Assembly: GCA_026414305.1 (NCBI GenBank)
Contig: JAOAJH010000001.1
Location: 62,001-126,000 of the forward strand
From: Candidatus Aenigmatarchaeota archaeon
Lineage (GTDB): Archaea; Aenigmatarchaeota; Aenigmatarchaeia; CG10238-14
Length of the DNA stretch: 64,000 nucleotides
Direction: 5' to 3'
The notes beneath the pieces are model-generated. The model ran no database searches and was not told the origin of the DNA. It was given only the letters and a program-made list of their open reading frames with translations. The translations under genes were made by a program, and so were the position numbers. Below are positions 1-64,000 of this stretch, piece by piece; position 1 is the first letter of the stretch; every line of letters begins with the position of its first letter.

Positions 1-404
1 CATTATCACCTTCAATAGAATTAAATGAATGGAATCACATAGTGTTTACTTCTGACGGAAATCAACACAAACTTTATTTAAACGGATTGTTGGTTAACAC
101 AACAACATACAGTTCGCCTATACCTATAGTTTCAAGTCCTTTGTCTGTTGGTGGCGATTACAACCAGAACAATCTTTTTGATGGAAATGTTGATGAATTA
201 AGAATTTATTCGATTGTGCTTAGCGATGAAGCTGTTTTTAATTCAAACATTTCGATTCCTTCTCAAACAATCAAATATCCGGAGATAAAAGATACAATGA
301 TTTCAATAAATAAAATAAAAAATTCCAAGAAAATCGATTTTGATTATTTCAAAAAGATACTTGGCAACAAGTATAATTTCAGAATAGAGGTGTATAAAAA
401 TTAA
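1..404 (+). CDS. LamG/concanavalin A-like domain protein, C-terminal fragment (truncated by window start)
   Basis: Frame stays open to the window start; reads ...LSPSIELNEWNHIVFTSDGNQHKLYLNGLLVN...FDGNVDELRIYSIVLSDEAV, a typical LamG pattern. Confidence 0.75.
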   Translation, partial: LSPSIELNEWNHIVFTSDGNQHKLYLNGLLVNTTTYSSPIPIVSSPLSVGGDYNQNNLFDGNVDELRIYSIVLSDEAVFNSNISIPSQTIKYPEIKDTMISINKIKNSKKIDFDYFKKILGNKYNFRIEVYKN

Positions 405-408
405 GGGT

Positions 409-789
409 ATGTCATTTTTAGCTGAGGTTTCATTGTCAGTTATACTTATTTCTGTTTTTCTTGTAATCTTATTCAATCAGAATTTTGAAAATTCAATGTC
501 AACATCAAAATCAAAAAACACAATTTTTTCAGCAATATCGTCAATAGAGAAAAAAAACCAACTTAGATATTTCATAGCAAATGATGATGTTGAAAAAATA
601 AATAAAACAATAAAAAATAGTGTGCCTAATTTAAAAAATTTTTATCCGGTTGTTTACAACAAAACGACAAACACAACTTATATACCGGATCTTTCTAATA
701 AGAAAAATGTGTATACAGTTGAATACATAATAGCGGGAGATTATGGAAACTATAATCCTAAAATTTTGAGGGTGTTTTTGTGGGATTGA
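409..789 (+). CDS. pilin-like / secreted membrane-anchored small protein
   Basis: Single N-terminal hydrophobic helix, 126 aa, in a run of similar genes. Confidence 0.5.
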   Translation: MSFLAEVSLSVILISVFLVILFNQNFENSMSTSKSKNTIFSAISSIEKKNQLRYFIANDDVEKINKTIKNSVPNLKNFYPVVYNKTTNTTYIPDLSNKKNVYTVEYIIAGDYGNYNPKILRVFLWD

Positions 790-1382
790 ACAAAGGTCAA
801 TTTTACATAATATCTGCTGCAATTATTATCCTAGTCTTGACATTGATTCAGATATCTCTCAGGGAATATGGAACAAAAAACTTTGATTTTGAAAAAAGCT
901 ACAACATAAACTATTTCAATGAAATAAAAAGAGAGATTTCAATATCTTATTTTCTGGAAAATGACAGATCAATAGAAAATTTTGTTGATTTTCTTGGTTT
1001 TGTGGAGAAAAACATAAATGAGAAAAGGTTTGATTTTGATTCTGTTTCAGTTATTTTGTTAAACACAAACAATAATCCAAGCAAACTAAATTTGACTGTT
1101 GTAAATTTTCTTGATGAGCCAACGGAGATAACATTTTTAATAAATTCAACCACATCTCAGGAAAAAACTTTGTATATAGACAAAAAACAAACAAATTCAA
1201 CACTTTTCGATGTGAGCAGAAATGAGGATTACAAAATAAGTTTTTCAACACGCAATGGGTTTTATGAAATAAAATTAGATCTTATCGAAAAAGATTTACA
1301 TGTTTTGTTTTCAGAAATTTTAATACAAGGAAAAAACATATATTATATTGATAAATTCGAAAAACACATATTTTTACAATGA
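780..1382 (+). CDS. archaeal pilin-like protein
   Basis: N-terminus MGLNKGQFYIISAAIIILVLTLIQ resembles archaeal type IV/class III signal peptides (KGQ.. followed by a hydrophobic stretch). Confidence 0.55.
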   Translation: MGLNKGQFYIISAAIIILVLTLIQISLREYGTKNFDFEKSYNINYFNEIKREISISYFLENDRSIENFVDFLGFVEKNINEKRFDFDSVSVILLNTNNNPSKLNLTVVNFLDEPTEITFLINSTTSQEKTLYIDKKQTNSTLFDVSRNEDYKISFSTRNGFYEIKLDLIEKDLHVLFSEILIQGKNIYYIDKFEKHIFLQ

Positions 1383-1852
1383 AGGGTTTAAACGAGTTTA
1401 TAGCATTATCAATCATAATACTTATATCCATGATTTTAATAACTCTTTCAATCCAATATATAAAACCGATAATACAAAGATCCACAGACAACTTTGCACT
1501 TAACGAAGGTTTGTCGAACCTAAATATTATAAAGAACGCAGTTGAACAGGTATCTTCTGAGAGCCCAGGTTCAACAAGATCTGTTAAACTAAGATCTTTG
1601 TATGGTTTTTATTCTGTTGATGGGATTTCTAACACAATAAACTTCACTTATATTAAGAGCAGTGATATTATATTTTATGGAAGCAGAAATGGAATAAACA
1701 TAACAACCGAGGGTAATTTAATTAGGCTTTATGCAAGCTTTGATAATATCGATATAGGAGACACTTTATATTTTACAAAGGGTGAAAATACACTAAAAAT
1801 ATCATACCATAGCTTTGATGACGGAATGGTGAAAATAAATATAACGACATAA
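1379..1852 (+). CDS. archaeal pilin-like protein
   Basis: MKGLNEFIALSIIILISMILITLSIQ N-terminus; overlaps upstream gene by 4 nt. Confidence 0.55.
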   Translation: MKGLNEFIALSIIILISMILITLSIQYIKPIIQRSTDNFALNEGLSNLNIIKNAVEQVSSESPGSTRSVKLRSLYGFYSVDGISNTINFTYIKSSDIIFYGSRNGINITTEGNLIRLYASFDNIDIGDTLYFTKGENTLKISYHSFDDGMVKINITT

Positions 1853-1897
1853 TTGAATAGAAATCATTAAATAATAAATTCTTATATATAGAATCTT

Positions 1898-2032
1898 ATG
1901 GTTGTTTGGAAAAATATCAAATGCCCGAGGTGCGGAAAACCAAACGAAAGAATTTCTCTGAAAAAAAGGAATGGTTCATGTATGTACTGCGGTTTTAAAT
2001 TGGCTTCAAACATCAAATTATTTCTAAGCTAA
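1898..2032 (+). CDS. small zinc-ribbon protein (44 aa)
   Basis: Reads MVVWKNIKCPRCGKPNERISLKKRNGSCMYCGFKLASNIKLFLS; two CxxC knuckles; below the ORF-track cutoff. Confidence 0.6.
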   Translation: MVVWKNIKCPRCGKPNERISLKKRNGSCMYCGFKLASNIKLFLS

Positions 2033-2094
2033 ATGTGTTATGAAACATCAAAATTCTTAAATAATAAATAAACAATTAGTTTTTCTTGGTAAAA

Positions 2095-2154
2095 ATGATT
2101 TGGTACGACATGGACGATGATGAATGGGAATGGGACATGGAAGATGATTTCTAG
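2095..2154 (+). CDS. putative 19-aa acidic/aromatic micropeptide MIWYDMDDDEWEWDMEDDF
   Basis: Open frame downstream of a TATA-like AT tract (about 2058-2071) at leaderless-mRNA spacing; see findings. Confidence 0.3.
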   Translation: MIWYDMDDDEWEWDMEDDF

Positions 2155-2334
2155 CCAAACATGCTAGAAAACAAATCAGAAACTTGATTTTCTTGTTTTA
2201 CCCCATTTCTGCACTCAATACATATAAATTCCTTACCTTTTTTGACTAGGCATTTATGACATCCTATTTTGCTACATTTGTCACATTCTCTCATTTCCGT
2301 TGTTATGCTATTGCAGTTTGGACAATTTAGACTC
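2151..2334 (-). CDS. small zinc-finger protein
   Basis: MSLNCPNCNSITTEMRECDKCSKIGCHKCLVKKGKEFICIECRNG..., multiple CxxC; internal Met chosen over the longer ORF start. Confidence 0.6.
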
Positions 2335-2376
2335 ATAAATAAATTATTAACAAAAACAATATTAATAAAAGTGGGC

Positions 2377-3783
2377 ATGCCAGAAGAAGATATAGGTTAT
2401 TCAAAAATTGTGAAGGATAATGTAGAGAACACTGTAAAAGAAGGATCTTTTAATGCTGTTAAAATAGGCGTTGGCGAATCTTATATAAACGCGTTTGCAA
2501 TAAAAGTACTTAATTTTACAAACACTCAAATAGGACTTTTGACATCTGTTCCAATATTTTTTGGATACTTGTCAAACATATTTACTTCAAACGCGATTGC
2601 AAAGTTAAACAGCAGAAAAAAGCTAATTGTTATAGGGGCTTTGATAAACGCGCTTTGCTTCATACCAATATTTCTTAGCTTCTTTGTAAAAGGGTACGAA
2701 TTTCCATTTCTTTTGGCTTCTGTTACATTGTATTTTGTTTCAGATTTGTTTGTATTGCCTGCATGGATTAGCTTAATGGGCGACATAATACCAGACAGGT
2801 TGAAATCAATATATTTTGGAGAGAGAAACAAAAAAACAAGCATAATAAGTTTTTGCTGCATGCTTTTGAGCGGTATAATATTGCAGCAAGTTTCAGGAAT
2901 AAGTCAAATTTATGCCTTTGGCATAATATTCTTTATTGCGTTTTTAGCAAAATTAGGATCATTTTATATGCATACAAAAGTTTACGAACCAAACTATGTT
3001 TCTGACGAACTTGAAAAGTTTAGCATAACCGACTTTATAAAAAAATTGAGATATACGCGTTTTGGTATATTTGTGATTTACATGTGCGTTTTTACATTTT
3101 CTTTTAGAATAGCTGCACCATTCTTTTCTGTATATATGTTTAGGGATCTTGGTTTTTCTTATTGGGAGTTCGCACTCATAATGACAGGCAATGCCATTGC
3201 CACAATAATAAGTATGCCATGGTGGGGCAAGTATATTGAAGAATATGGAAACAAAAAAATAATGTCTTTGACAGGAATGCTAATACCTTTTATTCCATTT
3301 TTATGGATGATTTCAAAAAACATCCCATACCTTTTTGTTGTTGAAATATTTTCTGGCTTTGTTTGGGCTGGGTTCAACTTGTCCACTTTCAATTATGTGT
3401 TTTATTCAACATCATCAGAAAAAAGAGCAAGAGCATATTCATACTACAACATATTAATTGGATTTTCAATAATAACAGGAACTTTGTTTGGGACATGGCT
3501 TTTGAGGTTTGGAGGAATTTTTGAAAGCTCTATTTTTATTGTTTTCATAGTATCATCAATAGCAAGACTTGTCACTAGCATGTACTTTTTGCCAAAAATA
3601 TCAGAGCCGGCTAAAAAGGAGATATCTGGCATAAAGCTTTTCTGGCAAGTTTCATTTGTCGAGGCGAGAAGATCTTTGCATAACATAAACATTTTCAAAA
3701 GAAGACAAAAAGGCAAATCATTTTTTGAAAAAATTTTAGATGAAATGAATGAAATAGAAAGAAGTGCAGGAGGCAGGATTTGA
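2377..3783 (+). CDS. MFS transporter
   Basis: About 12 hydrophobic segments, MFS-like; start placed at ATG 2377 (GTG 2371 possible) to avoid the antisense gene; C-terminus runs into an antisense tRNA. Confidence 0.75.
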   Translation: MPEEDIGYSKIVKDNVENTVKEGSFNAVKIGVGESYINAFAIKVLNFTNTQIGLLTSVPIFFGYLSNIFTSNAIAKLNSRKKLIVIGALINALCFIPIFLSFFVKGYEFPFLLASVTLYFVSDLFVLPAWISLMGDIIPDRLKSIYFGERNKKTSIISFCCMLLSGIILQQVSGISQIYAFGIIFFIAFLAKLGSFYMHTKVYEPNYVSDELEKFSITDFIKKLRYTRFGIFVIYMCVFTFSFRIAAPFFSVYMFRDLGFSYWEFALIMTGNAIATIISMPWWGKYIEEYGNKKIMSLTGMLIPFIPFLWMISKNIPYLFVVEIFSGFVWAGFNLSTFNYVFYSTSSEKRARAYSYYNILIGFSIITGTLFGTWLLRFGGIFESSIFIVFIVSSIARLVTSMYFLPKISEPAKKEISGIKLFWQVSFVEARRSLHNINIFKRRQKGKSFFEKILDEMNEIERSAGGRI

Positions 3784-3850
3784 ACCTGCGAATCCACTAA
3801 GGAACCAGCTCCTAAGGCTGGCGCCATTGACCAGGCTAGGCGACTCCTGC
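3765..3850 (-). tRNA. tRNA-Leu(UAG)
   Basis: Full cloverleaf GCAGGAG...CCAGC CTTAGGA GCTGG...GCAGGTTCAAATCCTGC...CTCCTGC A with class II variable arm. Confidence 0.95.
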
Positions 3851-3878
3851 GTTAAAAAAGTAATTATCAAAAATGAAT

Positions 3879-4772
3879 TTATAGTTTGATTTTTTTCTTT
3901 TTAAACTCCTTGATTATTTCGCTTAAAAGCTCTGATATTATCTCATCTCTTTTTGACATGTCTATTATCCTTATCCAAACCTCTGCTGTTACTTTTCCTG
4001 TTGTCATTGATTTGAAGACAACTTTTGGTGCAAATGCATTCACATTAACACCAGATTCTAGCATTTTTGAAAACTTTTCATACAAATAGTCTATTTTAGG
4101 TATCTTTCCCCTATCAAGAATATTATCAAGAATATTACTTTTTGTTATGTTTGGAAGCACAAGTGGGTGCTTTCTACATATGTCAGTTATTATTTTTTCC
4201 ACTTTTTGTATGTCGTTTTCAGGTGAAAATTCAATCATAAAAGAAGATCTTATAAAACCACCTTTTGTATAATTGAAAATATTTCCAGTTATCAAATTAG
4301 CGTTGGGCGCATAAAAAATAGATCCATCCAACCTTCTAATAACAACTCTAAAAAGCGTCATATCTTTAACCCTTCCAACGCCAGCCTGAGGAAAACCAGC
4401 AACTTCAACCCAATCGCCTATTCTTATAGGTCTCTCTATCATCAGAATTATGCCTGCTATTATGTTTTGAAAAGTCTGCTGCGTTGAAAGACCTATCAAT
4501 ATAGTAAGTATACCAGCTGCTGTAAGAAGTGATGATAAATTCAAACCCAAAATATTATTGAAAATTAGATATATGCCGACAAAATAAACAACATAATTGA
4601 AAAACCTTGAAATTACTTTGGAAAAGTTTCTGTTTATTCTTTGATCAAAAAACCTTCTTGTCAAAAAATAAATCAAGTTTCCAAAAACAATTGTTATCAT
4701 TAGTGCTAGTATAGAAATAATGATGCTTTCTATTGTTATTTTCCCTATGTATGAATTTATCTCAATCATCAA
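3879..4772 (-). CDS. MscS family mechanosensitive ion channel
   Basis: TM region followed by GLSTQQTFQNIIAGIILMIERPIRIGDWVEV, an MscS signature. Confidence 0.88.
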   Translation of the reverse strand: MMIEINSYIGKITIESIIISILALMITIVFGNLIYFLTRRFFDQRINRNFSKVISRFFNYVVYFVGIYLIFNNILGLNLSSLLTAAGILTILIGLSTQQTFQNIIAGIILMIERPIRIGDWVEVAGFPQAGVGRVKDMTLFRVVIRRLDGSIFYAPNANLITGNIFNYTKGGFIRSSFMIEFSPENDIQKVEKIITDICRKHPLVLPNITKSNILDNILDRGKIPKIDYLYEKFSKMLESGVNVNAFAPKVVFKSMTTGKVTAEVWIRIIDMSKRDEIISELLSEIIKEFKKKKIKL

Positions 4773-4814
4773 AATTAATTGTGTTTTATTTATTATTAAA
4801 ATTAAATATAATAT

Positions 4815-5225
4815 ATGCTTGTCGAGCTTGAAATGATTTTAAAACTGCTTCTTTCTGTTTTGCTAGGTGGCATCGTGGGTTTTGAAAGGGAAAAAATACA
4901 CAGGCCCGCAGGATTTAGAACGCACATGATTGTAAGCCTTTCTGCATGTTTGATAACAATCGTTAGCATGAACGCATCGCCTGCCTCAGATCCTTTAAGG
5001 TTGGCTGCAAACATAATAACAGGCATAGGTTTTATTGGCGCTGGAACAATAATAGCTTCTGCAGGAAAAATAATAGGTCTCACTACAGCTACAACAATTT
5101 TTGCAGTTGCAGGAATAGGAATAGCAGTTGGCGCGGGCTTTTACATTATAAGTATATTTACAACACTTTTATTGTTTTTAATTTTGGAAATAAAGAAATT
5201 TGAAAGAAATATACAACGTTTTTGA
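4815..5225 (+). CDS. MgtC/SapB family membrane protein
   Basis: LLGGIVGFEREKIHRPAGFRTHMIVSLSACLITI...GIGFIGAGTII. Confidence 0.9.
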   Translation: MLVELEMILKLLLSVLLGGIVGFEREKIHRPAGFRTHMIVSLSACLITIVSMNASPASDPLRLAANIITGIGFIGAGTIIASAGKIIGLTTATTIFAVAGIGIAVGAGFYIISIFTTLLLFLILEIKKFERNIQRF

Positions 5226-5357
5226 TTTTATTTAACCTTTTTTTATTAAATAAGCATTTTTATAACCTTAAAGTTAAAAATAAGCAATATTATATTAGAA
5301 AAATTATTTATAAATACTTTTAATTCACCTATAAGTTTAGAGGTTCAAGCAAGATGA

Positions 5358-5924
5358 ATGAAGAAAATGGTGTTTTTTATGAAAAAACAAATAAAGGTAT
5401 TGCTCCTAGCCGAATTTCTAATAGCAATAGGACTAGGCATGCTTGGGCCTTTTTATGCAATATATATTGAAAATTTGACAAAAGATAGCAATCTCATAGG
5501 ATACTCTTATGCTGCGTTTTGGTTTACAGTCGGTATATTCAGTCCTGTTATAGGCAAATTGGCAGATAGAAAAGACAAGAGAGTTTTTTTGCTGATAGGC
5601 GGTTTTTTGGCATTTTTTGTTTCAATACTTTATGGGTTGATAAACAACCTCTATCAGCTTATATTTGTTGAAGTAATAAATGGGGTTGCTACAGCTTGCT
5701 TTAATCCAGCTTATAGAGCATTAACAGCGGACATAACAACAAAAAACAAGAGAGGATTTGAATATGGTTTGCTTGACAGCGTTTCTTACATGACATATGG
5801 CTTGGCTGCCATTTTAGCAACAGTTATCTTTAACCTTTTTGGGTTTGTGTTTCTTTTTGTCTCTTCAGGTTTGTTTCAGCTTGCCTCAAGTATTGTTATA
5901 TCTAGAAAAATAAAATTTAGATAA
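5358..5924 (+). CDS. half-length MFS-type transporter (188 aa)
   Basis: Six hydrophobic segments and motif A-like GKLADRKDKR; only the N-terminal half of an MFS fold. Confidence 0.65.
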   Translation: MKKMVFFMKKQIKVLLLAEFLIAIGLGMLGPFYAIYIENLTKDSNLIGYSYAAFWFTVGIFSPVIGKLADRKDKRVFLLIGGFLAFFVSILYGLINNLYQLIFVEVINGVATACFNPAYRALTADITTKNKRGFEYGLLDSVSYMTYGLAAILATVIFNLFGFVFLFVSSGLFQLASSIVISRKIKFR

Positions 5925-5943
5925 AAATTAAAAAACAAAAAAA

Positions 5944-6246
5944 TCAACCGAACAAACTTGCCAATCCACTTGCTGCTTCCTCTGCGCCTTTTGATTTGTC
6001 TTCCTCTTCAACTTTCTTTGTTTCAACTGCTTGTGCTGGTGCGCTAGCTGGTGCTGCAACTGCAACTGGCATTGCAGCCTGCTTTATTACTTCTTCAATG
6101 TTTACTCCTTCCAAAGCAGATACAAGAGCTTTTATTTTTGCATCATCTGCTTTTATACCTGCGCCTTGTATGACATTCTTGACATTTTGCTCGTTTATTT
6201 CCTTCCCTGCTGAGTGAAGCAGCAAAGCTGTGTATATGTATTCCAT
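5944..6246 (-). CDS. rpl12: 50S ribosomal protein P1/L12
   Basis: [17 protein letters not shown]..., Ala-rich hinge, C-terminal GLASLFG. Confidence 0.95.
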
Positions 6247-6260
6247 TGCTTACACCTCCA

Positions 6261-7097
6261 TTAAACATTAACCTTTGAACTCAATTTTTTAGCGGTTCTC
6301 TCTCCTTTTTCCAGGAGATCTTTTATCACACCGCTGTCTAATATTTCAGCTTCAACACCTAATGTTTTTGCATTTATAAATGCTTTTTGTATCAGCAATT
6401 TCACAGAATCTTTTGTCGGATATGCTATTCCAACAGAGAGATTCAATGCGTTTTGATATGCTAGTTGAAGTTTTTCAAAATAATCCTTTTCGTTTACAGC
6501 CAACACAGAACTGTCAAACAATATGCCATTTTCCCATGCAGCCAACACATTAACTCCCATTTCCATTGGTTGTATTTCGAGCTTCTTCAGCAATGATGCC
6601 ATTTCAGCTGTTATAACAGCTCCCTTTTTGACCACAACAGTATCTTTTGAAACATGTATTTTACCTTCCTTTACCATTGCAGGTATCTTGGCTCTTTGAA
6701 GTTCTCCTATAGCAGGGCCAGCTGGCAATTTTGTAGGACCTTCCTTTATGATTATATCGTAAGGAGCAATGTCACCTTCTTTTGCAAAAGTAGGAGTCTT
6801 GCTTTTGTCAAATAATTTGTAAAGTTTGAATGGATTTACGTTTGAAAAGACAAGACCTGGTTTTTTTGGATCATAATCATACAATTTCATCAAATTTTCA
6901 AGCTTTGTTTCAGAAAAAGCCTTTTGAATTATTTTTTTCTTGTACATTTTAATTACAAGCTGGCTTCTTAGATCTTTTCTTATGCTTTGCAATTGCTTTG
7001 AAGGTATTTTGTACATGTCTATTATGCCGATTACTGGATGCTTTTTGCAGCTTTCAATTATTTCTTTCATTGCTTGTATTTTTTCTTGCTTTACCAT
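6261..7097 (-). CDS. rplP0: 50S ribosomal protein L10 (P0)
   Basis: Archaeal P0-like sequence between L1 and P1 genes. Confidence 0.93.
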   Translation of the reverse strand: MVKQEKIQAMKEIIESCKKHPVIGIIDMYKIPSKQLQSIRKDLRSQLVIKMYKKKIIQKAFSETKLENLMKLYDYDPKKPGLVFSNVNPFKLYKLFDKSKTPTFAKEGDIAPYDIIIKEGPTKLPAGPAIGELQRAKIPAMVKEGKIHVSKDTVVVKKGAVITAEMASLLKKLEIQPMEMGVNVLAAWENGILFDSSVLAVNEKDYFEKLQLAYQNALNLSVGIAYPTKDSVKLLIQKAFINAKTLGVEAEILDSGVIKDLLEKGERTAKKLSSKVNV

Positions 7098-7100
7098 CGC

Positions 7101-7712
7101 TTACACCTCAAACTTTACAGGCTTGCTCATTGTAAATTTGACGCTAACATTTTTTATGTTGCTTTTGCCTCTTGGTAGCTTGTGTATTACATGATCAATC
7201 ACAGCATTTATGTTTTCTTCAATATCATTATCATTCATGCTTTCAACACCAACTATTGTCTGTATACATGGAGATTTTTTGATTGCTATTTTGACGCCGC
7301 CTTCAAAAGACTTTATTGCATTGCTTACATCACCTATGAGAGGCTTTGGCATCAAACCTCTTGGAGCAAGATATTTACCCAAATATTTACCAACAACAGG
7401 CATTAGCTTTGGTTCTGCCAAGAAAATGTCAGTTTCTTTGATAAGCCTTTTCAACTCTTTTTTGTTTTTTTCCAAAGCTTCTATGTCGCTCTGCTTTAGC
7501 ACCTTGTAATCTGTCTTGATGTTTTCAGAATGAAATATTGTTATTCTTGTTGGCTTGCCCAACCCTTTAGGAAGCTTGAATATTTCATCTATCTTGTTGT
7601 CAGCTTTGTTTATGTCCATCTCTTTAAGATTTATCACTAAATCTATTGTTTGGTTGAACTTTCTTTTTTTAGAACTATTTCTCAGTTCTTTTATAGCGTC
7701 TTTTAATTTCAT
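7101..7712 (-). CDS. rpl1: 50S ribosomal protein L1
   Basis: LGKYLAPRGLMPKP and gene order L1-P0-P1. Confidence 0.95.
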   Translation of the reverse strand: MKLKDAIKELRNSSKKRKFNQTIDLVINLKEMDINKADNKIDEIFKLPKGLGKPTRITIFHSENIKTDYKVLKQSDIEALEKNKKELKRLIKETDIFLAEPKLMPVVGKYLGKYLAPRGLMPKPLIGDVSNAIKSFEGGVKIAIKKSPCIQTIVGVESMNDNDIEENINAVIDHVIHKLPRGKSNIKNVSVKFTMSKPVKFEV

Positions 7713-7875
7713 CTAAATCCCTCCTGCTCTAGGCAGTGCCAGCGGGCTTTTAACAAATTACGATTTAATGCTTAAAAATCTATTGGTTTTATAATAGAGG
7801 CATGAAAAGTTTTATAAATATAAAACAACCTACATCATAAATAAGATGATTGGATCCGTTTGGAGGTGAAATGAA

Positions 7876-8217
7876 TTGGCAAAAAAAGATTTGGAAAGTA
7901 AAGTTTTTCAGGCTTTGGAATTAGCTAGAAATACAGGCAAAGTCAAAAAGGGCACAAATGAAGTCACAAAAGTGGTTGAAAAATCCCAAGCAAAGCTGGT
8001 TGTAATAGCAGAGGATGTTAGCCCAAAAGAAATTACAATGCACTTACCAATAATATGCAATGAAAAAAAATGCCCATATGTTCATGTTTCATCTAAGGAA
8101 GAACTAGGCAGAGCTGTTGGTATAAATGTACCTACAGCAGCAGCATGCATTGTTGAAGCCGGAGAAGCAAGAGAAGTTTTAAATGAAATTTTACAACAAT
8201 TAAAGAGTGGTGGATAA
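7876..8217 (+). CDS. rpl7ae: 50S ribosomal protein L7Ae
   Basis: [28 protein letters not shown]...[16 protein letters not shown]. Confidence 0.97.
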
Positions 8218-8428
8218 ATTGGCTGAAGAGGCTGTGCCTGCAGAAGTTTTGGAATTGCTTGGAAGAACAGGTGTAAGAGGGGTAATGACAGTTAGATGTA
8301 GAGTTCTTGAGGGAAAGGACAAAGGCAAGATTTTGACAAGAAATGTTTTCGGCCCAGTAAAGGTAAAGGACATATTAATGCTAAGAGAAACTGAAATGGA
8401 AGCTGCAGGAAGAATGGAAGGTAGATAG
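8207..8428 (+). CDS. rps28e: 30S ribosomal protein S28e
   Basis: [47 protein letters not shown]. Confidence 0.97.
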
Positions 8429-8430
8429 AA

Positions 8431-8592
8431 TTGAAATGCTCTTTTTGTGGTGAAAAAATAAAACCAGGAACAGGAAAAATGTATGTGCTAAAGTCAAATG
8501 TAGTTAAATATTTCTGCAGCAAGAAGTGTGAAAAAAATTGGCACATGGGAAGAGATCCCAAAAAGTTGAAATGGTCCAGACAAAAAGATTAG
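8431..8592 (+). CDS. rpl24e: 50S ribosomal protein L24e (53 aa, TTG start)
   Basis: LKCSFCGEKIKPGTGKMYVLKSNVVKYFCSKKCEKNWHMGRDPKKLKWSRQKD; conserved order L7Ae-S28e-L24e; missed by ORF track. Confidence 0.95.
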   Translation: MKCSFCGEKIKPGTGKMYVLKSNVVKYFCSKKCEKNWHMGRDPKKLKWSRQKD

Positions 8593-8619
8593 TTTTATCA
8601 ATACATTATATTTTCTCAA

Positions 8620-8693
8620 GGGCCGGTAGATCAATTGGCTAGATCGCTGTCTCGGCATGGCAGAGGCTCTGGGTTCAAGTCCCAGCCGGTCCA
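8620..8693 (+). tRNA. tRNA-Ala(GGC)
   Basis: GGGCCGGTAGATCA...CTGTC TCGGCAT GGCAG...CTGGGTTCAAGTCCCAG CCGGTCC A. Confidence 0.95.
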
Positions 8694-8772
8694 TTTTTTT
8701 ATTATGAAAACAATAATAACGTCAAAACGAATAAAAGATTTAAATATTCATTCGTAATTTATGTGAGTTATT

Positions 8773-9249
8773 ATGAGCACAAAACAAGCAGAGCAAATGA
8801 GGGGAATAATAAGAATAGCAGGAGTAGACATGAAAGGAGACAAGAAAATTTATGTTTCCTTGCAGAGAATAAAAGGTGTAGGTCCTTCAATGGCGAATGT
8901 TGTTTGCAAAGTAGCAAAAATGGACAGAAACAGAAAAGCAGGGACGCTTACAGATGATGAGATAAAAAACATTGAAAAAATACTTTCTAATATAAAAGAA
9001 TATGTACCTACTTGGATGTTGAACAGAAGAAATGATCCTGAAACGGGTGAAAATTATCATTTGATAACATCAAACCTAAAATTCACACATGAAAGCGACA
9101 TAAAGAAGATGATTGAAAGAAGAACATACAAAGGTGTAAGGCATGCTTATGGCTTGCCTGTTAGAGGACAAAGAACAAGAAGCTCTTTCAGGAAAGGTAA
9201 AAGCGTCGGTGTTGTCAGAAAAAAACAGCAACCCGGTAAGAAAAAGTGA
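8773..9249 (+). CDS. rps13: 30S ribosomal protein S13
   Basis: IIRIAGVDMKGDKKIYVSLQRIKGVGPSMA...GLPVRGQRTRSSFRKGK. Confidence 0.97.
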   Translation: MSTKQAEQMRGIIRIAGVDMKGDKKIYVSLQRIKGVGPSMANVVCKVAKMDRNRKAGTLTDDEIKNIEKILSNIKEYVPTWMLNRRNDPETGENYHLITSNLKFTHESDIKKMIERRTYKGVRHAYGLPVRGQRTRSSFRKGKSVGVVRKKQQPGKKK

Positions 9250-9255
9250 TAGCTT

Positions 9256-9753
9256 ATGAGAAAGATAAAAAAAACATACAGCAAGCCGAGAAAGCCATGG
9301 GACAGAGCAAGAATAGAAGAAGAGAGAAAGTTAATGAAAAATTATGGTTTGAGAAGAAAAAGAGAGATATGGAGGGCTGCATCTTATTTGAGAAATTTCA
9401 GGCAGAGGGCAAGAGACCTTGCAGCTAAAAGAAATGAAGAAGAGCAGAAAAAACTTCTTGAAAAGCTTTACAGGCTTGGTGTTCTTGAGAAAAATTCCAG
9501 CTTGAATGATGTTTTGGGTTTGACAGTAGAAAACATTCTTGAAAGAAGGTTGCAGACAATAGTTTACAAGAAAGGGTTGGCAAACACTTTAAGACAGGCA
9601 AGGCAATTGATTGTTCATGGTCACATACAAATTGATGGAAAAAGCACAAAGTTTCCAAGCTTTCTTGTCACAAGAGATGTTGAAGACAAGATTGGATATT
9701 ACAAAATCCAACCAAATGTAAAGGTAGGTGAAGAAGATGAGCAAGTCAGTTAA
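9256..9753 (+). CDS. rps4: 30S ribosomal protein S4
   Basis: [19 protein letters not shown]... [17 protein letters not shown]; follows S13. Confidence 0.97.
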
Positions 9754-10177
9754 AAAAGAAATTCAGAAAAAAACAGAAATAAGGGCAAGCAAAGAAGGAG
9801 TTTGGGGCATTGCTTACATTTTTTCAACTGTCAACAGCATCATTGTTCACATAACTGACATAACAGGGTCAGAAACAATTTCAAGATGGAGTGGAGGGAT
9901 GATAACAAACAAAGACAGAGATCAAGGCAGCCCATTCTCAGCAATGCAGGCAGCAAACAAAGCCGCTCAGGAAGCAATTGAAAAAGGTGTCATAGGCGTT
10001 CATGTTAAAGTAAGAGGAAAAGGTGGCCATCACAAAAAAGCTCCAGGTGTTGGAGCACAGCCAGCAATTAGAGCTTTGGTTAGAGCTGGATTGAAAATAG
10101 GTTTGATTGAGGATACTACTCCTATACCAACTGATACTACAAAGAGAAAAGGCGGCAGAAGAGGAAGAAGAGTTTAG
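9737..10177 (+). CDS. rps11: 30S ribosomal protein S11
   Basis: [33 protein letters not shown]...[21 protein letters not shown]. Confidence 0.97.
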
Positions 10178-10467
10178 TTGAAGTTGTAAAGATATTTTTT
10201 TATGTCAACTCTTCCATTAATTATTTTTATGCCTTCTTTTTCAAGCAGTTTTATCTTTTCCATTTTTCCTCTGGCAAAACCACCTATGTTGCCATTGTTG
10301 TTAACAACTCTATGACAAGGCACATCTTTGTATGGGTTTTTATTGCAAGCCGTTCCAACAGCTCTGTAAGCTTTTGTGTTTAATGCAGAGGCAATTTCCT
10401 TGTAAGTTGTCACCTTACCTTTTGGTATTTTTTTAATCAAAAGCCATACCTTTTCTTGAAATCTCAT
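10174..10467 (-). CDS. methylated-DNA--cysteine methyltransferase-like, C-terminal domain only
   Basis: [20 protein letters not shown]...[21 protein letters not shown] active-site motif retained. Confidence 0.88.
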
Positions 10468-10526
10468 GCAACCAACCAAAATATTTAAATCTTCCTTTCA
10501 ATTAAAGTTAATAGTTTTGTTGGTGT

Positions 10527-11042
10527 TTGATTATGAAAAATTTGTATAAATCCATGAAACAGACAAGAAAGAGCAAAGCATACAAGGAAATGCTAAAGCA
10601 GAGATTGATTGAATGGAGAAAACAAGAGAGGTTTGTTAGAGTTGAAAAACCTTCCAAGCCTGACAGAGCAAGATCGCTTGGTTATAAAGCAAAGCAAGGC
10701 TTTGTCATTGTAAGGGCTAGATTGCAAAGGGGTGGCAGAGACAGGCCGCATTATCTAAGGAAAGGAAGAAAGCCGTCGAAAACAGGCGTGACAAGATATA
10801 CTAGCAAGCAGTCTTTGCAAGCAATAGTTGAGCAGAGAGTTGCAAGAAAATATCCAAACCTTGAAGTGCTGAATTCTTACTGGGTTGGACAAGATGGAAG
10901 ATATGTTTGGTATGAGGTTATAATGGTTGACAAAAATCATCCTGTTGTGAAGAGCGACAAAAACATTAAATGGATAGCAGAAAAGCAGCATACTAGAAGG
11001 GTTTTTAGAGGATTGACATCGGCTGCGAAAAAGGCAAGATGA
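10527..11042 (+). CDS. rpl15e: 50S ribosomal protein L15e
   Basis: [23 protein letters not shown]... [21 protein letters not shown]. Confidence 0.96.
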
Positions 11043-11073
11043 TTTATTAACTTTTTACCATATTTTTATTGTT

Positions 11074-11784
11074 ATGTACTATGACATGCACGTCCATTCA
11101 GCGTTTTCTGAAGGCGAAAGCAGTTTAGAAGAAATAGCGACCCAAGCCAAGATGCTTGGCTATAGCGGCATATGCTTTGCAGAATATTTCAAAGGCAAGC
11201 AAAAGATGCTTGAGCTGAAGGAAGAGATCGCTAAAGTCAGCGAAAAGGCTAGAATAAAAATATTTTTAGGTTTTGAAGCAAGAAACTCAAATGAGCTAAA
11301 AAGACTAGTTGCCTTGAGAAGAGAATATGATGTTCTTCTTGTAAGGGGTTATGACACAAAGCTGAACAGGCTAGCAGTTGAAACACCTGAAGTTGATATT
11401 TTAACACATCCAGAATATGAAAGAAAGGATTCTGGTTTGAATCATGTTTTGGTAAAGGAAGCTGCAAAAAACAATGTTTCAATAGAAATTAATTTCAGAA
11501 ACATATTGATCAACAGCAAAAATTCAAGATCGGCTGTTCTGTCGCACATAACACACAATGTGATGCTTTGCAAAAAATTCAAGGCCCCTGTTATAATCTG
11601 TTCTGGGGCAATATCTCACTGGCAATTGAGAGATCCAAAGATAATGATATCATTTGCAAAGCTTGTCGGCTTGGATTTGCATGAAGCAAAGCTTTCATTG
11701 AGTGAAGCGCCAAAAAGAATAATAAATCAAATAGATGAAAGGAAAAGTAGAAAATGGATAATGCCCGGGGTGAAGGAGTTATGA
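11074..11784 (+). CDS. rnp3: RNase P protein component 3 (Rpp30)
   Basis: PHP-like YYDMHVHSAFSEGESSLEEIATQAKMLGYSGICFAEY; between L15e and Pop5. Confidence 0.9.
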   Translation: MYYDMHVHSAFSEGESSLEEIATQAKMLGYSGICFAEYFKGKQKMLELKEEIAKVSEKARIKIFLGFEARNSNELKRLVALRREYDVLLVRGYDTKLNRLAVETPEVDILTHPEYERKDSGLNHVLVKEAAKNNVSIEINFRNILINSKNSRSAVLSHITHNVMLCKKFKAPVIICSGAISHWQLRDPKIMISFAKLVGLDLHEAKLSLSEAPKRIINQIDERKSRKWIMPGVKEL

Positions 11785-12119
11785 AGCTAAAGACATTGCC
11801 GCCTAGCTTGAGAGAGAAGCACAGATATATAGCAATAAAAATAATATCAGAATCGCCTGTTGAATATTCTGACTTGGAAAACGCAATATGGAATACAATG
11901 CTTGATTTTCTAGGTGAGTATGGAGTCGCAAAGACTGATTTTTGGATAATAAAAGAAAGATGGGTTAAAAATGATCAAACTTGCGTCGTCAGATGCAATC
12001 ATTTGTCTGTGCAAGACGTTCTAGCCAGCTTAGGCCTTGTAACTAGGTTAGGCGATAGCAGGATTGCTGTGAAGATACTGAAAATATCTGGAACATTGAA
12101 GGGTTTAAATAAAAAATGA
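11781..12119 (+). CDS. rnp2: RNase P protein component 2 (Pop5/Rpp14)
   Basis: MKLKTLPPSLREKHRYIAIKIISE...GEYGVAKTDFWII; overlaps rnp3 by 4 nt. Confidence 0.9.
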   Translation: MKLKTLPPSLREKHRYIAIKIISESPVEYSDLENAIWNTMLDFLGEYGVAKTDFWIIKERWVKNDQTCVVRCNHLSVQDVLASLGLVTRLGDSRIAVKILKISGTLKGLNKK

Positions 12120-12221
12120 AAATCATCATGTAGAAGATTTTTTATAAAATGCAAATTATAAATGAAAAAACATTTGTTATGCAGCTATCAAGAAAATTAT
12201 ATCAAGAGTTGCTTTGAAGAA

Positions 12222-12887
12222 TTATTTTATTTGCCTTATGCAATTTTCCCTAAATGATGCGCTTTCAATTTTGTTGCATATGTTTGCATCACCTAAATTT
12301 CTAGCTAGATGATAATAGCAGTTTGATTTTAAAAACTGATCAGATATTCTATCACAATCTTGTAAAGATGCGGCATTCATGATATTAAATGTTTCGCATT
12401 TGTTGCTTTTGCAGATTGCCCAATCCATTTCAGAGCAGCTTGAAACAAAAATTATAAAAGGATCTTCTAATGGTATACCTTTGTTGTTTAAAGAACCCTG
12501 CCCGCACGTGACTTTGCAATCAGAATCCAAGTTGCAATATTTACCAACAGTGTTGTTGTATGCATTAACTCCTAAAAACATCCCAAATGACACAATTAAA
12601 ATAGCAACTAAGTAAAGAAAAATACCCTTAATCCATTTTTTGCTTTGGCTAATATAGCAGCCAAAAGGATAAGACAACAAAATAAAAATTGTTATTGTAA
12701 AGTAGAATGGTATATTGTAAAATAGTATGATTGCAAAATAGAATATTACACTAATGTAATTAAACAGAAAAAATGGAATAAAATCATATATTTTAGGAGC
12801 AAGCATAATAGAAAGAAATATTCCACATAGAAGCAATGAAAATAGTATTTTATTTTTGTTTGGTTTTAAATAATTTTTCAAGTTCAT
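12222..12887 (-). CDS. membrane protein with C-terminal Cys-rich domain, unknown function
   Basis: Four or so TM segments then CNLDSDCKVTCG...DCDRISDQFLKSNCYYHLARNLGDANICNKIESASFRENCI. Confidence 0.6.
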   Translation of the reverse strand: MNLKNYLKPNKNKILFSLLLCGIFLSIMLAPKIYDFIPFFLFNYISVIFYFAIILFYNIPFYFTITIFILLSYPFGCYISQSKKWIKGIFLYLVAILIVSFGMFLGVNAYNNTVGKYCNLDSDCKVTCGQGSLNNKGIPLEDPFIIFVSSCSEMDWAICKSNKCETFNIMNAASLQDCDRISDQFLKSNCYYHLARNLGDANICNKIESASFRENCIRQIK

Positions 12888-13142
12888 ATAAAATTATATT
12901 TAGAACTTTGTTTTTAAAGGTTACAAATGAACCCGTCAAGATTTATGGTAGAAAATTAAATTAATTGTATTTAAACAAAGCATGAATTAAGATGTTTGTC
13001 ATGAATCTCATGATGAAATTTCAATGTAAAAATAAAACGAATATGCTTTTCAAAGACCTTAACAAAGCAAAAGCTTAAAAATTCTAAATAATTTAAAAAT
13101 GAAATACAAATATTATTTTGTTATGTTCATGAGGTGATTTGA

Positions 13143-13841
13143 ATGCCGGCTGTTTTGCCAGAATATATGGGTTATGATAGAACAATTGCAGTTTTCAGTC
13201 CTGATGGCAGACTATTTCAGGTAGAATATGCAAAAGAAGCAGTGAAAAAAGGCACGACTTCTCTTGGTTTGACATTCAAGAATGGAGTTGTTCTAGCTAC
13301 GATAAAGCAGTCAACAGATCTAGCTGTGCCAAAATCTCTTGAAAAGCTTTTCAAGATTGACGAGCACATAGCATCAGTAGCTTCTGGGTTGCTGGCTGAT
13401 GCAAGAGTTTTAGTAAGCCAGCTAAGAGTTAAAGCACAAATAAACAGGATAACATATGAAGAGCCAATAGATGTTTGGTCTTTGGCAAGGACATTGGGCG
13501 ACAGAATGCAAGTTTCAACGCTTTACGCAGGATTGAGGCCATTTGGAGTCTCATTTCTTATAGGCGGAGTAGATTCTTCAGGACCGCATATAATAGAATC
13601 AGATCCTTCAGGAATGTTGTTTGAATGGCAAGCCTACTCAATCGGCAGAGGAGCACCAGTTGCAAACAAACTATTCAAAGAAAAATACAAGCCAGACATG
13701 GATGAAAAAACAGCCGTGAAATTTATGATAGATGTAATCAAAAAATCAGAAAAAATAAAGGATTCGGATTCTATTGAAATTGCAGTGATAAAGGATAATG
13801 TAAAGATATTGACAGAAGAAGAATTGAAAAAATTGATGTGA
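13143..13841 (+). CDS. psmA: proteasome alpha subunit
   Basis: MGYDRTIAVFSPDGRLFQVEYAKEAVKKGTTSLG. Confidence 0.97.
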   Translation: MPAVLPEYMGYDRTIAVFSPDGRLFQVEYAKEAVKKGTTSLGLTFKNGVVLATIKQSTDLAVPKSLEKLFKIDEHIASVASGLLADARVLVSQLRVKAQINRITYEEPIDVWSLARTLGDRMQVSTLYAGLRPFGVSFLIGGVDSSGPHIIESDPSGMLFEWQAYSIGRGAPVANKLFKEKYKPDMDEKTAVKFMIDVIKKSEKIKDSDSIEIAVIKDNVKILTEEELKKLM

Positions 13842-13848
13842 TTCCTGT

Positions 13849-14556
13849 ATGGTGAGCGTAGACGAAGCAGTTATTTGTAGGTTGAAAAAGGCAGGCATAA
13901 TATTTGAGATTCTTGTCGATCCCTACAAAGCAGACGACATGAAAAAAGGCAAGCAAGTCGATTTGGACGAAGCAGTTGCTGTTTTAAGTGTTTTCAGGGA
14001 TGCTAGAAAAGGAGATGCAATATCAACAGAAGAATTGCAAAAAGGTTTTGGCAGCACAAACATAAAGGATATAATCAAAAAGATCATTTTAGAGGGTGAG
14101 ATTCAACTTACAACAGAGCAAAGAAGAAAGATGATTGATGAAAAGAAAACACAAATAGCAGAATTGATTGCTCGCCAAGCCATTAATCCACAAACAAACC
14201 TTCCACATCCTGCTAACAGAATAATAAATGCAATGGATCAGGCAGGTGTGCATGTAGATCCTTTTGCAGACGCAGAGTCGCAAATTGACAAGGTTATAAA
14301 ATCTATTAAAAGTTTATTACCCATAAAACTTCAAAGAGTTGTCATTCAAATAACAATACCGGCCCAATTTTCAGGTAGGGCATATGCAGCTGTAAAGAAG
14401 ATTGTGCCTGAATTTGAGGAAAAGTGGCTAGGTGACGGCTCTTTGCAAATAGTGGCAAACATACCTGCTGGCTTGCAGATTGATTTGCTAAAGCATGTCG
14501 GCGATATGACTCATGGTAATTTCAAATCAGACATATTGAGAAGAGAGGATGTATGA
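13849..14556 (+). CDS. ribosome maturation protein SBDS/SDO1
   Basis: SBDS-like VSVDEAVICRLKKAGIIFEILVDPYKADDMKKGK; conserved order psmA-SBDS-rrp4. Confidence 0.95.
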   Translation: MVSVDEAVICRLKKAGIIFEILVDPYKADDMKKGKQVDLDEAVAVLSVFRDARKGDAISTEELQKGFGSTNIKDIIKKIILEGEIQLTTEQRRKMIDEKKTQIAELIARQAINPQTNLPHPANRIINAMDQAGVHVDPFADAESQIDKVIKSIKSLLPIKLQRVVIQITIPAQFSGRAYAAVKKIVPEFEEKWLGDGSLQIVANIPAGLQIDLLKHVGDMTHGNFKSDILRREDV

Positions 14557-15227
14557 TGAAAGAAAAGGAAACAGGCGTAAGAGAAATAGCATACCCTGGC
14601 CAGGTTTTAGGAGACAAAAAGGAATTTTTGCCAGGGGTTGGCACATATGAAGAAGATGGAAAGATAATATCAAAATTTTTGGGAATATTGACAAAAAGCG
14701 GAAATTATGTTTCAGTTGTTCCTCTATCTGGCGTTTATATACCAAAACCAGGAGAGCATGTCATAGGCATAGTGACAGCTGTTGAAAAGGTTGGATGGGT
14801 TGTCGACATAAATTCACCATGGGAATCTTTCCTTTCTCTTTCAGAGGCAGTTGACGAGTTTATTGATGTAAAAAGAGTCATGTTGAATAGATATTATGAT
14901 GAAGGCGATATAATTTATGCGCAAATAGCAAGCGCAAAAAGGGGTGATGTTCAACTGAGCATGAGAGGACCTTCCTGCAAAAAGCTTAAAGATGGGGTTC
15001 TTGTAAAAATAACACCAACCAAAGTCCCAAGATTGATAGGCAAAGAAGGCAGCATGATCAACTTGATAAAAGAAAAGACAGGCACAATGATAAGAGTTGG
15101 GCAGAACGGTGTTGTTTGGATATCAGGCGAAAAGGTTGACAAGGCCATAGTTGCTATAAAGAAAATTGATGAAAAGTCTCACATTTATGGTTTAACAGAG
15201 GAGATTACAAAACTATTGAGTGATTGA
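14553..15227 (+). CDS. rrp4: exosome subunit Rrp4
   Basis: S1/KH protein YPGQVLGDKKEFLPGVGTYEEDGKI...RLIGKEGSMINLIKEKTG. Confidence 0.96.
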   Translation: MMKEKETGVREIAYPGQVLGDKKEFLPGVGTYEEDGKIISKFLGILTKSGNYVSVVPLSGVYIPKPGEHVIGIVTAVEKVGWVVDINSPWESFLSLSEAVDEFIDVKRVMLNRYYDEGDIIYAQIASAKRGDVQLSMRGPSCKKLKDGVLVKITPTKVPRLIGKEGSMINLIKEKTGTMIRVGQNGVVWISGEKVDKAIVAIKKIDEKSHIYGLTEEITKLLSD

Positions 15228-15228
15228 A

Positions 15229-15945
15229 ATGGCAAAAATAAAAGGAATTGAATTAATAAAGGATGGGAAAAGGTTGGATGGCAGAAAGCCGTTTGAAACA
15301 AGAGAGGTTGAAATGAAAGTAGGTATTATACCAAATGCAAATGGCTCTGCAATGGTTAGGTTTGGCAAGACAACAGCAATAGCAGCTGTTTATGGACCTA
15401 GATTGCTTTTGCCTAAGCATTTGCAAGAAATGGACAAAGCCATAATTCAATGCAGATACAACATGGCTCCGTTTTCAACTGATGAAAGAATAAAACCTGG
15501 GACATCAAGAAGGGAATTGGAGATATCAAAAGTTGTAAGATTGGCTTTAGAACCTGTTTTATTTTTGGAAAATTATCCTAAAACGACAATAGATGTTTAT
15601 GTTGAAATTATACAAGCAGATGGGTCAACCCGAGTAACAAGCGTAAATGCAGCTTCTTTGGCTTTAGCAGACGCAGGCATACCAATGAAGGATTTGGTTG
15701 TTGCATTGTCTGGCGGAAAAATCAACGGCCAGCTTATTTTGGATTTGAACGGCATTGAAGACAACAATTCAGAAGCTGATGTGCCAATGGCTTTTATGCC
15801 AAACAAAAAACATATTACACTGCTTCAAATGGACGGAGAATTAAAGCATGAGGAAATATCAAAATTGATTAATGAAATGTTCAAGGCAGGTGAAATTATT
15901 TACAAAAAGCAAATAGAAGCTTTGAAAAATAGATATAGTGAGTGA
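15229..15945 (+). CDS. rrp41: exosome subunit Rrp41
   Basis: RLDGRKPFETREVEMKVGIIPNANGSAMVRFGKT...PGTSRRELEISKV. Confidence 0.96.
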   Translation: MAKIKGIELIKDGKRLDGRKPFETREVEMKVGIIPNANGSAMVRFGKTTAIAAVYGPRLLLPKHLQEMDKAIIQCRYNMAPFSTDERIKPGTSRRELEISKVVRLALEPVLFLENYPKTTIDVYVEIIQADGSTRVTSVNAASLALADAGIPMKDLVVALSGGKINGQLILDLNGIEDNNSEADVPMAFMPNKKHITLLQMDGELKHEEISKLINEMFKAGEIIYKKQIEALKNRYSE

Positions 15946-16705
15946 TATGAGAGCAAATTACATTTTGAAATTGTTGGAAAAGGACGAAAGGCTTGATGGT
16001 AGAAAGCTTGATCAATTCAGACCTATAGCAGTTGAAAAAGGAGTTATTGAAAGGGCAGAAGGCTCTGCAAGAGTTAAAATTGGCAAGACAGACATAATTG
16101 CAGGCGTGAAAATGGAGATAGAGACACCATTTCCAGATACGCCAAACGAAGGAACGCTGAAAACAAATATTGAGTTTGCGCCAATTGCACATCCTGATTT
16201 TTCACCAGGTCCGCCATCTGAAGATGCCACTGAAATTGCAAGAGTTGTTGACAGAGGCATAAGAGAATCAAATTCAATTGATTTGGAAAAACTATGTTTG
16301 GTAGAAGGCGAAAAGGTTTGGGGTGTTTTCATAGATTTGCATGTTATCAATCATGACGGCAATTTAATAGATGCTTCCTCTCTAGCATCAGTAGCTGCTT
16401 TGATGAATACAAAAATACCTAAATATGAGGATAACAAGATAATAAGAACAGAATTTGTTGGAAAGTTGCCTGTGCTGCATACACCAATAAATGTTGTTGT
16501 CTCAAAAATACTTGACAAGTACATAGTTGATGCCGACAAAGAGGAAGAAGAAGTTGTTGATGCTTGGTTGAGTGTTGCAACTAGGGAAGATGGGTATGTT
16601 TGCGCAATGCAGAAAGGAGGCAGCAAAGCGTTAAGTTTAAAAGATATAGATTATATGATTGATTTGTCTTCAAAAAAATCCAAAGAGTTAAGAAAACACT
16701 TGTGA
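15938..16705 (+). CDS. rrp42: exosome subunit Rrp42
   Basis: DERLDGRKLDQFRPIAVEKGVIERAEGSARVKIGKTDIIAGVK; follows rrp41. Confidence 0.96.
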   Translation: MSDMRANYILKLLEKDERLDGRKLDQFRPIAVEKGVIERAEGSARVKIGKTDIIAGVKMEIETPFPDTPNEGTLKTNIEFAPIAHPDFSPGPPSEDATEIARVVDRGIRESNSIDLEKLCLVEGEKVWGVFIDLHVINHDGNLIDASSLASVAALMNTKIPKYEDNKIIRTEFVGKLPVLHTPINVVVSKILDKYIVDADKEEEEVVDAWLSVATREDGYVCAMQKGGSKALSLKDIDYMIDLSSKKSKELRKHL

Positions 16706-16710
16706 TTGAT

Positions 16711-16875
16711 ATGGGAAGAAAAATATTGAGCAGAAAGCTAAAACAGATAAAAGCTGGAAAAGTTAGGCAATCGCCAAGATGGGTTGACATAAAGAAATTT
16801 GGCATGAAAAGGGCTAGAAACAGAAGAGCAGGTGTTTTCAGAAGAAATTGGAAGAGGACAAAACTAAAAATATAA
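16711..16875 (+). CDS. rpl39e: 50S ribosomal protein L39e (54 aa)
   Basis: MGRKILSRKLKQIKAGKVRQSPRWVDIKKFGMKRARNRRAGVFRRNWKRTKLKI; missed by ORF track. Confidence 0.93.
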   Translation: MGRKILSRKLKQIKAGKVRQSPRWVDIKKFGMKRARNRRAGVFRRNWKRTKLKI

Positions 16876-16901
16876 TAGTTTTAAAAATAAAATCTTGTTT
16901 T

Positions 16902-18356
16902 ATGGATTGGCAGCATTTAGGATTAAAAGTCGGCTTAGAAATCCACTGGGGTTTGAACACAGAAAAAAAATTGTTTTGCAGTTGCCCAAACACACTTGTC
17001 AACAGGCAAGCTGATAGATTAATAGAAAGGTATTTGCGTCCAGCTGTTGGTGAACTTGGCGGCATAGATGAAGCTGCAAAGGCAGAAGCGTTAAAAGGCA
17101 AAAAAGCTGTTTATGAATTTTTTGATGATTCAAATTGCTTGGTGGAAATAGACGAAGAGCCACCTCACTCGCCAAACAAAGATGCAATAGAATCGTCCTT
17201 TTTGATAGCTGAAATGTTGAATGCAAAAATAGTTGATGAAATCCATGTTATGCGAAAAACCATAATTGACGGATCAAATGTTTCTGGTTTCCAAAGAACA
17301 ATGCTTGTTGCAATGGACGGTTTTGTAAAAACATCTTTTGGTGATGTTGGCATAAGCAGCATATGCTTGGAAGAAGATTCTGCAAGAATAATTGACTCTA
17401 AAAAAAATATATTTAGACTTGACAGAATAGGAATGCCTGAGGTTGAAATAACGACGACGCCTGACATACACACGCCTGAGCAAGCTTTGGAGGCAGCTGA
17501 AAAAATAGGAATGGTTTTGCTTTCTAGCGGCAAAGTAAAAACAGGTTTGGGTGTTGTTAGGCAAGATGTAAATGTTTCAATAAAAGATGGAGCAAGAACA
17601 GAAATAAAACATGTTCAACGCTTGAATTGGATACCTTTGGTGATAGAGAAAGAGGTTGAAAGGCAGCTTCAACTAATTAAAAAAGGCGAGAAAATTGAAA
17701 ATAGCGTTAGAGTTGCAAAAGAAGATGGATCAACTGTTTTTTTAAGGCCAATTGCTGGATCAGCTAGAATGTATCCTGAAACAGATGTTGCGCCTATTTT
17801 GGTCGACAAAAAATTGGTAGATAAAATAAAGAAAAGCTTGCCAGAAACAATTGAAATCAAGTTAGCTAAACTGAAAAAAATACTTCCTGCTGATGTTGCC
17901 GAGCAATTAGCAAAATCAGAAAACTTGTTTTTGTTTGAAAAAATTGTTTCCAAAGTTAAAATCGAGCCAACAATAGTTGCAACCACATTGCTGTATACGC
18001 TGAAGGATCTTAAAAGAAAAGGTATTGATGTAGATGCTATAACAGACAAACAATTTATTGATTTGTTTGGAATGATCAAGGATGATAAAATAGCAAAAGA
18101 GGCAATTCCTCAAATTTTGGAAAAATTAAAAGAAAAAAAAGTTGAAGATGTTGTAAAAGAATTGAATTTGCTAAAACTGAGCAGAAAAGAACTTGAAAAA
18201 ATAGTGGATGATTTGATAAAAGAAAACAAAGACAAATTGGATAAGAACGCTTACGGTTTAATAATGGGTTTGACTATGATGCAAGCAAGAGGAAAAATAG
18301 ATGGAAAAATAGTTGACGAAGTGGTAAAGGATAAAATCAAGAGATTTGCCAAATAA
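16902..18356 (+). CDS. gatE: Glu-tRNA(Gln) amidotransferase subunit E
   Basis: LGLKVGLEIHWGLNTEKKLFCSCPN...; GatB/E family plus C-terminal YqeY-like region; start chosen after L39e. Confidence 0.93.
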   Translation: MDWQHLGLKVGLEIHWGLNTEKKLFCSCPNTLVNRQADRLIERYLRPAVGELGGIDEAAKAEALKGKKAVYEFFDDSNCLVEIDEEPPHSPNKDAIESSFLIAEMLNAKIVDEIHVMRKTIIDGSNVSGFQRTMLVAMDGFVKTSFGDVGISSICLEEDSARIIDSKKNIFRLDRIGMPEVEITTTPDIHTPEQALEAAEKIGMVLLSSGKVKTGLGVVRQDVNVSIKDGARTEIKHVQRLNWIPLVIEKEVERQLQLIKKGEKIENSVRVAKEDGSTVFLRPIAGSARMYPETDVAPILVDKKLVDKIKKSLPETIEIKLAKLKKILPADVAEQLAKSENLFLFEKIVSKVKIEPTIVATTLLYTLKDLKRKGIDVDAITDKQFIDLFGMIKDDKIAKEAIPQILEKLKEKKVEDVVKELNLLKLSRKELEKIVDDLIKENKDKLDKNAYGLIMGLTMMQARGKIDGKIVDEVVKDKIKRFAK

Positions 18357-18401
18357 GTTTGAAGCAAAAACAATTTCTTTATGTAAAATAAAATAGTTTT
18401 T

Positions 18402-19001
18402 ATGAAGTTCATATTCTTGATTTTGCTTTTTTTGAATGTTGTTTCAGCCCAAACAACAGATTATGTTAATGCTGTCATAGTGCCTGGAATTGTTTTGCTA
18501 GTTTTCGCTTATGGATTGATTTCATTTTTCAAGTTACCGAAAATTGCTTCTCTTGTTTTATCTGTAGCCCTAATCGGAGTTGCCTATGTTTCAGGAATAA
18601 TAAACGCATTTGCTAGTATGGCCCTTTCATTTGGCGGTTTGGCATCGACAGGTTTGTACATAGGCTTGTTTTTGGTAGGCGCAACTTTAGCTTCAAGATC
18701 AGCAGGCGGCAAACCCAAAAAAGCAGTTAAATATGCTGATGCAAGAAAAATGAGTAGAAAGCAGATATCCCAAGAAATGAATTCCATAGAAAAAAGAATT
18801 GTACAGTTGCAATCAAAACTAGAGTCGGTTAAAATACAAGAGCATAACCTAGAGCTCAAGTTTTCAACTTCAAAATCTCCAGAGATTGCAAAAGAGCTTG
18901 AAAGAATAAGAAAAATAAAAAACGAGTTGTCAGATGCAATGGACATGATGATCGAAAGAAAGGAATACTACAAAAAAGCTTACAGGGAGGCTACTGCGTA
19001 A
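18402..19001 (+). CDS. membrane protein with cytoplasmic coiled-coil, unknown function
   Basis: Three hydrophobic segments then a long charged helical region. Confidence 0.6.
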   Translation: MKFIFLILLFLNVVSAQTTDYVNAVIVPGIVLLVFAYGLISFFKLPKIASLVLSVALIGVAYVSGIINAFASMALSFGGLASTGLYIGLFLVGATLASRSAGGKPKKAVKYADARKMSRKQISQEMNSIEKRIVQLQSKLESVKIQEHNLELKFSTSKSPEIAKELERIRKIKNELSDAMDMMIERKEYYKKAYREATA

Positions 19002-19296
19002 ACACTGTATTGTATTTTGCCCTTGTCCAAAATCTGCTTATGATTATTAAAATGATCAAAGCACCAAACAGTATTACAAGTCCAAACGTGCCTAAAGATA
19101 ATATTTTATTGATTATCAAATATCCGTTTGTAAGGAAGACATAAAGGCAGATTATTAAAGAAACCAAAACATTTACGCTTTTTGGAAAAAATTTCATTCG
19201 TTGAAGAATATCATACAAAAGCACAAATAGTATTATGAACGACAGACCAAAAACAAAAATAGTTTCGCTGTTCAACAAAGATTGAAGCTGCTGCAT
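18991..19296 (-). CDS. small three-TM membrane protein, unknown function
   Basis: Hydrophobic 101 aa; 6 nt downstream of the next gene in the same direction. Confidence 0.6.
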   Translation of the reverse strand: MQQLQSLLNSETIFVFGLSFIILFVLLYDILQRMKFFPKSVNVLVSLIICLYVFLTNGYLIINKILSLGTFGLVILFGALIILIIISRFWTRAKYNTVFTQ

Positions 19297-19302
19297 AAAA
19301 GA

Positions 19303-20277
19303 CTACCTTTTCAGCAGAGTGATAAGTTCATTTATTTTTTGCTCAGCTTCTTGCGGATTTGTCTGCAACTTGTTTTTTGCTTCTGCTATCAAGGACTTCC
19401 ATTGCATGTTTGACGCATAGTGCTCCATTGTGTCTAGCAAGTCCAAAGCATGGTCAAAATCACCATTTTTTATCATGATTTTTACGTCTCTCGCATAATT
19501 TTTCATAAGAAGCTTGTTTTGTGCAGAGCTTCTTACGATTCCCATGGCATGCTCTATTGGTCTCCATTTTTCAAAGACCCTATGTATGTATGCCAATAAA
19601 CCACCTAAAAATATCAAGTCCAAAGCAACCAATGCAATACCCAAAGTGCCTATGCTTAGCATCTCAAGTAGGTTTGTCACCACAAATCCCCTGTATGCTA
19701 TCAAACCTAAGCAATAGCCAACTATCTTTTGAGATTTCGGTTGTTGTATCACACCAGAGGACCTTACAAAATCATAGAACAGTGTCATTAAAAGCAGCAG
19801 CGGTATAACGACGCCAAATACCCAGTAGCTCACAAACGCAAAACCACCATAGTTACCTTTGTATTTGTATCCAGTGATCACACACATTAGACCTTCTGCT
19901 ATGTTATTCATTCCTCCTGTGCTGCATTTAACTGTCATTGGTGTTGTCAAAGCTTCCTTAGATTTCATAACATATGACATTTGTATTATCAGGAACCCTA
20001 TTATTATCACACCCAAGCCTATGTAAGAAAGAGTTTTGCCTGTTCTCAAGTGGCTGCCTGCTATTATTATTCCAAAAAGTATCAGAAATGCGCCTATGAA
20101 TATTAGCAATATAGATGTTATTGTGTTTGACAGATTGTTTATAAGAGAGTCGAGAAAACCAGGTATGGCTAATGCAGCCACGACAAGAATAGAAATAATA
20201 ATGAAAATGAGGAAAAACACTGAAATCCAGTCAGCACCTTTTGAACCAAAAACCATACTATTATATTCTAAATTCAT
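19303..20277 (-). CDS. polytopic membrane protein, tandem paralog family (copy 1)
   Basis: Core FGVVIPLLLLMTLFYDFVRSSGVIQQPKSQKIVGYCLGLIAYRGFVVTNLLEML..., shared with the next three genes. Confidence 0.75.
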   Translation of the reverse strand: MNLEYNSMVFGSKGADWISVFFLIFIIISILVVAALAIPGFLDSLINNLSNTITSILLIFIGAFLILFGIIIAGSHLRTGKTLSYIGLGVIIIGFLIIQMSYVMKSKEALTTPMTVKCSTGGMNNIAEGLMCVITGYKYKGNYGGFAFVSYWVFGVVIPLLLLMTLFYDFVRSSGVIQQPKSQKIVGYCLGLIAYRGFVVTNLLEMLSIGTLGIALVALDLIFLGGLLAYIHRVFEKWRPIEHAMGIVRSSAQNKLLMKNYARDVKIMIKNGDFDHALDLLDTMEHYASNMQWKSLIAEAKNKLQTNPQEAEQKINELITLLKR

Positions 20278-20288
20278 ACTATTATTTT

Positions 20289-21257
20289 TTAGCTTATTTC
20301 TGCAATCATGGCATTTATTGTTTTTATCGCGTCATTTTTGTTTTTCGCGAGATTTAACTCTTCAACAAGCGGTATGAATTTTTCTGATTTGCCTTTGGCT
20401 TCTAGCAATGTTTTAAGATCTTCTCTTATTCCTTCACCAAAAACCTCATTTATTTGATGAAGCGGAAGATCTTTCAGTTTTTCAAGCGCTAGTCTTACTG
20501 AAGCTTCAAGCTCGTGTGTTTTTTCTTTTGGCTTTTCTACATATGAAAAATATTTTGGTATTTTTTTGACAACAGAAGAAAACAGCCAAAGATTGGCTAA
20601 AATAAGCAAAACTCCTACAAGGCCTGTTGTCAGTAAATTTATCAAACCTGTTATTATGAAAAATCTGTAAGCAATAAGCGCAAACCCTAATGATATTATT
20701 TCTATGTAAAAGTGGTTTCCTATGACTCCAGATTTTTCAATGAAGTCTTCGAAAACATGATAAAGAATTATCAACGGAATGACGAAGCCGTATAACCAGA
20801 AGCCGTATATTATTAATACTGTTTCTACAAGAGACGATTGTTTTGTTGGCATGTAGCCTGTTGTCAAGCAGCTTATATTTTCCAAAATGCCTTTTGGGTT
20901 TTTGCATTCAAGCCAAAAATTTTTCAAACTGAAAATTCCAGATGACAATTTGATTATTTGTATCTGTTGATTTATCATTGATATAAACAGTAAAAAAAGG
21001 CAGACATACATCAAAATTGCGAAGATTTTGTTATAATGCGGAAAGAAGTTAGACAAGAGCAAAATGCTAAAAATACCTAGCACTGACAAACCTGAAATTA
21101 TATATGAAAACATGAACAGTATAGCTATGGTCTTTTCAAAATTCATATTTGACAGATAAAGGAAGACAATTGAAAAAAGCAGAACTATCATAAAAAATGG
21201 AAATATTATTTGAAGAAATTCTATCAAAGTTCTTTTTATTTGCTTGAAAACAGACAT
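20289..21257 (-). CDS. polytopic membrane protein, tandem paralog family (copy 2, most divergent)
   Basis: FWLYGFVIPLIILYHVFEDFIEKSGVIGN...LIAYRFFIITGLINLLTTGLVG. Confidence 0.7.
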   Translation of the reverse strand: MSVFKQIKRTLIEFLQIIFPFFMIVLLFSIVFLYLSNMNFEKTIAILFMFSYIISGLSVLGIFSILLLSNFFPHYNKIFAILMYVCLFLLFISMINQQIQIIKLSSGIFSLKNFWLECKNPKGILENISCLTTGYMPTKQSSLVETVLIIYGFWLYGFVIPLIILYHVFEDFIEKSGVIGNHFYIEIISLGFALIAYRFFIITGLINLLTTGLVGVLLILANLWLFSSVVKKIPKYFSYVEKPKEKTHELEASVRLALEKLKDLPLHQINEVFGEGIREDLKTLLEAKGKSEKFIPLVEELNLAKNKNDAIKTINAMIAEIS

Positions 21258-21290
21258 TATTTAATAAAATGATTTTGTTAATTTTAATCA

Positions 21291-22253
21291 TTATGTTTGT
21301 GTTCTAATTTCTTTAATAATTTCTGCTTTAATTCTTTCCATTTCATTCTTGGTCGTCGCACTTAAAGCCTTACCAAATATTTTTTTGGCTTCTACTTCAC
21401 CCAGTATAAAAATTAAAGCACCTTTGAAACCTTCATCATTAATTGTAGTTTTAAACTGTTGTAAATCATTTACTTTTTCTAAAGAATTTAAGACCATTAA
21501 ACGAAATTTATCAGAGACTTGCCCCAAAAAAATTTCATTTTCTACAAGTTGCCATTGTCGGAAAACCCTTCTTACATAAGATAGAACACCACCAATGAAT
21601 ATGAAATTCAATGCTATAACGGCCATTCCTGTAGCACCTACATCGAGGATATATATCAGATTTGTTACAATAAACCCTCTGTATGCAAGAAAACCCAAAC
21701 CAAAACCTATTATCTTTTGATATGTTGGATTTTGAACAACACCGGATGATTCAACAAAATCAGCCATTAAGGCAACTAGTATAAACAAGGGCACTAGAAA
21801 ACTAAATACGAAAAAACCACCAATAGATAATGCATTAGATTTTTCAGATCCTGTAATCTTATGACCAGTTAATAAACATGAAAAAATTTCATCCAAATCT
21901 GAATTAGAAAAGCTTAAATCTTTACAATAAGCAAAACTTGTACCCCTATTTGTAACTGTTTTTTGAATTATATAAACTTCCATAAAAATTAATGCAAACA
22001 TCACAAGCCCAACACCAAAATAAGCCACAATTTTACCTATTTTTGGATTGTATGGCGCTATTAACATGCCTATAAAGATAGCTGTGCTCGATGAAAATAA
22101 AATAATAAAACCAGAGGAAGAGATAAATGCAATATTATCAATAGTACTAGTAAAACCACTTAACAAAATAGCAGCTATAATTACGACTAGAAAGATAACT
22201 GCAAGAATAATTAAATAATTTGTCAATGCTGACGTTATTTTATTTCTAGCCAT
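21291..22253 (-). CDS. polytopic membrane protein, tandem paralog family (copy 3)
   Basis: FLVPLFILVALMADFVESSGVVQNPTYQKIIGFGLGFLAYRGFIVTNLIYIL. Confidence 0.75.
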   Translation of the reverse strand: MARNKITSALTNYLIILAVIFLVVIIAAILLSGFTSTIDNIAFISSSGFIILFSSSTAIFIGMLIAPYNPKIGKIVAYFGVGLVMFALIFMEVYIIQKTVTNRGTSFAYCKDLSFSNSDLDEIFSCLLTGHKITGSEKSNALSIGGFFVFSFLVPLFILVALMADFVESSGVVQNPTYQKIIGFGLGFLAYRGFIVTNLIYILDVGATGMAVIALNFIFIGGVLSYVRRVFRQWQLVENEIFLGQVSDKFRLMVLNSLEKVNDLQQFKTTINDEGFKGALIFILGEVEAKKIFGKALSATTKNEMERIKAEIIKEIRTQT

Positions 22254-22286
22254 AAAATTTCAACCTATATAACTATTATAGTACAT

Positions 22287-23318
22287 TTATTTCATCTCCT
22301 TTAGTATTTTTTCCAAATCGTTTGCAAATTGATTTGGATTTGATTGATTTTTTGTTCTAGATGATTGTATTTTTAACCAACCTTGTTTGCTTGCAGTTGA
22401 AATATCAGCTTCAAATGGACTAAGAAGAGTATTATAAACATCATTTACTGAAGAACCTGATCTACATTGTTTTATTGCTTGCTCTAAAATTCTTTTTGAA
22501 TTAACTCTTGCTATTTGAATGCTTTTTCCAAACTCCATTGCATTTTCTATTGGTTTCCATTGACTAAAAATCCTGTTTGTGTATGAGAGCAAACCACCAA
22601 TGAATATGAAATTCAATGCTATAACGGCCATTCCTGCAGCTGCAAAGTCAAGTATGAATACAAGCCCTGTTACAATAAACCCTCTGTATGCAAGAAAACC
22701 TAAAGACCATCCTATCAGTCTTTGACTCATTCTGTTTTTAACAACCACAGAACTTTCAACAAGATCCAAAAAAATACCGCTTGTCAAAAGCAGTGGTATG
22801 ACAACACCAAATATCCAAAATCCCAAAATGTAAAAGCTGCTGCTTCCTTGCGGTGTATATCCTGATATTATGCAGGCAAGACTGTCACTCATGCTTTGAA
22901 TATTTTTGCCTTCACCAACAGGTATCAGTACAGGTATGTTTTTACAATATTCAAAATTGGAATTTTTTTCTGCTGCTTCTATAATGTTTTCTATAAGGTT
23001 CCCGCTTGGCTTGACGCCAGAATTTCTCAAAGTTGTGATTGTAGCCACACCGACTTCAATGAATATAAGCGATAGCAAAACACCAGCTATTCCTATGTAT
23101 GCCATATTTTTTCCAATTTTTGGATTGGAATACGCAATTATTACACCTAGAATGAGAACACCACCTGAAAACAAAAGAAGAACCAAAGGAATTATTCCGT
23201 TTACAAATACGAACTCCAATATGCTAGGACCTGTTGTTGTGATGGCTACTATACCAAGCGGAATTATAACAGCGGCAAGAATTATAAGAGAAATAATCCA
23301 TACGTCTGACATTGACAT
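22287..23318 (-). CDS. polytopic membrane protein, tandem paralog family (copy 4)
   Basis: FWIFGVVIPLLLTSGIFLDLVESSVVVKNRMSQRLIGWSLGFLAYRGFIVTGLVFIL. Confidence 0.75.
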   Translation of the reverse strand: MSMSDVWIISLIILAAVIIPLGIVAITTTGPSILEFVFVNGIIPLVLLLFSGGVLILGVIIAYSNPKIGKNMAYIGIAGVLLSLIFIEVGVATITTLRNSGVKPSGNLIENIIEAAEKNSNFEYCKNIPVLIPVGEGKNIQSMSDSLACIISGYTPQGSSSFYILGFWIFGVVIPLLLTSGIFLDLVESSVVVKNRMSQRLIGWSLGFLAYRGFIVTGLVFILDFAAAGMAVIALNFIFIGGLLSYTNRIFSQWKPIENAMEFGKSIQIARVNSKRILEQAIKQCRSGSSVNDVYNTLLSPFEADISTASKQGWLKIQSSRTKNQSNPNQFANDLEKILKEMK

Positions 23319-23393
23319 ATAGTATATATTGTTTTTTTAAATATAAATTTCATTATCTTAAAAATTTAACTTTTTATTTTATATGTGATTGAA

Positions 23394-23606
23394 ATGGAAG
23401 AATATGATGTGAAATATGCGGTAGAATCAATGGTATGTTTGGGTGCGAGCTTAGGTTTGATTTTCGGAATAGCATCTGCTGTGACGGGCGAAGGAGATTT
23501 TTACCAGAGGGCAATGTATGTTGTCAATTCGACAATTTATGGGACAGGTTTTGGTTTCATTCTAGGCACTGGTTTAAAAGTATTTTATGATAGGTTAAAA
23601 AAATAA
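23394..23606 (+). CDS. small membrane protein, unknown function
   Basis: MEEYDVKYAVESMVCLGASLGLIFGIAS...; two hydrophobic segments. Confidence 0.45.
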   Translation: MEEYDVKYAVESMVCLGASLGLIFGIASAVTGEGDFYQRAMYVVNSTIYGTGFGFILGTGLKVFYDRLKK

Positions 23607-23646
23607 ATTCAAACCGAAAGCTTTATATATAACTTATACACCTATA

Positions 23647-23922
23647 ATGTGTATGCTTCTGAACGAATTAGATAAGACTGTACTGTTGGCTATGCTTGTC
23701 TTCACAAAGGGTTCACTAGATTCGGCCATAGCAGAAGATCAACTTATAAAGAGGTTTGCTATAAGAAAGAAAATCCAGGTGAAATCCTCTTTAGAAGTTT
23801 TGGCAAGAAATGGCTACATAGTATACTTGCCAAATGAGAACAAGTACAAATTCAGCAAAAGCGGTTTAGAAACAGCATCACAAGTTTTGCATCAAGGAGC
23901 AAAACTCTGGTATATGAAGTAG
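23647..23922 (+). CDS. winged helix-turn-helix protein
   Basis: LDKTVLLAMLVFTKGSLDSAI...VKSSLEVLARNGYIVYLPNENKYKFSKSGLETA; wHTH-like. Confidence 0.6.
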   Translation: MCMLLNELDKTVLLAMLVFTKGSLDSAIAEDQLIKRFAIRKKIQVKSSLEVLARNGYIVYLPNENKYKFSKSGLETASQVLHQGAKLWYMK

Positions 23923-24507
23923 CTATTCACTACCAAAATCTTCAACTTTCAGCTTGAACTCTTTTCCTCTTTTTTCATTTATTATCTTTGCCAGCAGCCA
24001 AAAAACCATGCCTATTGATTTCTTTCCTTTATTGTTGCAAGGTATAACTAGATCAATATTTTTTGTCTCATTAAATGTATCGCACAAAGCAACTATTGGT
24101 ATTCTACTCTCTGCCGCCTCTTTCAAAGCTTGATAGTCTGCTTGAGGGTCAGTCAAAATTATGACATCAGGCTCTACAAAATCCCTATAATTTGGGTTTG
24201 TCAGGCTACCAGGCATGAATCTTCCTGCTATAATCTTTACGCCATCAACAGCTTCAGCAAACTTTTTTATAGCATCAAAAGTGTTTGCTTTCCTGCCAAC
24301 AACAAGAATGGTGTTTGCCTTTGATAAAAACTCTCCTGCTATTTTTATTCTTTCATCAACAACTTTGAGGTTTAGCACAGCCAAGCCATCTTCTCTTACT
24401 TTATAGATAAATCTCTTCATGTCCTTATTTTTTGACTTCATACCTATGTGTATTCCTGAAGTCAGATACTCTTTTTTGTCAGCAAGCAATTCTGTCATAC
24501 CTATCAC
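23923..24507 (-). CDS. rps2: 30S ribosomal protein S2
   Basis: YLTSGIHIGMKSKNKDMKRFIYKVREDGLAVLNLK...RFMPGSLTNP. Confidence 0.96.
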   Translation of the reverse strand: MIGMTELLADKKEYLTSGIHIGMKSKNKDMKRFIYKVREDGLAVLNLKVVDERIKIAGEFLSKANTILVVGRKANTFDAIKKFAEAVDGVKIIAGRFMPGSLTNPNYRDFVEPDVIILTDPQADYQALKEAAESRIPIVALCDTFNETKNIDLVIPCNNKGKKSIGMVFWLLAKIINEKRGKEFKLKVEDFGSE

Positions 24508-24531
24508 TATAAGACAAGAATAAATAAAAAT

Positions 24532-25341
24532 TTAACCTATATACCTCAGTTCATCATCCTTGGGCTTTTCACCCCTTTGCATTTCTTGGGCAAGCAACTC
24601 CTTCAATGCTTTGTCCTGATACTTGTTTATCTTTTTCATGAAATTATCCATTTCCTTGATTTTTTCCTGCAATTTTGACATTTCTATTTCTATGTTCAGT
24701 ATTTTTGTTAGCACTTTCAGCACAGCTTCAGCCCCTTTTGGATCAGGTATTTCAGGCAAACCAGCTGTTTCGCCTAGAAGACATAAACCCTGCATTTTTC
24801 TATATCTCCCCAATCCTAAAAACAACCCAGCAGCACCAACTATTGTGCCTATTCTGCTTCCAGCATCAAAATCTATGCCATACTTTGAGTATTTTTTGAC
24901 TATTTCAGGATCGCTTACAGCGCCTATTACTTTAGGTTCTTTGTCAAGCTTGCCAACACTCAATCCTGCTATTGTCACTATTTCCTTTACTCCTAGCTTT
25001 TCAATAAAATCTAGTATTGCGTTCACAATTTCATAATGCCCTACAGGATCAATGCTTTGGCTGTCGCCTATTAGGATGATCATGTCTCTTTGCCCTTTCT
25101 TTTTAGCCTTCCAATAATAAAATTCATTTTTAAGCACATGAACAGCTGAGCTTTGATGCAAAAGCACAAATGGATAAAAATGGCTTGAAAGCAGATCAGC
25201 AAACTTAACAGCTTTCAACTGCTCTACTAGATAACCAGCAGCTATTCTGCCAACATTGCCTACGCCTGGCAAACCTTCAACAAAAATAGGGTTTTCCAAT
25301 TTTGGCAATTTTTCCACAACTTTTATTTCAACGCTATTCAT
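24532..25341 (-). CDS. PAC2 family protein (proteasome assembly chaperone-like)
   Basis: NPIFVEGLPGVGNVGRIAAGYLVEQL...GLCLLGETAGLPEIPDPKGAEAVL. Confidence 0.9.
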   Translation of the reverse strand: MNSVEIKVVEKLPKLENPIFVEGLPGVGNVGRIAAGYLVEQLKAVKFADLLSSHFYPFVLLHQSSAVHVLKNEFYYWKAKKKGQRDMIILIGDSQSIDPVGHYEIVNAILDFIEKLGVKEIVTIAGLSVGKLDKEPKVIGAVSDPEIVKKYSKYGIDFDAGSRIGTIVGAAGLFLGLGRYRKMQGLCLLGETAGLPEIPDPKGAEAVLKVLTKILNIEIEMSKLQEKIKEMDNFMKKINKYQDKALKELLAQEMQRGEKPKDDELRYIG

Positions 25342-26107
25342 TCTCTCTACCTATTATCTGAAAGCTGGCTTCACCATCCTTTATTTTTGCAAACTCTTCT
25401 GCCAATGCCTTGGAAATATCTTTTTGCACTTGCTTTGGGTTGTTTGTTTTTATCTGAACTAAATATTTTGGCGCACTTAAATACTTTACGTCAAGATTAT
25501 ATTTATCTTTAATTGATTTCAGCACTTGCTTTATTCTGTCTATGCCATTTTCACCCAAGAACTTTAATGTAATTTCAATCTTGATTTCAACTTCTTTCTT
25601 TTTTATAAATTCTTGAGCAGCTTCAGCTATTTCTTTCACAAGCTCTTTGTTTATGCCGTTTCTTATCAAATGATCAGGTTGCTTTATTGCATATTCAAAA
25701 CCTTCATACAAGTCGCCATATGTTTCTTGCAGCTTAAACCCGACAAGCTCATATGCCTTTTCTAATGATATGCCTTTCTTTTTGGCAAAAAATTCCAGAA
25801 TCTTTTCTGATTTTTGGCCTTTTTTGAATTTTTCCATTTTTTGCTCTTTTTCCTTTTTGGATAACCTTTTCAAGCTTAACAACACAAAGCATTTTGATTC
25901 ATCGACATTGATTGCCTTGGCAACATATTGCTTGCCGATTTTGACATATTTTTTTATGTCTTTAACCCATTTACCAGAAACTTCTGAAACATGTATCATT
26001 CCTTCACATTGATACTCATCCAAGCTGCACAATGCTGAGTTAGGTGTGATGCTTTTGACAGTAACAAGGACGTTTTCACCAACTCTCGGCAAACCTGTTT
26101 TTTTAAC
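25334..26107 (-). CDS. eif2a: translation initiation factor aIF2 alpha subunit
   Basis: S1 domain GLPRVGENVLVTVKSITPNSALCSLDEYQCEGMIHVSEVSGKWVKDI; start internal to listed ORF. Confidence 0.92.
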   Translation of the reverse strand, partial: VKKTGLPRVGENVLVTVKSITPNSALCSLDEYQCEGMIHVSEVSGKWVKDIKKYVKIGKQYVAKAINVDESKCFVLLSLKRLSKKEKEQKMEKFKKGQKSEKILEFFAKKKGISLEKAYELVGFKLQETYGDLYEGFEYAIKQPDHLIRNGINKELVKEIAEAAQEFIKKKEVEIKIEITLKFLGENGIDRIKQVLKSIKDKYNLDVKYLSAPKYLVQIKTNNPKQVQKDISKALAEEFAKIKDGEASFQIIGRENE

Positions 26108-26147
26108 CATTCTATCAACTCTATTTGCTAGCAAGCATATAAAGCAT

Positions 26148-26271
26148 TGCAGGAGGCAGGATTCGAACCTGCGAACCCACTAAGGGAATAGGTCTTGAGC
26201 CTCGACATCATCAAATCAGTGCTCAATGACTTGACAGATTCTATCGCCTTTGGCCGCTTGGCTACTCCTGC
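26148..26271 (-). tRNA. tRNA-Leu(CAA), interrupted by one noncanonical intron
   Basis: Mature GCAGGAGTAGCCAAGCGGCCAAAGGCG ATAGG CTCAAGA CCTAT TCCCTTAGTGGGTTC GCAGGTTCGAATCCTGC CTCCTGC A only after removing 40 nt. Confidence 0.9.
26201..26240 (-). other. predicted 40-nt tRNA intron (around position 30/31) in tRNA-Leu(CAA)
   Basis: BHB: CGAT[AG^A]ATC...GAT GTCG[AG^G]; 4-bp helix CGAT:GTCG flanked by 3-nt bulges; removal restores a 5-bp anticodon stem. Confidence 0.85.
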
Positions 26272-26301
26272 ATTCTTTATTTTTATATAGAAAAAGATTT
26301 T

Positions 26302-26757
26302 TTAAGCTATACTCTTTAAATCTGATTTTAAGCTTTCTATTTGCTTTCTCAATTCATCAAGGACATTGTCTATTTCTTTTTCTGGTTGCTGCTCTGTCTT
26401 TTTGCTTTCATAAACACCCGGCTTTGTTAACTCTCTATCTAAAAACATTATCTTTTCTTCAAGCTTGTTGATAGAGTCTTCAAGAAGCTTTCTGTTTTCA
26501 TTTACAAGAATCTCTATCTGCCTCTGCACAGCCAATGTGTTTTTAGCAAAAAATAAAACTGATTTTATGTCATTTGTTATGTCTAGTATATTTTTGTATT
26601 TGTCTATTTTCACAAACAAGGGAACGCTTGGCTCTCCCACTCTTATTTGTTCAGGCTCTTGATATTCTTGCTTTGTATCTTCCTTTTCAGGCTCTATTAT
26701 TTGTTTTATCTGGCCGACATTTATTGTTTCTTCCTTCTTTTTCTTTAGAATAACCAT
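26302..26757 (-). CDS. coiled-coil protein, unknown function
   Basis: MVILKKKKEETINVGQIKQII...; charged, helical C-terminus. Confidence 0.5.
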   Translation of the reverse strand: MVILKKKKEETINVGQIKQIIEPEKEDTKQEYQEPEQIRVGEPSVPLFVKIDKYKNILDITNDIKSVLFFAKNTLAVQRQIEILVNENRKLLEDSINKLEEKIMFLDRELTKPGVYESKKTEQQPEKEIDNVLDELRKQIESLKSDLKSIA

Positions 26758-26844
26758 AGCTTTCAATAAATAGTATGAAATTTTGTTAATTAAAGTTTTT
26801 GTTGAAAAATGCACTGGGCGGGATTTGAACCCGCGCCGCGACCG

Positions 26845-26859
26845 ATCTGCTAGCCTGAT
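26845..26859 (-). other. predicted 15-nt intron at 37/38 of tRNA-Gly(GCC)
   Basis: BHB: CTGC[CA^A]TCAGGCTA GCAG[AT^C]; 4-bp helix CTGC:GCAG and two 3-nt bulges. Confidence 0.85.
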
Positions 26860-26867
26860 TGGCAGGG

Positions 26868-26882
26868 TTCTACGCTTTTGCT
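26868..26882 (-). other. predicted 15-nt intron at about 29/30 of tRNA-Gly(GCC)
   Basis: ATAC[GA^A]GC AAAA GC GTAG[AA^C]; 3 of 4 central pairs plus A.G; removal restores CGACC:GGTCG. Confidence 0.7.
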
Positions 26883-26957
26883 TCGTATCCTAGACCAGGC
26901 TAGACTACCAGTGCATATGCTATAATTGATTGGTAGAATAATTTTTAATATTTTTTA

Positions 26958-27239
26958 TCAGCCGAAAATAGCGCCAAAACCCTCAGCTGCTTTATCTTGC
27001 TCTTCCTTTATTTTTTTAATTATTTTTTGATCATTTGATATTCCTGCTATATCTTTAAGCAGCTGTTTTGCTCTTTCTCCTTGCTCTTCTGTCCCAGAAA
27101 ACAAACAGAAATAGAATTTTTCCTTTTCCCCTAGAGTTGAGGATTCTTTGAAAACAAAACTAGCTCTTGATAAAACATCGTCATTTGATATTGTTTGCTT
27201 AAATTGCTCAAAATTTTTTGTTTTGAATAATATATCCAT
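26958..27239 (-). CDS. hypothetical protein (93 aa)
   Basis: Open frame with plausible composition in an otherwise unassigned gap; no family recognised. Confidence 0.45.
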   Translation of the reverse strand: MDILFKTKNFEQFKQTISNDDVLSRASFVFKESSTLGEKEKFYFCLFSGTEEQGERAKQLLKDIAGISNDQKIIKKIKEEQDKAAEGFGAIFG

Positions 27240-27311
27240 TCTATCAACAATTATATTAAACTTTTAATATTTATGTTATCTTTAAGTTTTGAAATTTTAA
27301 AATAATTTTCA

Positions 27312-27479
27312 ATGCCTATATTGACTAAGATTGCTGGCGTAGGATTGATTATTTTTGGATTAGCGACAGTTCTTTTTGCAACTACAGCAACTCAACACCA
27401 GCCGCCGCCAATAGGAAATGCAGTTGTTTTGTTTGGCTTGGGAATGGTTGCATTCGGTTTTTTGTTGTTTTTTATTTAA
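27312..27479 (+). CDS. small two-TM membrane protein (55 aa)
   Basis: MPILTKIAGVGLIIFGLATVLFATTATQHQPPPIGNAVVLFGLGMVAFGFLLFFI; below ORF-track cutoff. Confidence 0.5.
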   Translation: MPILTKIAGVGLIIFGLATVLFATTATQHQPPPIGNAVVLFGLGMVAFGFLLFFI

Positions 27480-27511
27480 AAAAATTTAAATTATGAAAAC
27501 AAATTAAATTC

Positions 27512-29371
27512 ATGGATTTAAAGTGGATTTTAGTTTTAGCGGTTTTCTTGGCTTTTATACCTGAGATATATGCGTGGTGTTGTGAATATACTAATGCATG
27601 CGATAGTAGATCAAACGTATATTGTGGTGGTACCGTTAGAAGTGTTTTAACATGTTGTTCTGACGGTACATGTAAAACGTCATGTCAACAGAATTGTATT
27701 TATTATTGTGAAAAAGCGACCACAACAACAAGAACATCAACATCAACAACATCAACAACAAGAACATCATCAACAACATCAACAACAAGAACATCAACAA
27801 CCACAAGAACATCAACAACAAGAACATCAACAACCACACCAAGAACATCAACAACAATTTCATGTGGTTCTATAACCAATCAAAATATTTGTACAAGCCG
27901 ATCAGATTGTCAATGGATTGGTACACAAAATGCAGGTTTTTGTCAAGATCGTTTGCAGACTACAAGACAGTCATCACCAACCCAACCTCAACCACCAATC
28001 ACAACAACAACCCAACCATGCCCAAGAATAGTTACATGCGATGGCGTTGAAGTAGATTTGTGCTCAAACAGAGAAAATTGCGGTGAATGCGAAACTGAGT
28101 GTGAAGGCTCCATAGATGGTGGGTATTGCTGTTCGCAAGGCAAATGCACAGATAATTCAGGCTCAAGTTGTGGATATAGACCACCTTCAACCCAACCATC
28201 ACCTTCATCAAATAAAAAAACATACAATTTTAAGATTCAGGTTGTATGTGATAACAGTAAAGTTCCATCAGGAAACTTTTCACCATTTTATAGAATGTTA
28301 ACAGATCTTACTGTAACTTATGCCAGAAATGTTAGATTTGATATGTCTAAACAAAACACATATCAGCTTAATGCAAGTTCAAATGATGATCTACTTTTTG
28401 GCATTAACACATCAACCGCAAGAATCAATTTCATTTCACTGTCACCATATGGAACACCACCAGAAAACGTTTCTTATTTTCAAACGATAGAAGGCATCCA
28501 GTCCGGTCATGTGATTGTTAGTAAAGTAGCTCCAAACAACAGTGTTTTTGAAATAACATTCAAAGCGCCTGGTATGAATTGTGAAGGGGCTGCTACAGTA
28601 ACAGGAACAGCTATAACATCAACAACCACATTATCAGGTTCAACAACTCAAACAACACCGACAACAACTATACGAACTCCATCTACAACAACAACTTTGC
28701 CACCAAACATGGTTCCATTCAAAGTATTATTGAAAGGGGACTATGATCAGGCAATGGAATATTCAACTATTTATTTAAATGGAAAAAATATTGGGGATGC
28801 ATGCAAGGAATGCAGCAAAACATGTAAAGATTCACAAGAATATTCACAAGGTTTGATGGAAAGCATAGACATAAACGAATACTGTTCTGATGGATTTATT
28901 GATGTAAAGTTTGTCGACACTTCAACAGTTGATGATTTTTGCAATTCTCTTCACAAAGCATGTATAGAAATAGATGGAAAAGAATATTGCTGTGAGAAAG
29001 AATGCGACATGTATGGGTGTGAAAATCATGTTTCTTTTGAATGCGACAGGTTTACTTGTGTTGAGCTTTCGGGTTTGATAATTAAAGACTTTTATTGCAA
29101 AGAAAAGTCTTGTGGTTTCAGAATAAAAAGAAACATACTAGAAAAAAACACAAGCTATGTCATTTCAGCATTCAATGAAACAAATGGAAAAATATATTAT
29201 TCGTTTACAGGATCATTTGGGCCAAAATCAACAGGTCAAATATTTAGGCCTTTGAATGTTTATGCTACATGCCAAAAAGACACAGAGTTGTCTGTTATAT
29301 TGACTGTTTTCGACAACAACAACAACAATTTGCTTTATGCTGAAAAATTAAACAGGGGATTTAAATGTTGA
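27512..29371 (+). CDS. secreted Thr-rich, Cys-rich protein with STIG1-like module
   Basis: Signal peptide, (T/S/R) low-complexity linkers, module CPRIVTCDGVEVDLCSNRENCGECETECEGSIDGGYCCSQGKC. Confidence 0.8.
   Translation: MDLKWILVLAVFLAFIPEIYAWCCEYTNACDSRSNVYCGGTVRSVLTCCSDGTCKTSCQQNCIYYCEKATTTTRTSTSTTSTTRTSSTTSTTRTSTTTRTSTTRTSTTTPRTSTTISCGSITNQNICTSRSDCQWIGTQNAGFCQDRLQTTRQSSPTQPQPPITTTTQPCPRIVTCDGVEVDLCSNRENCGECETECEGSIDGGYCCSQGKCTDNSGSSCGYRPPSTQPSPSSNKKTYNFKIQVVCDNSKVPSGNFSPFYRMLTDLTVTYARNVRFDMSKQNTYQLNASSNDDLLFGINTSTARINFISLSPYGTPPENVSYFQTIEGIQSGHVIVSKVAPNNSVFEITFKAPGMNCEGAATVTGTAITSTTTLSGSTTQTTPTTTIRTPSTTTTLPPNMVPFKVLLKGDYDQAMEYSTIYLNGKNIGDACKECSKTCKDSQEYSQGLMESIDINEYCSDGFIDVKFVDTSTVDDFCNSLHKACIEIDGKEYCCEKECDMYGCENHVSFECDRFTCVELSGLIIKDFYCKEKSCGFRIKRNILEKNTSYVISAFNETNGKIYYSFTGSFGPKSTGQIFRPLNVYATCQKDTELSVILTVFDNNNNNLLYAEKLNRGFKC
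27720..27860 (+). repeat. low-complexity ACA/ACC-rich tract encoding (T,S,R) repeats
   Basis: Imperfect tandem units of acaacaagaacatcaac read directly. Confidence 0.85.
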
Positions 29372-30225
29372 GAAAATTGGTTATGCTGGCAATGCTTTTA
29401 GTTGTTTTACATGATGTTAGTGCAATATCCATAGAAACGTGCAGGTCAGGAAGTGTAAATAATGTTTGCTTTTTAGAGGAAGAATGCAAGTGCTATTTGG
29501 ACACAATGTGTGATGACGGAAATTTAGTTTTATACAAGCAATCAATATTAAATCCGATATGCTACCCTAGAATTGAAGGGCAGCAATCAAAAATAGATTG
29601 GAAAGCATGCAACTTTACAGGTACAAACATAACAGTTTCAGCAATATGTGGAAATGAAGTTTCAAACTCAATCAATTTACTTGTTTTGCCAACACCAACT
29701 GAGTGCATATACAACTCAACATCAAGACAGTGTATAGATAATCCAAATCCACTGGCAGATGATTGCCCAGAAGGTTCTGCTTGCGCTCTTTACAACAATG
29801 CTTGCGTTTGCAGAACATTAAGAAACACAACAGCTAACACAACGACGAACGCAACATCTAATCAGACTTTGAGTCAAACAACAACACAAACAACAAATGC
29901 AAACTCAACTCAAACAACTATTTATGTTCTTGAAGAATATTCGACTACCACTACCACTACCAAAACAAAAGCAGCATGCCCTTATGAATGTTGCGAAGGA
30001 ATGAGCAAATATCAAGACAATCTGTGTGAAGATGGTTATGTATGTTGTCCTACGAAAGATGAAGAATACAAATGCATTCAGGGCAACACATGCATGCAAA
30101 AGAAGGCATCTTCATCATCAGGTTGGATCATTGTCTTAATAATTCTGCTTGCTGCTGTTGGCGTGGGCGCATACTTTTACTTGAAAAAAACCAAAGTCAA
30201 CTTGATGGACAAATACAAACTTTAA
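29365..30225 (+). CDS. secreted Cys/Thr-rich protein with C-terminal TM anchor
   Basis: N-terminal signal peptide, N/T-rich linker, Cys-rich domain, C-terminal GWIIVLIILLAAVGVGAYFYLKK. Confidence 0.75.
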   Translation: MLRKLVMLAMLLVVLHDVSAISIETCRSGSVNNVCFLEEECKCYLDTMCDDGNLVLYKQSILNPICYPRIEGQQSKIDWKACNFTGTNITVSAICGNEVSNSINLLVLPTPTECIYNSTSRQCIDNPNPLADDCPEGSACALYNNACVCRTLRNTTANTTTNATSNQTLSQTTTQTTNANSTQTTIYVLEEYSTTTTTTKTKAACPYECCEGMSKYQDNLCEDGYVCCPTKDEEYKCIQGNTCMQKKASSSSGWIIVLIILLAAVGVGAYFYLKKTKVNLMDKYKL

Positions 30226-30269
30226 ATTTATATAATTGAAAAACTTTATTCATAAATTGGTGAACAGAT

Positions 30270-30473
30270 TTGGTAAGAGAATTTCCTTTATCCCCTTTGG
30301 AAAAAATAGCAAGAGAGGCAGGCGCTGAAAGAGTTGCTGTGTCTGCAGTGAAGGCTTTAAGAGAGGCAATGCTTGAGGTTGCAGATCAAGTGGCAGCAGA
30401 TGCTGTTGCAGCTTCAAGACATGCAGGAAGGGTTACTGTAAAGGCAAGCGACATAAAGATCGCTTTCAGGTGA
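30270..30473 (+). CDS. archaeal histone (67 aa)
   Basis: EFPLSPLEKIAREAGAERVAVSAVKALREAMLEVADQVAADAVAASRHAGRVTVKASDIKIAFR. Confidence 0.95.
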   Translation: MVREFPLSPLEKIAREAGAERVAVSAVKALREAMLEVADQVAADAVAASRHAGRVTVKASDIKIAFR

Positions 30474-30477
30474 AAAA

Positions 30478-30861
30478 ATGGCTCAAATTGAAATTAAAGA
30501 TCTTAAAAAAGGAGGCTTTGTCACAATAGATGGCGTTCCATGTAGAGTAGACGATGTTTCTATAAGCAAGTCAGGCAAACACGGTCACGCCAAAGTCAGG
30601 GTTGATGCGATAGGTTTGTTTGATGGCATAAGGAAATCCATTGTCAAGCCTTCAGATTCTAGAGTGGAAACGCCAATGATATTAAAGAAAAAGGCACAAG
30701 TTTTGGCAATAATAGGAAAAAAGGCCCAACTAATGAATTTAGAGGATTATTCTAACATTGAATTAGATATACCAGAAGAGCTTGAAGGCAAGATAAAAGA
30801 AGGAGAAGAATGCTTCTATTTTGAAGTTGATGGAGTAAGAACTTTGAAGCAAATAAAATAA
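30478..30861 (+). CDS. eif5a: translation initiation factor 5A
   Basis: KKGGFVTIDGVPCRVDDVSISKSGKHGHAKVRVDAIGLFDG with hypusination-site loop SGKHG. Confidence 0.97.
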   Translation: MAQIEIKDLKKGGFVTIDGVPCRVDDVSISKSGKHGHAKVRVDAIGLFDGIRKSIVKPSDSRVETPMILKKKAQVLAIIGKKAQLMNLEDYSNIELDIPEELEGKIKEGEECFYFEVDGVRTLKQIK

Positions 30862-30862
30862 A

Positions 30863-31111
30863 TTACTTTATTATACCATTTTGCTTTAATCTTTCTAAAA
30901 TGCCGGATACAGCAGCTTTTATTATGTCTTGATTGTTTTCAACTGAAAGAAGATTTACAATTTCATCGATGCTTGTTTTTCCATCACACTGTAGCCATAT
31001 TATGAAAGACATGGGATCTAAATTATAATTTTCATTGGTTACAGGGTCAAACAATACGTAAAATTCTCCTGCTCTTACCCATTCAAAATTTTTTGTTTTT
31101 TTCGGAAACAC
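30863..31111 (-). CDS. PqqD/RRE-like small protein
   Basis: FYVLFDPVTNENYNLDPMSFIIWLQCDGKTSIDEIVNLLS... resembles PqqD-type peptide-binding domain. Confidence 0.5.
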   Translation of the reverse strand: MFPKKTKNFEWVRAGEFYVLFDPVTNENYNLDPMSFIIWLQCDGKTSIDEIVNLLSVENNQDIIKAAVSGILERLKQNGIIK

Positions 31112-31382
31112 TTATCTTTCCTCTGGTGGCGGGGCTGTTATGTGCTTTATAATTACAACATCGCCAATGGATTGCACCATTGGATATGGAACTATAATTC
31201 CCTTTTTACCTCCAACCATGTCACCTAGGAATGATCCTTTTACTGTAGCAATTACTATTGATCTCACTTTGAATCTTGAAATATCAAACTCCAAGTCAGA
31301 TATTTTTCCGCAATAATATCCTTTGTCTGTAAATACATCTTTGTTAAGCACGTCTGTAATATCTTTTACTGTTATCGGCATT
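31112..31382 (-). CDS. PRC-barrel domain protein
   Basis: DVLNKDVFTDKGYYCGKISDLEFDISRFKVRSIVI; start internal to listed ORF. Confidence 0.75.
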
Positions 31383-31466
31383 TGTTCAACCTCCAATTTA
31401 ATTATTCTATTTTTATTATTAAAAATTAACAATTTAATAGTTTTTAAAACATTCATATTTAAATAT

Positions 31467-31554
31467 GCTGAGGTCGCCTAACCTGGTATGGCACAGGTCT
31501 GCTAAACCTGCGGAGGGTTTTTCCTCCTTACGGGTTCAAATCCCGTCCTCAGCG
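31467..31554 (+). tRNA. tRNA-Ser(GCU)
   Basis: GCTGAGG...CAGGT CTGCTAA ACCTG, long variable arm, CGGGTTCAAATCCCG, CCTCAGC G. Confidence 0.95.
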
Positions 31555-31604
31555 TTTGAGAAAACAATAAATAAAAATATCTAATGATTATAATTAGCTA
31601 AATT

Positions 31605-31677
31605 GGGTCGATGGTCTAGTGGCTATGACGCCGCCTTGACGTGGCGGAAATCGCAGGTTCAATTCCTGCTCGACCCA
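31605..31677 (+). tRNA. tRNA-Val(GAC)
   Basis: GGGTCGATGGTCTAGTGG...CCGCC TTGACGT GGCGG...GCAGGTTCAATTCCTGC TCGACCC A. Confidence 0.95.
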
Positions 31678-31682
31678 TGGAT

Positions 31683-31777
31683 GCTCCGTTCGTCTAGATT
31701 GGTAAAACCAAGGACAATCCGGTCAAGGATAGCGGCCTTTCGAGCCGTAGGCACGGGTTCAAATCCCGTACGGAGCA
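31683..31777 (+). tRNA. tRNA-Glu(UUC) with D-loop intron
   Basis: GCTCCGTTCGTCTAG[20 nt]TCCGGTCAAGGATAGCGGCCTTTCGAGCCGTAGGCACGGGTTCAAATCCCGTACGGAGCA. Confidence 0.92.
31698..31717 (+). other. predicted 20-nt intron in the D-loop of tRNA-Glu
   Basis: BHB: GTCT[AG^A]TTGGT AAA ACCAA GGAC[AA^T]; 4-bp helix GTCT:GGAC, 5-bp inner hairpin. Confidence 0.9.
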
Positions 31778-32223
31778 TTTTTTAACAATAATCTTAGAGA
31801 GTTTCTGTTTCCAAAATAAAATTCTTCATATAATTCTAAACCTCTGCCCTTTTCTATAGCTTCAGCTATAGCTGCAGACAAAATTTTTGCGTTTGAATCT
31901 GCCCTGGAATATAATTTGCTTTGTGGAGAATGTTTTGCCCAACCGTTTATGCTTATAATATCAAGATTTTTTAGTTGTGGATACATTGTATAGTGTGAGC
32001 AAGCGTAAACAATATCACCTTGATGACAATTTTCCATTAAAAATTCAACTATTTTTTTTCCATGCTCTTTTTCTGGTTGGGAAAGCGTCCATATGTATTT
32101 TATTAGATTGTCATCGCCCGAATATAGAAGATGTAATGTCAGAAAGTTTATTCTATTTTCCCTTAAAAAAGCAATGTTTCTATTTAATGGCCTTTGAGAA
32201 TCATCAAGACCATAATATGTCAT
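31759..32223 (-). CDS. hypothetical protein (154 aa)
   Basis: Well-behaved ORF; stop lies inside the antisense tRNA-Glu. Confidence 0.55.
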   Translation of the reverse strand: MTYYGLDDSQRPLNRNIAFLRENRINFLTLHLLYSGDDNLIKYIWTLSQPEKEHGKKIVEFLMENCHQGDIVYACSHYTMYPQLKNLDIISINGWAKHSPQSKLYSRADSNAKILSAAIAEAIEKGRGLELYEEFYFGNRNSLRLLLKNAPYGI

Positions 32224-32246
32224 TAATTATATATGATTGTAAAGAA

Positions 32247-33284
32247 TTAATTTTTTAGTCCTAAAGATTTGTTTGTTTTTTTGATTGATGACCAAGCATC
32301 TTTTTCCAAATTACACATAGCCCTTATGCAGTCAATATTTTCTGGTATGACAATCGATTCCTGATGAACCATGTGGCTCCAGTAGACATTGCTACCATCA
32401 ACAGCTATAGTTTCTTTCCAAACAGCAACTTCAGGCATGTCATTTCTTGGTCTGCACAAATCTCTGAATCTTTCAATAACAGTTGCAGTTGTTTTATACC
32501 CTTGATCAGCGCTGACAATAATTATTCTTGTATTTTTCACAAAAGCTTCTTCCAGATCATCCTTTTTTACACTACCTTTAACTTTAGCATTAATTGCATG
32601 AACATGTGCAAGAGTTGTCGGCACTTTGAACGCCATTGTTTTTATGTTTACATGCTTCAACACAGTCTGTACATCAGGTCCATGATGAGATGGTACTGTA
32701 GTAGTAGGCTCTATTGTATTCATTATTGTCTTTTCAGTGTCAGCAGGATCACTAGCCCTTCTTATTATAGTTGCAAAAACACTTTCTATTCCTGCTAGCT
32801 TGTCTAAAACATTCAAAGTCCTAATCAAAGAAGTTGTGTTGCAGCTAGGAACTCTTACATAATTTTTGCCTAAAGCTTCTTGATAATTTACAAAAGGATT
32901 AAATGTCATCTCGCCAACATTAGCTTTTTCACCACCCTGAAATATTGCTTTCACTCCATATTTCTGGTACATTGGCTTGTTTTGCAGCCCAACGCCTTCT
33001 GGCGTGCAATCAATTACAACATCTATTTTACCGCTAGCCAATAATTCTTCCAGTGTGCCGTTTACATACATACCAGCATCTCTCATTGCTTTTAGCTTTT
33101 CAGGAACAGAGCACCATAGATCAGTACCATAAAGAGGACCATCTGGCTCTAGCAAAGTTCTTAAAGTATAAGAAGCAGATGTTGTGGAGATAGCCGCAAG
33201 CTTCATATCATCTTGAAGCTTTACCGCATGAGCAATTCTTTTACCAATTGTACCGATACCATTGACGCAGACTCTTACTACCAT
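32247..33284 (-). CDS. gap: archaeal glyceraldehyde-3-phosphate dehydrogenase
   Basis: VRVCVNGIGTIGKRIAHAV..., VPSCNTTSLIRTLN active-site Cys, HHGPDVQTVL. Confidence 0.95.
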   Translation of the reverse strand: MVVRVCVNGIGTIGKRIAHAVKLQDDMKLAAISTTSASYTLRTLLEPDGPLYGTDLWCSVPEKLKAMRDAGMYVNGTLEELLASGKIDVVIDCTPEGVGLQNKPMYQKYGVKAIFQGGEKANVGEMTFNPFVNYQEALGKNYVRVPSCNTTSLIRTLNVLDKLAGIESVFATIIRRASDPADTEKTIMNTIEPTTTVPSHHGPDVQTVLKHVNIKTMAFKVPTTLAHVHAINAKVKGSVKKDDLEEAFVKNTRIIIVSADQGYKTTATVIERFRDLCRPRNDMPEVAVWKETIAVDGSNVYWSHMVHQESIVIPENIDCIRAMCNLEKDAWSSIKKTNKSLGLKN

Positions 33285-33331
33285 TTATTAAAACACCTTC
33301 TATTTAATATAACTTTTATAAAAATAATATT

Positions 33332-34168
33332 ATGCTGCTTGTTAATAAAAATCTACTCAAGACAGTTTATACAAAAAGAGATGAATGGTCAAAAAAATAC
33401 GATTTTGGTCATTTGCTCGTTATAGGCGGCAGTAAACTATATTCAGGCTCACCAGCATTCAACGCTTTAGCAGCTTATAAAGCAGGAGTAGATCTTGTTA
33501 CAGTTGTAGCTCCTGAAAGAGCAGCTAATATTATATCAGCATTCTCTCCTGATATGATTGCTTATCCATTAAAAGGAGATTTTCTGACAACAAAACATGT
33601 TAATGAAATACTTGAATTGAGCCATAAAAAAACCGCTTGCGTTATCGGCGGTGGTTTGGGAAGAAACAAAGAAACATTTCAAGCTATTTTACAGATAATA
33701 CAAAAAATAGGATTACCTTTAGTAATAGATGCTGACGCTATTCATGCTTTGCAACTCAACCCAAATCTAGCTAGAAATCATCTGATAACAGCGAACAACA
33801 AAGAATTTTTTGTTCTGACAGGAATGTCACCAACGTTTCATTTAAACGAAAGAATCAGATATGTAGAAGAAGCAGCAAGAAAAATTGACGCTACTATTTT
33901 GTTAAAAGGTCATGTTGATGTTGTTGCTAACAGCATTTATACAGCCATAAATAAAACAGGTTCAGTTTACATGACAAAAGGAGGCATGGGCGATACTTTA
34001 GCTGGTATAGCAGGCGCTTTGCTTGCAAGAGGAATTGACAATTTCACAGCTGGTTGTGTTGCCGCTTATGTGAATGGTAAAGCAGGTGAGTTAGCAGCAA
34101 AAAAACACGGCGAGTCAATGACAGCAAGCGATTTGGTAAAAGAAATAGAGAATGCCATAAAATGTTAA
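33332..34168 (+). CDS. nnrD: ADP-dependent NAD(P)H-hydrate dehydratase
   Basis: YDFGHLLVIGGSKLYSGSPAFNALAAYKAGVDLVTVVAPE ... MTKGGMGDTLAGIAGALLARG. Confidence 0.9.
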   Translation: MLLVNKNLLKTVYTKRDEWSKKYDFGHLLVIGGSKLYSGSPAFNALAAYKAGVDLVTVVAPERAANIISAFSPDMIAYPLKGDFLTTKHVNEILELSHKKTACVIGGGLGRNKETFQAILQIIQKIGLPLVIDADAIHALQLNPNLARNHLITANNKEFFVLTGMSPTFHLNERIRYVEEAARKIDATILLKGHVDVVANSIYTAINKTGSVYMTKGGMGDTLAGIAGALLARGIDNFTAGCVAAYVNGKAGELAAKKHGESMTASDLVKEIENAIKC

Positions 34169-34199
34169 TATTATTTTTTAAAAATACAATTATTTGTTA

Positions 34200-35315
34200 A
34201 TGAAAATAAGAAATATAAAATTAAGAGAAATTTTGGCAACTAATTCTAAAAGGACAATAGAGGTTGAGATTGATACAGGAAAAGCAAAGACAAGATATGG
34301 AGTGCCAATGGGCACTAGTACTGGTAAATATGAAGCAAAATCATTTAATTATGAAAATGTTTCAAAGACTTTTCCAGTTGTCAAAAATAATTTTATTGGA
34401 AAAAACTTTAGAAATTTGCAAGAAGTTGATGATTTGTTAAGAAAAATAGACGGAACAGATGATTTCAGCCATATCGGCGCCAATCTTGCTTTAGGAATAT
34501 CTGCTGCTTGCTTGAAGGCATTTACTTATGAAGAGAATATGCAGGTGTTTGAATATTTGCGCGGCAGGATAATGCCAAAGCCTTTATGCAATCTTGCAGG
34601 CGGATGGGTTGAAAGTGAGATACAAGAATTTCTTGTTTATCCTAAAACACAGAGATCATTTAAAGAAGAAGTTTTTAACATAGCTAATATTTATTTAGAG
34701 TTGGAAAAAATTCTTGAAAAACATGACAAGAAATTTTTGCATGGAAAAAATTTGGAATCAGCATGGACAACAACTTTAAAGACAGAAGTTTTAATGGATT
34801 TGATACACAAACATTTTCACGGAAGAAACATAAATTTGGGTGTTGATGTTGCAGGCAATTACAACAAGAGAAATTTAAAGCAGCAATACATTTTCATGAG
34901 CAAATTGATAAAGAAATATCAGCTTGGTTATGTTGAAGATCCGTTCAAAGAAGATGAATTTGAATCATTCTCTTCACTTAAAAGAAATTTTAGAGATGTC
35001 TTGATTTGCGGCGATGACTTGATAGCTACAAATTTAAGACGCTTGGATGAGGCAATAAAAAAAGATGCTGTCAATGCTATAATTGTAAAACCAAATCAAA
35101 TCGGCACTATAACTGATGTAAGAAAAGTTGTTGAGCATGCTAAAAGAAATAACATAGCTACAATTATTTCTCACAGATCAGGCGAGACTGAAGATGAATT
35201 GATAGCTCAATTAGGTGTTGGATTAGAATGCGATATGGCAAAGATAGGCATAAGCGGCGAGAGAATTTGCAAGATAAACGAATTTATAAGGATTGAAGAA
35301 AGATTAAAAAGTTGA
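34200..35315 (+). CDS. divergent enolase-family protein
   Basis: GTSTGKYEA loop, LGVDVA, YVEDPF, CGDDLIATN, IIVKPNQIGTIT, ISHRSGETED; altered catalytic loops (see findings). Confidence 0.85.
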   Translation: MKIRNIKLREILATNSKRTIEVEIDTGKAKTRYGVPMGTSTGKYEAKSFNYENVSKTFPVVKNNFIGKNFRNLQEVDDLLRKIDGTDDFSHIGANLALGISAACLKAFTYEENMQVFEYLRGRIMPKPLCNLAGGWVESEIQEFLVYPKTQRSFKEEVFNIANIYLELEKILEKHDKKFLHGKNLESAWTTTLKTEVLMDLIHKHFHGRNINLGVDVAGNYNKRNLKQQYIFMSKLIKKYQLGYVEDPFKEDEFESFSSLKRNFRDVLICGDDLIATNLRRLDEAIKKDAVNAIIVKPNQIGTITDVRKVVEHAKRNNIATIISHRSGETEDELIAQLGVGLECDMAKIGISGERICKINEFIRIEERLKS

Positions 35316-35333
35316 AATAATTAATTAAATTGT

Positions 35334-36098
35334 ATGTCTCGCGTAATAGGCATTTTGTCAGGTAAAGGCGGAGTTGGCAAAACCACAATAACAGCAAATT
35401 TAAGTTCAGCCCTTTCTTTAAAATTCAACAAAAAAGTCACTGTTATAGATTGCAATATGACTACTTCGCATCTTGGTATGCATTTCGGCATTTTCTTTTA
35501 TCCAAAAACTTTTAATGATTTTTTAAAAGGCAATGCAGAAATAAAAGATGTTGTTTTTCCTCATGGAACTGGCGTTAACATCATTCCAGCATCACTTAAT
35601 CTTTCTGATTTAGTAGGCATAGACATGGCACATATAAAGGAAAAACTAGATGATGTTCTATCAAACGATGATTTTGTTTTTCTTGACATTGCTCCAGGTT
35701 TTGGCAAAGAAGCTGTGTCAGCAATGAAAGCATGTCAGGAAGCTATTCTAGTGACTACGCCAGATTTGCCTTCTGTGACAGATGCAATAAAAGCAAAAGC
35801 TGTCTTAGATCAAATGAAAATAAGCACAATAGGATTGGTTATAAACAAAATTTCTGGAAAAAAGTTTGAGTTAAAGAAAGAAGAGATAACGCAAATGATA
35901 AATTTGCCAGTAATAGCAGAAATTCCTTTTAGTTTTGATTTTGCTGAAAGCCTTTCAAACAAAACACCGCTTGTTGTCTATAAAAATAATTCAAACGCAA
36001 GCATTGAAATATTCAAACTAGCTTCATACATTTCAGGCGAAAGCTATAAACCAAAAAGAAATTTAGTTGAAATGATTATGAAAATGTTCAAGCCCTGA
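35334..36098 (+). CDS. MinD/ParA-family P-loop ATPase
   Basis: MSRVIGILSGKGGVGKTTITANLSSAL (deviant Walker A). Confidence 0.92.
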   Translation: MSRVIGILSGKGGVGKTTITANLSSALSLKFNKKVTVIDCNMTTSHLGMHFGIFFYPKTFNDFLKGNAEIKDVVFPHGTGVNIIPASLNLSDLVGIDMAHIKEKLDDVLSNDDFVFLDIAPGFGKEAVSAMKACQEAILVTTPDLPSVTDAIKAKAVLDQMKISTIGLVINKISGKKFELKKEEITQMINLPVIAEIPFSFDFAESLSNKTPLVVYKNNSNASIEIFKLASYISGESYKPKRNLVEMIMKMFKP

Positions 36099-37566
36099 AA
36101 ATTTTATAGCCATCTTCTGTATCCTGAATTATATAACCCAGTTGATTTATTTTTTCTCTTAACTCATCTGCTTCTTTCCATTTCTTTTGCTTTCTGGCTT
36201 TCAATCTCTTTTCTGCTAATTCTATAATATCATTTGGTATTTGCTTTCTTACATCTTTCAATTTCAAACCAAAAACTTTGTCAAACTCAATTGCAATTTC
36301 ATATTTTTCTTTGTCATTCAATTTATCATCTTTTATTGCAGACCACAAAAGTGAAATGGCATAAGGCGTATTCAAATCATCATTTATGTATTCAACAAAT
36401 CTTTTTTTGTATTCATTTATCATTTGCTTTCTAACTTTGTTGTTCAAATCAAAAAGTGCTATTTTCTCCTTCAATGATTTGTATGCATTTTCAGCAGCTT
36501 TTAGTGATTCCCATGTGAAATTAAGCTTTGACCTGTAATGAGTTGTTAGGAAAAGATATCTAAGCGATAATGGGTCAAAACCTTTTGATAAAATGTCATG
36601 CATTGTATAAAAGTTTTGCAATGATTTGCTCATTTTTTGATTGTCTACAAGCACAAATTCATTGTGCATCCATATCTTTACACTTTCTTTTTTCAAAGCA
36701 GCTTCTGATTGTGCAATCTCATTTGTGTGATGGACAGGTATGTGATCAATACCACCTGTGTGTATATCAAATATCTTACCTAGATATTTTATGCTCATTG
36801 CGCTGCATTCTATATGCCAGCCAGGAAATCCTTTGACAGTCAGCTTGAATTTTGTTTTTGTTTTTTCAAATTTTATGTTTGGATTTTCCCTTTCATACAA
36901 AACAATTTTTGACAAATCCAAATCATCTGGTTTGAAATAAAATTCATTTTCCCATTCCATCTGCCTTTTCTGATCTTTTGCTGTAAATTTCCACAAAGCA
37001 AAATCAGTCGGATTTTTCTTTTCTTCATTAAATTCAACTCTTGCTCCAGCTTTCAGCTCCTCTGGATTAAAACCAGCAAGCTTTCCATAATCTTTCAGTT
37101 TGCTTGTATCAAAATAAATTCCATCTGAAATTACATAAGCATATCCATTGTCAATTATCTTTTGCACCATTTCAGCCATTTCTTTTATGTGATCAGTTGC
37201 TTTGCATATCACATCAGCTTTTTCAACATTCAATTTTTCCATTGCATCAAAAAAGTCTTTTGTGTAAAATTCAGCAATTTCCCAAACAGTCTTACCTTCT
37301 CTTTTTGCACCTTTTTCCATCTTGTCCTCTCCTGTGTCAGCGTCAGATGTCAGATGACCGACATCGGTTATATTCATGACATGCTTCAGTTTGTATTTGT
37401 TGTATTTTATCACTCTTTTCAAAACATCAACAAACACATACGCCCTAAAGTGACCTAAATGAGCATAATCATACACTGTAGGACCACAACTATACATTCT
37501 TACCAGCTTGTCTTTCAGCGGTTTTAGAATTTCTTTACTTTTTGTTAATGTGTTATATACCTTCAT
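36088..37566 (-). CDS. cysS: cysteinyl-tRNA synthetase
   Basis: MYSCGPTVYDYAHLGHFRAYVFVDVL, FPGWHIECSAMS, KMSKSLQNF. Confidence 0.97.
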   Translation of the reverse strand: MKVYNTLTKSKEILKPLKDKLVRMYSCGPTVYDYAHLGHFRAYVFVDVLKRVIKYNKYKLKHVMNITDVGHLTSDADTGEDKMEKGAKREGKTVWEIAEFYTKDFFDAMEKLNVEKADVICKATDHIKEMAEMVQKIIDNGYAYVISDGIYFDTSKLKDYGKLAGFNPEELKAGARVEFNEEKKNPTDFALWKFTAKDQKRQMEWENEFYFKPDDLDLSKIVLYERENPNIKFEKTKTKFKLTVKGFPGWHIECSAMSIKYLGKIFDIHTGGIDHIPVHHTNEIAQSEAALKKESVKIWMHNEFVLVDNQKMSKSLQNFYTMHDILSKGFDPLSLRYLFLTTHYRSKLNFTWESLKAAENAYKSLKEKIALFDLNNKVRKQMINEYKKRFVEYINDDLNTPYAISLLWSAIKDDKLNDKEKYEIAIEFDKVFGLKLKDVRKQIPNDIIELAEKRLKARKQKKWKEADELREKINQLGYIIQDTEDGYKIFRA

Positions 37567-37615
37567 TAAATCACCAAAAAAGCGGTGGGCGTGAGTTGAA
37601 CACGCTTAGGTCGCT

Positions 37616-37645
37616 CTCTGTATATCATTAAATCAACAGAGCGTT
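37616..37645 (-). other. predicted about 30-nt intron at 37/38 of tRNA-Cys
   Basis: Removal restores GTCGC:GCGAC stem with loop CTGCAGA; BHB relaxed, boundaries approximate by a nt or two. Confidence 0.7.
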
Positions 37646-37666
37646 CTGCAGGCGACTGCATAACCG

Positions 37667-37682
37667 TTGCAGCACCAATAGT
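37667..37682 (-). other. predicted 16-nt intron in the D-loop of tRNA-Cys
   Basis: BHB: GCAG[AA^A]CTATTGGTG CTGC[AA^C]; 4-bp helix GCAG:CTGC with two 3-nt bulges. Confidence 0.8.
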
Positions 37683-37823
37683 TTCTGCCACCACCGCGTT
37701 ACTTAATTTAATAGAATTAGAATTAATAAAAAATTCTGATGCAAAGGTATTCACCTTTCACCATTTTCACCTTTTAATAAAATTGGAGCATAGGCTTAAA
37801 AGGTTTGTGTTTGTTTTTTATTT

Positions 37824-38198
37824 ATGCTAGAACTACCTGAAAACTCTTCAATCAAAGCTATTTACTTACATGATGAAATGTATGATGGTATACCAAGCAT
37901 ACATATTTTATTTCGCTATTTTGGAAAAGATTATCCTAGAGTTATTAGCTGCATATTTTTTGAAGGTTCACCTATTGTTACATCACAAGAAATTCAGTGC
38001 TACAATATCTTTCAGGTAAATGAAATAATGCTTTGTGAAAATAATGGTTATTTGGATTATTTTGAACAAGAGCTTAAAAGGAAAGGTTATAAAAAGGTTG
38101 ACATTACATCAGATTTAGCAAAAATTTTTATGCCATATAGTGTGAAAGATATTCAAGAAAAAATATTTTCTATATTTGAAGAACCTTCTTTTGGATAA
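37824..38198 (+). CDS. hypothetical protein (124 aa)
   Basis: Continuous ORF; C-terminal codons lie in a 32-bp direct repeat. Confidence 0.5.
   Translation: MLELPENSSIKAIYLHDEMYDGIPSIHILFRYFGKDYPRVISCIFFEGSPIVTSQEIQCYNIFQVNEIMLCENNGYLDYFEQELKRKGYKKVDITSDLAKIFMPYSVKDIQEKIFSIFEEPSFG
38166..38197 (+). repeat. 32-bp perfect direct repeat, copy 1
   Basis: ttttctatatttgaagaaccttcttttggata. Confidence 0.95.
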
Positions 38199-38266
38199 AT
38201 TTATTTATTTCAAAAATAGCGTTATTTTTAAATAGAATAAATAGAATAAATAAATTTGATAAGAAG

Positions 38267-38980
38267 ATGAAAAATTTGTTTATAGTTTTATTAATTGCTG
38301 TAGCATCGATTTTTATTTTATATTTTATTTTACCAAAGAATTATACTGGTTTTCAGGTAAGTGTTTTAGATAGAGTAAGAAGTATTCTATATTCATTTTT
38401 TGAACCAAGGAATAATAATATATACACAAACACAACACCAACCTATCCATGTCCAAGATTAGTTACATGCAATGGCGTTCAAGTAGATTTGTGCTCAAAC
38501 AGAGAAAATTGCGGTGTATGCGGAAATGAATGTGAAGGCCCCATAGACGGTGGGTATTGCTGTTCGCAAGGCAGATGCACAGATAATACAGGTTCAAGTT
38601 GTGGATATAGACTTCCCAACATCACAACACCAACCACAACAAGATTCAACATCACAACACCAACCACAACAAGATTCAACATCACAACACCAACCACAAC
38701 AAGATTCAACATCACAACACCAACCACAACAAGAACAACAATAATATCTATAACTCCGACAACAACATCGGACATTGAATGCAATTCTATGTGTTTATCA
38801 AGAGGCTATGATTTTGGTAGGTGTGAATATTATGGTATTTGCCCAGGAATTACAATAGGACAATGTACTATCACAAATGATTGTTGTTGTATTAGATGTA
38901 GTTCATTTACTGATAGATTTACATGCAATTCATTTATAGAATGTGTTTGGGTATCTTATAGGTGTGTGCCTGCTATTTAA
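38267..38980 (+). CDS. secreted Cys-rich protein with STIG1-like module and TTPTTTRFNI repeats
   Basis: N-terminal hydrophobic segment; CPRLVTCNGVQVDLCSNRENCGVCGNECEGPIDGGYCCSQGRC; 10-aa tandem repeats. Confidence 0.75.
   Translation: MKNLFIVLLIAVASIFILYFILPKNYTGFQVSVLDRVRSILYSFFEPRNNNIYTNTTPTYPCPRLVTCNGVQVDLCSNRENCGVCGNECEGPIDGGYCCSQGRCTDNTGSSCGYRLPNITTPTTTRFNITTPTTTRFNITTPTTTRFNITTPTTTRTTIISITPTTTSDIECNSMCLSRGYDFGRCEYYGICPGITIGQCTITNDCCCIRCSSFTDRFTCNSFIECVWVSYRCVPAI
38620..38730 (+). repeat. 30-bp tandem repeat (atcacaacaccaaccacaacaagattcaac, about 3.7 copies)
   Basis: Exact repeated units read in sequence. Confidence 0.9.
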
Positions 38981-38997
38981 TATAAAGTCATATTAAT

Positions 38998-39029
38998 TTT
39001 TCTATATTTGAAGAACCTTCTTTTGGATA
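38998..39029 (+). repeat. 32-bp perfect direct repeat, copy 2
   Basis: Identical to 38166-38197; overlaps the 3' end of rpl34e. Confidence 0.95.
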
Positions 39030-39271
39030 GTTTTCCTCATACAATTTGAGCATAAGATCCCGCCATATGGCCTTTCAGGTCTTTTTTGTGTTTTTGCCAA
39101 TCCCCTAAACTTTATCTGTCTTAATCTTGGTATTCCGTGCAAAGGTTTTCCACAAACACCACACTTTGCTGATTTTGGCCTAACTCTTTTAACATGAGTT
39201 TTAACATTACCTCCAGGAACTTTTAATTTTCTTTTCTTCCAACTTCCAGACTTGTATTCAGGTTTTGTCAT
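39002..39271 (-). CDS. rpl34e: 50S ribosomal protein L34e
   Basis: CGVCGKPLHGIPRLRQIKFRGLAKTQKRPERPYGGILCSNCMRK. Confidence 0.93.
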   Translation of the reverse strand: MTKPEYKSGSWKKRKLKVPGGNVKTHVKRVRPKSAKCGVCGKPLHGIPRLRQIKFRGLAKTQKRPERPYGGILCSNCMRKTIQKKVLQI

Positions 39272-39752
39272 GCTTTCCCTCCAGTATAATTTTACCTATA
39301 ATGCTTATAAACAATGAGCATATTATATACCACCAAAGCCATGTTACATTCAATCCCCCTAAGAGTGGTATGATGTTTGGTATAATAAATATCGTAGCAT
39401 TTTTATAATTTTCGGTCATCCACGGCAGTATTATAAGTGCTATTATAACTGAAACTATTAATGGCTTGAAAGAATGCTTCATGTATTTTGACATGTATTC
39501 AGACTGCTTTTCCAAAAGCTTTTCAGCCTCCTTTTCAAAATTCTTTCCCTTTTTCTTTTTCAATTCCGAATATTTTTTTTCAATTTCTTTTAGTTTTTTC
39601 TGTAAATCCTTGACCTCTTTTGTCCAAATTGTTTTTTTGTTTACAAAAACAATGATGCTTCCGAACAATAATGCTATTATGAAAACAGAAAGATAGTTAG
39701 GCAACCCTAAAAGTGGGGAAAATATGATGTTGAGAACACCATTGAATATCAT
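39258..39752 (-). CDS. DUF106/EMC3-like membrane insertase (archaeal Oxa1-superfamily)
   Basis: TM-coiled-coil-TM architecture, directly downstream of secY. Confidence 0.85.
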   Translation of the reverse strand: MIFNGVLNIIFSPLLGLPNYLSVFIIALLFGSIIVFVNKKTIWTKEVKDLQKKLKEIEKKYSELKKKKGKNFEKEAEKLLEKQSEYMSKYMKHSFKPLIVSVIIALIILPWMTENYKNATIFIIPNIIPLLGGLNVTWLWWYIICSLFISIIGKIILEGKHDKT

Positions 39753-41197
39753 TTTTCTTCACCCACAAACTTCTTTATTAATGGATGAGCACCCTCAACC
39801 TCTTCTGTCTTGAATTGTTGATGAAAACTGTACAATATTGTTACTGTCAACAGTATGCCTGTACCAGATCCAAATGCGCCTATCAAATCAGCCAATGCAG
39901 CTAGCAAGCCAATTGAGAGACCACCTAAAACAGACAAAGGCGGTATGTATCTATCCAAAACACTTTTCATTATTTTTGGATTTTTTCTGTATCCAGGTAT
40001 TTGCATTCCTATTGAATCAATTTGCTTGGCAATGCTTTCAGAGTCCATGCCTGATGTGGTTACCCAAAACACAGAAAATAAAACACAAATTGAAACAAAA
40101 AATATAGTGTATAACAACACTCTAAGTACATACTGACTAGTTATGCTTCCATTTATAGCATCAATAATTATATTTGTTCTTGGTGAAGAAAGATAGTATA
40201 CAATTCCGCTTGTTGGAACGTTTCCAGATTCTGTTGTTGTAAAGCACCCTAATAGACCGCAAGATGTCAAAGGATCGTTTGGTAATGGCTTTGCAACGAG
40301 GCCGCCAAACAATTCAACGTTTGCAATCAAAGCAGCGGCAAGAATAACAGGCATGTTGCTTGTATAAAATAGATTCAAAGACCATCTTCTTCCAAAGCCC
40401 TTTACTGCTGAGAATGCCAAAGGAACATCAACTGTAACTGATTGTGCATAAGCAACTATGACAACGATTAAAATTGTTGTCAATATCGGAATCAATGCAA
40501 ACAGTGCTGGATAAAAGTATCCATTTATAGCGTTTATCGCAAATGCCCATACTTTGCCAACAGGCTCATTGTCAGCATTTGGAAGCATGCATCCCGCTGC
40601 GCCAGCTACACATGGGCTAAACAATGATATGAAAACTTGATTGATTACACCTGCTGCTATAAACAAGCTTATACCAGATCCAATGCCGTGTTTTGTTATT
40701 ATTTCATCCATCATTAAAACTATCAAACCACCTATTGTAAGCTGCAAAACAATAATGAACATTGTGAATGCATCATAGCTTCTTGGCATTATTGCGCCGG
40801 AGACAACAAAAATAAGAGACTCTACTATAATGAACAAAATAGAAACCGTTTTTTGTGCAATTTGATATTTTTCCTTGTCTTCCTTTTCGTTCATGTCCCA
40901 ATTAATTATTTTTGCTCCAATCAAAAGCTGAAGCAATATAGATCCTGTAACTATAGGGCCGATACCAAGAGTCATTAAAGTACCAAAGCTTGAACCTAAT
41001 AGCATTTCAAGTGTGTGAAATCTTTTTGTGGCTTCAGGGTTTATTCCATACAATTCGCCAAAGAAATGCGAAGCCATCATGAAGTATAATATCAGGCATA
41101 TGCCAGTCCACATTACTTTTTTGTTGAGCGATGGTTTATAAGTAGGTCTTTCTATTGCCGGCAAAAATTTTGCAATTTTTCTAATGTCAAACTCCAT
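39749..41197 (-). CDS. secY: preprotein translocase subunit SecY
   Basis: Ten hydrophobic segments, GIGPIVTGSILLQLLIGAKII, downstream of L15. Confidence 0.97.
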   Translation of the reverse strand: MEFDIRKIAKFLPAIERPTYKPSLNKKVMWTGICLILYFMMASHFFGELYGINPEATKRFHTLEMLLGSSFGTLMTLGIGPIVTGSILLQLLIGAKIINWDMNEKEDKEKYQIAQKTVSILFIIVESLIFVVSGAIMPRSYDAFTMFIIVLQLTIGGLIVLMMDEIITKHGIGSGISLFIAAGVINQVFISLFSPCVAGAAGCMLPNADNEPVGKVWAFAINAINGYFYPALFALIPILTTILIVVIVAYAQSVTVDVPLAFSAVKGFGRRWSLNLFYTSNMPVILAAALIANVELFGGLVAKPLPNDPLTSCGLLGCFTTTESGNVPTSGIVYYLSSPRTNIIIDAINGSITSQYVLRVLLYTIFFVSICVLFSVFWVTTSGMDSESIAKQIDSIGMQIPGYRKNPKIMKSVLDRYIPPLSVLGGLSIGLLAALADLIGAFGSGTGILLTVTILYSFHQQFKTEEVEGAHPLIKKFVGEEK

Positions 41198-41198
41198 T

Positions 41199-41630
41199 TC
41201 AATCCACTGTTGTTATTTTACATCCATTTTCTTCAAGTTTTTTCATTGCATTTTTAGAAATTGATTTTGCTTGTATTTCCATTTTATATTTTACTTTTCC
41301 GTTTCCTAAAAGTTTTTCATATCCAAGTTCATCCAAGCTTATTTTTATGTTGTCTTTTTTTATTTTACCTTCTTTTAGCATTTTTTCAATAATTTTATTT
41401 AATTCCTCAATATTTATTGCACTTGGTTTTTTTGCAAAAGGTCTTTTGAAACCCTTTTTACCAAAGTGATCAGGATCATACTTGATCATTTTCATGATTT
41501 TATGCTTGTGTAATCCAGCATTTCCCTTGCCACCTTTGCTGCCACCGCCCCTGTGTTTTTTTTGACCGCCATAACCTGCTGTTCTATGGCCTCTTTTTTT
41601 TGTTATTTTTTTTGACTTTCTCACTACCAT
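41199..41630 (-). CDS. rpl15: 50S ribosomal protein L15
   Basis: RGHRTAGYGGQKKHRGGGSKGGKGNAGLHKHK. Confidence 0.96.
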   Translation of the reverse strand: MVVRKSKKITKKRGHRTAGYGGQKKHRGGGSKGGKGNAGLHKHKIMKMIKYDPDHFGKKGFKRPFAKKPSAINIEELNKIIEKMLKEGKIKKDNIKISLDELGYEKLLGNGKVKYKMEIQAKSISKNAMKKLEENGCKITTVD

Positions 41631-42089
41631 TTAAATCATCCTCTCGATGAGATCATTTATTTTTTCTTTTCTGTATCCCAAGTCGCCTTTCGGCCAGCTC
41701 AATCTTTTTGACTTTAATCCCTTTCTTGGTGGATTTAACCTGAAAACATTTTTCAGTTTTTTGAAATCATTTAATTTGACTTTTTCTTTCATTAAAGCAT
41801 CGGCAAATTCTTCAAAACTCTTGAATTTTGTTATTTGGGTTAGCATTTCTTGAGTTATTTTTTTGTTCTTTTCCCCTCTCAATCTATTTTCAAGCAATTT
41901 TACAAGAGTTTGTTTGTTTATTTCACCAAATGTAACATAATCCTTTGCTTTTTTTATCATACCGATCTGTTTTTTGCTGACAAGAACACAATGGTTAACT
42001 CTTTTTAGCTTTAGCATGTTCAGAGTGTCATTAATCTCTTTGCTTGTTTTAACAGATCCTCTAAGTCTTATTACAGCAAACAACATCAA
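41631..42089 (-). CDS. rpl30: 50S ribosomal protein L30
   Basis: FAVIRLRGSVKTSKEINDTLNMLKLKRVNHCVLV. Confidence 0.96.
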   Translation of the reverse strand: MMLFAVIRLRGSVKTSKEINDTLNMLKLKRVNHCVLVSKKQIGMIKKAKDYVTFGEINKQTLVKLLENRLRGEKNKKITQEMLTQITKFKSFEEFADALMKEKVKLNDFKKLKNVFRLNPPRKGLKSKRLSWPKGDLGYRKEKINDLIERMI

Positions 42090-42808
42090 TCACCTGTTTT
42101 GTAAAAATGAAGTCTTTTCAACGCATTAAATATGGCTTTTATCAAGTTTATTCTTGCGCCTGTGTTTCCGTATGTTTTTACCCAAACATCTTCTATTCCG
42201 GCTAATTTAATTATTTTTTTTGCCTCGTCATTCATTACAATACCAACGCCTCTTGGAGCCGGCATTAATCTGACTTTAACCGATCCTGAGCTTCCATAAA
42301 CCTTGAATGGAATAGAGTGATCGCCACCACAACCACATTCCCACGATCCACAACCTCTTTTTACTTTGATTATGTTTAGCTTTGCTTTTTGAACGGCTTT
42401 TTCCACAGCCAATCTACCTTCTTTGCCCTTTCCTTTGCCAACACCAACTATACCATCTTCATTGCCAACAACAGCAAATGTAGATGATGTATATCTTCTT
42501 CCTGATTTGTGCATCTTAGCAGTTATCCTTATAGGCGTTCTTTGAATGCCGCCACCTTTTCCAGGTCTGCCACCTATCAAAATAAGTTCATTTTTGATTG
42601 TAGGACATAAAAAATCAACAATTTCAGGCTCTTTTATTTTTATGCCATTCTCAAGTATTTCATCCAAAGAAGTTATTTTTCTTTCAAAAACAAGCCTGCC
42701 TAACTTTGTTCTAGGTTTCCATGATGATAATTTTGCCTCTACTTTTATCTCAGGTACTTCTTCAATCTTTATCTCTTCAACTTCTTCAACTCTTTCTTCT
42801 TCGTCCAT
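42086..42808 (-). CDS. rps5: 30S ribosomal protein S5
   Basis: FAVVGNEDGIVGVGKGKGKE...GSSGSVKVRLMPAPRGVGIV. Confidence 0.96.
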   Translation of the reverse strand: MDEEERVEEVEEIKIEEVPEIKVEAKLSSWKPRTKLGRLVFERKITSLDEILENGIKIKEPEIVDFLCPTIKNELILIGGRPGKGGGIQRTPIRITAKMHKSGRRYTSSTFAVVGNEDGIVGVGKGKGKEGRLAVEKAVQKAKLNIIKVKRGCGSWECGCGGDHSIPFKVYGSSGSVKVRLMPAPRGVGIVMNDEAKKIIKLAGIEDVWVKTYGNTGARINLIKAIFNALKRLHFYKTGD

Positions 42809-43357
42809 CTAAACACCACTTATTTTCTTTTTTATCTCTTCAAAATCTTTTGCTATATTATCAGGTTTTGCTTTTGAAAATTGATTTTTATTTTTAATTG
42901 ATTTAGCAGCATTTATTATATGTTCGCCTTTTATTCTTTTATCATCAGGTATTATGTCTTCTGAATGCGGGACATGCAAGCCAGCATCTGTCATGCCTTT
43001 GATAAATGCACCAACTCTTGAGCTTGATTTGTGCAAACCTAGATCCAAAACAGCTTCTTTTACTTTTGCTTTTACAGAAAGCTTGCCAATCATATAGCCT
43101 AAAAGATAGCATGCAGGAGTATTCTTTTTTGAATGCTTCCATCCTAGTTTTACAATATCATTTGTTGTAGCATAAGCCAGAACCTTGTCGCCTTTTGGCT
43201 CGTATTTGATTAATTCAGCTATTGCTCTGTTTGATGTAAACCTTAACACAACTCTTGGCAGCCCTGACTTGACTAAAGCTAACCTAGCTCTATAGTCTGT
43301 TTTGCCTTTATATCTTCTTTTGAATGGCAATTCATATGTTTGTTTTATCTTACTCAT
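42809..43357 (-). CDS. rpl18: 50S ribosomal protein L18
   Basis: PFKRRYKGKTDYRARLALVKSGLPRVVLRFTSNRAIAEL. Confidence 0.96.
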   Translation of the reverse strand: MSKIKQTYELPFKRRYKGKTDYRARLALVKSGLPRVVLRFTSNRAIAELIKYEPKGDKVLAYATTNDIVKLGWKHSKKNTPACYLLGYMIGKLSVKAKVKEAVLDLGLHKSSSRVGAFIKGMTDAGLHVPHSEDIIPDDKRIKGEHIINAAKSIKNKNQFSKAKPDNIAKDFEEIKKKISGV

Positions 43358-43785
43358 ACTTCAATCCCTTTTTGTTTTAAATACAACTTTACGTGAGACC
43401 TGTTTCTGAATGTGCCTGCCTTTGAAAGTTTGTAAATCTCTTTGAAAGTTGTTTGATCAATCTTTTTTTGTTGCCTTAACTCTTTTATCATTTTTCTTAT
43501 AGGCCTTATTGTGTTTATCCATTGTCTTTTCTTATCTGTTCTTGCGCCTTTTTTGCCTTTTCTGCTACCTGGATTTGACTTTTTCTTTTTCTTTTCAGGA
43601 TATTTCACTTTAGGCTTTCTGGCTTTTATATATCCTTTTTCTATAAGCTTTTTAACATCAGCCCTTGTTATGGCATTTTTGACATCTTCAAAATGTTCGC
43701 TGTCTATCCAAACTTTGGTTTTGCCGACTTTGAGTATTTGTGCAGCAAGCCTTTTTTGAAGTTTTAGATCTGTCATAATCATCAC
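43354..43785 (-). CDS. rpl19e: 50S ribosomal protein L19e
   Basis: LQKRLAAQILKVGKTKVWIDSEHFEDVKNAITRADVKKLI. Confidence 0.96.
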   Translation of the reverse strand: MMIMTDLKLQKRLAAQILKVGKTKVWIDSEHFEDVKNAITRADVKKLIEKGYIKARKPKVKYPEKKKKKSNPGSRKGKKGARTDKKRQWINTIRPIRKMIKELRQQKKIDQTTFKEIYKLSKAGTFRNRSHVKLYLKQKGIEV

Positions 43786-44120
43786 TCATTCAATATTTTC
43801 AATTTCATCTCTTTAGCTTTTTTAACAATTTCAGCCTTTTTCTTTTTACCAACAGCAGCAGCTATTCTTATGGCATATCCTTTTTCAACATTTTCCAAGT
43901 CCTTTAGGCTAGAGACATAAAATTCTTTCAAGCCTGATGGGTGTAAAAATCTTAAATTTCTAGGAGCACCAAAGCCAACTGATGGTCTCTTTCCTTTTGA
44001 TTTTTCATTAACCCTCATCTTGTTATCTCTTCCTCTAGGTCTTCTCCAGCTTTTGCTAACTCTTTTGACATAGGCTGCATGCCTGTTGAATTTTGGTTTT
44101 TTTCTCGGATTCATAATCAC
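43782..44120 (-). CDS. rpl32e: 50S ribosomal protein L32e
   Basis: KPKFNRHAAYVKRVSKSWRRPRGRDNKMR...KRPSVGFGAPRNLRFLHPSG. Confidence 0.95.
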   Translation of the reverse strand: MIMNPRKKPKFNRHAAYVKRVSKSWRRPRGRDNKMRVNEKSKGKRPSVGFGAPRNLRFLHPSGLKEFYVSSLKDLENVEKGYAIRIAAAVGKKKKAEIVKKAKEMKLKILNE

Positions 44121-44650
44121 TCACGGCTTTGTACTATATAAATACCATCTTGAAATATTCTTCTATCTTTTTTAGATATTCTTGTGGCATTTTCAATGTT
44201 TGCTGCTGATTGGCTGACGTGCTCTTTATTTATTCCTGTTAAAGTTATATCTTGCCCTGCTATTTGCACTTTGGTGTCGCCTATTATTCTGGCTGTTCTT
44301 GTTGTCCTTTCTCCTAAGAAGTTTGTTATTATAACCTTGTTGCCCTCGATTTTTACATTCATTGGGAAGTGTGTGTAGATTATCTTCATCCTGTATGTAT
44401 ATCCATCCTTTAATCCTTTGATCATGTTTTTTACATGAGAAATGACTGTGCCTAGCATTGCTTTGGATTTTTTCCTTTCAGAATCAGTGTAAACTTTAAA
44501 AGTGTCGCCTTCTATAGACATTTTTATTTCAGAAGACATTTTCAATTCCTTTTCAAGGCTTTTACCGTTATGGCTTACAATAACCTTTTTCCCATCAATT
44601 TCAACTTTAAAACCTTCAGGTATTTTCAATTCCTTTTCCATTTTGATCAC
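44117..44650 (-). CDS. rpl6: 50S ribosomal protein L6
   Basis: Position in spc order and NMIKGLKDGYTYRMKIIYTHFPMNVKIEGNKVIITNFLGER. Confidence 0.95.
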   Translation of the reverse strand: MIKMEKELKIPEGFKVEIDGKKVIVSHNGKSLEKELKMSSEIKMSIEGDTFKVYTDSERKKSKAMLGTVISHVKNMIKGLKDGYTYRMKIIYTHFPMNVKIEGNKVIITNFLGERTTRTARIIGDTKVQIAGQDITLTGINKEHVSQSAANIENATRISKKDRRIFQDGIYIVQSRE

Positions 44651-45042
44651 TAGTAAACATAAGATATTAGCTTTCCGCCAATTTTTTTGGCTTTAGCTTC
44701 GTTGTGTGTCATCAAACCTTGGTTTGTGCTTAGGATGATTATTCCAAAGTCTCTTGCTGGCAAAAATCTCTTTTCCCATTTTTCAAATTCTGTGTATTTT
44801 GTCGAGTATCTTGGCTTGATGGCATTGCAGTTGTTTATCCTGTTTTTTAATTCTATCTTGAATTTGCCGCTTCTTCCGTCGTCTATAAACTCTATTTTGC
44901 CTATATATCCTTCTTTCTGCATGATTAGCAATACTTGCTTTGCTAGATTAGAAGCAGGAGTTACACATTCCTTTTTTCCAACCATTTCGGCATTTTTTAT
45001 TATTGAAAGCACATCTGATATTGTGTCGTGTCTCATAGCCAT
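44650..45042 (-). CDS. rps8: 30S ribosomal protein S8
   Basis: DTISDVLSIIKNAEMVGKKE... RFLPARDFGIIILSTNQGLMTHNEA. Confidence 0.95.
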   Translation of the reverse strand: MAMRHDTISDVLSIIKNAEMVGKKECVTPASNLAKQVLLIMQKEGYIGKIEFIDDGRSGKFKIELKNRINNCNAIKPRYSTKYTEFEKWEKRFLPARDFGIIILSTNQGLMTHNEAKAKKIGGKLISYVY

Positions 45043-45207
45043 CAACTTACATTAGATTATATACCAAAGTTTATTAAAGTTTTCACAGCAACCTTTTTCA
45101 TTTATACTTTAACATTTTTAAAAGTTTTATTTTAAATTTTTCAGGTCAAATATACTAAATTGATTGTAACAGGAAAACATCAATTCTAACCTTAAAATAA
45201 TGATGAT

Positions 45208-45387
45208 ATGACATTGAATCGTCCCAACGAACTTGACCCACTGTTTCAAGGTAAGAAGTATTTGTTTCAACCCAATACCCTAACGGTTAAATTATTTACG
45301 AAAGCAAAAGAGAAAAAGGTTAAAGTTTATCATAGTCCGACTCTAACTTTGATATTAAGGGTTTATAAAGATTTTAGAAATATATAG
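45208..45387 (+). CDS. questionable 59-aa ORF running through the degenerate terminal CRISPR repeat
   Basis: MTLNRPNELDPLFQGKKYLFQPNTLTVKLFTKAKEKKVKVYHSPTLTLILRVYKDFRNI; may be chance. Confidence 0.2.
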   Translation: MTLNRPNELDPLFQGKKYLFQPNTLTVKLFTKAKEKKVKVYHSPTLTLILRVYKDFRNI

Positions 45388-47052
45388 TTTCAATCCTACC
45401 CTAGTCCGACTCTAACTCCCATCAACAGCGTAAACTTTTCATTAGACTCAGACCTTCCTGTTTCAATCCTACCCTAGTCCGACTCTAACTATAATCATAA
45501 TTTTTTTCAATTTTTCAAGCATAATTTTCAAGGTTTCAATCCTACCCTAGTCCGACTCTAACGAGAAGATAGGTTGCTTGTGTTTCAATTTGATTTTTTT
45601 AATGTTTCAATCCTACCCTAGTCCGACTCTAACTAATCTTGACTTGTTTGACTTTTTTAAGAGCAGGGGGGTTTCAATCCTACCCTAGTCCGACTCTAAC
45701 TGCTTTTCATAGCACTAGGATTGTTTGGAGGTATTGGTTTAGTTTCAATCCTACCCTAGTCCGACTCTAACTTAGGTTTCGATGAAGTAGATGTAATTCA
45801 AGTCGATCTTGAGTTTCAATCCTACCCTAGTCCGACTCTAACTACCTGAAAACAGGCAAGAAATAATAGAAGTGCTCAGGAAAGTTTCAATCCTACCCTA
45901 GTCCGACTCTAACTAAAAGGTGAAAAAATGAGTAAAAAAGGCGATTGGTTATTAATGTTTCAATCCTACCCTAGTCCGACTCTAACCCTGAGGGGACACC
46001 CCTCAGGCTTAAAGAAGTCCGACAAAAAGTGTTTCAATCCTACCCTAGTCCGACTCTAACGTAATGAAAATTTTCGGGAAAGATTTTAAAAAATCGGGAG
46101 AAAGTTTCAATCCTACCCTAGTCCGACTCTAACTTGCTAAATTAGGTTATAAACACAAAACATTTAGGTTAGGTTTCAATCCTACCCTAGTCCGACTCTA
46201 ACTGTGGCAAGAAAGCAGATAGATGAAAAATTTGATGAATGCAAGTTTCAATCCTACCCTAGTCCGACTCTAACAAGTGCCAGTAAGTTGGGATACACAG
46301 GGATTAGTAGTAAAAGTTTCAATCCTACCCTAGTCCGACTCTAACCCATTAATTCTGCCTCTTCAAGTGTTATATCTCTTGTTTGTATAGTTTCAATCCT
46401 ACCCTAGTCCGACTCTAACCAAGAATATACAAGCAGAAAAAAAGGAAGGCATTCATTCTGTTTCAATCCTACCCTAGTCCGACTCTAACAAAAATCTGCT
46501 TCAGGTGAATTCGGTTTTTCTGATTTGATGTTTCAATCCTACCCTAGTCCGACTCTAACATAGGTATGGCGTTTGAGGATTTTATAAAGAAGATAGTTGA
46601 AAGTTTCAATCCTACCCTAGTCCGACTCTAACAAGACATTCCTAAATAGTGACAATATATTAGGTTTCTTCAGTTTCAATCCTACCCTAGTCCGACTCTA
46701 ACTATGGAAGGTCTTGGACACTTCAAGATTTGTATGTGTAGTTTCAATCCTACCCTAGTCCGACTCTAACAAAAATTATAAAATATAATATGGGGTGGAT
46801 GGCAATGATGTTTCAATCCTACCCTAGTCCGACTCTAACTTGTAAAGATGTGAGTAAAGTCGTTATCGGCAAGACAAGTTTCAATCCTACCCTAGTCCGA
46901 CTCTAACTGGTAGAGATAGTTAATAAAACACCCCACGATGTAGTTCTTTTCGGTTTCAATCCTACCCTAGTCCGACTCTAACCATAATAAAGATATTAGT
47001 TTTGTTGAATATACAAAATTATGTTTCAATCCTACCCTAGTCCGACTCTAAC
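45318..47052 (-). CRISPR. CRISPR array: 24 identical 30-bp repeats plus 1 degenerate terminal repeat, 24 spacers (about 39-45 nt)
   Basis: + strand unit GTTTCAATCCTACCCTAGTCCGACTCTAAC; reverse complement ends in ATTGAAAC, the usual 8-nt crRNA 5' handle, so transcription is on the minus strand. First perfect repeat 45387-45416, last 47023-47052; degenerate repeat 45318-45347. Confidence 0.97.
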
Positions 47053-47157
47053 ACGCTTTAAAAAGTTAATAAATGAACAACAAAAGCATTATTTTTCTGT
47101 TATATAATCTTCTTTCTGTCAATAAAAAATTAGATCCTCGCTTATAAACATCGACAC
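47053..47157 (-). promoter_or_regulatory. probable CRISPR leader
   Basis: AT-rich gap between cas2 and the array, with TATA-like GATTATATAAC on the minus strand about 50 nt upstream of the first repeat; opposite end carries the degenerate repeat. Confidence 0.65.
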
Positions 47158-47427
47158 TCATATTATGTTTTCATCAGAATTCTTTTTTACACCTATAATT
47201 TTCTTTTTTAAAAGATCGTCAAATTTTAAAAAATAAATTATTACAGAGTCTTTATTTTTATCTATAATAGATTCCAAACCCCTTTCTATTTCGGATATTT
47301 GAGATTCAGTTATGTCTCCTTCAAAAACAGAGTTTTGTACCCAAACAAGATATTGCCTAAGAAAGTTGCAAACTTTTGATTTTTTTTCAGAAACATCGTA
47401 AACAACCAGTGTATGCAAATTTACCAC
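47158..47427 (-). CDS. cas2: Cas2 (GTG start)
   Basis: VVNLHTLVVYDVSEKKSKVCNFLRQYLVWVQNSVFEGDITESQISEIERGL. Confidence 0.92.
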   Translation of the reverse strand: MVNLHTLVVYDVSEKKSKVCNFLRQYLVWVQNSVFEGDITESQISEIERGLESIIDKNKDSVIIYFLKFDDLLKKKIIGVKKNSDENII

Positions 47428-48416
47428 CCCGATACATAAGGTTCGTATGTCTTCAAACCATGAAAATGCTTTATTAATTTGTAGCATTCCATCAAAAGCA
47501 GGTTTTTATATGAAATTTTTTTGTTATTAATTTTTATAGTCTTGTTTATTTTATCTTCAAAATTTTCAATAAAAACTTTTCTTCCGTTTTCATTAAGATA
47601 AACAATATCATTTTTTATATTGAAATGATGATTTTTGATTATATCTTTCCTTATTATTTTTAATATAACTCTATCAACGATTAATGGTTTAAAAACTTCA
47701 CTTATATCCAAAGATAAAGAAAATCTATTTACTATAGGTTCATGGAGATAACTTACAGATTGATCTAATGGTGTTTTGTATATTTGTTTTATCAGAATAG
47801 AATAAAGCAAGCAATTACCAAAACTTATTAAACAATTTATCTTATCTTTTGGTGGATTTTTTGTTCTAGTAAAAAATTTAAATTCTTCAGGAAGTATTTT
47901 GTTAAATATTTTATAGTATTCATTTCTTATATTTCCTTCAATAGCCATCAAACTATTAATTTTATTTTCAAACTTTATTTTTTCAGCACTTTCTTTTATA
48001 AAAACCAATTCTCTTTCAAAGTCATAACCTCTTCTGTTATAATATTCCAAGTTTCTTATCATGTTTTGAAACCCACCGTATAGAAACTTTTTGGCCAAAA
48101 CTAGTCTTTTGTTTTTATCGATGAAATGCTCACATTGTTTTATCAAAAGAGTTCCATTAGAATTGCTTTTTCTTGATTGAAAACTTCCTTTTAAAAAACC
48201 ATACTTAGAAATGAAGTTTATACAAATAGTTCTTTTAGATATTAATGATATAACTCCAGATGATAAACTAACCGCACCTATACAATTTATAAGATCTATG
48301 TTATTTATTGGAATTATTTTTTCTACTTTTTCTGTTTTATCTATTTTTAGTATGCTGATGTTATTTTTTCTTCTTTTAATTACTCCGTTGCCATTTATAT
48401 AATAAATTTTTACCAT
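47421..48416 (-). CDS. cas1: Cas1 integrase
   Basis: Conserved active-site contexts MAIEGNIRNEYY, VSYLHEP, SLDISEVFKPLIVDR. Confidence 0.95.
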   Translation of the reverse strand: MVKIYYINGNGVIKRRKNNISILKIDKTEKVEKIIPINNIDLINCIGAVSLSSGVISLISKRTICINFISKYGFLKGSFQSRKSNSNGTLLIKQCEHFIDKNKRLVLAKKFLYGGFQNMIRNLEYYNRRGYDFERELVFIKESAEKIKFENKINSLMAIEGNIRNEYYKIFNKILPEEFKFFTRTKNPPKDKINCLISFGNCLLYSILIKQIYKTPLDQSVSYLHEPIVNRFSLSLDISEVFKPLIVDRVILKIIRKDIIKNHHFNIKNDIVYLNENGRKVFIENFEDKINKTIKINNKKISYKNLLLMECYKLIKHFHGLKTYEPYVSGW

Positions 48417-48454
48417 TTAATAATCAAAAAAATAAAAACTTAAAAATCTTTCTA

Positions 48455-49816
48455 TTATATAGAAATATTAATTTTTAAGCTGACAACATCTTTGTATTTT
48501 TCATACTCACTATCAAAATATTCCTTTAGAATTTTTTCAAATTCCTTGCCAAAAATTTCTAACAATTCTCTCAATTTTTTAACTTCATACTTATTTTCAA
48601 ATCCGCCATGTATGAGCTTGTTCATGTTTCTAAAATACACAAGTTTCCTGATAATCTCTGAATTTTTCTTAAAAAAATGATCCAATTTTTTGTGATTCAA
48701 GGTATATATTATGGCTAACATTTCTTTCAAATATATCATAGAATTTTTCATTATTTTTTCTGCATCTTCTATTTCAATTTTTTTCTCGTTAAAAGCAGAA
48801 TTTGCATAGTTTTTTATTATATCATTATACTTATTACCGAAAACTTCAAAATTTTTAGTGTCTTTTGAAAAACCATAGTCATTTTCCAGAACATATTCTA
48901 TGAATTTTTCAAATGATCTAAACAGAAGTATTATTGCTTCATTGTTTTTACCAATATTATGTTTTCTTTTGTAATTTTCAAATAAATCAAAAATAAAAAA
49001 TATTTTTCTTATTTTAATATCATTTGATGAAAGTATGTTTATTTTTTTGTTAACATTTTCTTTAAGTTTATTATCACTTTTTATTTTTTTCTCGGTCTTT
49101 TTCAATATTTCTAATGATGTTTCGTAATCAAGTTCATCCCAAAACATAAAAGCTCTTGAAATACTTTCAAAAACTTCGGCTTTTGCAGAAATTTCATAAT
49201 TATCAATATTCTTGCCAAAACTGAAATTCAATATAGCTTCATTAAAAATACCTTTGTTAAAGTTTTCAATACCTTTTTGTATATACATTTTGTAGAAAGT
49301 ATTTATTTTGTCAAAATTAAATTCAACTTCTTCCATTTCATCGTAATTACATAGAGTGCCTTTTTTCGATCTTTCCGCTTTAACAAAAAATATTCTTAGT
49401 TTCCTTTTTCTATCACTAAAATAATATGAAAAAACTTCAAGTGAACAAAATATAGACATGAATTTAGTACCATTTGTTATATTGTATACTATTTCCAAAT
49501 TATAATCCAACCCGTCTATAATTTTTGATATTTTATTTCTTATATCGTTCTCATCGAACTCGTTTACTTTTACAAGTTCAAAATCAGAAAATCTACTCCA
49601 TTTTTTCTTTATTATTTCTGCATAAGGTTTTGTTTTTTCACTATGAATTAAAAAAACTTTTTTTGGGTACTTCTTTTTTTCAACTATTATTTTATGAAGC
49701 ATAAAGCTAACAGACTCGTTTATTTTTGTTTTTTCATTTTCTAAAAAATTGCTTATTTTTTCTTCATTTATCCCTTCGAAATCACCTATATTTGCTAAAT
49801 ATACATACTCCTCCAT
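48455..49816 (-). CDS. csm6: Csm6-like/Cas02710-type CARF-HEPN ribonuclease
   Basis: CARF-like NITNGTKFMSI motif and C-terminal HEPN RNMNKLIHG (R-X6-H); located in csm operon. Confidence 0.8.
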   Translation of the reverse strand: MEEYVYLANIGDFEGINEEKISNFLENEKTKINESVSFMLHKIIVEKKKYPKKVFLIHSEKTKPYAEIIKKKWSRFSDFELVKVNEFDENDIRNKISKIIDGLDYNLEIVYNITNGTKFMSIFCSLEVFSYYFSDRKRKLRIFFVKAERSKKGTLCNYDEMEEVEFNFDKINTFYKMYIQKGIENFNKGIFNEAILNFSFGKNIDNYEISAKAEVFESISRAFMFWDELDYETSLEILKKTEKKIKSDNKLKENVNKKINILSSNDIKIRKIFFIFDLFENYKRKHNIGKNNEAIILLFRSFEKFIEYVLENDYGFSKDTKNFEVFGNKYNDIIKNYANSAFNEKKIEIEDAEKIMKNSMIYLKEMLAIIYTLNHKKLDHFFKKNSEIIRKLVYFRNMNKLIHGGFENKYEVKKLRELLEIFGKEFEKILKEYFDSEYEKYKDVVSLKINISI

Positions 49817-50764
49817 TCAATTCACCAAATCCAATTTAACCCAACCTAAAGGAACTTCATTTGAAGAAACAAAAGTTTTTGGGAATGGTGTATAAGTATG
49901 CCCTTTGATTAAATATTTCCTTTCTTTAAATCTTAGTTTTACTAAGTCTGGATCATTAATTTCGTAAAAAACACCTAAACTTTTTGTATAAAAACCACCA
50001 CCAAAACCTATATGTAAAAACAAAGATTTTTTAATATTATTTTTAACATTTTTTAATATATTTTTCAAATTTTTATTAAATACATCATATTTATAACTTT
50101 TTTTAATCATATATTCTAGTGCCATTATGTAGAAATTGTTTATTTTGTAAATAAAATTTTCTATATCGTAACTATTGTCAATTTTTATTTTCAATTCCAA
50201 ATTTTTGAATGAAATAACTTCTCTGTTTTCAAGTTTTGCTTCTTTCCCCATACCAAGCCTTTTAATTCTTTTAATTTGACTTTCAAAATCTCCTTCTATA
50301 TCTGATATTTCTATATTTTTAGTTTTGTTGAAATTGTATATTTTTTCTCTGATTTCTTTATCTGTATTATAAATTATATCACCATAAAATGGTTTTCTCA
50401 TAGCACCCTTAATAGAGCTTCCAGGTATATAAATTCTTCCATTAGAATGTCTTATAAATGTAAAGACTTCTGATGTTATATCCCCATCTGCTTTAATTCT
50501 GTACTTCAAAAAATTCATTATATCATCTTTTTTAATATTAAATTCTTTAATTATGCCTTCAATACCAGAACTAAAATTTTTTTCAAATTTTAAAATGAAC
50601 TCTCCAAGATACCTTTGTTTTGGTATTAAAAAATCTATAATTTTTCCCAAATCAAAAATATGTAAATAATCGTCAATTTTCATATATTCAAGTTTATTAA
50701 AACTTTCACCGCTGCTTATATGTATTGGTGTAATCGAATTCATCAAAAATTTAATTTTCATCAT
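49817..50764 (-). CDS. csm5: Csm5 (type III-A RAMP)
   Basis: TPIHISSGESFNKLEYM...RIYIPGSSIKGAMRKPFY; order in operon. Confidence 0.88.
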   Translation of the reverse strand: MMKIKFLMNSITPIHISSGESFNKLEYMKIDDYLHIFDLGKIIDFLIPKQRYLGEFILKFEKNFSSGIEGIIKEFNIKKDDIMNFLKYRIKADGDITSEVFTFIRHSNGRIYIPGSSIKGAMRKPFYGDIIYNTDKEIREKIYNFNKTKNIEISDIEGDFESQIKRIKRLGMGKEAKLENREVISFKNLELKIKIDNSYDIENFIYKINNFYIMALEYMIKKSYKYDVFNKNLKNILKNVKNNIKKSLFLHIGFGGGFYTKSLGVFYEINDPDLVKLRFKERKYLIKGHTYTPFPKTFVSSNEVPLGWVKLDLVN

Positions 50765-51677
50765 CAATCACCACGGGTATTGTGAATGCCTTTCCGAACC
50801 TGTATATTACTTTTTCATTTAATTTTTCCTCTCTTATTTCACCTTTTACATTTCCTTTAAATAAAGAACCTTCAGACAAACCTATTATATTGGATTTTCT
50901 TTTAGAGTCAAAATAAACCCAGCCCTTTCTTTCTATTAGCTTGTATGAATGCAGTTTTCCATAATCATCTTTTGACGGAAAAACTACTGATAAATTTACA
51001 TAGTTTGAAGAATTTTGGTTCATATCATTAAAACCATCAAAATCTTCTATTTCAATTCTTTCTATTTGACCAGCACCATTGCTTATTTCACCACCTATAC
51101 CAAAATTTTTTATCATATATATACTATCTTTTAAATCATCACTCAACTCACCGTCAATAATAAAAAAGAAGAATACATCATTTTCCAATCTAATATAAGA
51201 AACGCTATATAACTTTCCTTCTTCTGCCAAAGATGTTGTTTTGTCTATACTTACCTTTTCTTCAACATCTTCATAAAACAATTTTATGTCATCGCCCTCA
51301 TTATCTAAATAAATAAGTGATTTTGAGTTGTTTGTTTTTATTGCACTGCTATTTTTTATTGCACCTAAACTAACCATTTTTATTTTTTTACGTATTTTTC
51401 TATCAGATTTTAACTTTTCCGGCAGTTTAAAATTTAGATAAAAAGGGAAAAATAGAACATCCTTACCATTTGATTTTATACCGTAAAACAATGATGTTAT
51501 TTTTGGAAAATTCCTAACAAAATAGTCAATATTGCTTTCTCCACATTTTCTTATATGATTTATAACTAAACAAGAAAAAAGACTGTCACTATGGAATATA
51601 TAGTCATTTATATCTAATCCTAGGTAACCGAAATGAAATTTAGCATTTTTGTGCGGATACAATTTTACTATTTTCAT
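50751..51677 (-). CDS. csm4: Csm4 (type III-A RAMP)
   Basis: KFHFGYLG...HSDSLFSCLV, SNGAGQIE; order in operon. Confidence 0.88.
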   Translation of the reverse strand: MKIVKLYPHKNAKFHFGYLGLDINDYIFHSDSLFSCLVINHIRKCGESNIDYFVRNFPKITSLFYGIKSNGKDVLFFPFYLNFKLPEKLKSDRKIRKKIKMVSLGAIKNSSAIKTNNSKSLIYLDNEGDDIKLFYEDVEEKVSIDKTTSLAEEGKLYSVSYIRLENDVFFFFIIDGELSDDLKDSIYMIKNFGIGGEISNGAGQIERIEIEDFDGFNDMNQNSSNYVNLSVVFPSKDDYGKLHSYKLIERKGWVYFDSKRKSNIIGLSEGSLFKGNVKGEIREEKLNEKVIYRFGKAFTIPVVIDDEN

Positions 51678-52276
51678 TTATTTACCTTTTTTTCTAAATC
51701 TTCAATAATTTCGCTTACATCAACTTTCCCATAACCTCTTGAACCGCTGCCACCCAAGTAGTTTTCCTGAAGTAATTCGAAACCCTCTTTTACCAAATTT
51801 ATTATTTCTCTTTTGTTATCTTTGTCAAATATGTTGAAAACTATCTCTTCGTTAAATTCTGTACCAGGAACAACTCTTTCAACTAATCTTGGTTTTGCTA
51901 CACCCATTTTGTCTATAGTGTTTTCAGGTTTTATTTCAAACACATTTTGATTACTGTTTTCTATGAAGGCATCTCTAAAAATAACACGTGTTGACATTTC
52001 CTCGTTATTTTTTTCTTCTTCTTTCTTTGACAAACCCTTTCCAAATACCTTATCTATTAGTTCTAACATTTTATGATCTGATTCGTGTTTTTTTGTTAAA
52101 AGATATCTAATTTTACCTTTTATGCTACTTCCTGGTATGTAAGGCTCCTTATCTCCATTTATTTTTATTACTGGATTGTCAACCCCACCTATTTTAAACG
52201 ATTCTTTTATTCCGCCTATGTGCAATCCAGTAACAACTTTAATTCTACCATTAACTTTTACTATTTCTTTCAACAT
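51674..52276 (-). CDS. csm3: Csm3 (backbone RAMP nuclease)
   Basis: GLHIGGIKESFKIGGVDNPVIKINGDKEPYIPGSSIKGKIRYLL, GGSGSRGYGKV; catalytic Asp context IGGxD. Confidence 0.93.
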   Translation of the reverse strand: MLKEIVKVNGRIKVVTGLHIGGIKESFKIGGVDNPVIKINGDKEPYIPGSSIKGKIRYLLTKKHESDHKMLELIDKVFGKGLSKKEEEKNNEEMSTRVIFRDAFIENSNQNVFEIKPENTIDKMGVAKPRLVERVVPGTEFNEEIVFNIFDKDNKREIINLVKEGFELLQENYLGGSGSRGYGKVDVSEIIEDLEKKVNK

Positions 52277-52280
52277 TTAA

Positions 52281-52670
52281 TCAACCTCCATAGTAAGCTA
52301 ATAATCCTTCAAAAAATTTTCTAAATCTCTCGTAATTTGATTTTTTTGGGTTGTCCATAATATGTTCCAAAAGTCTCATTGTTTGTCTTGAAAATCTATT
52401 ATCAATTACTTTTCTATTTTCGGCATATTTTAACATAATCATGAGTTTTGCTACATGTGATTTTATTTTATTTTGATCTTCAAGGTTATCTTCTTTTATG
52501 TTGCATATTTCATCATAGAACTTTCTTATCTGACTTTTTGTACTATTGCCTAATTTGTTTTTTAGACTTTCCAGATGTTCTATGAATTCCTTTGGATCCT
52601 CTGAATCAAATATAATTCTCTTGTCAAAAAACAATTCATTCTGATTTTGGTACTTATTCTGATTATCCAT
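52281..52670 (-). CDS. csm2: Csm2 (small subunit)
   Basis: Small helical protein between csm3 and cas10; KSQIRKFYDEI...AKLMIMLKYAENR. Confidence 0.85.
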   Translation of the reverse strand: MDNQNKYQNQNELFFDKRIIFDSEDPKEFIEHLESLKNKLGNSTKSQIRKFYDEICNIKEDNLEDQNKIKSHVAKLMIMLKYAENRKVIDNRFSRQTMRLLEHIMDNPKKSNYERFRKFFEGLLAYYGG

Positions 52671-55074
52671 TCATTTCACCTCTATATCTTTTATTCATTT
52701 CAGCCAGCTCTGCTGCTAGCTTGAAACACCTTATTTTAAATAACATTTCGTTATATCCTTCTTCTGTAAGTGAATTTGAAAATATACATTTTTTCCATAT
52801 TGTGAAGATTTTTTCAGAAACATTAGGTGCATTTCTTTTCAACATATAATTCATTATATATATATTTGGTATTATTTTTTCTTTTTCTTTTATATTTTTT
52901 TCAATGAAATCTAATGTTTTAGAAGATATTTCTATAAGTTTGTGTAATGTGACTGATGAAATGCTTTTTTCGTTTATCTTTTTATTAAGATAATTAGTTA
53001 ATCTTACAAGAAATTCAAAATCATTTTTCATTTTATTTTCATCAACATCTGTCAATGCATCTGAAAAGAAACCTTTTTCAAAATTATCAAAATATTCCCA
53101 TCTTATTATATTCCCATTTATGGAAATGCAATTTTTTTCTCTTCTAGCAGATTTAGCTTCTTTTAAATCATTCTCCATTATTTCGAATATTTTTTTTATA
53201 GGAAAGCTTGTATCGAAAATTCTAAAAGACGCTGATATTGTGAATTTTGGATTAAATCCAGTATAAATTTTGAAATAATTATATATGTCATTAGCAAAGT
53301 TTAGTACACTTGCAAAATCACCCACTAAAAAACCATCATCACCACCAGAGTATAAAATATAAACACTATCTTTGTATTTTTCTTCCCAAATTCTATTTAT
53401 TATACCCTCAAAGAAAAGACTTATATTAAAACTCAATGAAGAATACATAGAGAAACTTATTTTATATCTACCCTCCTTAGCAAAATTCGTTTTAAATATA
53501 TCACCTAAATTGTCTACATCAAATTTTAATACACCCATTTTTTTTGATTTACAAATTTCACTTAACTCTAGAATAGTGTTATTTTTTATAGGCATCCCAG
53601 TTGTTATTATTTCGAATGGAGAATATGGGGTCAAGCTTATTTTACCGTTGAAAAACAGTTCGTCAACATCATCAAAAATAAATATTTCTTTTCTTTCTAA
53701 TTTGGGAAAATTAAAATTTTCTTGAGCTTTTTTTAACATATTTTTTATATATTGTATTTGATTACATGATTCACATAGAGAAAATTCATCATCACTTTCT
53801 TCTATTTCTGATTTACAAACATCACATGAGTCATATCCAGCATATTCTGCTTGAAAGTTTTTTTCAATTAAAATTTTTTCAAATTTTCTATGTTTGTCCT
53901 GTAAAATTCCTGTATTTTTTTGTAGTCTATTATAAAAGTTTCTAAAATCTTCTGTAAAATCTCTAGGAGACATTTCTGTATATGTTAATCCAAAAAACAA
54001 TTTTGTTCTGAACATTTTAAATAAAGAGTCATTAATTTTTTCAAAAAGGTTTTTTGCTATTTGCTTGTTTCTTTCATTGTTATCACATATTATTTCAAAT
54101 GAACCCCCACTGCAATATATTAGGTTAGTTTCTGGCAAATCTAACTCTAAAAGTAGTTTTTGTGCAGCTATTTTATTAAGCAAATTTATGTAGAATGACC
54201 TTGCTTTTAGAAACTTTGCAGCTCCTTTTGTTGAGATCGTTGAAATAAAATCTTGTATGCCAGATATATCTCCCTTTAAAATGAGAATAGATTTTTTGTT
54301 ATATTCTTCATCATTTAACAGATCAATTGGTATTGGTTTTTCATCCTTTTTATACATGAATATTTCTCTCATTGTTTTTTTTAATTGAGCTAAATTTTGT
54401 TTTGAATTTTTATAGTATCTGTATATTACCAAAGACATTCCTGCAGATGATTTAGAATGATTAAATAAATCTATAGTTGGTTGAGAATAATATGATGCTG
54501 ATGGAATTCTGAATGCATATTTTTTTAAACAATCTAGAACGCATCTTATATAATATCTCCTTTTTTTTTCAAGATTTTTTGAATCTTCGTCATCGTCGAT
54601 GTTAATTCTGTTTATTAAAGACATTTCTCTTATGAAGCCATAATACAAATCTCTTTCAATAGTACCCATTTCATTTTGAACTATTTCATCCTTTTTAGGT
54701 TTTTCAAAAGAGATTGATTTTGGTTTGAATCTCACGTCGCTGTTAGAATCACAATAAATTTCAAATATAGATATTATAGGATCCTTTCTAACATCTTCTG
54801 ATGTAATTTCAGTTTTTTTATCTACATCTTCCCTTTCTTGCGATGTTATCCAGTCACCTAAATCAATATAATCTTTTATACCATCATCAAATATATCAAT
54901 AGTTATTTTATTTGTTTTGAATTTGCAATCCCTCTTTACTTTCAAAAAAAGTTCTTCATGGTTCACAATCCTTTCTTTAATTTTACATTCATCTAATGTA
55001 TGTGTTCTTTGATAGAATTTGCCAATATCATGTAAAAGAGAAGAAAGAACTATTGACAGTTCATGTTCATCCAA
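52663..55074 (-). CDS. cas10: Cas10/Csm1
   Basis: HD motif SSLLHDIGKFYQRTH, zinc-ribbon CDVCKSEI...CESC, palm GGDD (YILYSGGDDGFLVGD). Confidence 0.96.
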   Translation of the reverse strand: MDEHELSIVLSSLLHDIGKFYQRTHTLDECKIKERIVNHEELFLKVKRDCKFKTNKITIDIFDDGIKDYIDLGDWITSQEREDVDKKTEITSEDVRKDPIISIFEIYCDSNSDVRFKPKSISFEKPKKDEIVQNEMGTIERDLYYGFIREMSLINRINIDDDEDSKNLEKKRRYYIRCVLDCLKKYAFRIPSASYYSQPTIDLFNHSKSSAGMSLVIYRYYKNSKQNLAQLKKTMREIFMYKKDEKPIPIDLLNDEEYNKKSILILKGDISGIQDFISTISTKGAAKFLKARSFYINLLNKIAAQKLLLELDLPETNLIYCSGGSFEIICDNNERNKQIAKNLFEKINDSLFKMFRTKLFFGLTYTEMSPRDFTEDFRNFYNRLQKNTGILQDKHRKFEKILIEKNFQAEYAGYDSCDVCKSEIEESDDEFSLCESCNQIQYIKNMLKKAQENFNFPKLERKEIFIFDDVDELFFNGKISLTPYSPFEIITTGMPIKNNTILELSEICKSKKMGVLKFDVDNLGDIFKTNFAKEGRYKISFSMYSSLSFNISLFFEGIINRIWEEKYKDSVYILYSGGDDGFLVGDFASVLNFANDIYNYFKIYTGFNPKFTISASFRIFDTSFPIKKIFEIMENDLKEAKSARREKNCISINGNIIRWEYFDNFEKGFFSDALTDVDENKMKNDFEFLVRLTNYLNKKINEKSISSVTLHKLIEISSKTLDFIEKNIKEKEKIIPNIYIMNYMLKRNAPNVSEKIFTIWKKCIFSNSLTEEGYNEMLFKIRCFKLAAELAEMNKRYRGEMNG

Positions 55075-55834
55075 TATTTATCACCGGATTCATGAATCCA
55101 AAGCCAAAACTGCTTCTCTCCCCAAATCCTGCTTCTATAGCAAAACTTAATAATTTTTTCTTTTTTGGATTTAAATAATTGAATGAAAATTCCCAAATTG
55201 ATCCCACATAAACCCTTTCAAACCCTTTCAAAATTATTTTATTGTATACCATTTTTTTGAATCTAGCTTCGTCAAAAATATTGTCAAAACCATTTTTTTT
55301 ATTATAAAATAAATTATATTTCTTTTTCAGGTTATCCTCAAGATGGCTGATGAATGATTCTATACTATATTTGCTTCTCCAAAAAACATATATAGGCTTT
55401 CTATCTTCTTCAGGTATATTGAATTTTGAATAATTTTTTTCTGGTATTCTCAATAATATCGGAGTTGCAGATATTAATTTCAAGTTTTTTTCTTGTAGTT
55501 TTAATTTTAATGTTTTGGTTTCATCTATTAAAAATTCCATTTCACCAAAATTAATGCTTTTTTTATTTTGAGTATAATCATCTATTTTTTCTTTGATGAT
55601 TTTTATAAAAACTTTATCTGGAGATGATATTATTAGATTTCTTGTATCACCTTCTTTAATATCACCTATGGGAAATATGTTAGAAAAGCAAAAATACTTG
55701 AAGGTTTTCTTATCATGCAAAGATTCATAATCTGTCCCTATCATGAGGTTGTAAATAAATTCTTGAATTTTATGATTATACAATACATCATAATTTGAGT
55801 TTTTGGTGGATTTCAACCTTAGAAGTAGTCTCAT
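55067..55834 (-). CDS. cas6: Cas6 pre-crRNA endonuclease
   Basis: C-terminal G-rich loop AGFGERSSFGFGFMNP; adjacent to cas10. Confidence 0.93.
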   Translation of the reverse strand: MRLLLRLKSTKNSNYDVLYNHKIQEFIYNLMIGTDYESLHDKKTFKYFCFSNIFPIGDIKEGDTRNLIISSPDKVFIKIIKEKIDDYTQNKKSINFGEMEFLIDETKTLKLKLQEKNLKLISATPILLRIPEKNYSKFNIPEEDRKPIYVFWRSKYSIESFISHLEDNLKKKYNLFYNKKNGFDNIFDEARFKKMVYNKIILKGFERVYVGSIWEFSFNYLNPKKKKLLSFAIEAGFGERSSFGFGFMNPVINIG

Positions 55835-55869
55835 TATTATTATATTGACGTTAAAATAGTAATTTTTTA

Positions 55870-55943
55870 TGCGTCAGGCGGGATTTGAACCCGCGCCGTC
55901 GGCTTGGAAGGCCGATATCCTAACCAGGCTAGACTACTGACGC
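55870..55943 (-). tRNA. tRNA-Gly(UCC)
   Basis: GCGTCAGTAGTCTAGCCTGGTTAGGATA TCGGC CTTCCAA GCCGA...GCGGGTTCAAATCCCGC CTGACGC A. Confidence 0.96.
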
Positions 55944-55976
55944 ATGAAAATGTTTTTGTTAATCAAAAATAAAGAT

Positions 55977-56453
55977 TTATTGCTTGTACCCTATCTTCCT
56001 CAAAAACTCTTTTCTTTTTTTGATATCTTTCTCCTCTTCAATTCCTTTAGGCTTTGATCCATCCACAACCCCTAGTATGCCTCGGCCTTGCTCTGTTTCT
56101 GCTATTAACACTTGTAATGGATTTGCTGTGGCAGCATAAATGTTTACAATTTCATCCACTTGCCTAAGCTTTGCCAGCACATTTATCGGATAAGCATTTT
56201 TGATGAAAATTATAAACGAATGTCCACAACCAATCTTGAATGCAGTTTCGGCAGCCTTTTTCCGCAACTCTTCATCATTTCCTTCGTGCCTCACAAGACA
56301 GTCGCCACTGGCTTCACAGAAGCCAACACCAAATTTTATGTTAGGTACAGCTGTTACAAGAGCTTCATATATGTCTTCAACTGTTTTTATGAAATGACTT
56401 TGGCCTAAAATGACATTGCAGCCTTCTGGTATTTCTACTTTGACTGTCTCCAC
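55977..56453 (-). CDS. adenosine-specific kinase (DUF355 family)
   Basis: [22 protein letters not shown]...[20 protein letters not shown]. Confidence 0.9.
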
Positions 56454-56457
56454 TTTA

Positions 56458-56883
56458 TCACCCCTTTAAGAATCTTGCTATTTTTCTATATAATTGATCA
56501 ATTTGTCCTTCAGCATATCTTCCTCTTGGCGGATTAAAGTTCAAACCATCATTTGCAAATCTAGGCACTATATGCACTTGCGGCTCATGAAAGATGGTCT
56601 TGTTTGCATTTTTTCCTTCAAATAAAAATAAATTAAAGCTGTCTGTATCTACGCCTTTAAGAACAGCGTCAGCAACTCTGGCAACTGTTTCAAACAACTG
56701 TATTCTATCCATGCTTGGTATTTTGAAAAAAGAGTCATAATGTTTTTTAGGGAAGACAACTGTATGCCCTGGTGTTATTGGAAATATGTCTAAAACAGCT
56801 ACAAACTTTTGATCTTCAAACACTTTGTGCGATTGTATTTCACCTGATACAATGCTACAAAATACACATTTCTTTTCCTCCAT
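56458..56883 (-). CDS. HIT family protein with degenerate triad
   Basis: [11 protein letters not shown]...[20 protein letters not shown]; triad region [11 protein letters not shown]. Confidence 0.88.
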
Positions 56884-57393
56884 TTACGCCACCTCAAAAT
56901 GTCTTTTAATCCAGCTGCTATCTTCTTTTACAATCTCTTTTACAGCTGGTTTTTCTTCTTTTACAACAGGCTTTTCAACAACCTCTTGTTTTTCAGGTTT
57001 TTTCACATCAACCTGCTTTATTTTTCTAGCCAATTCATCAAGCTCAGAATCATTCAATGTCAAAGGTTTGTTTTCTATTAATGGTATTTCTTTCTCATAA
57101 ACAGGATAAACCCTTATGTGTGCATGAGGCACTTGAGAAGGCATTACAGACATAAACACAGCTAGAGGCTTTAATGATTTTTCTATTTTTTCCTTTACAA
57201 TCAAAGCTGTGTGAAAAGTCTCTTTGGCAACCTCGGCATCATTTTCAAACTCTTCTATATGCTTTTTTGGTATAACCAAGCACATGCCCCTTGATCTTGG
57301 CGTTATATCCAGAAAAGCGACTGTTTTTGAGTCTTCATAAACTATTCTTGTAGCAAGTGACTTGTTTGCAATTGAGCAGAATATGCAATCCAT
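56884..57393 (-). CDS. HIT family protein with C-terminal extension
   Basis: CIFCSIANKSLATRIVYEDSKTVAFLDITPRSRGMCLVIPKKHIEEF; triad region PHAHIRVYP. Confidence 0.88.
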   Translation of the reverse strand: MDCIFCSIANKSLATRIVYEDSKTVAFLDITPRSRGMCLVIPKKHIEEFENDAEVAKETFHTALIVKEKIEKSLKPLAVFMSVMPSQVPHAHIRVYPVYEKEIPLIENKPLTLNDSELDELARKIKQVDVKKPEKQEVVEKPVVKEEKPAVKEIVKEDSSWIKRHFEVA

Positions 57394-57499
57394 TGAAATC
57401 TATTTATTTTTTAATATTTTAAACATTTGAGGACATGAAAATACTTAAAAACCAAAACATTATAAATATTCACATCAAATTTTGTGAAAGTTGGTAAAA

Positions 57500-58465
57500 A
57501 TGGCAGCACCAAAGAGACCGAGAAGAGGTTCTCTTGCATTTTATCCGAGAAAAAGGGCAAAAAGAATTTATCCCAAGATTAGAGGAAGAGCTAAATCAGA
57601 CAAAGTCAAACCTTTGGAATTCTGTGGCTATAAAGCAGGCATGACAACAGTTGTAATGACAGATACAAGAAAGACAACACCTACAAAAGGCGAAGAGATA
57701 ACAACGCCAGCAACAATAATTGAATGCCCGCCTTTGAAAATTATAGGCGCTAGGCTTTATGCTAACACAAATTCTGGTTTAAAAGCTGTAAAAGATTTGA
57801 TAGCAATTGATGCTAAAAAGGAAAAGTATATTGGCAGAAAGATGAAATTAGGTGAATTCAGGCCAAATGAAAAGCTGGAGTTTGCTGAAAAGAACATTGA
57901 CAAAATAGCTGAAATAAGCTTGCTTGTAAGAACAAACCCTCATGTTTCTAAATTAAAGAAAAAGCCAGAGATTTTTGAGATAGACATAGGTGGCAATGAT
58001 GTCAAGGAAAAGCTTAAGTATGTCAAGGAAAATTTGGGCAAAGAAATAAACGCTTCTGACATTTTTAGAGAAGGCGAGTTTGTTGATGTTATAGCAATCA
58101 CAAAAGGCAAAGGCACACAAGGTGTTGTCAAAAGATTTGGCGTAAGATTGCAGTTCAGAAAGGATATGAAACATCACAGACAAATCGGCACTTTGGGCTC
58201 ACAATCTCCTGGTAGAATAAGATGGACTGTTCCTAGGGCAGGACAGCTAGGATTTTTCCAGAGAACAGAATTCAATAAAAGAATATTAAAAATAGGAAAC
58301 GATCCTAAAGAGATAAATCCTAAATCAGGCTTTACAAATTATGGCATTATAAGAAGCAATTATTTGATCTTACAAGGATCTGTGCCAGGTCCAAAGAAAA
58401 GGTTGATAGCTTTGAGGCCTGCAGCAAGATCAAAAATAGGCTTTTTGCCAGTAGAATTAAAGTGA
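57500..58465 (+). CDS. rpl3: 50S ribosomal protein L3
   Basis: RPRRGSLAFYPRKRAKRIYPKIR...QIGTLGSQSPGRIRWTVPRAGQLGF. Confidence 0.97.
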   Translation: MAAPKRPRRGSLAFYPRKRAKRIYPKIRGRAKSDKVKPLEFCGYKAGMTTVVMTDTRKTTPTKGEEITTPATIIECPPLKIIGARLYANTNSGLKAVKDLIAIDAKKEKYIGRKMKLGEFRPNEKLEFAEKNIDKIAEISLLVRTNPHVSKLKKKPEIFEIDIGGNDVKEKLKYVKENLGKEINASDIFREGEFVDVIAITKGKGTQGVVKRFGVRLQFRKDMKHHRQIGTLGSQSPGRIRWTVPRAGQLGFFQRTEFNKRILKIGNDPKEINPKSGFTNYGIIRSNYLILQGSVPGPKKRLIALRPAARSKIGFLPVELK

Positions 58466-58470
58466 TATAG

Positions 58471-59256
58471 ATGAAAGCAAATGTTTATGATTTGAATGGC
58501 AAAGCAAAAGAACAAATAGAATTGCCTAGTGTATTTTCTGCTTCTGTCAGGGATGATATTATAAGAAGGGCTATTTTAGCTTTGCAAAGCCAAAAAAGAC
58601 AGCAATATGGAAGCGATCCTGAAGCTGGTTTAAGAAGCTCTGCAGAATATCATGGCAAGAGAAGGATGAGATATCAGATGATAAACAGAGATATGGCTAG
58701 ATTACCTAGATTGCACAGAACAACACCTCATCTTAATTTTAGAGTAAGACTTGTTCCTCAAGCTGTTAAAGGTAGAAGAGTTCATTCTTCAAAAGCTGAA
58801 AAGATTTTTGCTCAAAAAATAAACAGCAAAGAGTTAAAATTGGCATTAAAATCTGCAATAGCTGCTACAGCTGATGTAAAGCTTGCAAAATTAAGGGGTC
58901 ACCAAGTTGAAAAATTACCGTTAATAGTTGAAGACAGCATACAAAAGATAAAAAAAGCAAAAGAATTTGAGAAAATAGCTGAAAAGATGGATTTGACAAG
59001 AGAAATAGAAAGATGCAAGGATAAAAGACAAAGGCCAGGAAGAGGAAAGATGAGAGGAAGAAGATATAAAACCAAAAAAGGCATTTTAGTTGTAGTTGCT
59101 AAGGATGAAGGAATAATAAAAGCAGTGTCAAACATTCCAGGTATGGATGCAACCACTGTTGACAAATTGTCTGTAGAGCATCTAGCGCCAGGCGCAATGC
59201 CAGGAAGGCTTACAATATGGTCAAAATCTGCAATTGAAAAACTAAAGGAGATGTAA
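58471..59256 (+). CDS. rpl4: 50S ribosomal protein L4
   Basis: [36 protein letters not shown]. Confidence 0.97.
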
Positions 59257-59257
59257 T

Positions 59258-59518
59258 ATGGATCCATTTGAGGTTTTGAAATACCCTGCAATGACAGAAA
59301 AGAATGTGTCAATGGTTGAAAAAGAGAATAAAATAGTGTTTATAGTTGATAGAAAATATAGCAAAAAGCAAATAAAGCAAGCTTTTGAGCAAATGTTTAA
59401 TGTTAAAGTTGACAAAGTGAATACAACAATAACAAGAGAGGGAAAGAAAAAAGCATTTATAAAATTAAAACCAGAATATTCTGCTTCAGATATAGCAATA
59501 AAATTAGGAATGATTTAA
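59258..59518 (+). CDS. rpl23: 50S ribosomal protein L23
   Basis: [50 protein letters not shown]. Confidence 0.96.
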
Positions 59519-59528
59519 GGCGGTGTAA

Positions 59529-60230
59529 ATGGGAAAGAGAATTAAAGCAAGGGCAAGAGGAAAAGGCGGACCAAGATATAGAGCCCCATCACACAATTGG
59601 GCTGGAAAAGTTGAATACTATTTGTCTGATAAGATTTCTTATGGTGTTGTTAAAGACATAATTCATGATTCAGGCAGAAATGCCCCTTTAAGTGTTGTTG
59701 AATTTCCTGATAAAACTGTTAAGCTGCACATAGCAGTAAGCGGCATCAAAGTTGGTGACAAAATCAATTATTGGGATGGCTTAAGTACAGGCAGTGTTTT
59801 ACCTTTGCACAAAATACCTGAAGGCATGAAGATTTGCTGCATAGAAACATATCCTGGTTCTGGACCTAAAATGTGTAGGACATCAGGCAGCTTTGCTACA
59901 GTTTTAGGCAAAATAAAAGACAAAGTGAGATTAATGTTTCCATCTGGTAAGATAAGAGAGATAAATCAAAACTGTTTGGCAATGATTGGCATACCAGCAG
60001 GTGAAGGCAGAAAGGAAAAGCCATTTGTCAAAGCAGGACAGAATCATTACAAATCTCTTGCAAGAGGCAAGTTTTGGCCTGTTGTCAGAGGCGTTGCAAT
60101 GGGACCTGTTGATCATCCATTTGGTGGTAAGACAAAACCAGGTATACCAAAGAGCGTTTCAAGGCATGCACCGCCTGGCAGAAAAGTAGGTTCAATTAGT
60201 CCAAGAAGGATGGGTAAGAGAAAGAAATAA
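59529..60230 (+). CDS. rpl2: 50S ribosomal protein L2
   Basis: RIKARARGKGGPRYRAPSH...VRGVAMGPVDHPFGG. Confidence 0.98.
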   Translation: MGKRIKARARGKGGPRYRAPSHNWAGKVEYYLSDKISYGVVKDIIHDSGRNAPLSVVEFPDKTVKLHIAVSGIKVGDKINYWDGLSTGSVLPLHKIPEGMKICCIETYPGSGPKMCRTSGSFATVLGKIKDKVRLMFPSGKIREINQNCLAMIGIPAGEGRKEKPFVKAGQNHYKSLARGKFWPVVRGVAMGPVDHPFGGKTKPGIPKSVSRHAPPGRKVGSISPRRMGKRKK

Positions 60231-60255
60231 ATGTTAAACCAAACAAGTGTTAATT

Positions 60256-60639
60256 ATGGCAAAGCAATTTACATTCAAGGGAAAAACAATTGAAGAATTG
60301 AAACAACTTAGCCTTGAGAATTTTGCAAAGCTTGTCACAAGCAGGGAAAGAAGAACATTGCTCAGAGGCTTGAATGACAGGCAGAAAAAATTGCTTGAAA
60401 ATTTGAGAAAATATCCTGACAAGTTTCACAGAACGCATGAAAGAGATATGATAGTTTTGCCTGAAATGGTTGGAAGAAAGATTGGCGTTCACAACGGCAA
60501 AGAGTTTGTATCGCTAACAATAGCAGATTATATGGTTGGTCATAGACTAGGTGAGTTTGCATTAACAAGAGGCAGAGTAAAACACTCCTCACCAGGAGTA
60601 GGTGCTACAAGAGCATCCAAGCATGTGCCACTAAAGTAG
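60256..60639 (+). CDS. rps19: 30S ribosomal protein S19
   Basis: [39 protein letters not shown]. Confidence 0.97.
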
Positions 60640-60701
60640 GTTCTATGTTGTTAATCTTTAAAAATATTATAGACAAATATCTTTAGCGTAAGAGTGATTT
60701 T

Positions 60702-61064
60702 ATGGAAAAAACAGCAAAGGCAAAAAGGATAAATGCAAGAGTGTCAATGAAAGATGCTAATGTCATTTTCAAGAAATTGAGAAGGAAAAAACTTGAAAAG
60801 GCAAAGGCATTTTTACAAAGATTGATCGATAAAAAAGAGGATATAGACGGCAAATACTATACAGGCGCATGCAAAGTTATTTTAGAGTTGCTTGAGGATG
60901 TTCAAGCAAATGCAGAAGCCAAAAATTTGGACACAGAAAAGTTATTTATAAAAAAATTGGCAGCAAATAAATCATTTACATTTGTGCTGCCTAAAAGCAG
61001 AATAACCCACAGAGGAAGAAGAGCCAAAATGTGCCATTTAGAAGTTGAAGTGGAGGAAAGATAA
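60702..61064 (+). CDS. rpl22: 50S ribosomal protein L22
   Basis: AKRINARVSMKDANVIFKKLRRKKLEKAKAFLQRLI; order. Confidence 0.94.
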   Translation: MEKTAKAKRINARVSMKDANVIFKKLRRKKLEKAKAFLQRLIDKKEDIDGKYYTGACKVILELLEDVQANAEAKNLDTEKLFIKKLAANKSFTFVLPKSRITHRGRRAKMCHLEVEVEER

Positions 61065-61693
61065 TGTCTGTTCAAAAGTTTTTTGTCAAAGAAGGCATAA
61101 GAGAATCTCAAATAGAGGAATTTCTAAGAAAAAAGTTTGACAAGGCTGGCTATAGCCATTCTGAGATACAAAGAACGCCGCTCGGCACTAGAATAATTGT
61201 TTATTGCGAAAAACCGGGTTTAGTTGTTGGCAAGTCAGGGAAAAGAATAAGCGACATCACGCTTGAAATTAAATCAAAATTTGAATTGGAAAATCCTATG
61301 CTGGATGTAAAAGAAGTTGAAGAGCCTTATTTGGACGCTCAGATAGTTGCTAATAAGATTGCTAAAGGAATTGAAAAAGGAGGATTTTACAAAAAACTTG
61401 CCAATTATTACATGGAAAGAGTTATGCAGGCAGGTGCTATTGGTGTTGAAATTAGAACAGCTGGAAAGCTTGGTGGTGAAAGAGGAAGATTTCAAACATT
61501 CAAGCAAGGCTACATAAAGCATTCAGGCTATTATGCTGACACACTTGTTGCAAAAGGTTATGCTACTGCTATCTTAAAACTAGGAATGGTTGGCGTCAAA
61601 GTAAAAATATTGACACAGATGCCTGAAGATTTAAATGAAAAAACCATAGAGGGAATTTTAAATGAAGAAAAAGGATCTAAAGAAAATGAGTGA
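61064..61693 (+). CDS. rps3: 30S ribosomal protein S3
   Basis: KH domain RTPLGTRIIVYCEKPGLVVGKSGKRISDIT. Confidence 0.97.
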   Translation: MSVQKFFVKEGIRESQIEEFLRKKFDKAGYSHSEIQRTPLGTRIIVYCEKPGLVVGKSGKRISDITLEIKSKFELENPMLDVKEVEEPYLDAQIVANKIAKGIEKGGFYKKLANYYMERVMQAGAIGVEIRTAGKLGGERGRFQTFKQGYIKHSGYYADTLVAKGYATAILKLGMVGVKVKILTQMPEDLNEKTIEGILNEEKGSKENE

Positions 61694-61853
61694 AAGCGAT
61701 CTAGACAAGCAATTAAAGGAATTAAGGCTAGACCTACTTAAGGAAAAAGGAAATGTTGAAATGGGAGGAAATGTCAAAAACCCAGGAAAGATAAGGTCCA
61801 TAAGAAAGACAATAGCGAGAATTTTGACGCTAAAATCACAGAAATCAAAATGA
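61662..61853 (+). CDS. rpl29: 50S ribosomal protein L29
   Basis: MSESDLDKQLKELRLDLLKEKGNVEMGGNVKNPGKIRSIRKTIARI. Confidence 0.95.
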   Translation: MKKKDLKKMSESDLDKQLKELRLDLLKEKGNVEMGGNVKNPGKIRSIRKTIARILTLKSQKSK

Positions 61854-61930
61854 TTGATTTTCTATAGAAAAACTTAATAATCTTTAACTGTTATGTTTAA
61901 TTAACTGAAAATTAGGTGATTTGTGAATAA

Positions 61931-62242
61931 ATGGCTGAGAAAATAGGTGTATGTCCAACTTGTGGTTTGCCTTTAGATATATGTACATGCAAGGTAATAC
62001 AAAGAGAGGCAAGAAAAATCAAGGTTTACATGACAACAAGAAAGTTTGGCAAGCCAGTGACAATAGTTGATGGAGTTGACAACAAATCTGTCAAATCTGT
62101 TCTGAAAAGCTTGAAACAGAAGCTAGCATGCGGTGGTTCTTTCAAAGATGGAAAAATAGAGTTGCAGGGAAATCATGTACAGAAGACAAAGGAAATTTTG
62201 TTGTCTTTGGGTTTTGACAAAGAAATGCTTGAAGAAAACTAG
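61931..62242 (+). CDS. translation initiation factor aIF1 (SUI1)
   Basis: CPTCGLPLDICTCKVIQREARKIKVYMTTRKFGKPVTIVDGVD. Confidence 0.96.
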   Translation: MAEKIGVCPTCGLPLDICTCKVIQREARKIKVYMTTRKFGKPVTIVDGVDNKSVKSVLKSLKQKLACGGSFKDGKIELQGNHVQKTKEILLSLGFDKEMLEEN

Positions 62243-62859
62243 ACAAGTGGGACATATCTTACAAAGTTTATTGTTTTTTTGGTTATTTTATCCTTTTTTT
62301 CAACTAGAGTTAATTCTTGGACCATACCACCACCTAACGGTATGAGCATTTTGCCGCCAAATTTAAGTTGTTCAATGAGAATTTCAGGAATTTTTTTTGC
62401 AGATGCTGTGACAGCTATTTTGTCATATGGCATAAAATCGGTTATAATTTTTTTTCCATCTGCATTCAAGATAACAATGTCGTCATATCCAGCTTTGCTT
62501 ATATTTCTCTTGCAAAAATCAAAAGTTTGTTTGTTTATTTCAACACCTACAACTTTGCCGCTGTTGCCAACTATTTCTCTTGCTAACGCAAGCCCATAGC
62601 CAGATCCAGACCCTATTTCAAGAAAAAAATCACCTTTTTTCAACTCCAACGATTCATAGTAAATTGCATATGTATGCGGGGCTGAAATTGTGTGATTGCC
62701 GTCAAAAGGAGGAATGGGAAACGGCTCATCCAAATAAGCATATTTTTCATATTTTTCAGTCATAAACAACCTTCTATCGACTTTTTTGAAAGCTTGTATT
62801 ATCTCATTTGTTTTAAGAAAACCTTCTTTTATGAGTTGTTCAATCATTTCCGATTTCAT
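62239..62859 (-). CDS. pcm: protein-L-isoaspartate O-methyltransferase
   Basis: HTISAPHTYAIYYESLELKKGDFFLEIGSGSGYGLALA. Confidence 0.95.
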   Translation of the reverse strand: MKSEMIEQLIKEGFLKTNEIIQAFKKVDRRLFMTEKYEKYAYLDEPFPIPPFDGNHTISAPHTYAIYYESLELKKGDFFLEIGSGSGYGLALAREIVGNSGKVVGVEINKQTFDFCKRNISKAGYDDIVILNADGKKIITDFMPYDKIAVTASAKKIPEILIEQLKFGGKMLIPLGGGMVQELTLVEKKDKITKKTINFVRYVPLV

Positions 62860-62896
62860 GCAATCAATTTAATTATTCCTCTCAAAAATTATTAAT

Positions 62897-63178
62897 ATGC
62901 CGATAACTCCGTCAAACATAGTCAGACACGAACTCATAGGGCTTGAAACTGAAATAAAAAGCGCAACTAATAAATATTTGATAGGTTTAAAAGGTTTAGT
63001 TGTCGATGAAACATATGGTATGTTGATGATACAGACAAAAAAAGGAGAAAAAAAGGTAAATAAAAAAGGAACAATATTTATATTTCATTTACCAAATGGT
63101 AAAAGAGTACAGGTTGATGGAAGCTTGCTTGTGAGCAGGCCAGAAGACAGGATAAAGAAAAAGCTACCAAGGTGGTGA
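62897..63178 (+). CDS. rnp1: RNase P protein component 1 (Pop4/Rpp29)
   Basis: NIVRHELIGLETEIKSATNKYLIGLKGLVVDETYGMLMIQTKKGEKKV. Confidence 0.93.
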   Translation: MPITPSNIVRHELIGLETEIKSATNKYLIGLKGLVVDETYGMLMIQTKKGEKKVNKKGTIFIFHLPNGKRVQVDGSLLVSRPEDRIKKKLPRW

Positions 63179-63179
63179 A

Positions 63180-63389
63180 TTGACAGATAAAATAATGAGA
63201 CAAATAAGGGCAGAGTTGGTTAGAGATAAAAGGTTTAGGAATGAATTGTCTGTTGCCCTTATAAATGATATATTAAGCAGTGATGATATGGGTATAAGTC
63301 AAAGCCAGGTAAACAAAAAAATAATAAAGATTATTGATGAATTAATAAGAATAAAGTTTGACAAAAAAGAGGATTTGCTATATAATTAG
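63180..63389 (+). CDS. hypothetical protein (69 aa)
   Basis: Small ORF between rnp1 and rps17 on the same strand. Confidence 0.45.
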   Translation: MTDKIMRQIRAELVRDKRFRNELSVALINDILSSDDMGISQSQVNKKIIKIIDELIRIKFDKKEDLLYN

Positions 63390-63398
63390 GTGTAAGAA

Positions 63399-63725
63399 AT
63401 GCAGAAAGCAAAAGACATAGGATATGATGTAAAGCAACCGGAAAAGGCATGCTCAGATCCAAAGTGCCCTTTTCATGGAAAGCTTCCTATAAGAGGCAAG
63501 ATCTTGAAAGGGATTGTGGTATCAGATAGAATGAGCAGAAGCGTTGTGGTTAGAATAGACTATATTCAATATATATCAAAATATGAAAGGTATGAAAAGA
63601 GAAAAAGCAGGATATCAGCACACAACCCAGAATGCATAAATGCTAAAAAAGGAGACACAGTCACAATAGCAGAATGCAGGCCTTTATCAAAAACAAAGGC
63701 ATTTGTTGTCATACAAAAAAATTAA
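63399..63725 (+). CDS. rps17: 30S ribosomal protein S17
   Basis: [38 protein letters not shown]. Confidence 0.96.
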
Positions 63726-63774
63726 TAAACCTTTTTAATTATATCTTTCTTTAAATTAAAGGAGTTGATTATAA

Positions 63775-64000
63775 ATGAAAGCAATAAAGGCAAAAATAAC
63801 AAGGGGCATACCTGTAAACTCTTTAATAGAATGCGCAGACAACACAGGCGCAAAAATACTAAATGTAATAGCTGTTATGGGTTACAAAGGTGTTAAAAGG
63901 AGAATGCCTTCATGTGGCGTTGGAGACATGATAGTGTGTTCTGTTAAATCTGGGACAGTCAAATGGAGAAAACAAGTTGTTAAAGCAGTTGTTATAAGAC
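63775..64000 (+). CDS. rpl14: 50S ribosomal protein L14 (truncated by window end)
   Basis: MKAIKAKITRGIPVNSLIECADNTGAKILNVIAVMGYKGVKRRMPSCGVGDMIVCSVKSG. Confidence 0.96.
   Translation, partial: MKAIKAKITRGIPVNSLIECADNTGAKILNVIAVMGYKGVKRRMPSCGVGDMIVCSVKSGTVKWRKQVVKAVVIR

Follow-up and report, generated by a model that had tools for sequence, protein, structure and literature searches.

The locus raises the question of what a row of four paralogous membrane genes and two small neighbouring genes contribute to a tiny archaeon that probably depends on a host, and whether their products are isolated orphans or parts of a larger machine. It is believed that DPANN archaea rely on contacts with other cells, and one candidate for making them is a pilus-like locus that encodes coiled-coil proteins (PMC11291902). 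The genes lie in the window, i.e. the whole stretch of 64,000 nucleotides of Aenigmatarchaeota DNA that was analysed, to which all coordinates refer.

Organization of the gene cluster

All six open reading frames named in the original prediction were found intact, with the positions and strands given in Table 1. Proceeding along the minus strand from P1 through P2, P3 and P4 to the small gene 18991, the successive gaps are 33, 33, 11 and 6 nt, the last being the spacing that had been claimed, and 11 nt at the 3' end of 18991 are shared with the converging gene 18402. P1 to P4 are true paralogues with one architecture, as had been proposed, at 24-31% identity to the first, and the genome contains no additional paralogue copies. 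An extracytoplasmic two-Cys loop and divergent helical C-terminal tails were supported in all four proteins, and the claimed Cys motifs (MCVITGYK, SCLTTGYM, SCLLTGHK and ACIISGYT) are all present in the loops. The core string offered as a hallmark of the set describes three of the four paralogues, but the product of 20289 has AYRFF and lacks the GGxLxY...W end. Invariant in 15 homologues are the two loop Cys, the Arg of AYR and two Gly.

Table 1. Features of the gene cluster, with positions in the window
Feature	Position	Strand	Description
P1 paralogue, 343 aa	22287..23318	-	2-3 N-terminal TM, two-Cys loop, three-TM module, predicted cytoplasmic helical tail
P2 paralogue, 320 aa	21291..22253	-	Architecture as P1
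P3 paralogue, 322 aa	20289..21257	-	Architecture as P1; most divergent of P1-P4
P4 paralogue, 324 aa	19303..20277	-	Architecture as P1
18991, 101 aa	18991..19296	-	Bare three-TM module
18402, 199 aa	18402..19001	+	Signal peptide, three-TM module, predicted cytoplasmic helical-hairpin coiled coil; converges on 18991
P1 core three-TM module	22563..22829	-	Residues 164-252, with invariant Arg of AYR (residue 212)
P2 core three-TM module	21558..21824	-	Residues 144-232
P3 core three-TM module	20544..20810	-	Residues 150-238
P4 core three-TM module	19570..19833	-	Residues 149-236
P1 extracytoplasmic two-Cys loop	22872..22946	-	Cys 125 and 149
Equivalent loop Cys in P2-P4			P2 110, 126; P3 118, 130; P4 118, 132
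P1 C-terminal tail	22287..22544	-	Apparent exchanged cassette, from nucleotide identity pattern versus G001/G003

The paralogues fall into four orthologous groups, arranged identically in three of the genus's genomes and, in a fourth, split between two fragments, and the gene order including 18991 and 18402 is kept across the genus, in agreement with the conserved unit that had been predicted. Four old, separately maintained paralogue groups are compatible with subunits of one complex, and the four proteins may form a hetero-oligomer.

Database and structure searches

Searches of Pfam, NCBIfam, PHROG, PADLOC and the PDB returned no family match for the six proteins, the matches obtained being below threshold or to coiled coils. 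The best Pfam match, to DUF6057 (E 2.6e-4), fell below the curated cut-off of that family and was discounted as noise, as were a tetraspanin match and a TrbC (PF04956) match found in P4 only (E 2; 9.1 bits, the cut-off being 27.9). The T2SSF domain of TadC/FlaJ (PF00482) was absent from the paralogues by both Pfam and profile comparison. PADLOC gave a weak and partial match of 18402 to LeoBC (E 2e-5), largely through coiled coil, and PHROG gave two weak partial matches (E 0.002-0.006). The two best matches in the PDB sequence search were designed TM proteins and the others were weak, with GPCR and coiled-coil matches rejected as chance. The AlphaFold model of P4 was poor (pLDDT 64.5, pTM 0.35), and Foldseek searches with the low-confidence models of P4 and 18402 returned no match at E <= 0.001.

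A three-TM module shared across the phylum

The claim that the paralogues belong to no recognised family held with respect to known families, but the proteins are not isolated orphans, because 18991, 18402 and the core of all four paralogues represent one three-TM module, overlooked in the original prediction, that belongs to a phylum-wide superfamily adjoining ATPase and TadC genes. In profile-profile comparison with the superfamily's signal-peptide/three-TM/coiled-coil proteins, the paralogues together with their homologues of f4, a related family, scored 95.5% (E 1.6e-8) over 91 columns with one single-residue gap, against 7.5% for the reversed control. The f4 homologues alone scored 97.5% (E 7e-12), with one f4 reversed control reaching 68% because a short stretch of the tail, not the module, matched. 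Corresponding comparisons with the superfamily gave 97.5% for 18402 (control 47%, a tail-only match) and 96-97% for 18991, which also matched a held-out profile, built without it, at E 3e-9. Without the f4 homologues the four paralogues reached 87% (E 4e-6), and individual sequences attained at best E 5e-4 against the held-out profile. A profile of the paralogues matched a 323-aa protein adjoining the ATPase in genome G023 (E 5e-7), and its weak early matches in G012 and G017 (E 0.003-0.006) proved to be true superfamily members; an early match in G038 fell on a TadC/FlaJ-like gene and was put down to chance. On these profile comparisons, all six cluster proteins are assigned to the superfamily.

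The four paralogues form a variant within the superfamily: they combine an extracytoplasmic pair of Cys residues and an invariant Arg in the membrane, features not seen in most relatives, with predicted cytoplasmic tails that vary. The charge pattern suggests that the N terminus of the module lies outside and the C terminus inside, which would place the tail in the cytoplasm. In the structure models the module is followed by a tail that is helical or forms a coiled coil, the hairpin in 18402 being modelled at pLDDT above 90, and the shortest superfamily members have no tail.

Genomic linkage to pilus-like loci

Across the 156 genomes of this one phylum to which the search extended, the superfamily was present in 145, including all 39 near-complete ones. 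In each of the 17 genomes whose contig extends far enough, the genes of five-TM members neighbour those for a CpaF-type ATPase, a double TadC platform and two coiled-coil proteins. The ATPase/TadC loci encode two to six paralogous small membrane proteins with the three-TM module and also carry many one-TM class III pilin-like proteins. The three homologues of the paralogues in family f4 lie one beside TadC, one amid ribosomal genes and one elsewhere: the single-copy gene in G018 shares the strand of the double TadC gene and lies 89 bp upstream of it, while those in G020 and G023 are not beside the ATPase or TadC. The original prediction had named as evidence against it a scatter of single copies lacking a shared neighbourhood; this is half true of these three homologues but untrue of the genus. 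A long f4 superfamily member in G014 adjoins the ATPase and has, before the module, a Cys pair 14 residues apart, as in P4.

The cluster in the window is detached from the pilus locus of the genus (contig C10 versus C12/C16) and adjoined by housekeeping genes, and the genus retains other superfamily members at that locus. In other genera of the same family there are detached arrays of three to four signal-peptide/three-TM/coiled-coil paralogues plus a small three-TM gene, located next to smc.

Divergence and tail exchange

P2 is 48% identical to its orthologue in G003, whereas the flanking genes are mostly 88-99% identical. Within the cluster both dN and dS are elevated, a pattern that speaks for old alleles or exchange and not for selection alone; the explanation that positive selection by itself produced the low identity was therefore rejected. 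The P1 tail has up to 92% nucleotide identity to G001, yet 39-59% to the nearer relative G003, and has apparently been swapped between species as a cassette.

Proposed role and alternatives

Given that the three-TM module is common to the family adjoining the pilus ATPase and platform genes, the cluster proteins are probably additional membrane parts of that machine. We favour, with some confidence, a reading in which this lineage-specific fourfold expansion and its neighbours serve the DPANN type IV pilus-like machine as accessory membrane subunits that form a hetero-oligomer, a satellite set confined to this genus. The modules would lie against one another in the membrane, encircling the TadC platform or next to it, with the cytoplasmic helical tails touching the coiled-coil proteins or the ATPase, and in P1-P4 the extra N-terminal helices and the outer loop, stabilised by a disulfide, could touch the pilus base, the cell wall or a secreted substrate. 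More speculatively, and on balance doubtfully, the undescribed superfamily could be a hetero-oligomeric membrane collar of a host-contact machine, with the genus's fourfold, disulfide-looped, tail-recombining set as an exchangeable adaptor layer choosing the partner, whether coiled-coil protein, ATPase or secreted factor.

A serious though not a likely alternative is that the cluster shares ancestry with the pilus-linked family but has left the machine, and now forms an independent hetero-oligomeric complex in the genus, such as a channel, secretion pore or surface receptor. The detachment of the cluster, the retention of other superfamily members at the pilus locus, the detached arrays next to smc and the acquisition of a Cys loop and membrane Arg unseen in most relatives are all consistent with such a departure; however, an f4 homologue stands beside TadC in G018, long f4 relatives of the same architecture adjoin the ATPase, and one machine can still be served by detached genes. 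It is very unlikely that the three-TM likeness reflects convergence of hydrophobic proteins, leaving the paralogues as an unrelated, transporter-like orphan family. Profile scores are inflated for TM proteins, and the superfamily profile gives E about 1e-3 for some three-TM ORFs outside the family, but the module aligns end to end with at most a one-residue gap and in constant register in many sequences, neither reversed module profiles nor TadC profiles match it, and the neighbours 18991 and 18402 match independently. That the proteins are polymerising building blocks, i.e. VirB2/TrbC-type or similar hydrophobic multi-TM pilins, seems more improbable still: they are small, hydrophobic and multi-TM, occur in tandem copies and in several cases have signal peptides, but the match of P4 to TrbC (E 2) does not rise above noise, the loci have many separate one-TM class III pilin-like proteins, and the tails are long, charged and predicted to be cytoplasmic.

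An unannotated membrane family, found in every near-complete Aenigmatarchaeota genome examined, is now tied to a pilus-like locus, and the orphan cluster is placed inside that family. If the accessory-subunit role is correct, the databases searched lack models for an entire class of the machine's membrane subunits, and the fast-evolving, apparently recombining genus-specific set would be a natural experiment on subunit contacts.

Comparison with known systems

VirB2/TrbC proteins (PF04956) resemble the cluster proteins in being small and hydrophobic with a signal peptide, but a match was seen in one of the four paralogues, at noise level. TadC/FlaJ (PF00482) are likewise polytopic membrane proteins, of the same machine and sometimes adjacent, but TadC profiles have no sequence match to the paralogues. 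In the available portions of the survey of archaeal type IV pilus systems by Makarova et al. 2016 (PMC4858521) and of a study of DPANN dark-matter pilus islands (PMC6393860), the latter reporting unrecognisable components of pilus loci that were suggested to be pilins, the systems are similar in combining a secretion ATPase, TadC and pilins; the proteins described here are polytopic with predicted cytoplasmic tails rather than one-TM pilins, and such a family was not found in those portions.

The gene content of the ATPase/TadC loci matches that of the DPANN type IV pilus-like loci 1 and 2 of Hamm et al. 2024 (PMC11291902), which comprise CpaF, TadC and coiled-coil proteins, the last with putative nucleopore domains. 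Here too a CpaF-type ATPase, TadC and one or two coiled-coil proteins stand beside the five-TM members, and a coiled-coil protein of the locus has a weak match to the nucleoporin Nup54 (E 0.02). Multi-TM membrane proteins are not mentioned in the main text of that paper, and the four-paralogue cluster differs from its loci in being genus-specific and detached from the locus.

Conservation and evolution of the tandem paralogue cluster

The source genome of the window (Aenigmatarchaeota, 0.82 Mb, 95% complete) encodes four tandem polytopic membrane paralogues, P1 to P4 in transcription order, followed by X, a bare three-transmembrane (three-TM) module, and by Y, a converging gene for a protein with a signal peptide, three TM segments and a coiled coil. 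All six are intact ORFs, closely spaced at 33, 33, 11 and 6 nt from P1 through to X; X and Y overlap by 11 nt, and no additional copies of P1-P4 were found in this genome. The original prediction of a tandem operon of four paralogues and X was borne out. The same six genes occur in the same order in the related genomes G001 (locus L027) and G003 (locus L006); in G002 the set is present as two fragments. In a tree of P1-P4 and three outgroup homologues, each gene groups with its positional counterpart, and thus the fourfold duplication predates the genus.

A paralogue profile built from 15 sequences recovered the long P1-P4 form only as four copies in the window's genus and as one copy each in G018, G020 and G023, genomes of another family of the same order (f4); the remaining low-scoring matches were rejected as full-length homologues. 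The single-copy homologue lies 89 bp upstream of a double TadC gene on the same strand in G018, is inserted between the genes for ribosomal proteins L1 and L11 in G020, and lies among other genes in G023. Five columns are invariant in 15/15 homologues, namely two Cys in the loop ahead of the core, the Gly right after the second Cys, the Arg of AYR/ALR/TFR, which sits within the second core helix, and one Gly.

Between the window and G003, flanking genes show 88-99.6% amino-acid identity with dS of about 0.3-1.0. The cluster genes are less conserved: Y, X and P4 share 72-85%, P3 64%, P1 61% and P2 48%, and dS across the cluster is 1.0-2.6. Over its final 80-odd residues, P1 shares 80-90% identity with G001, the remoter relative, but 25-41% with G003; third-position identity to G001 is 70-93% in this stretch, compared to 41-57% in the rest of the gene. 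In the alignment this high-identity stretch begins right after the third core helix and stops at about the stop codon, and the simplest reading of these sequences, for one case in one gene, is that the tail cassette was exchanged.

Coordinates of the cluster, related loci and other features
Feature	Location	Strand
P1	window 22287-23318	-
P2	window 21291-22253	-
P3	window 20289-21257	-
P4	window 19303-20277	-
X, 101 aa	window 18991-19296	-
Y, 199 aa	window 18402-19001	+
P1-P4 homologue in G020	L032 5168-6109	
Longer coiled-coil gene, own-genome pilus block	L052 6547-7227	
Shorter coiled-coil gene, own-genome pilus block	L052 6124-6504	
smc-side arrays, sister genera	L148 4156-7479; L168 5048-7492	
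Pilin-like genes	window 409-1852	+
Cys-rich pair	window 27512-30225	+
Similar Cys-rich pair in G001	L027 807-2602	
Tandem repeat	window 38617-38734	
CRISPR-like tract	window 45460-55834	-

A widespread three-TM module linked to a pilus-like locus

The proteins that carry the three-TM module are homologous members of a single superfamily, which is linked in the genome to a pilus-like locus. The earliest weak matches of the paralogue profile (G012, G017) were small polytopic proteins adjoining a secretion ATPase. In the window's own genome the corresponding block, on contig C12, encodes an ATPase (PF00437, 742 aa), a double TadC (PF00482, 670 aa), coiled-coil proteins of 126 and 226 aa whose genes adjoin the ATPase, two five-TM proteins and several consecutive class III pilin-like proteins with one TM segment each. 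Both coiled-coil proteins are kept in pilus loci throughout the class, and the longer has a helical N-terminal domain and a weak Nup54 match. Repeated rounds of searching within the fetched ORFs brought the five-TM proteins, the three-TM proteins with coiled-coil tails, X and Y together in this superfamily; X matched a profile built without itself or close relatives (E 3e-9), and Y clearly matched its held-out profile only via its orthologue and the signal-peptide group.

Profile-profile comparisons used a reference set of 16 signal-peptide, three-TM, coiled-coil proteins, which P1-P4 together with their f4 homologues matched at 95.5% (E 1.6e-8, 91 columns, one gap of one residue), the f4 homologues alone at 97.5%, Y at 97.5%, X at 96.3% and P1-P4 alone more weakly, at 87%. 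Among the reversed-profile controls, the paralogue set scored 7.5%, Y 47% and the f4 set alone 68%; the Y and f4 scores came from short charged-tail matches outside the module. TadC profiles gave no score above 13%. In G018, G014 and G023, f4 relatives of 300-330 aa adjoin the pilus ATPase and share the layout of P1-P4, in which a signal peptide or first helix is followed by two helices, a loop, the three-helix module and a helical tail. In the G014 protein a pair of Cys spaced 14 residues apart directly precedes the module, as it does in P4, and the G023 protein is matched by the paralogue profile (E 5e-7).

A search with a 30-sequence profile found the superfamily in 145/156 genomes of the phylum, including 39/39 near-complete ones, and no Pfam family covers it. 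Among loci picked by superfamily rather than ATPase matches, ATPase, TadC and coiled-coil genes were adjacent to five-TM members in all 17 genomes with sufficient contig (the window's own genome G000, G001, G003, G005, G007, G008, G009, G012, G014, G017, G018, G019, G020, G028, G036, G052 and G112), with the block in G018 and G014 comprising ATPase and coiled-coil genes and TadC lying elsewhere; seven more five-TM loci run into a contig end.

Arrays detached from this locus recur in the family. In the sister genera, tandem signal-peptide, three-TM, coiled-coil paralogues, three or four in number, adjoin an smc gene in G008 and G010 together with a divergently placed three-TM protein of 89-92 aa, in parallel to the window cluster; the version in G011 is truncated, and in G005 three such tandem paralogues lie at another site. 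Y lies by gatB in the window, and a lone Y-like gene likewise adjoins gatB in G010 and is found close to it in G011. The cluster described here is therefore this genus's own form of a detached set.

Topology and structure models

The charge pattern and the superfamily signal peptides suggest that the module N terminus is outside and the tail inside; the Cys loop would consequently be extracytoplasmic and could form a disulfide. An AlphaFold model built for P4 from eight sequences was poor (pLDDT 64.5), and this low-confidence model had no match in the PDB. The model for Y has a signal helix, three helices and a helical hairpin, of which the hairpin was well predicted (pLDDT above 90), with no informative match in a structure search.

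Other features of the window

Three successive one-TM proteins with class III pilin-like starts (e.g. MKGLNEFIALSIIILISMILITLS) are encoded far from the pilus ATPase locus. Two secreted Cys-rich proteins, one of 619 aa and one of 286 aa, contain hydrophobic segments and are candidate surface proteins. A perfect tandem repeat (30-nt unit, 3.9 copies) lies within a secreted-protein ORF. A stretch of 25-27% GC contains, by eye, CRISPR-like direct repeats at 71-nt spacing (GTTTCAATCC...), followed by a cas1-like gene and a type III effector-like set with a Cas10-like 803-aa protein.

Interpretation and comparison with known systems

We infer a part for the cluster in a pilus machine, together with oligomerisation and a role for the tails: the three-TM modules would be membrane subunits of a DPANN pilus-like machine, and the window cluster an expanded accessory set for it, whose tails may face the cytoplasmic coiled-coil proteins or the ATPase. 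What appeared to be an orphan operon now has a place as a variant within a family that has links to a known machine; the result is not categorically new, yet the family is unmodelled and widespread, and its genus-specific expansion is unusual.

Two conserved pilus-like loci have been described in cluster 2 DPANN, Aenigmarchaeota included, with CpaF, TadC and coiled-coil proteins (Hamm et al. 2024, PMC11291902); the main text of that paper makes no mention of a multi-TM membrane family. ATPase, TadC and coiled-coil proteins are common to those loci and the present blocks, the coiled-coil proteins having been detected there via a putative nucleopore domain and one of them giving a weak Nup54 match here, and on the basis of that match the blocks are very probably the pilus-like locus of Hamm et al. 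2024.
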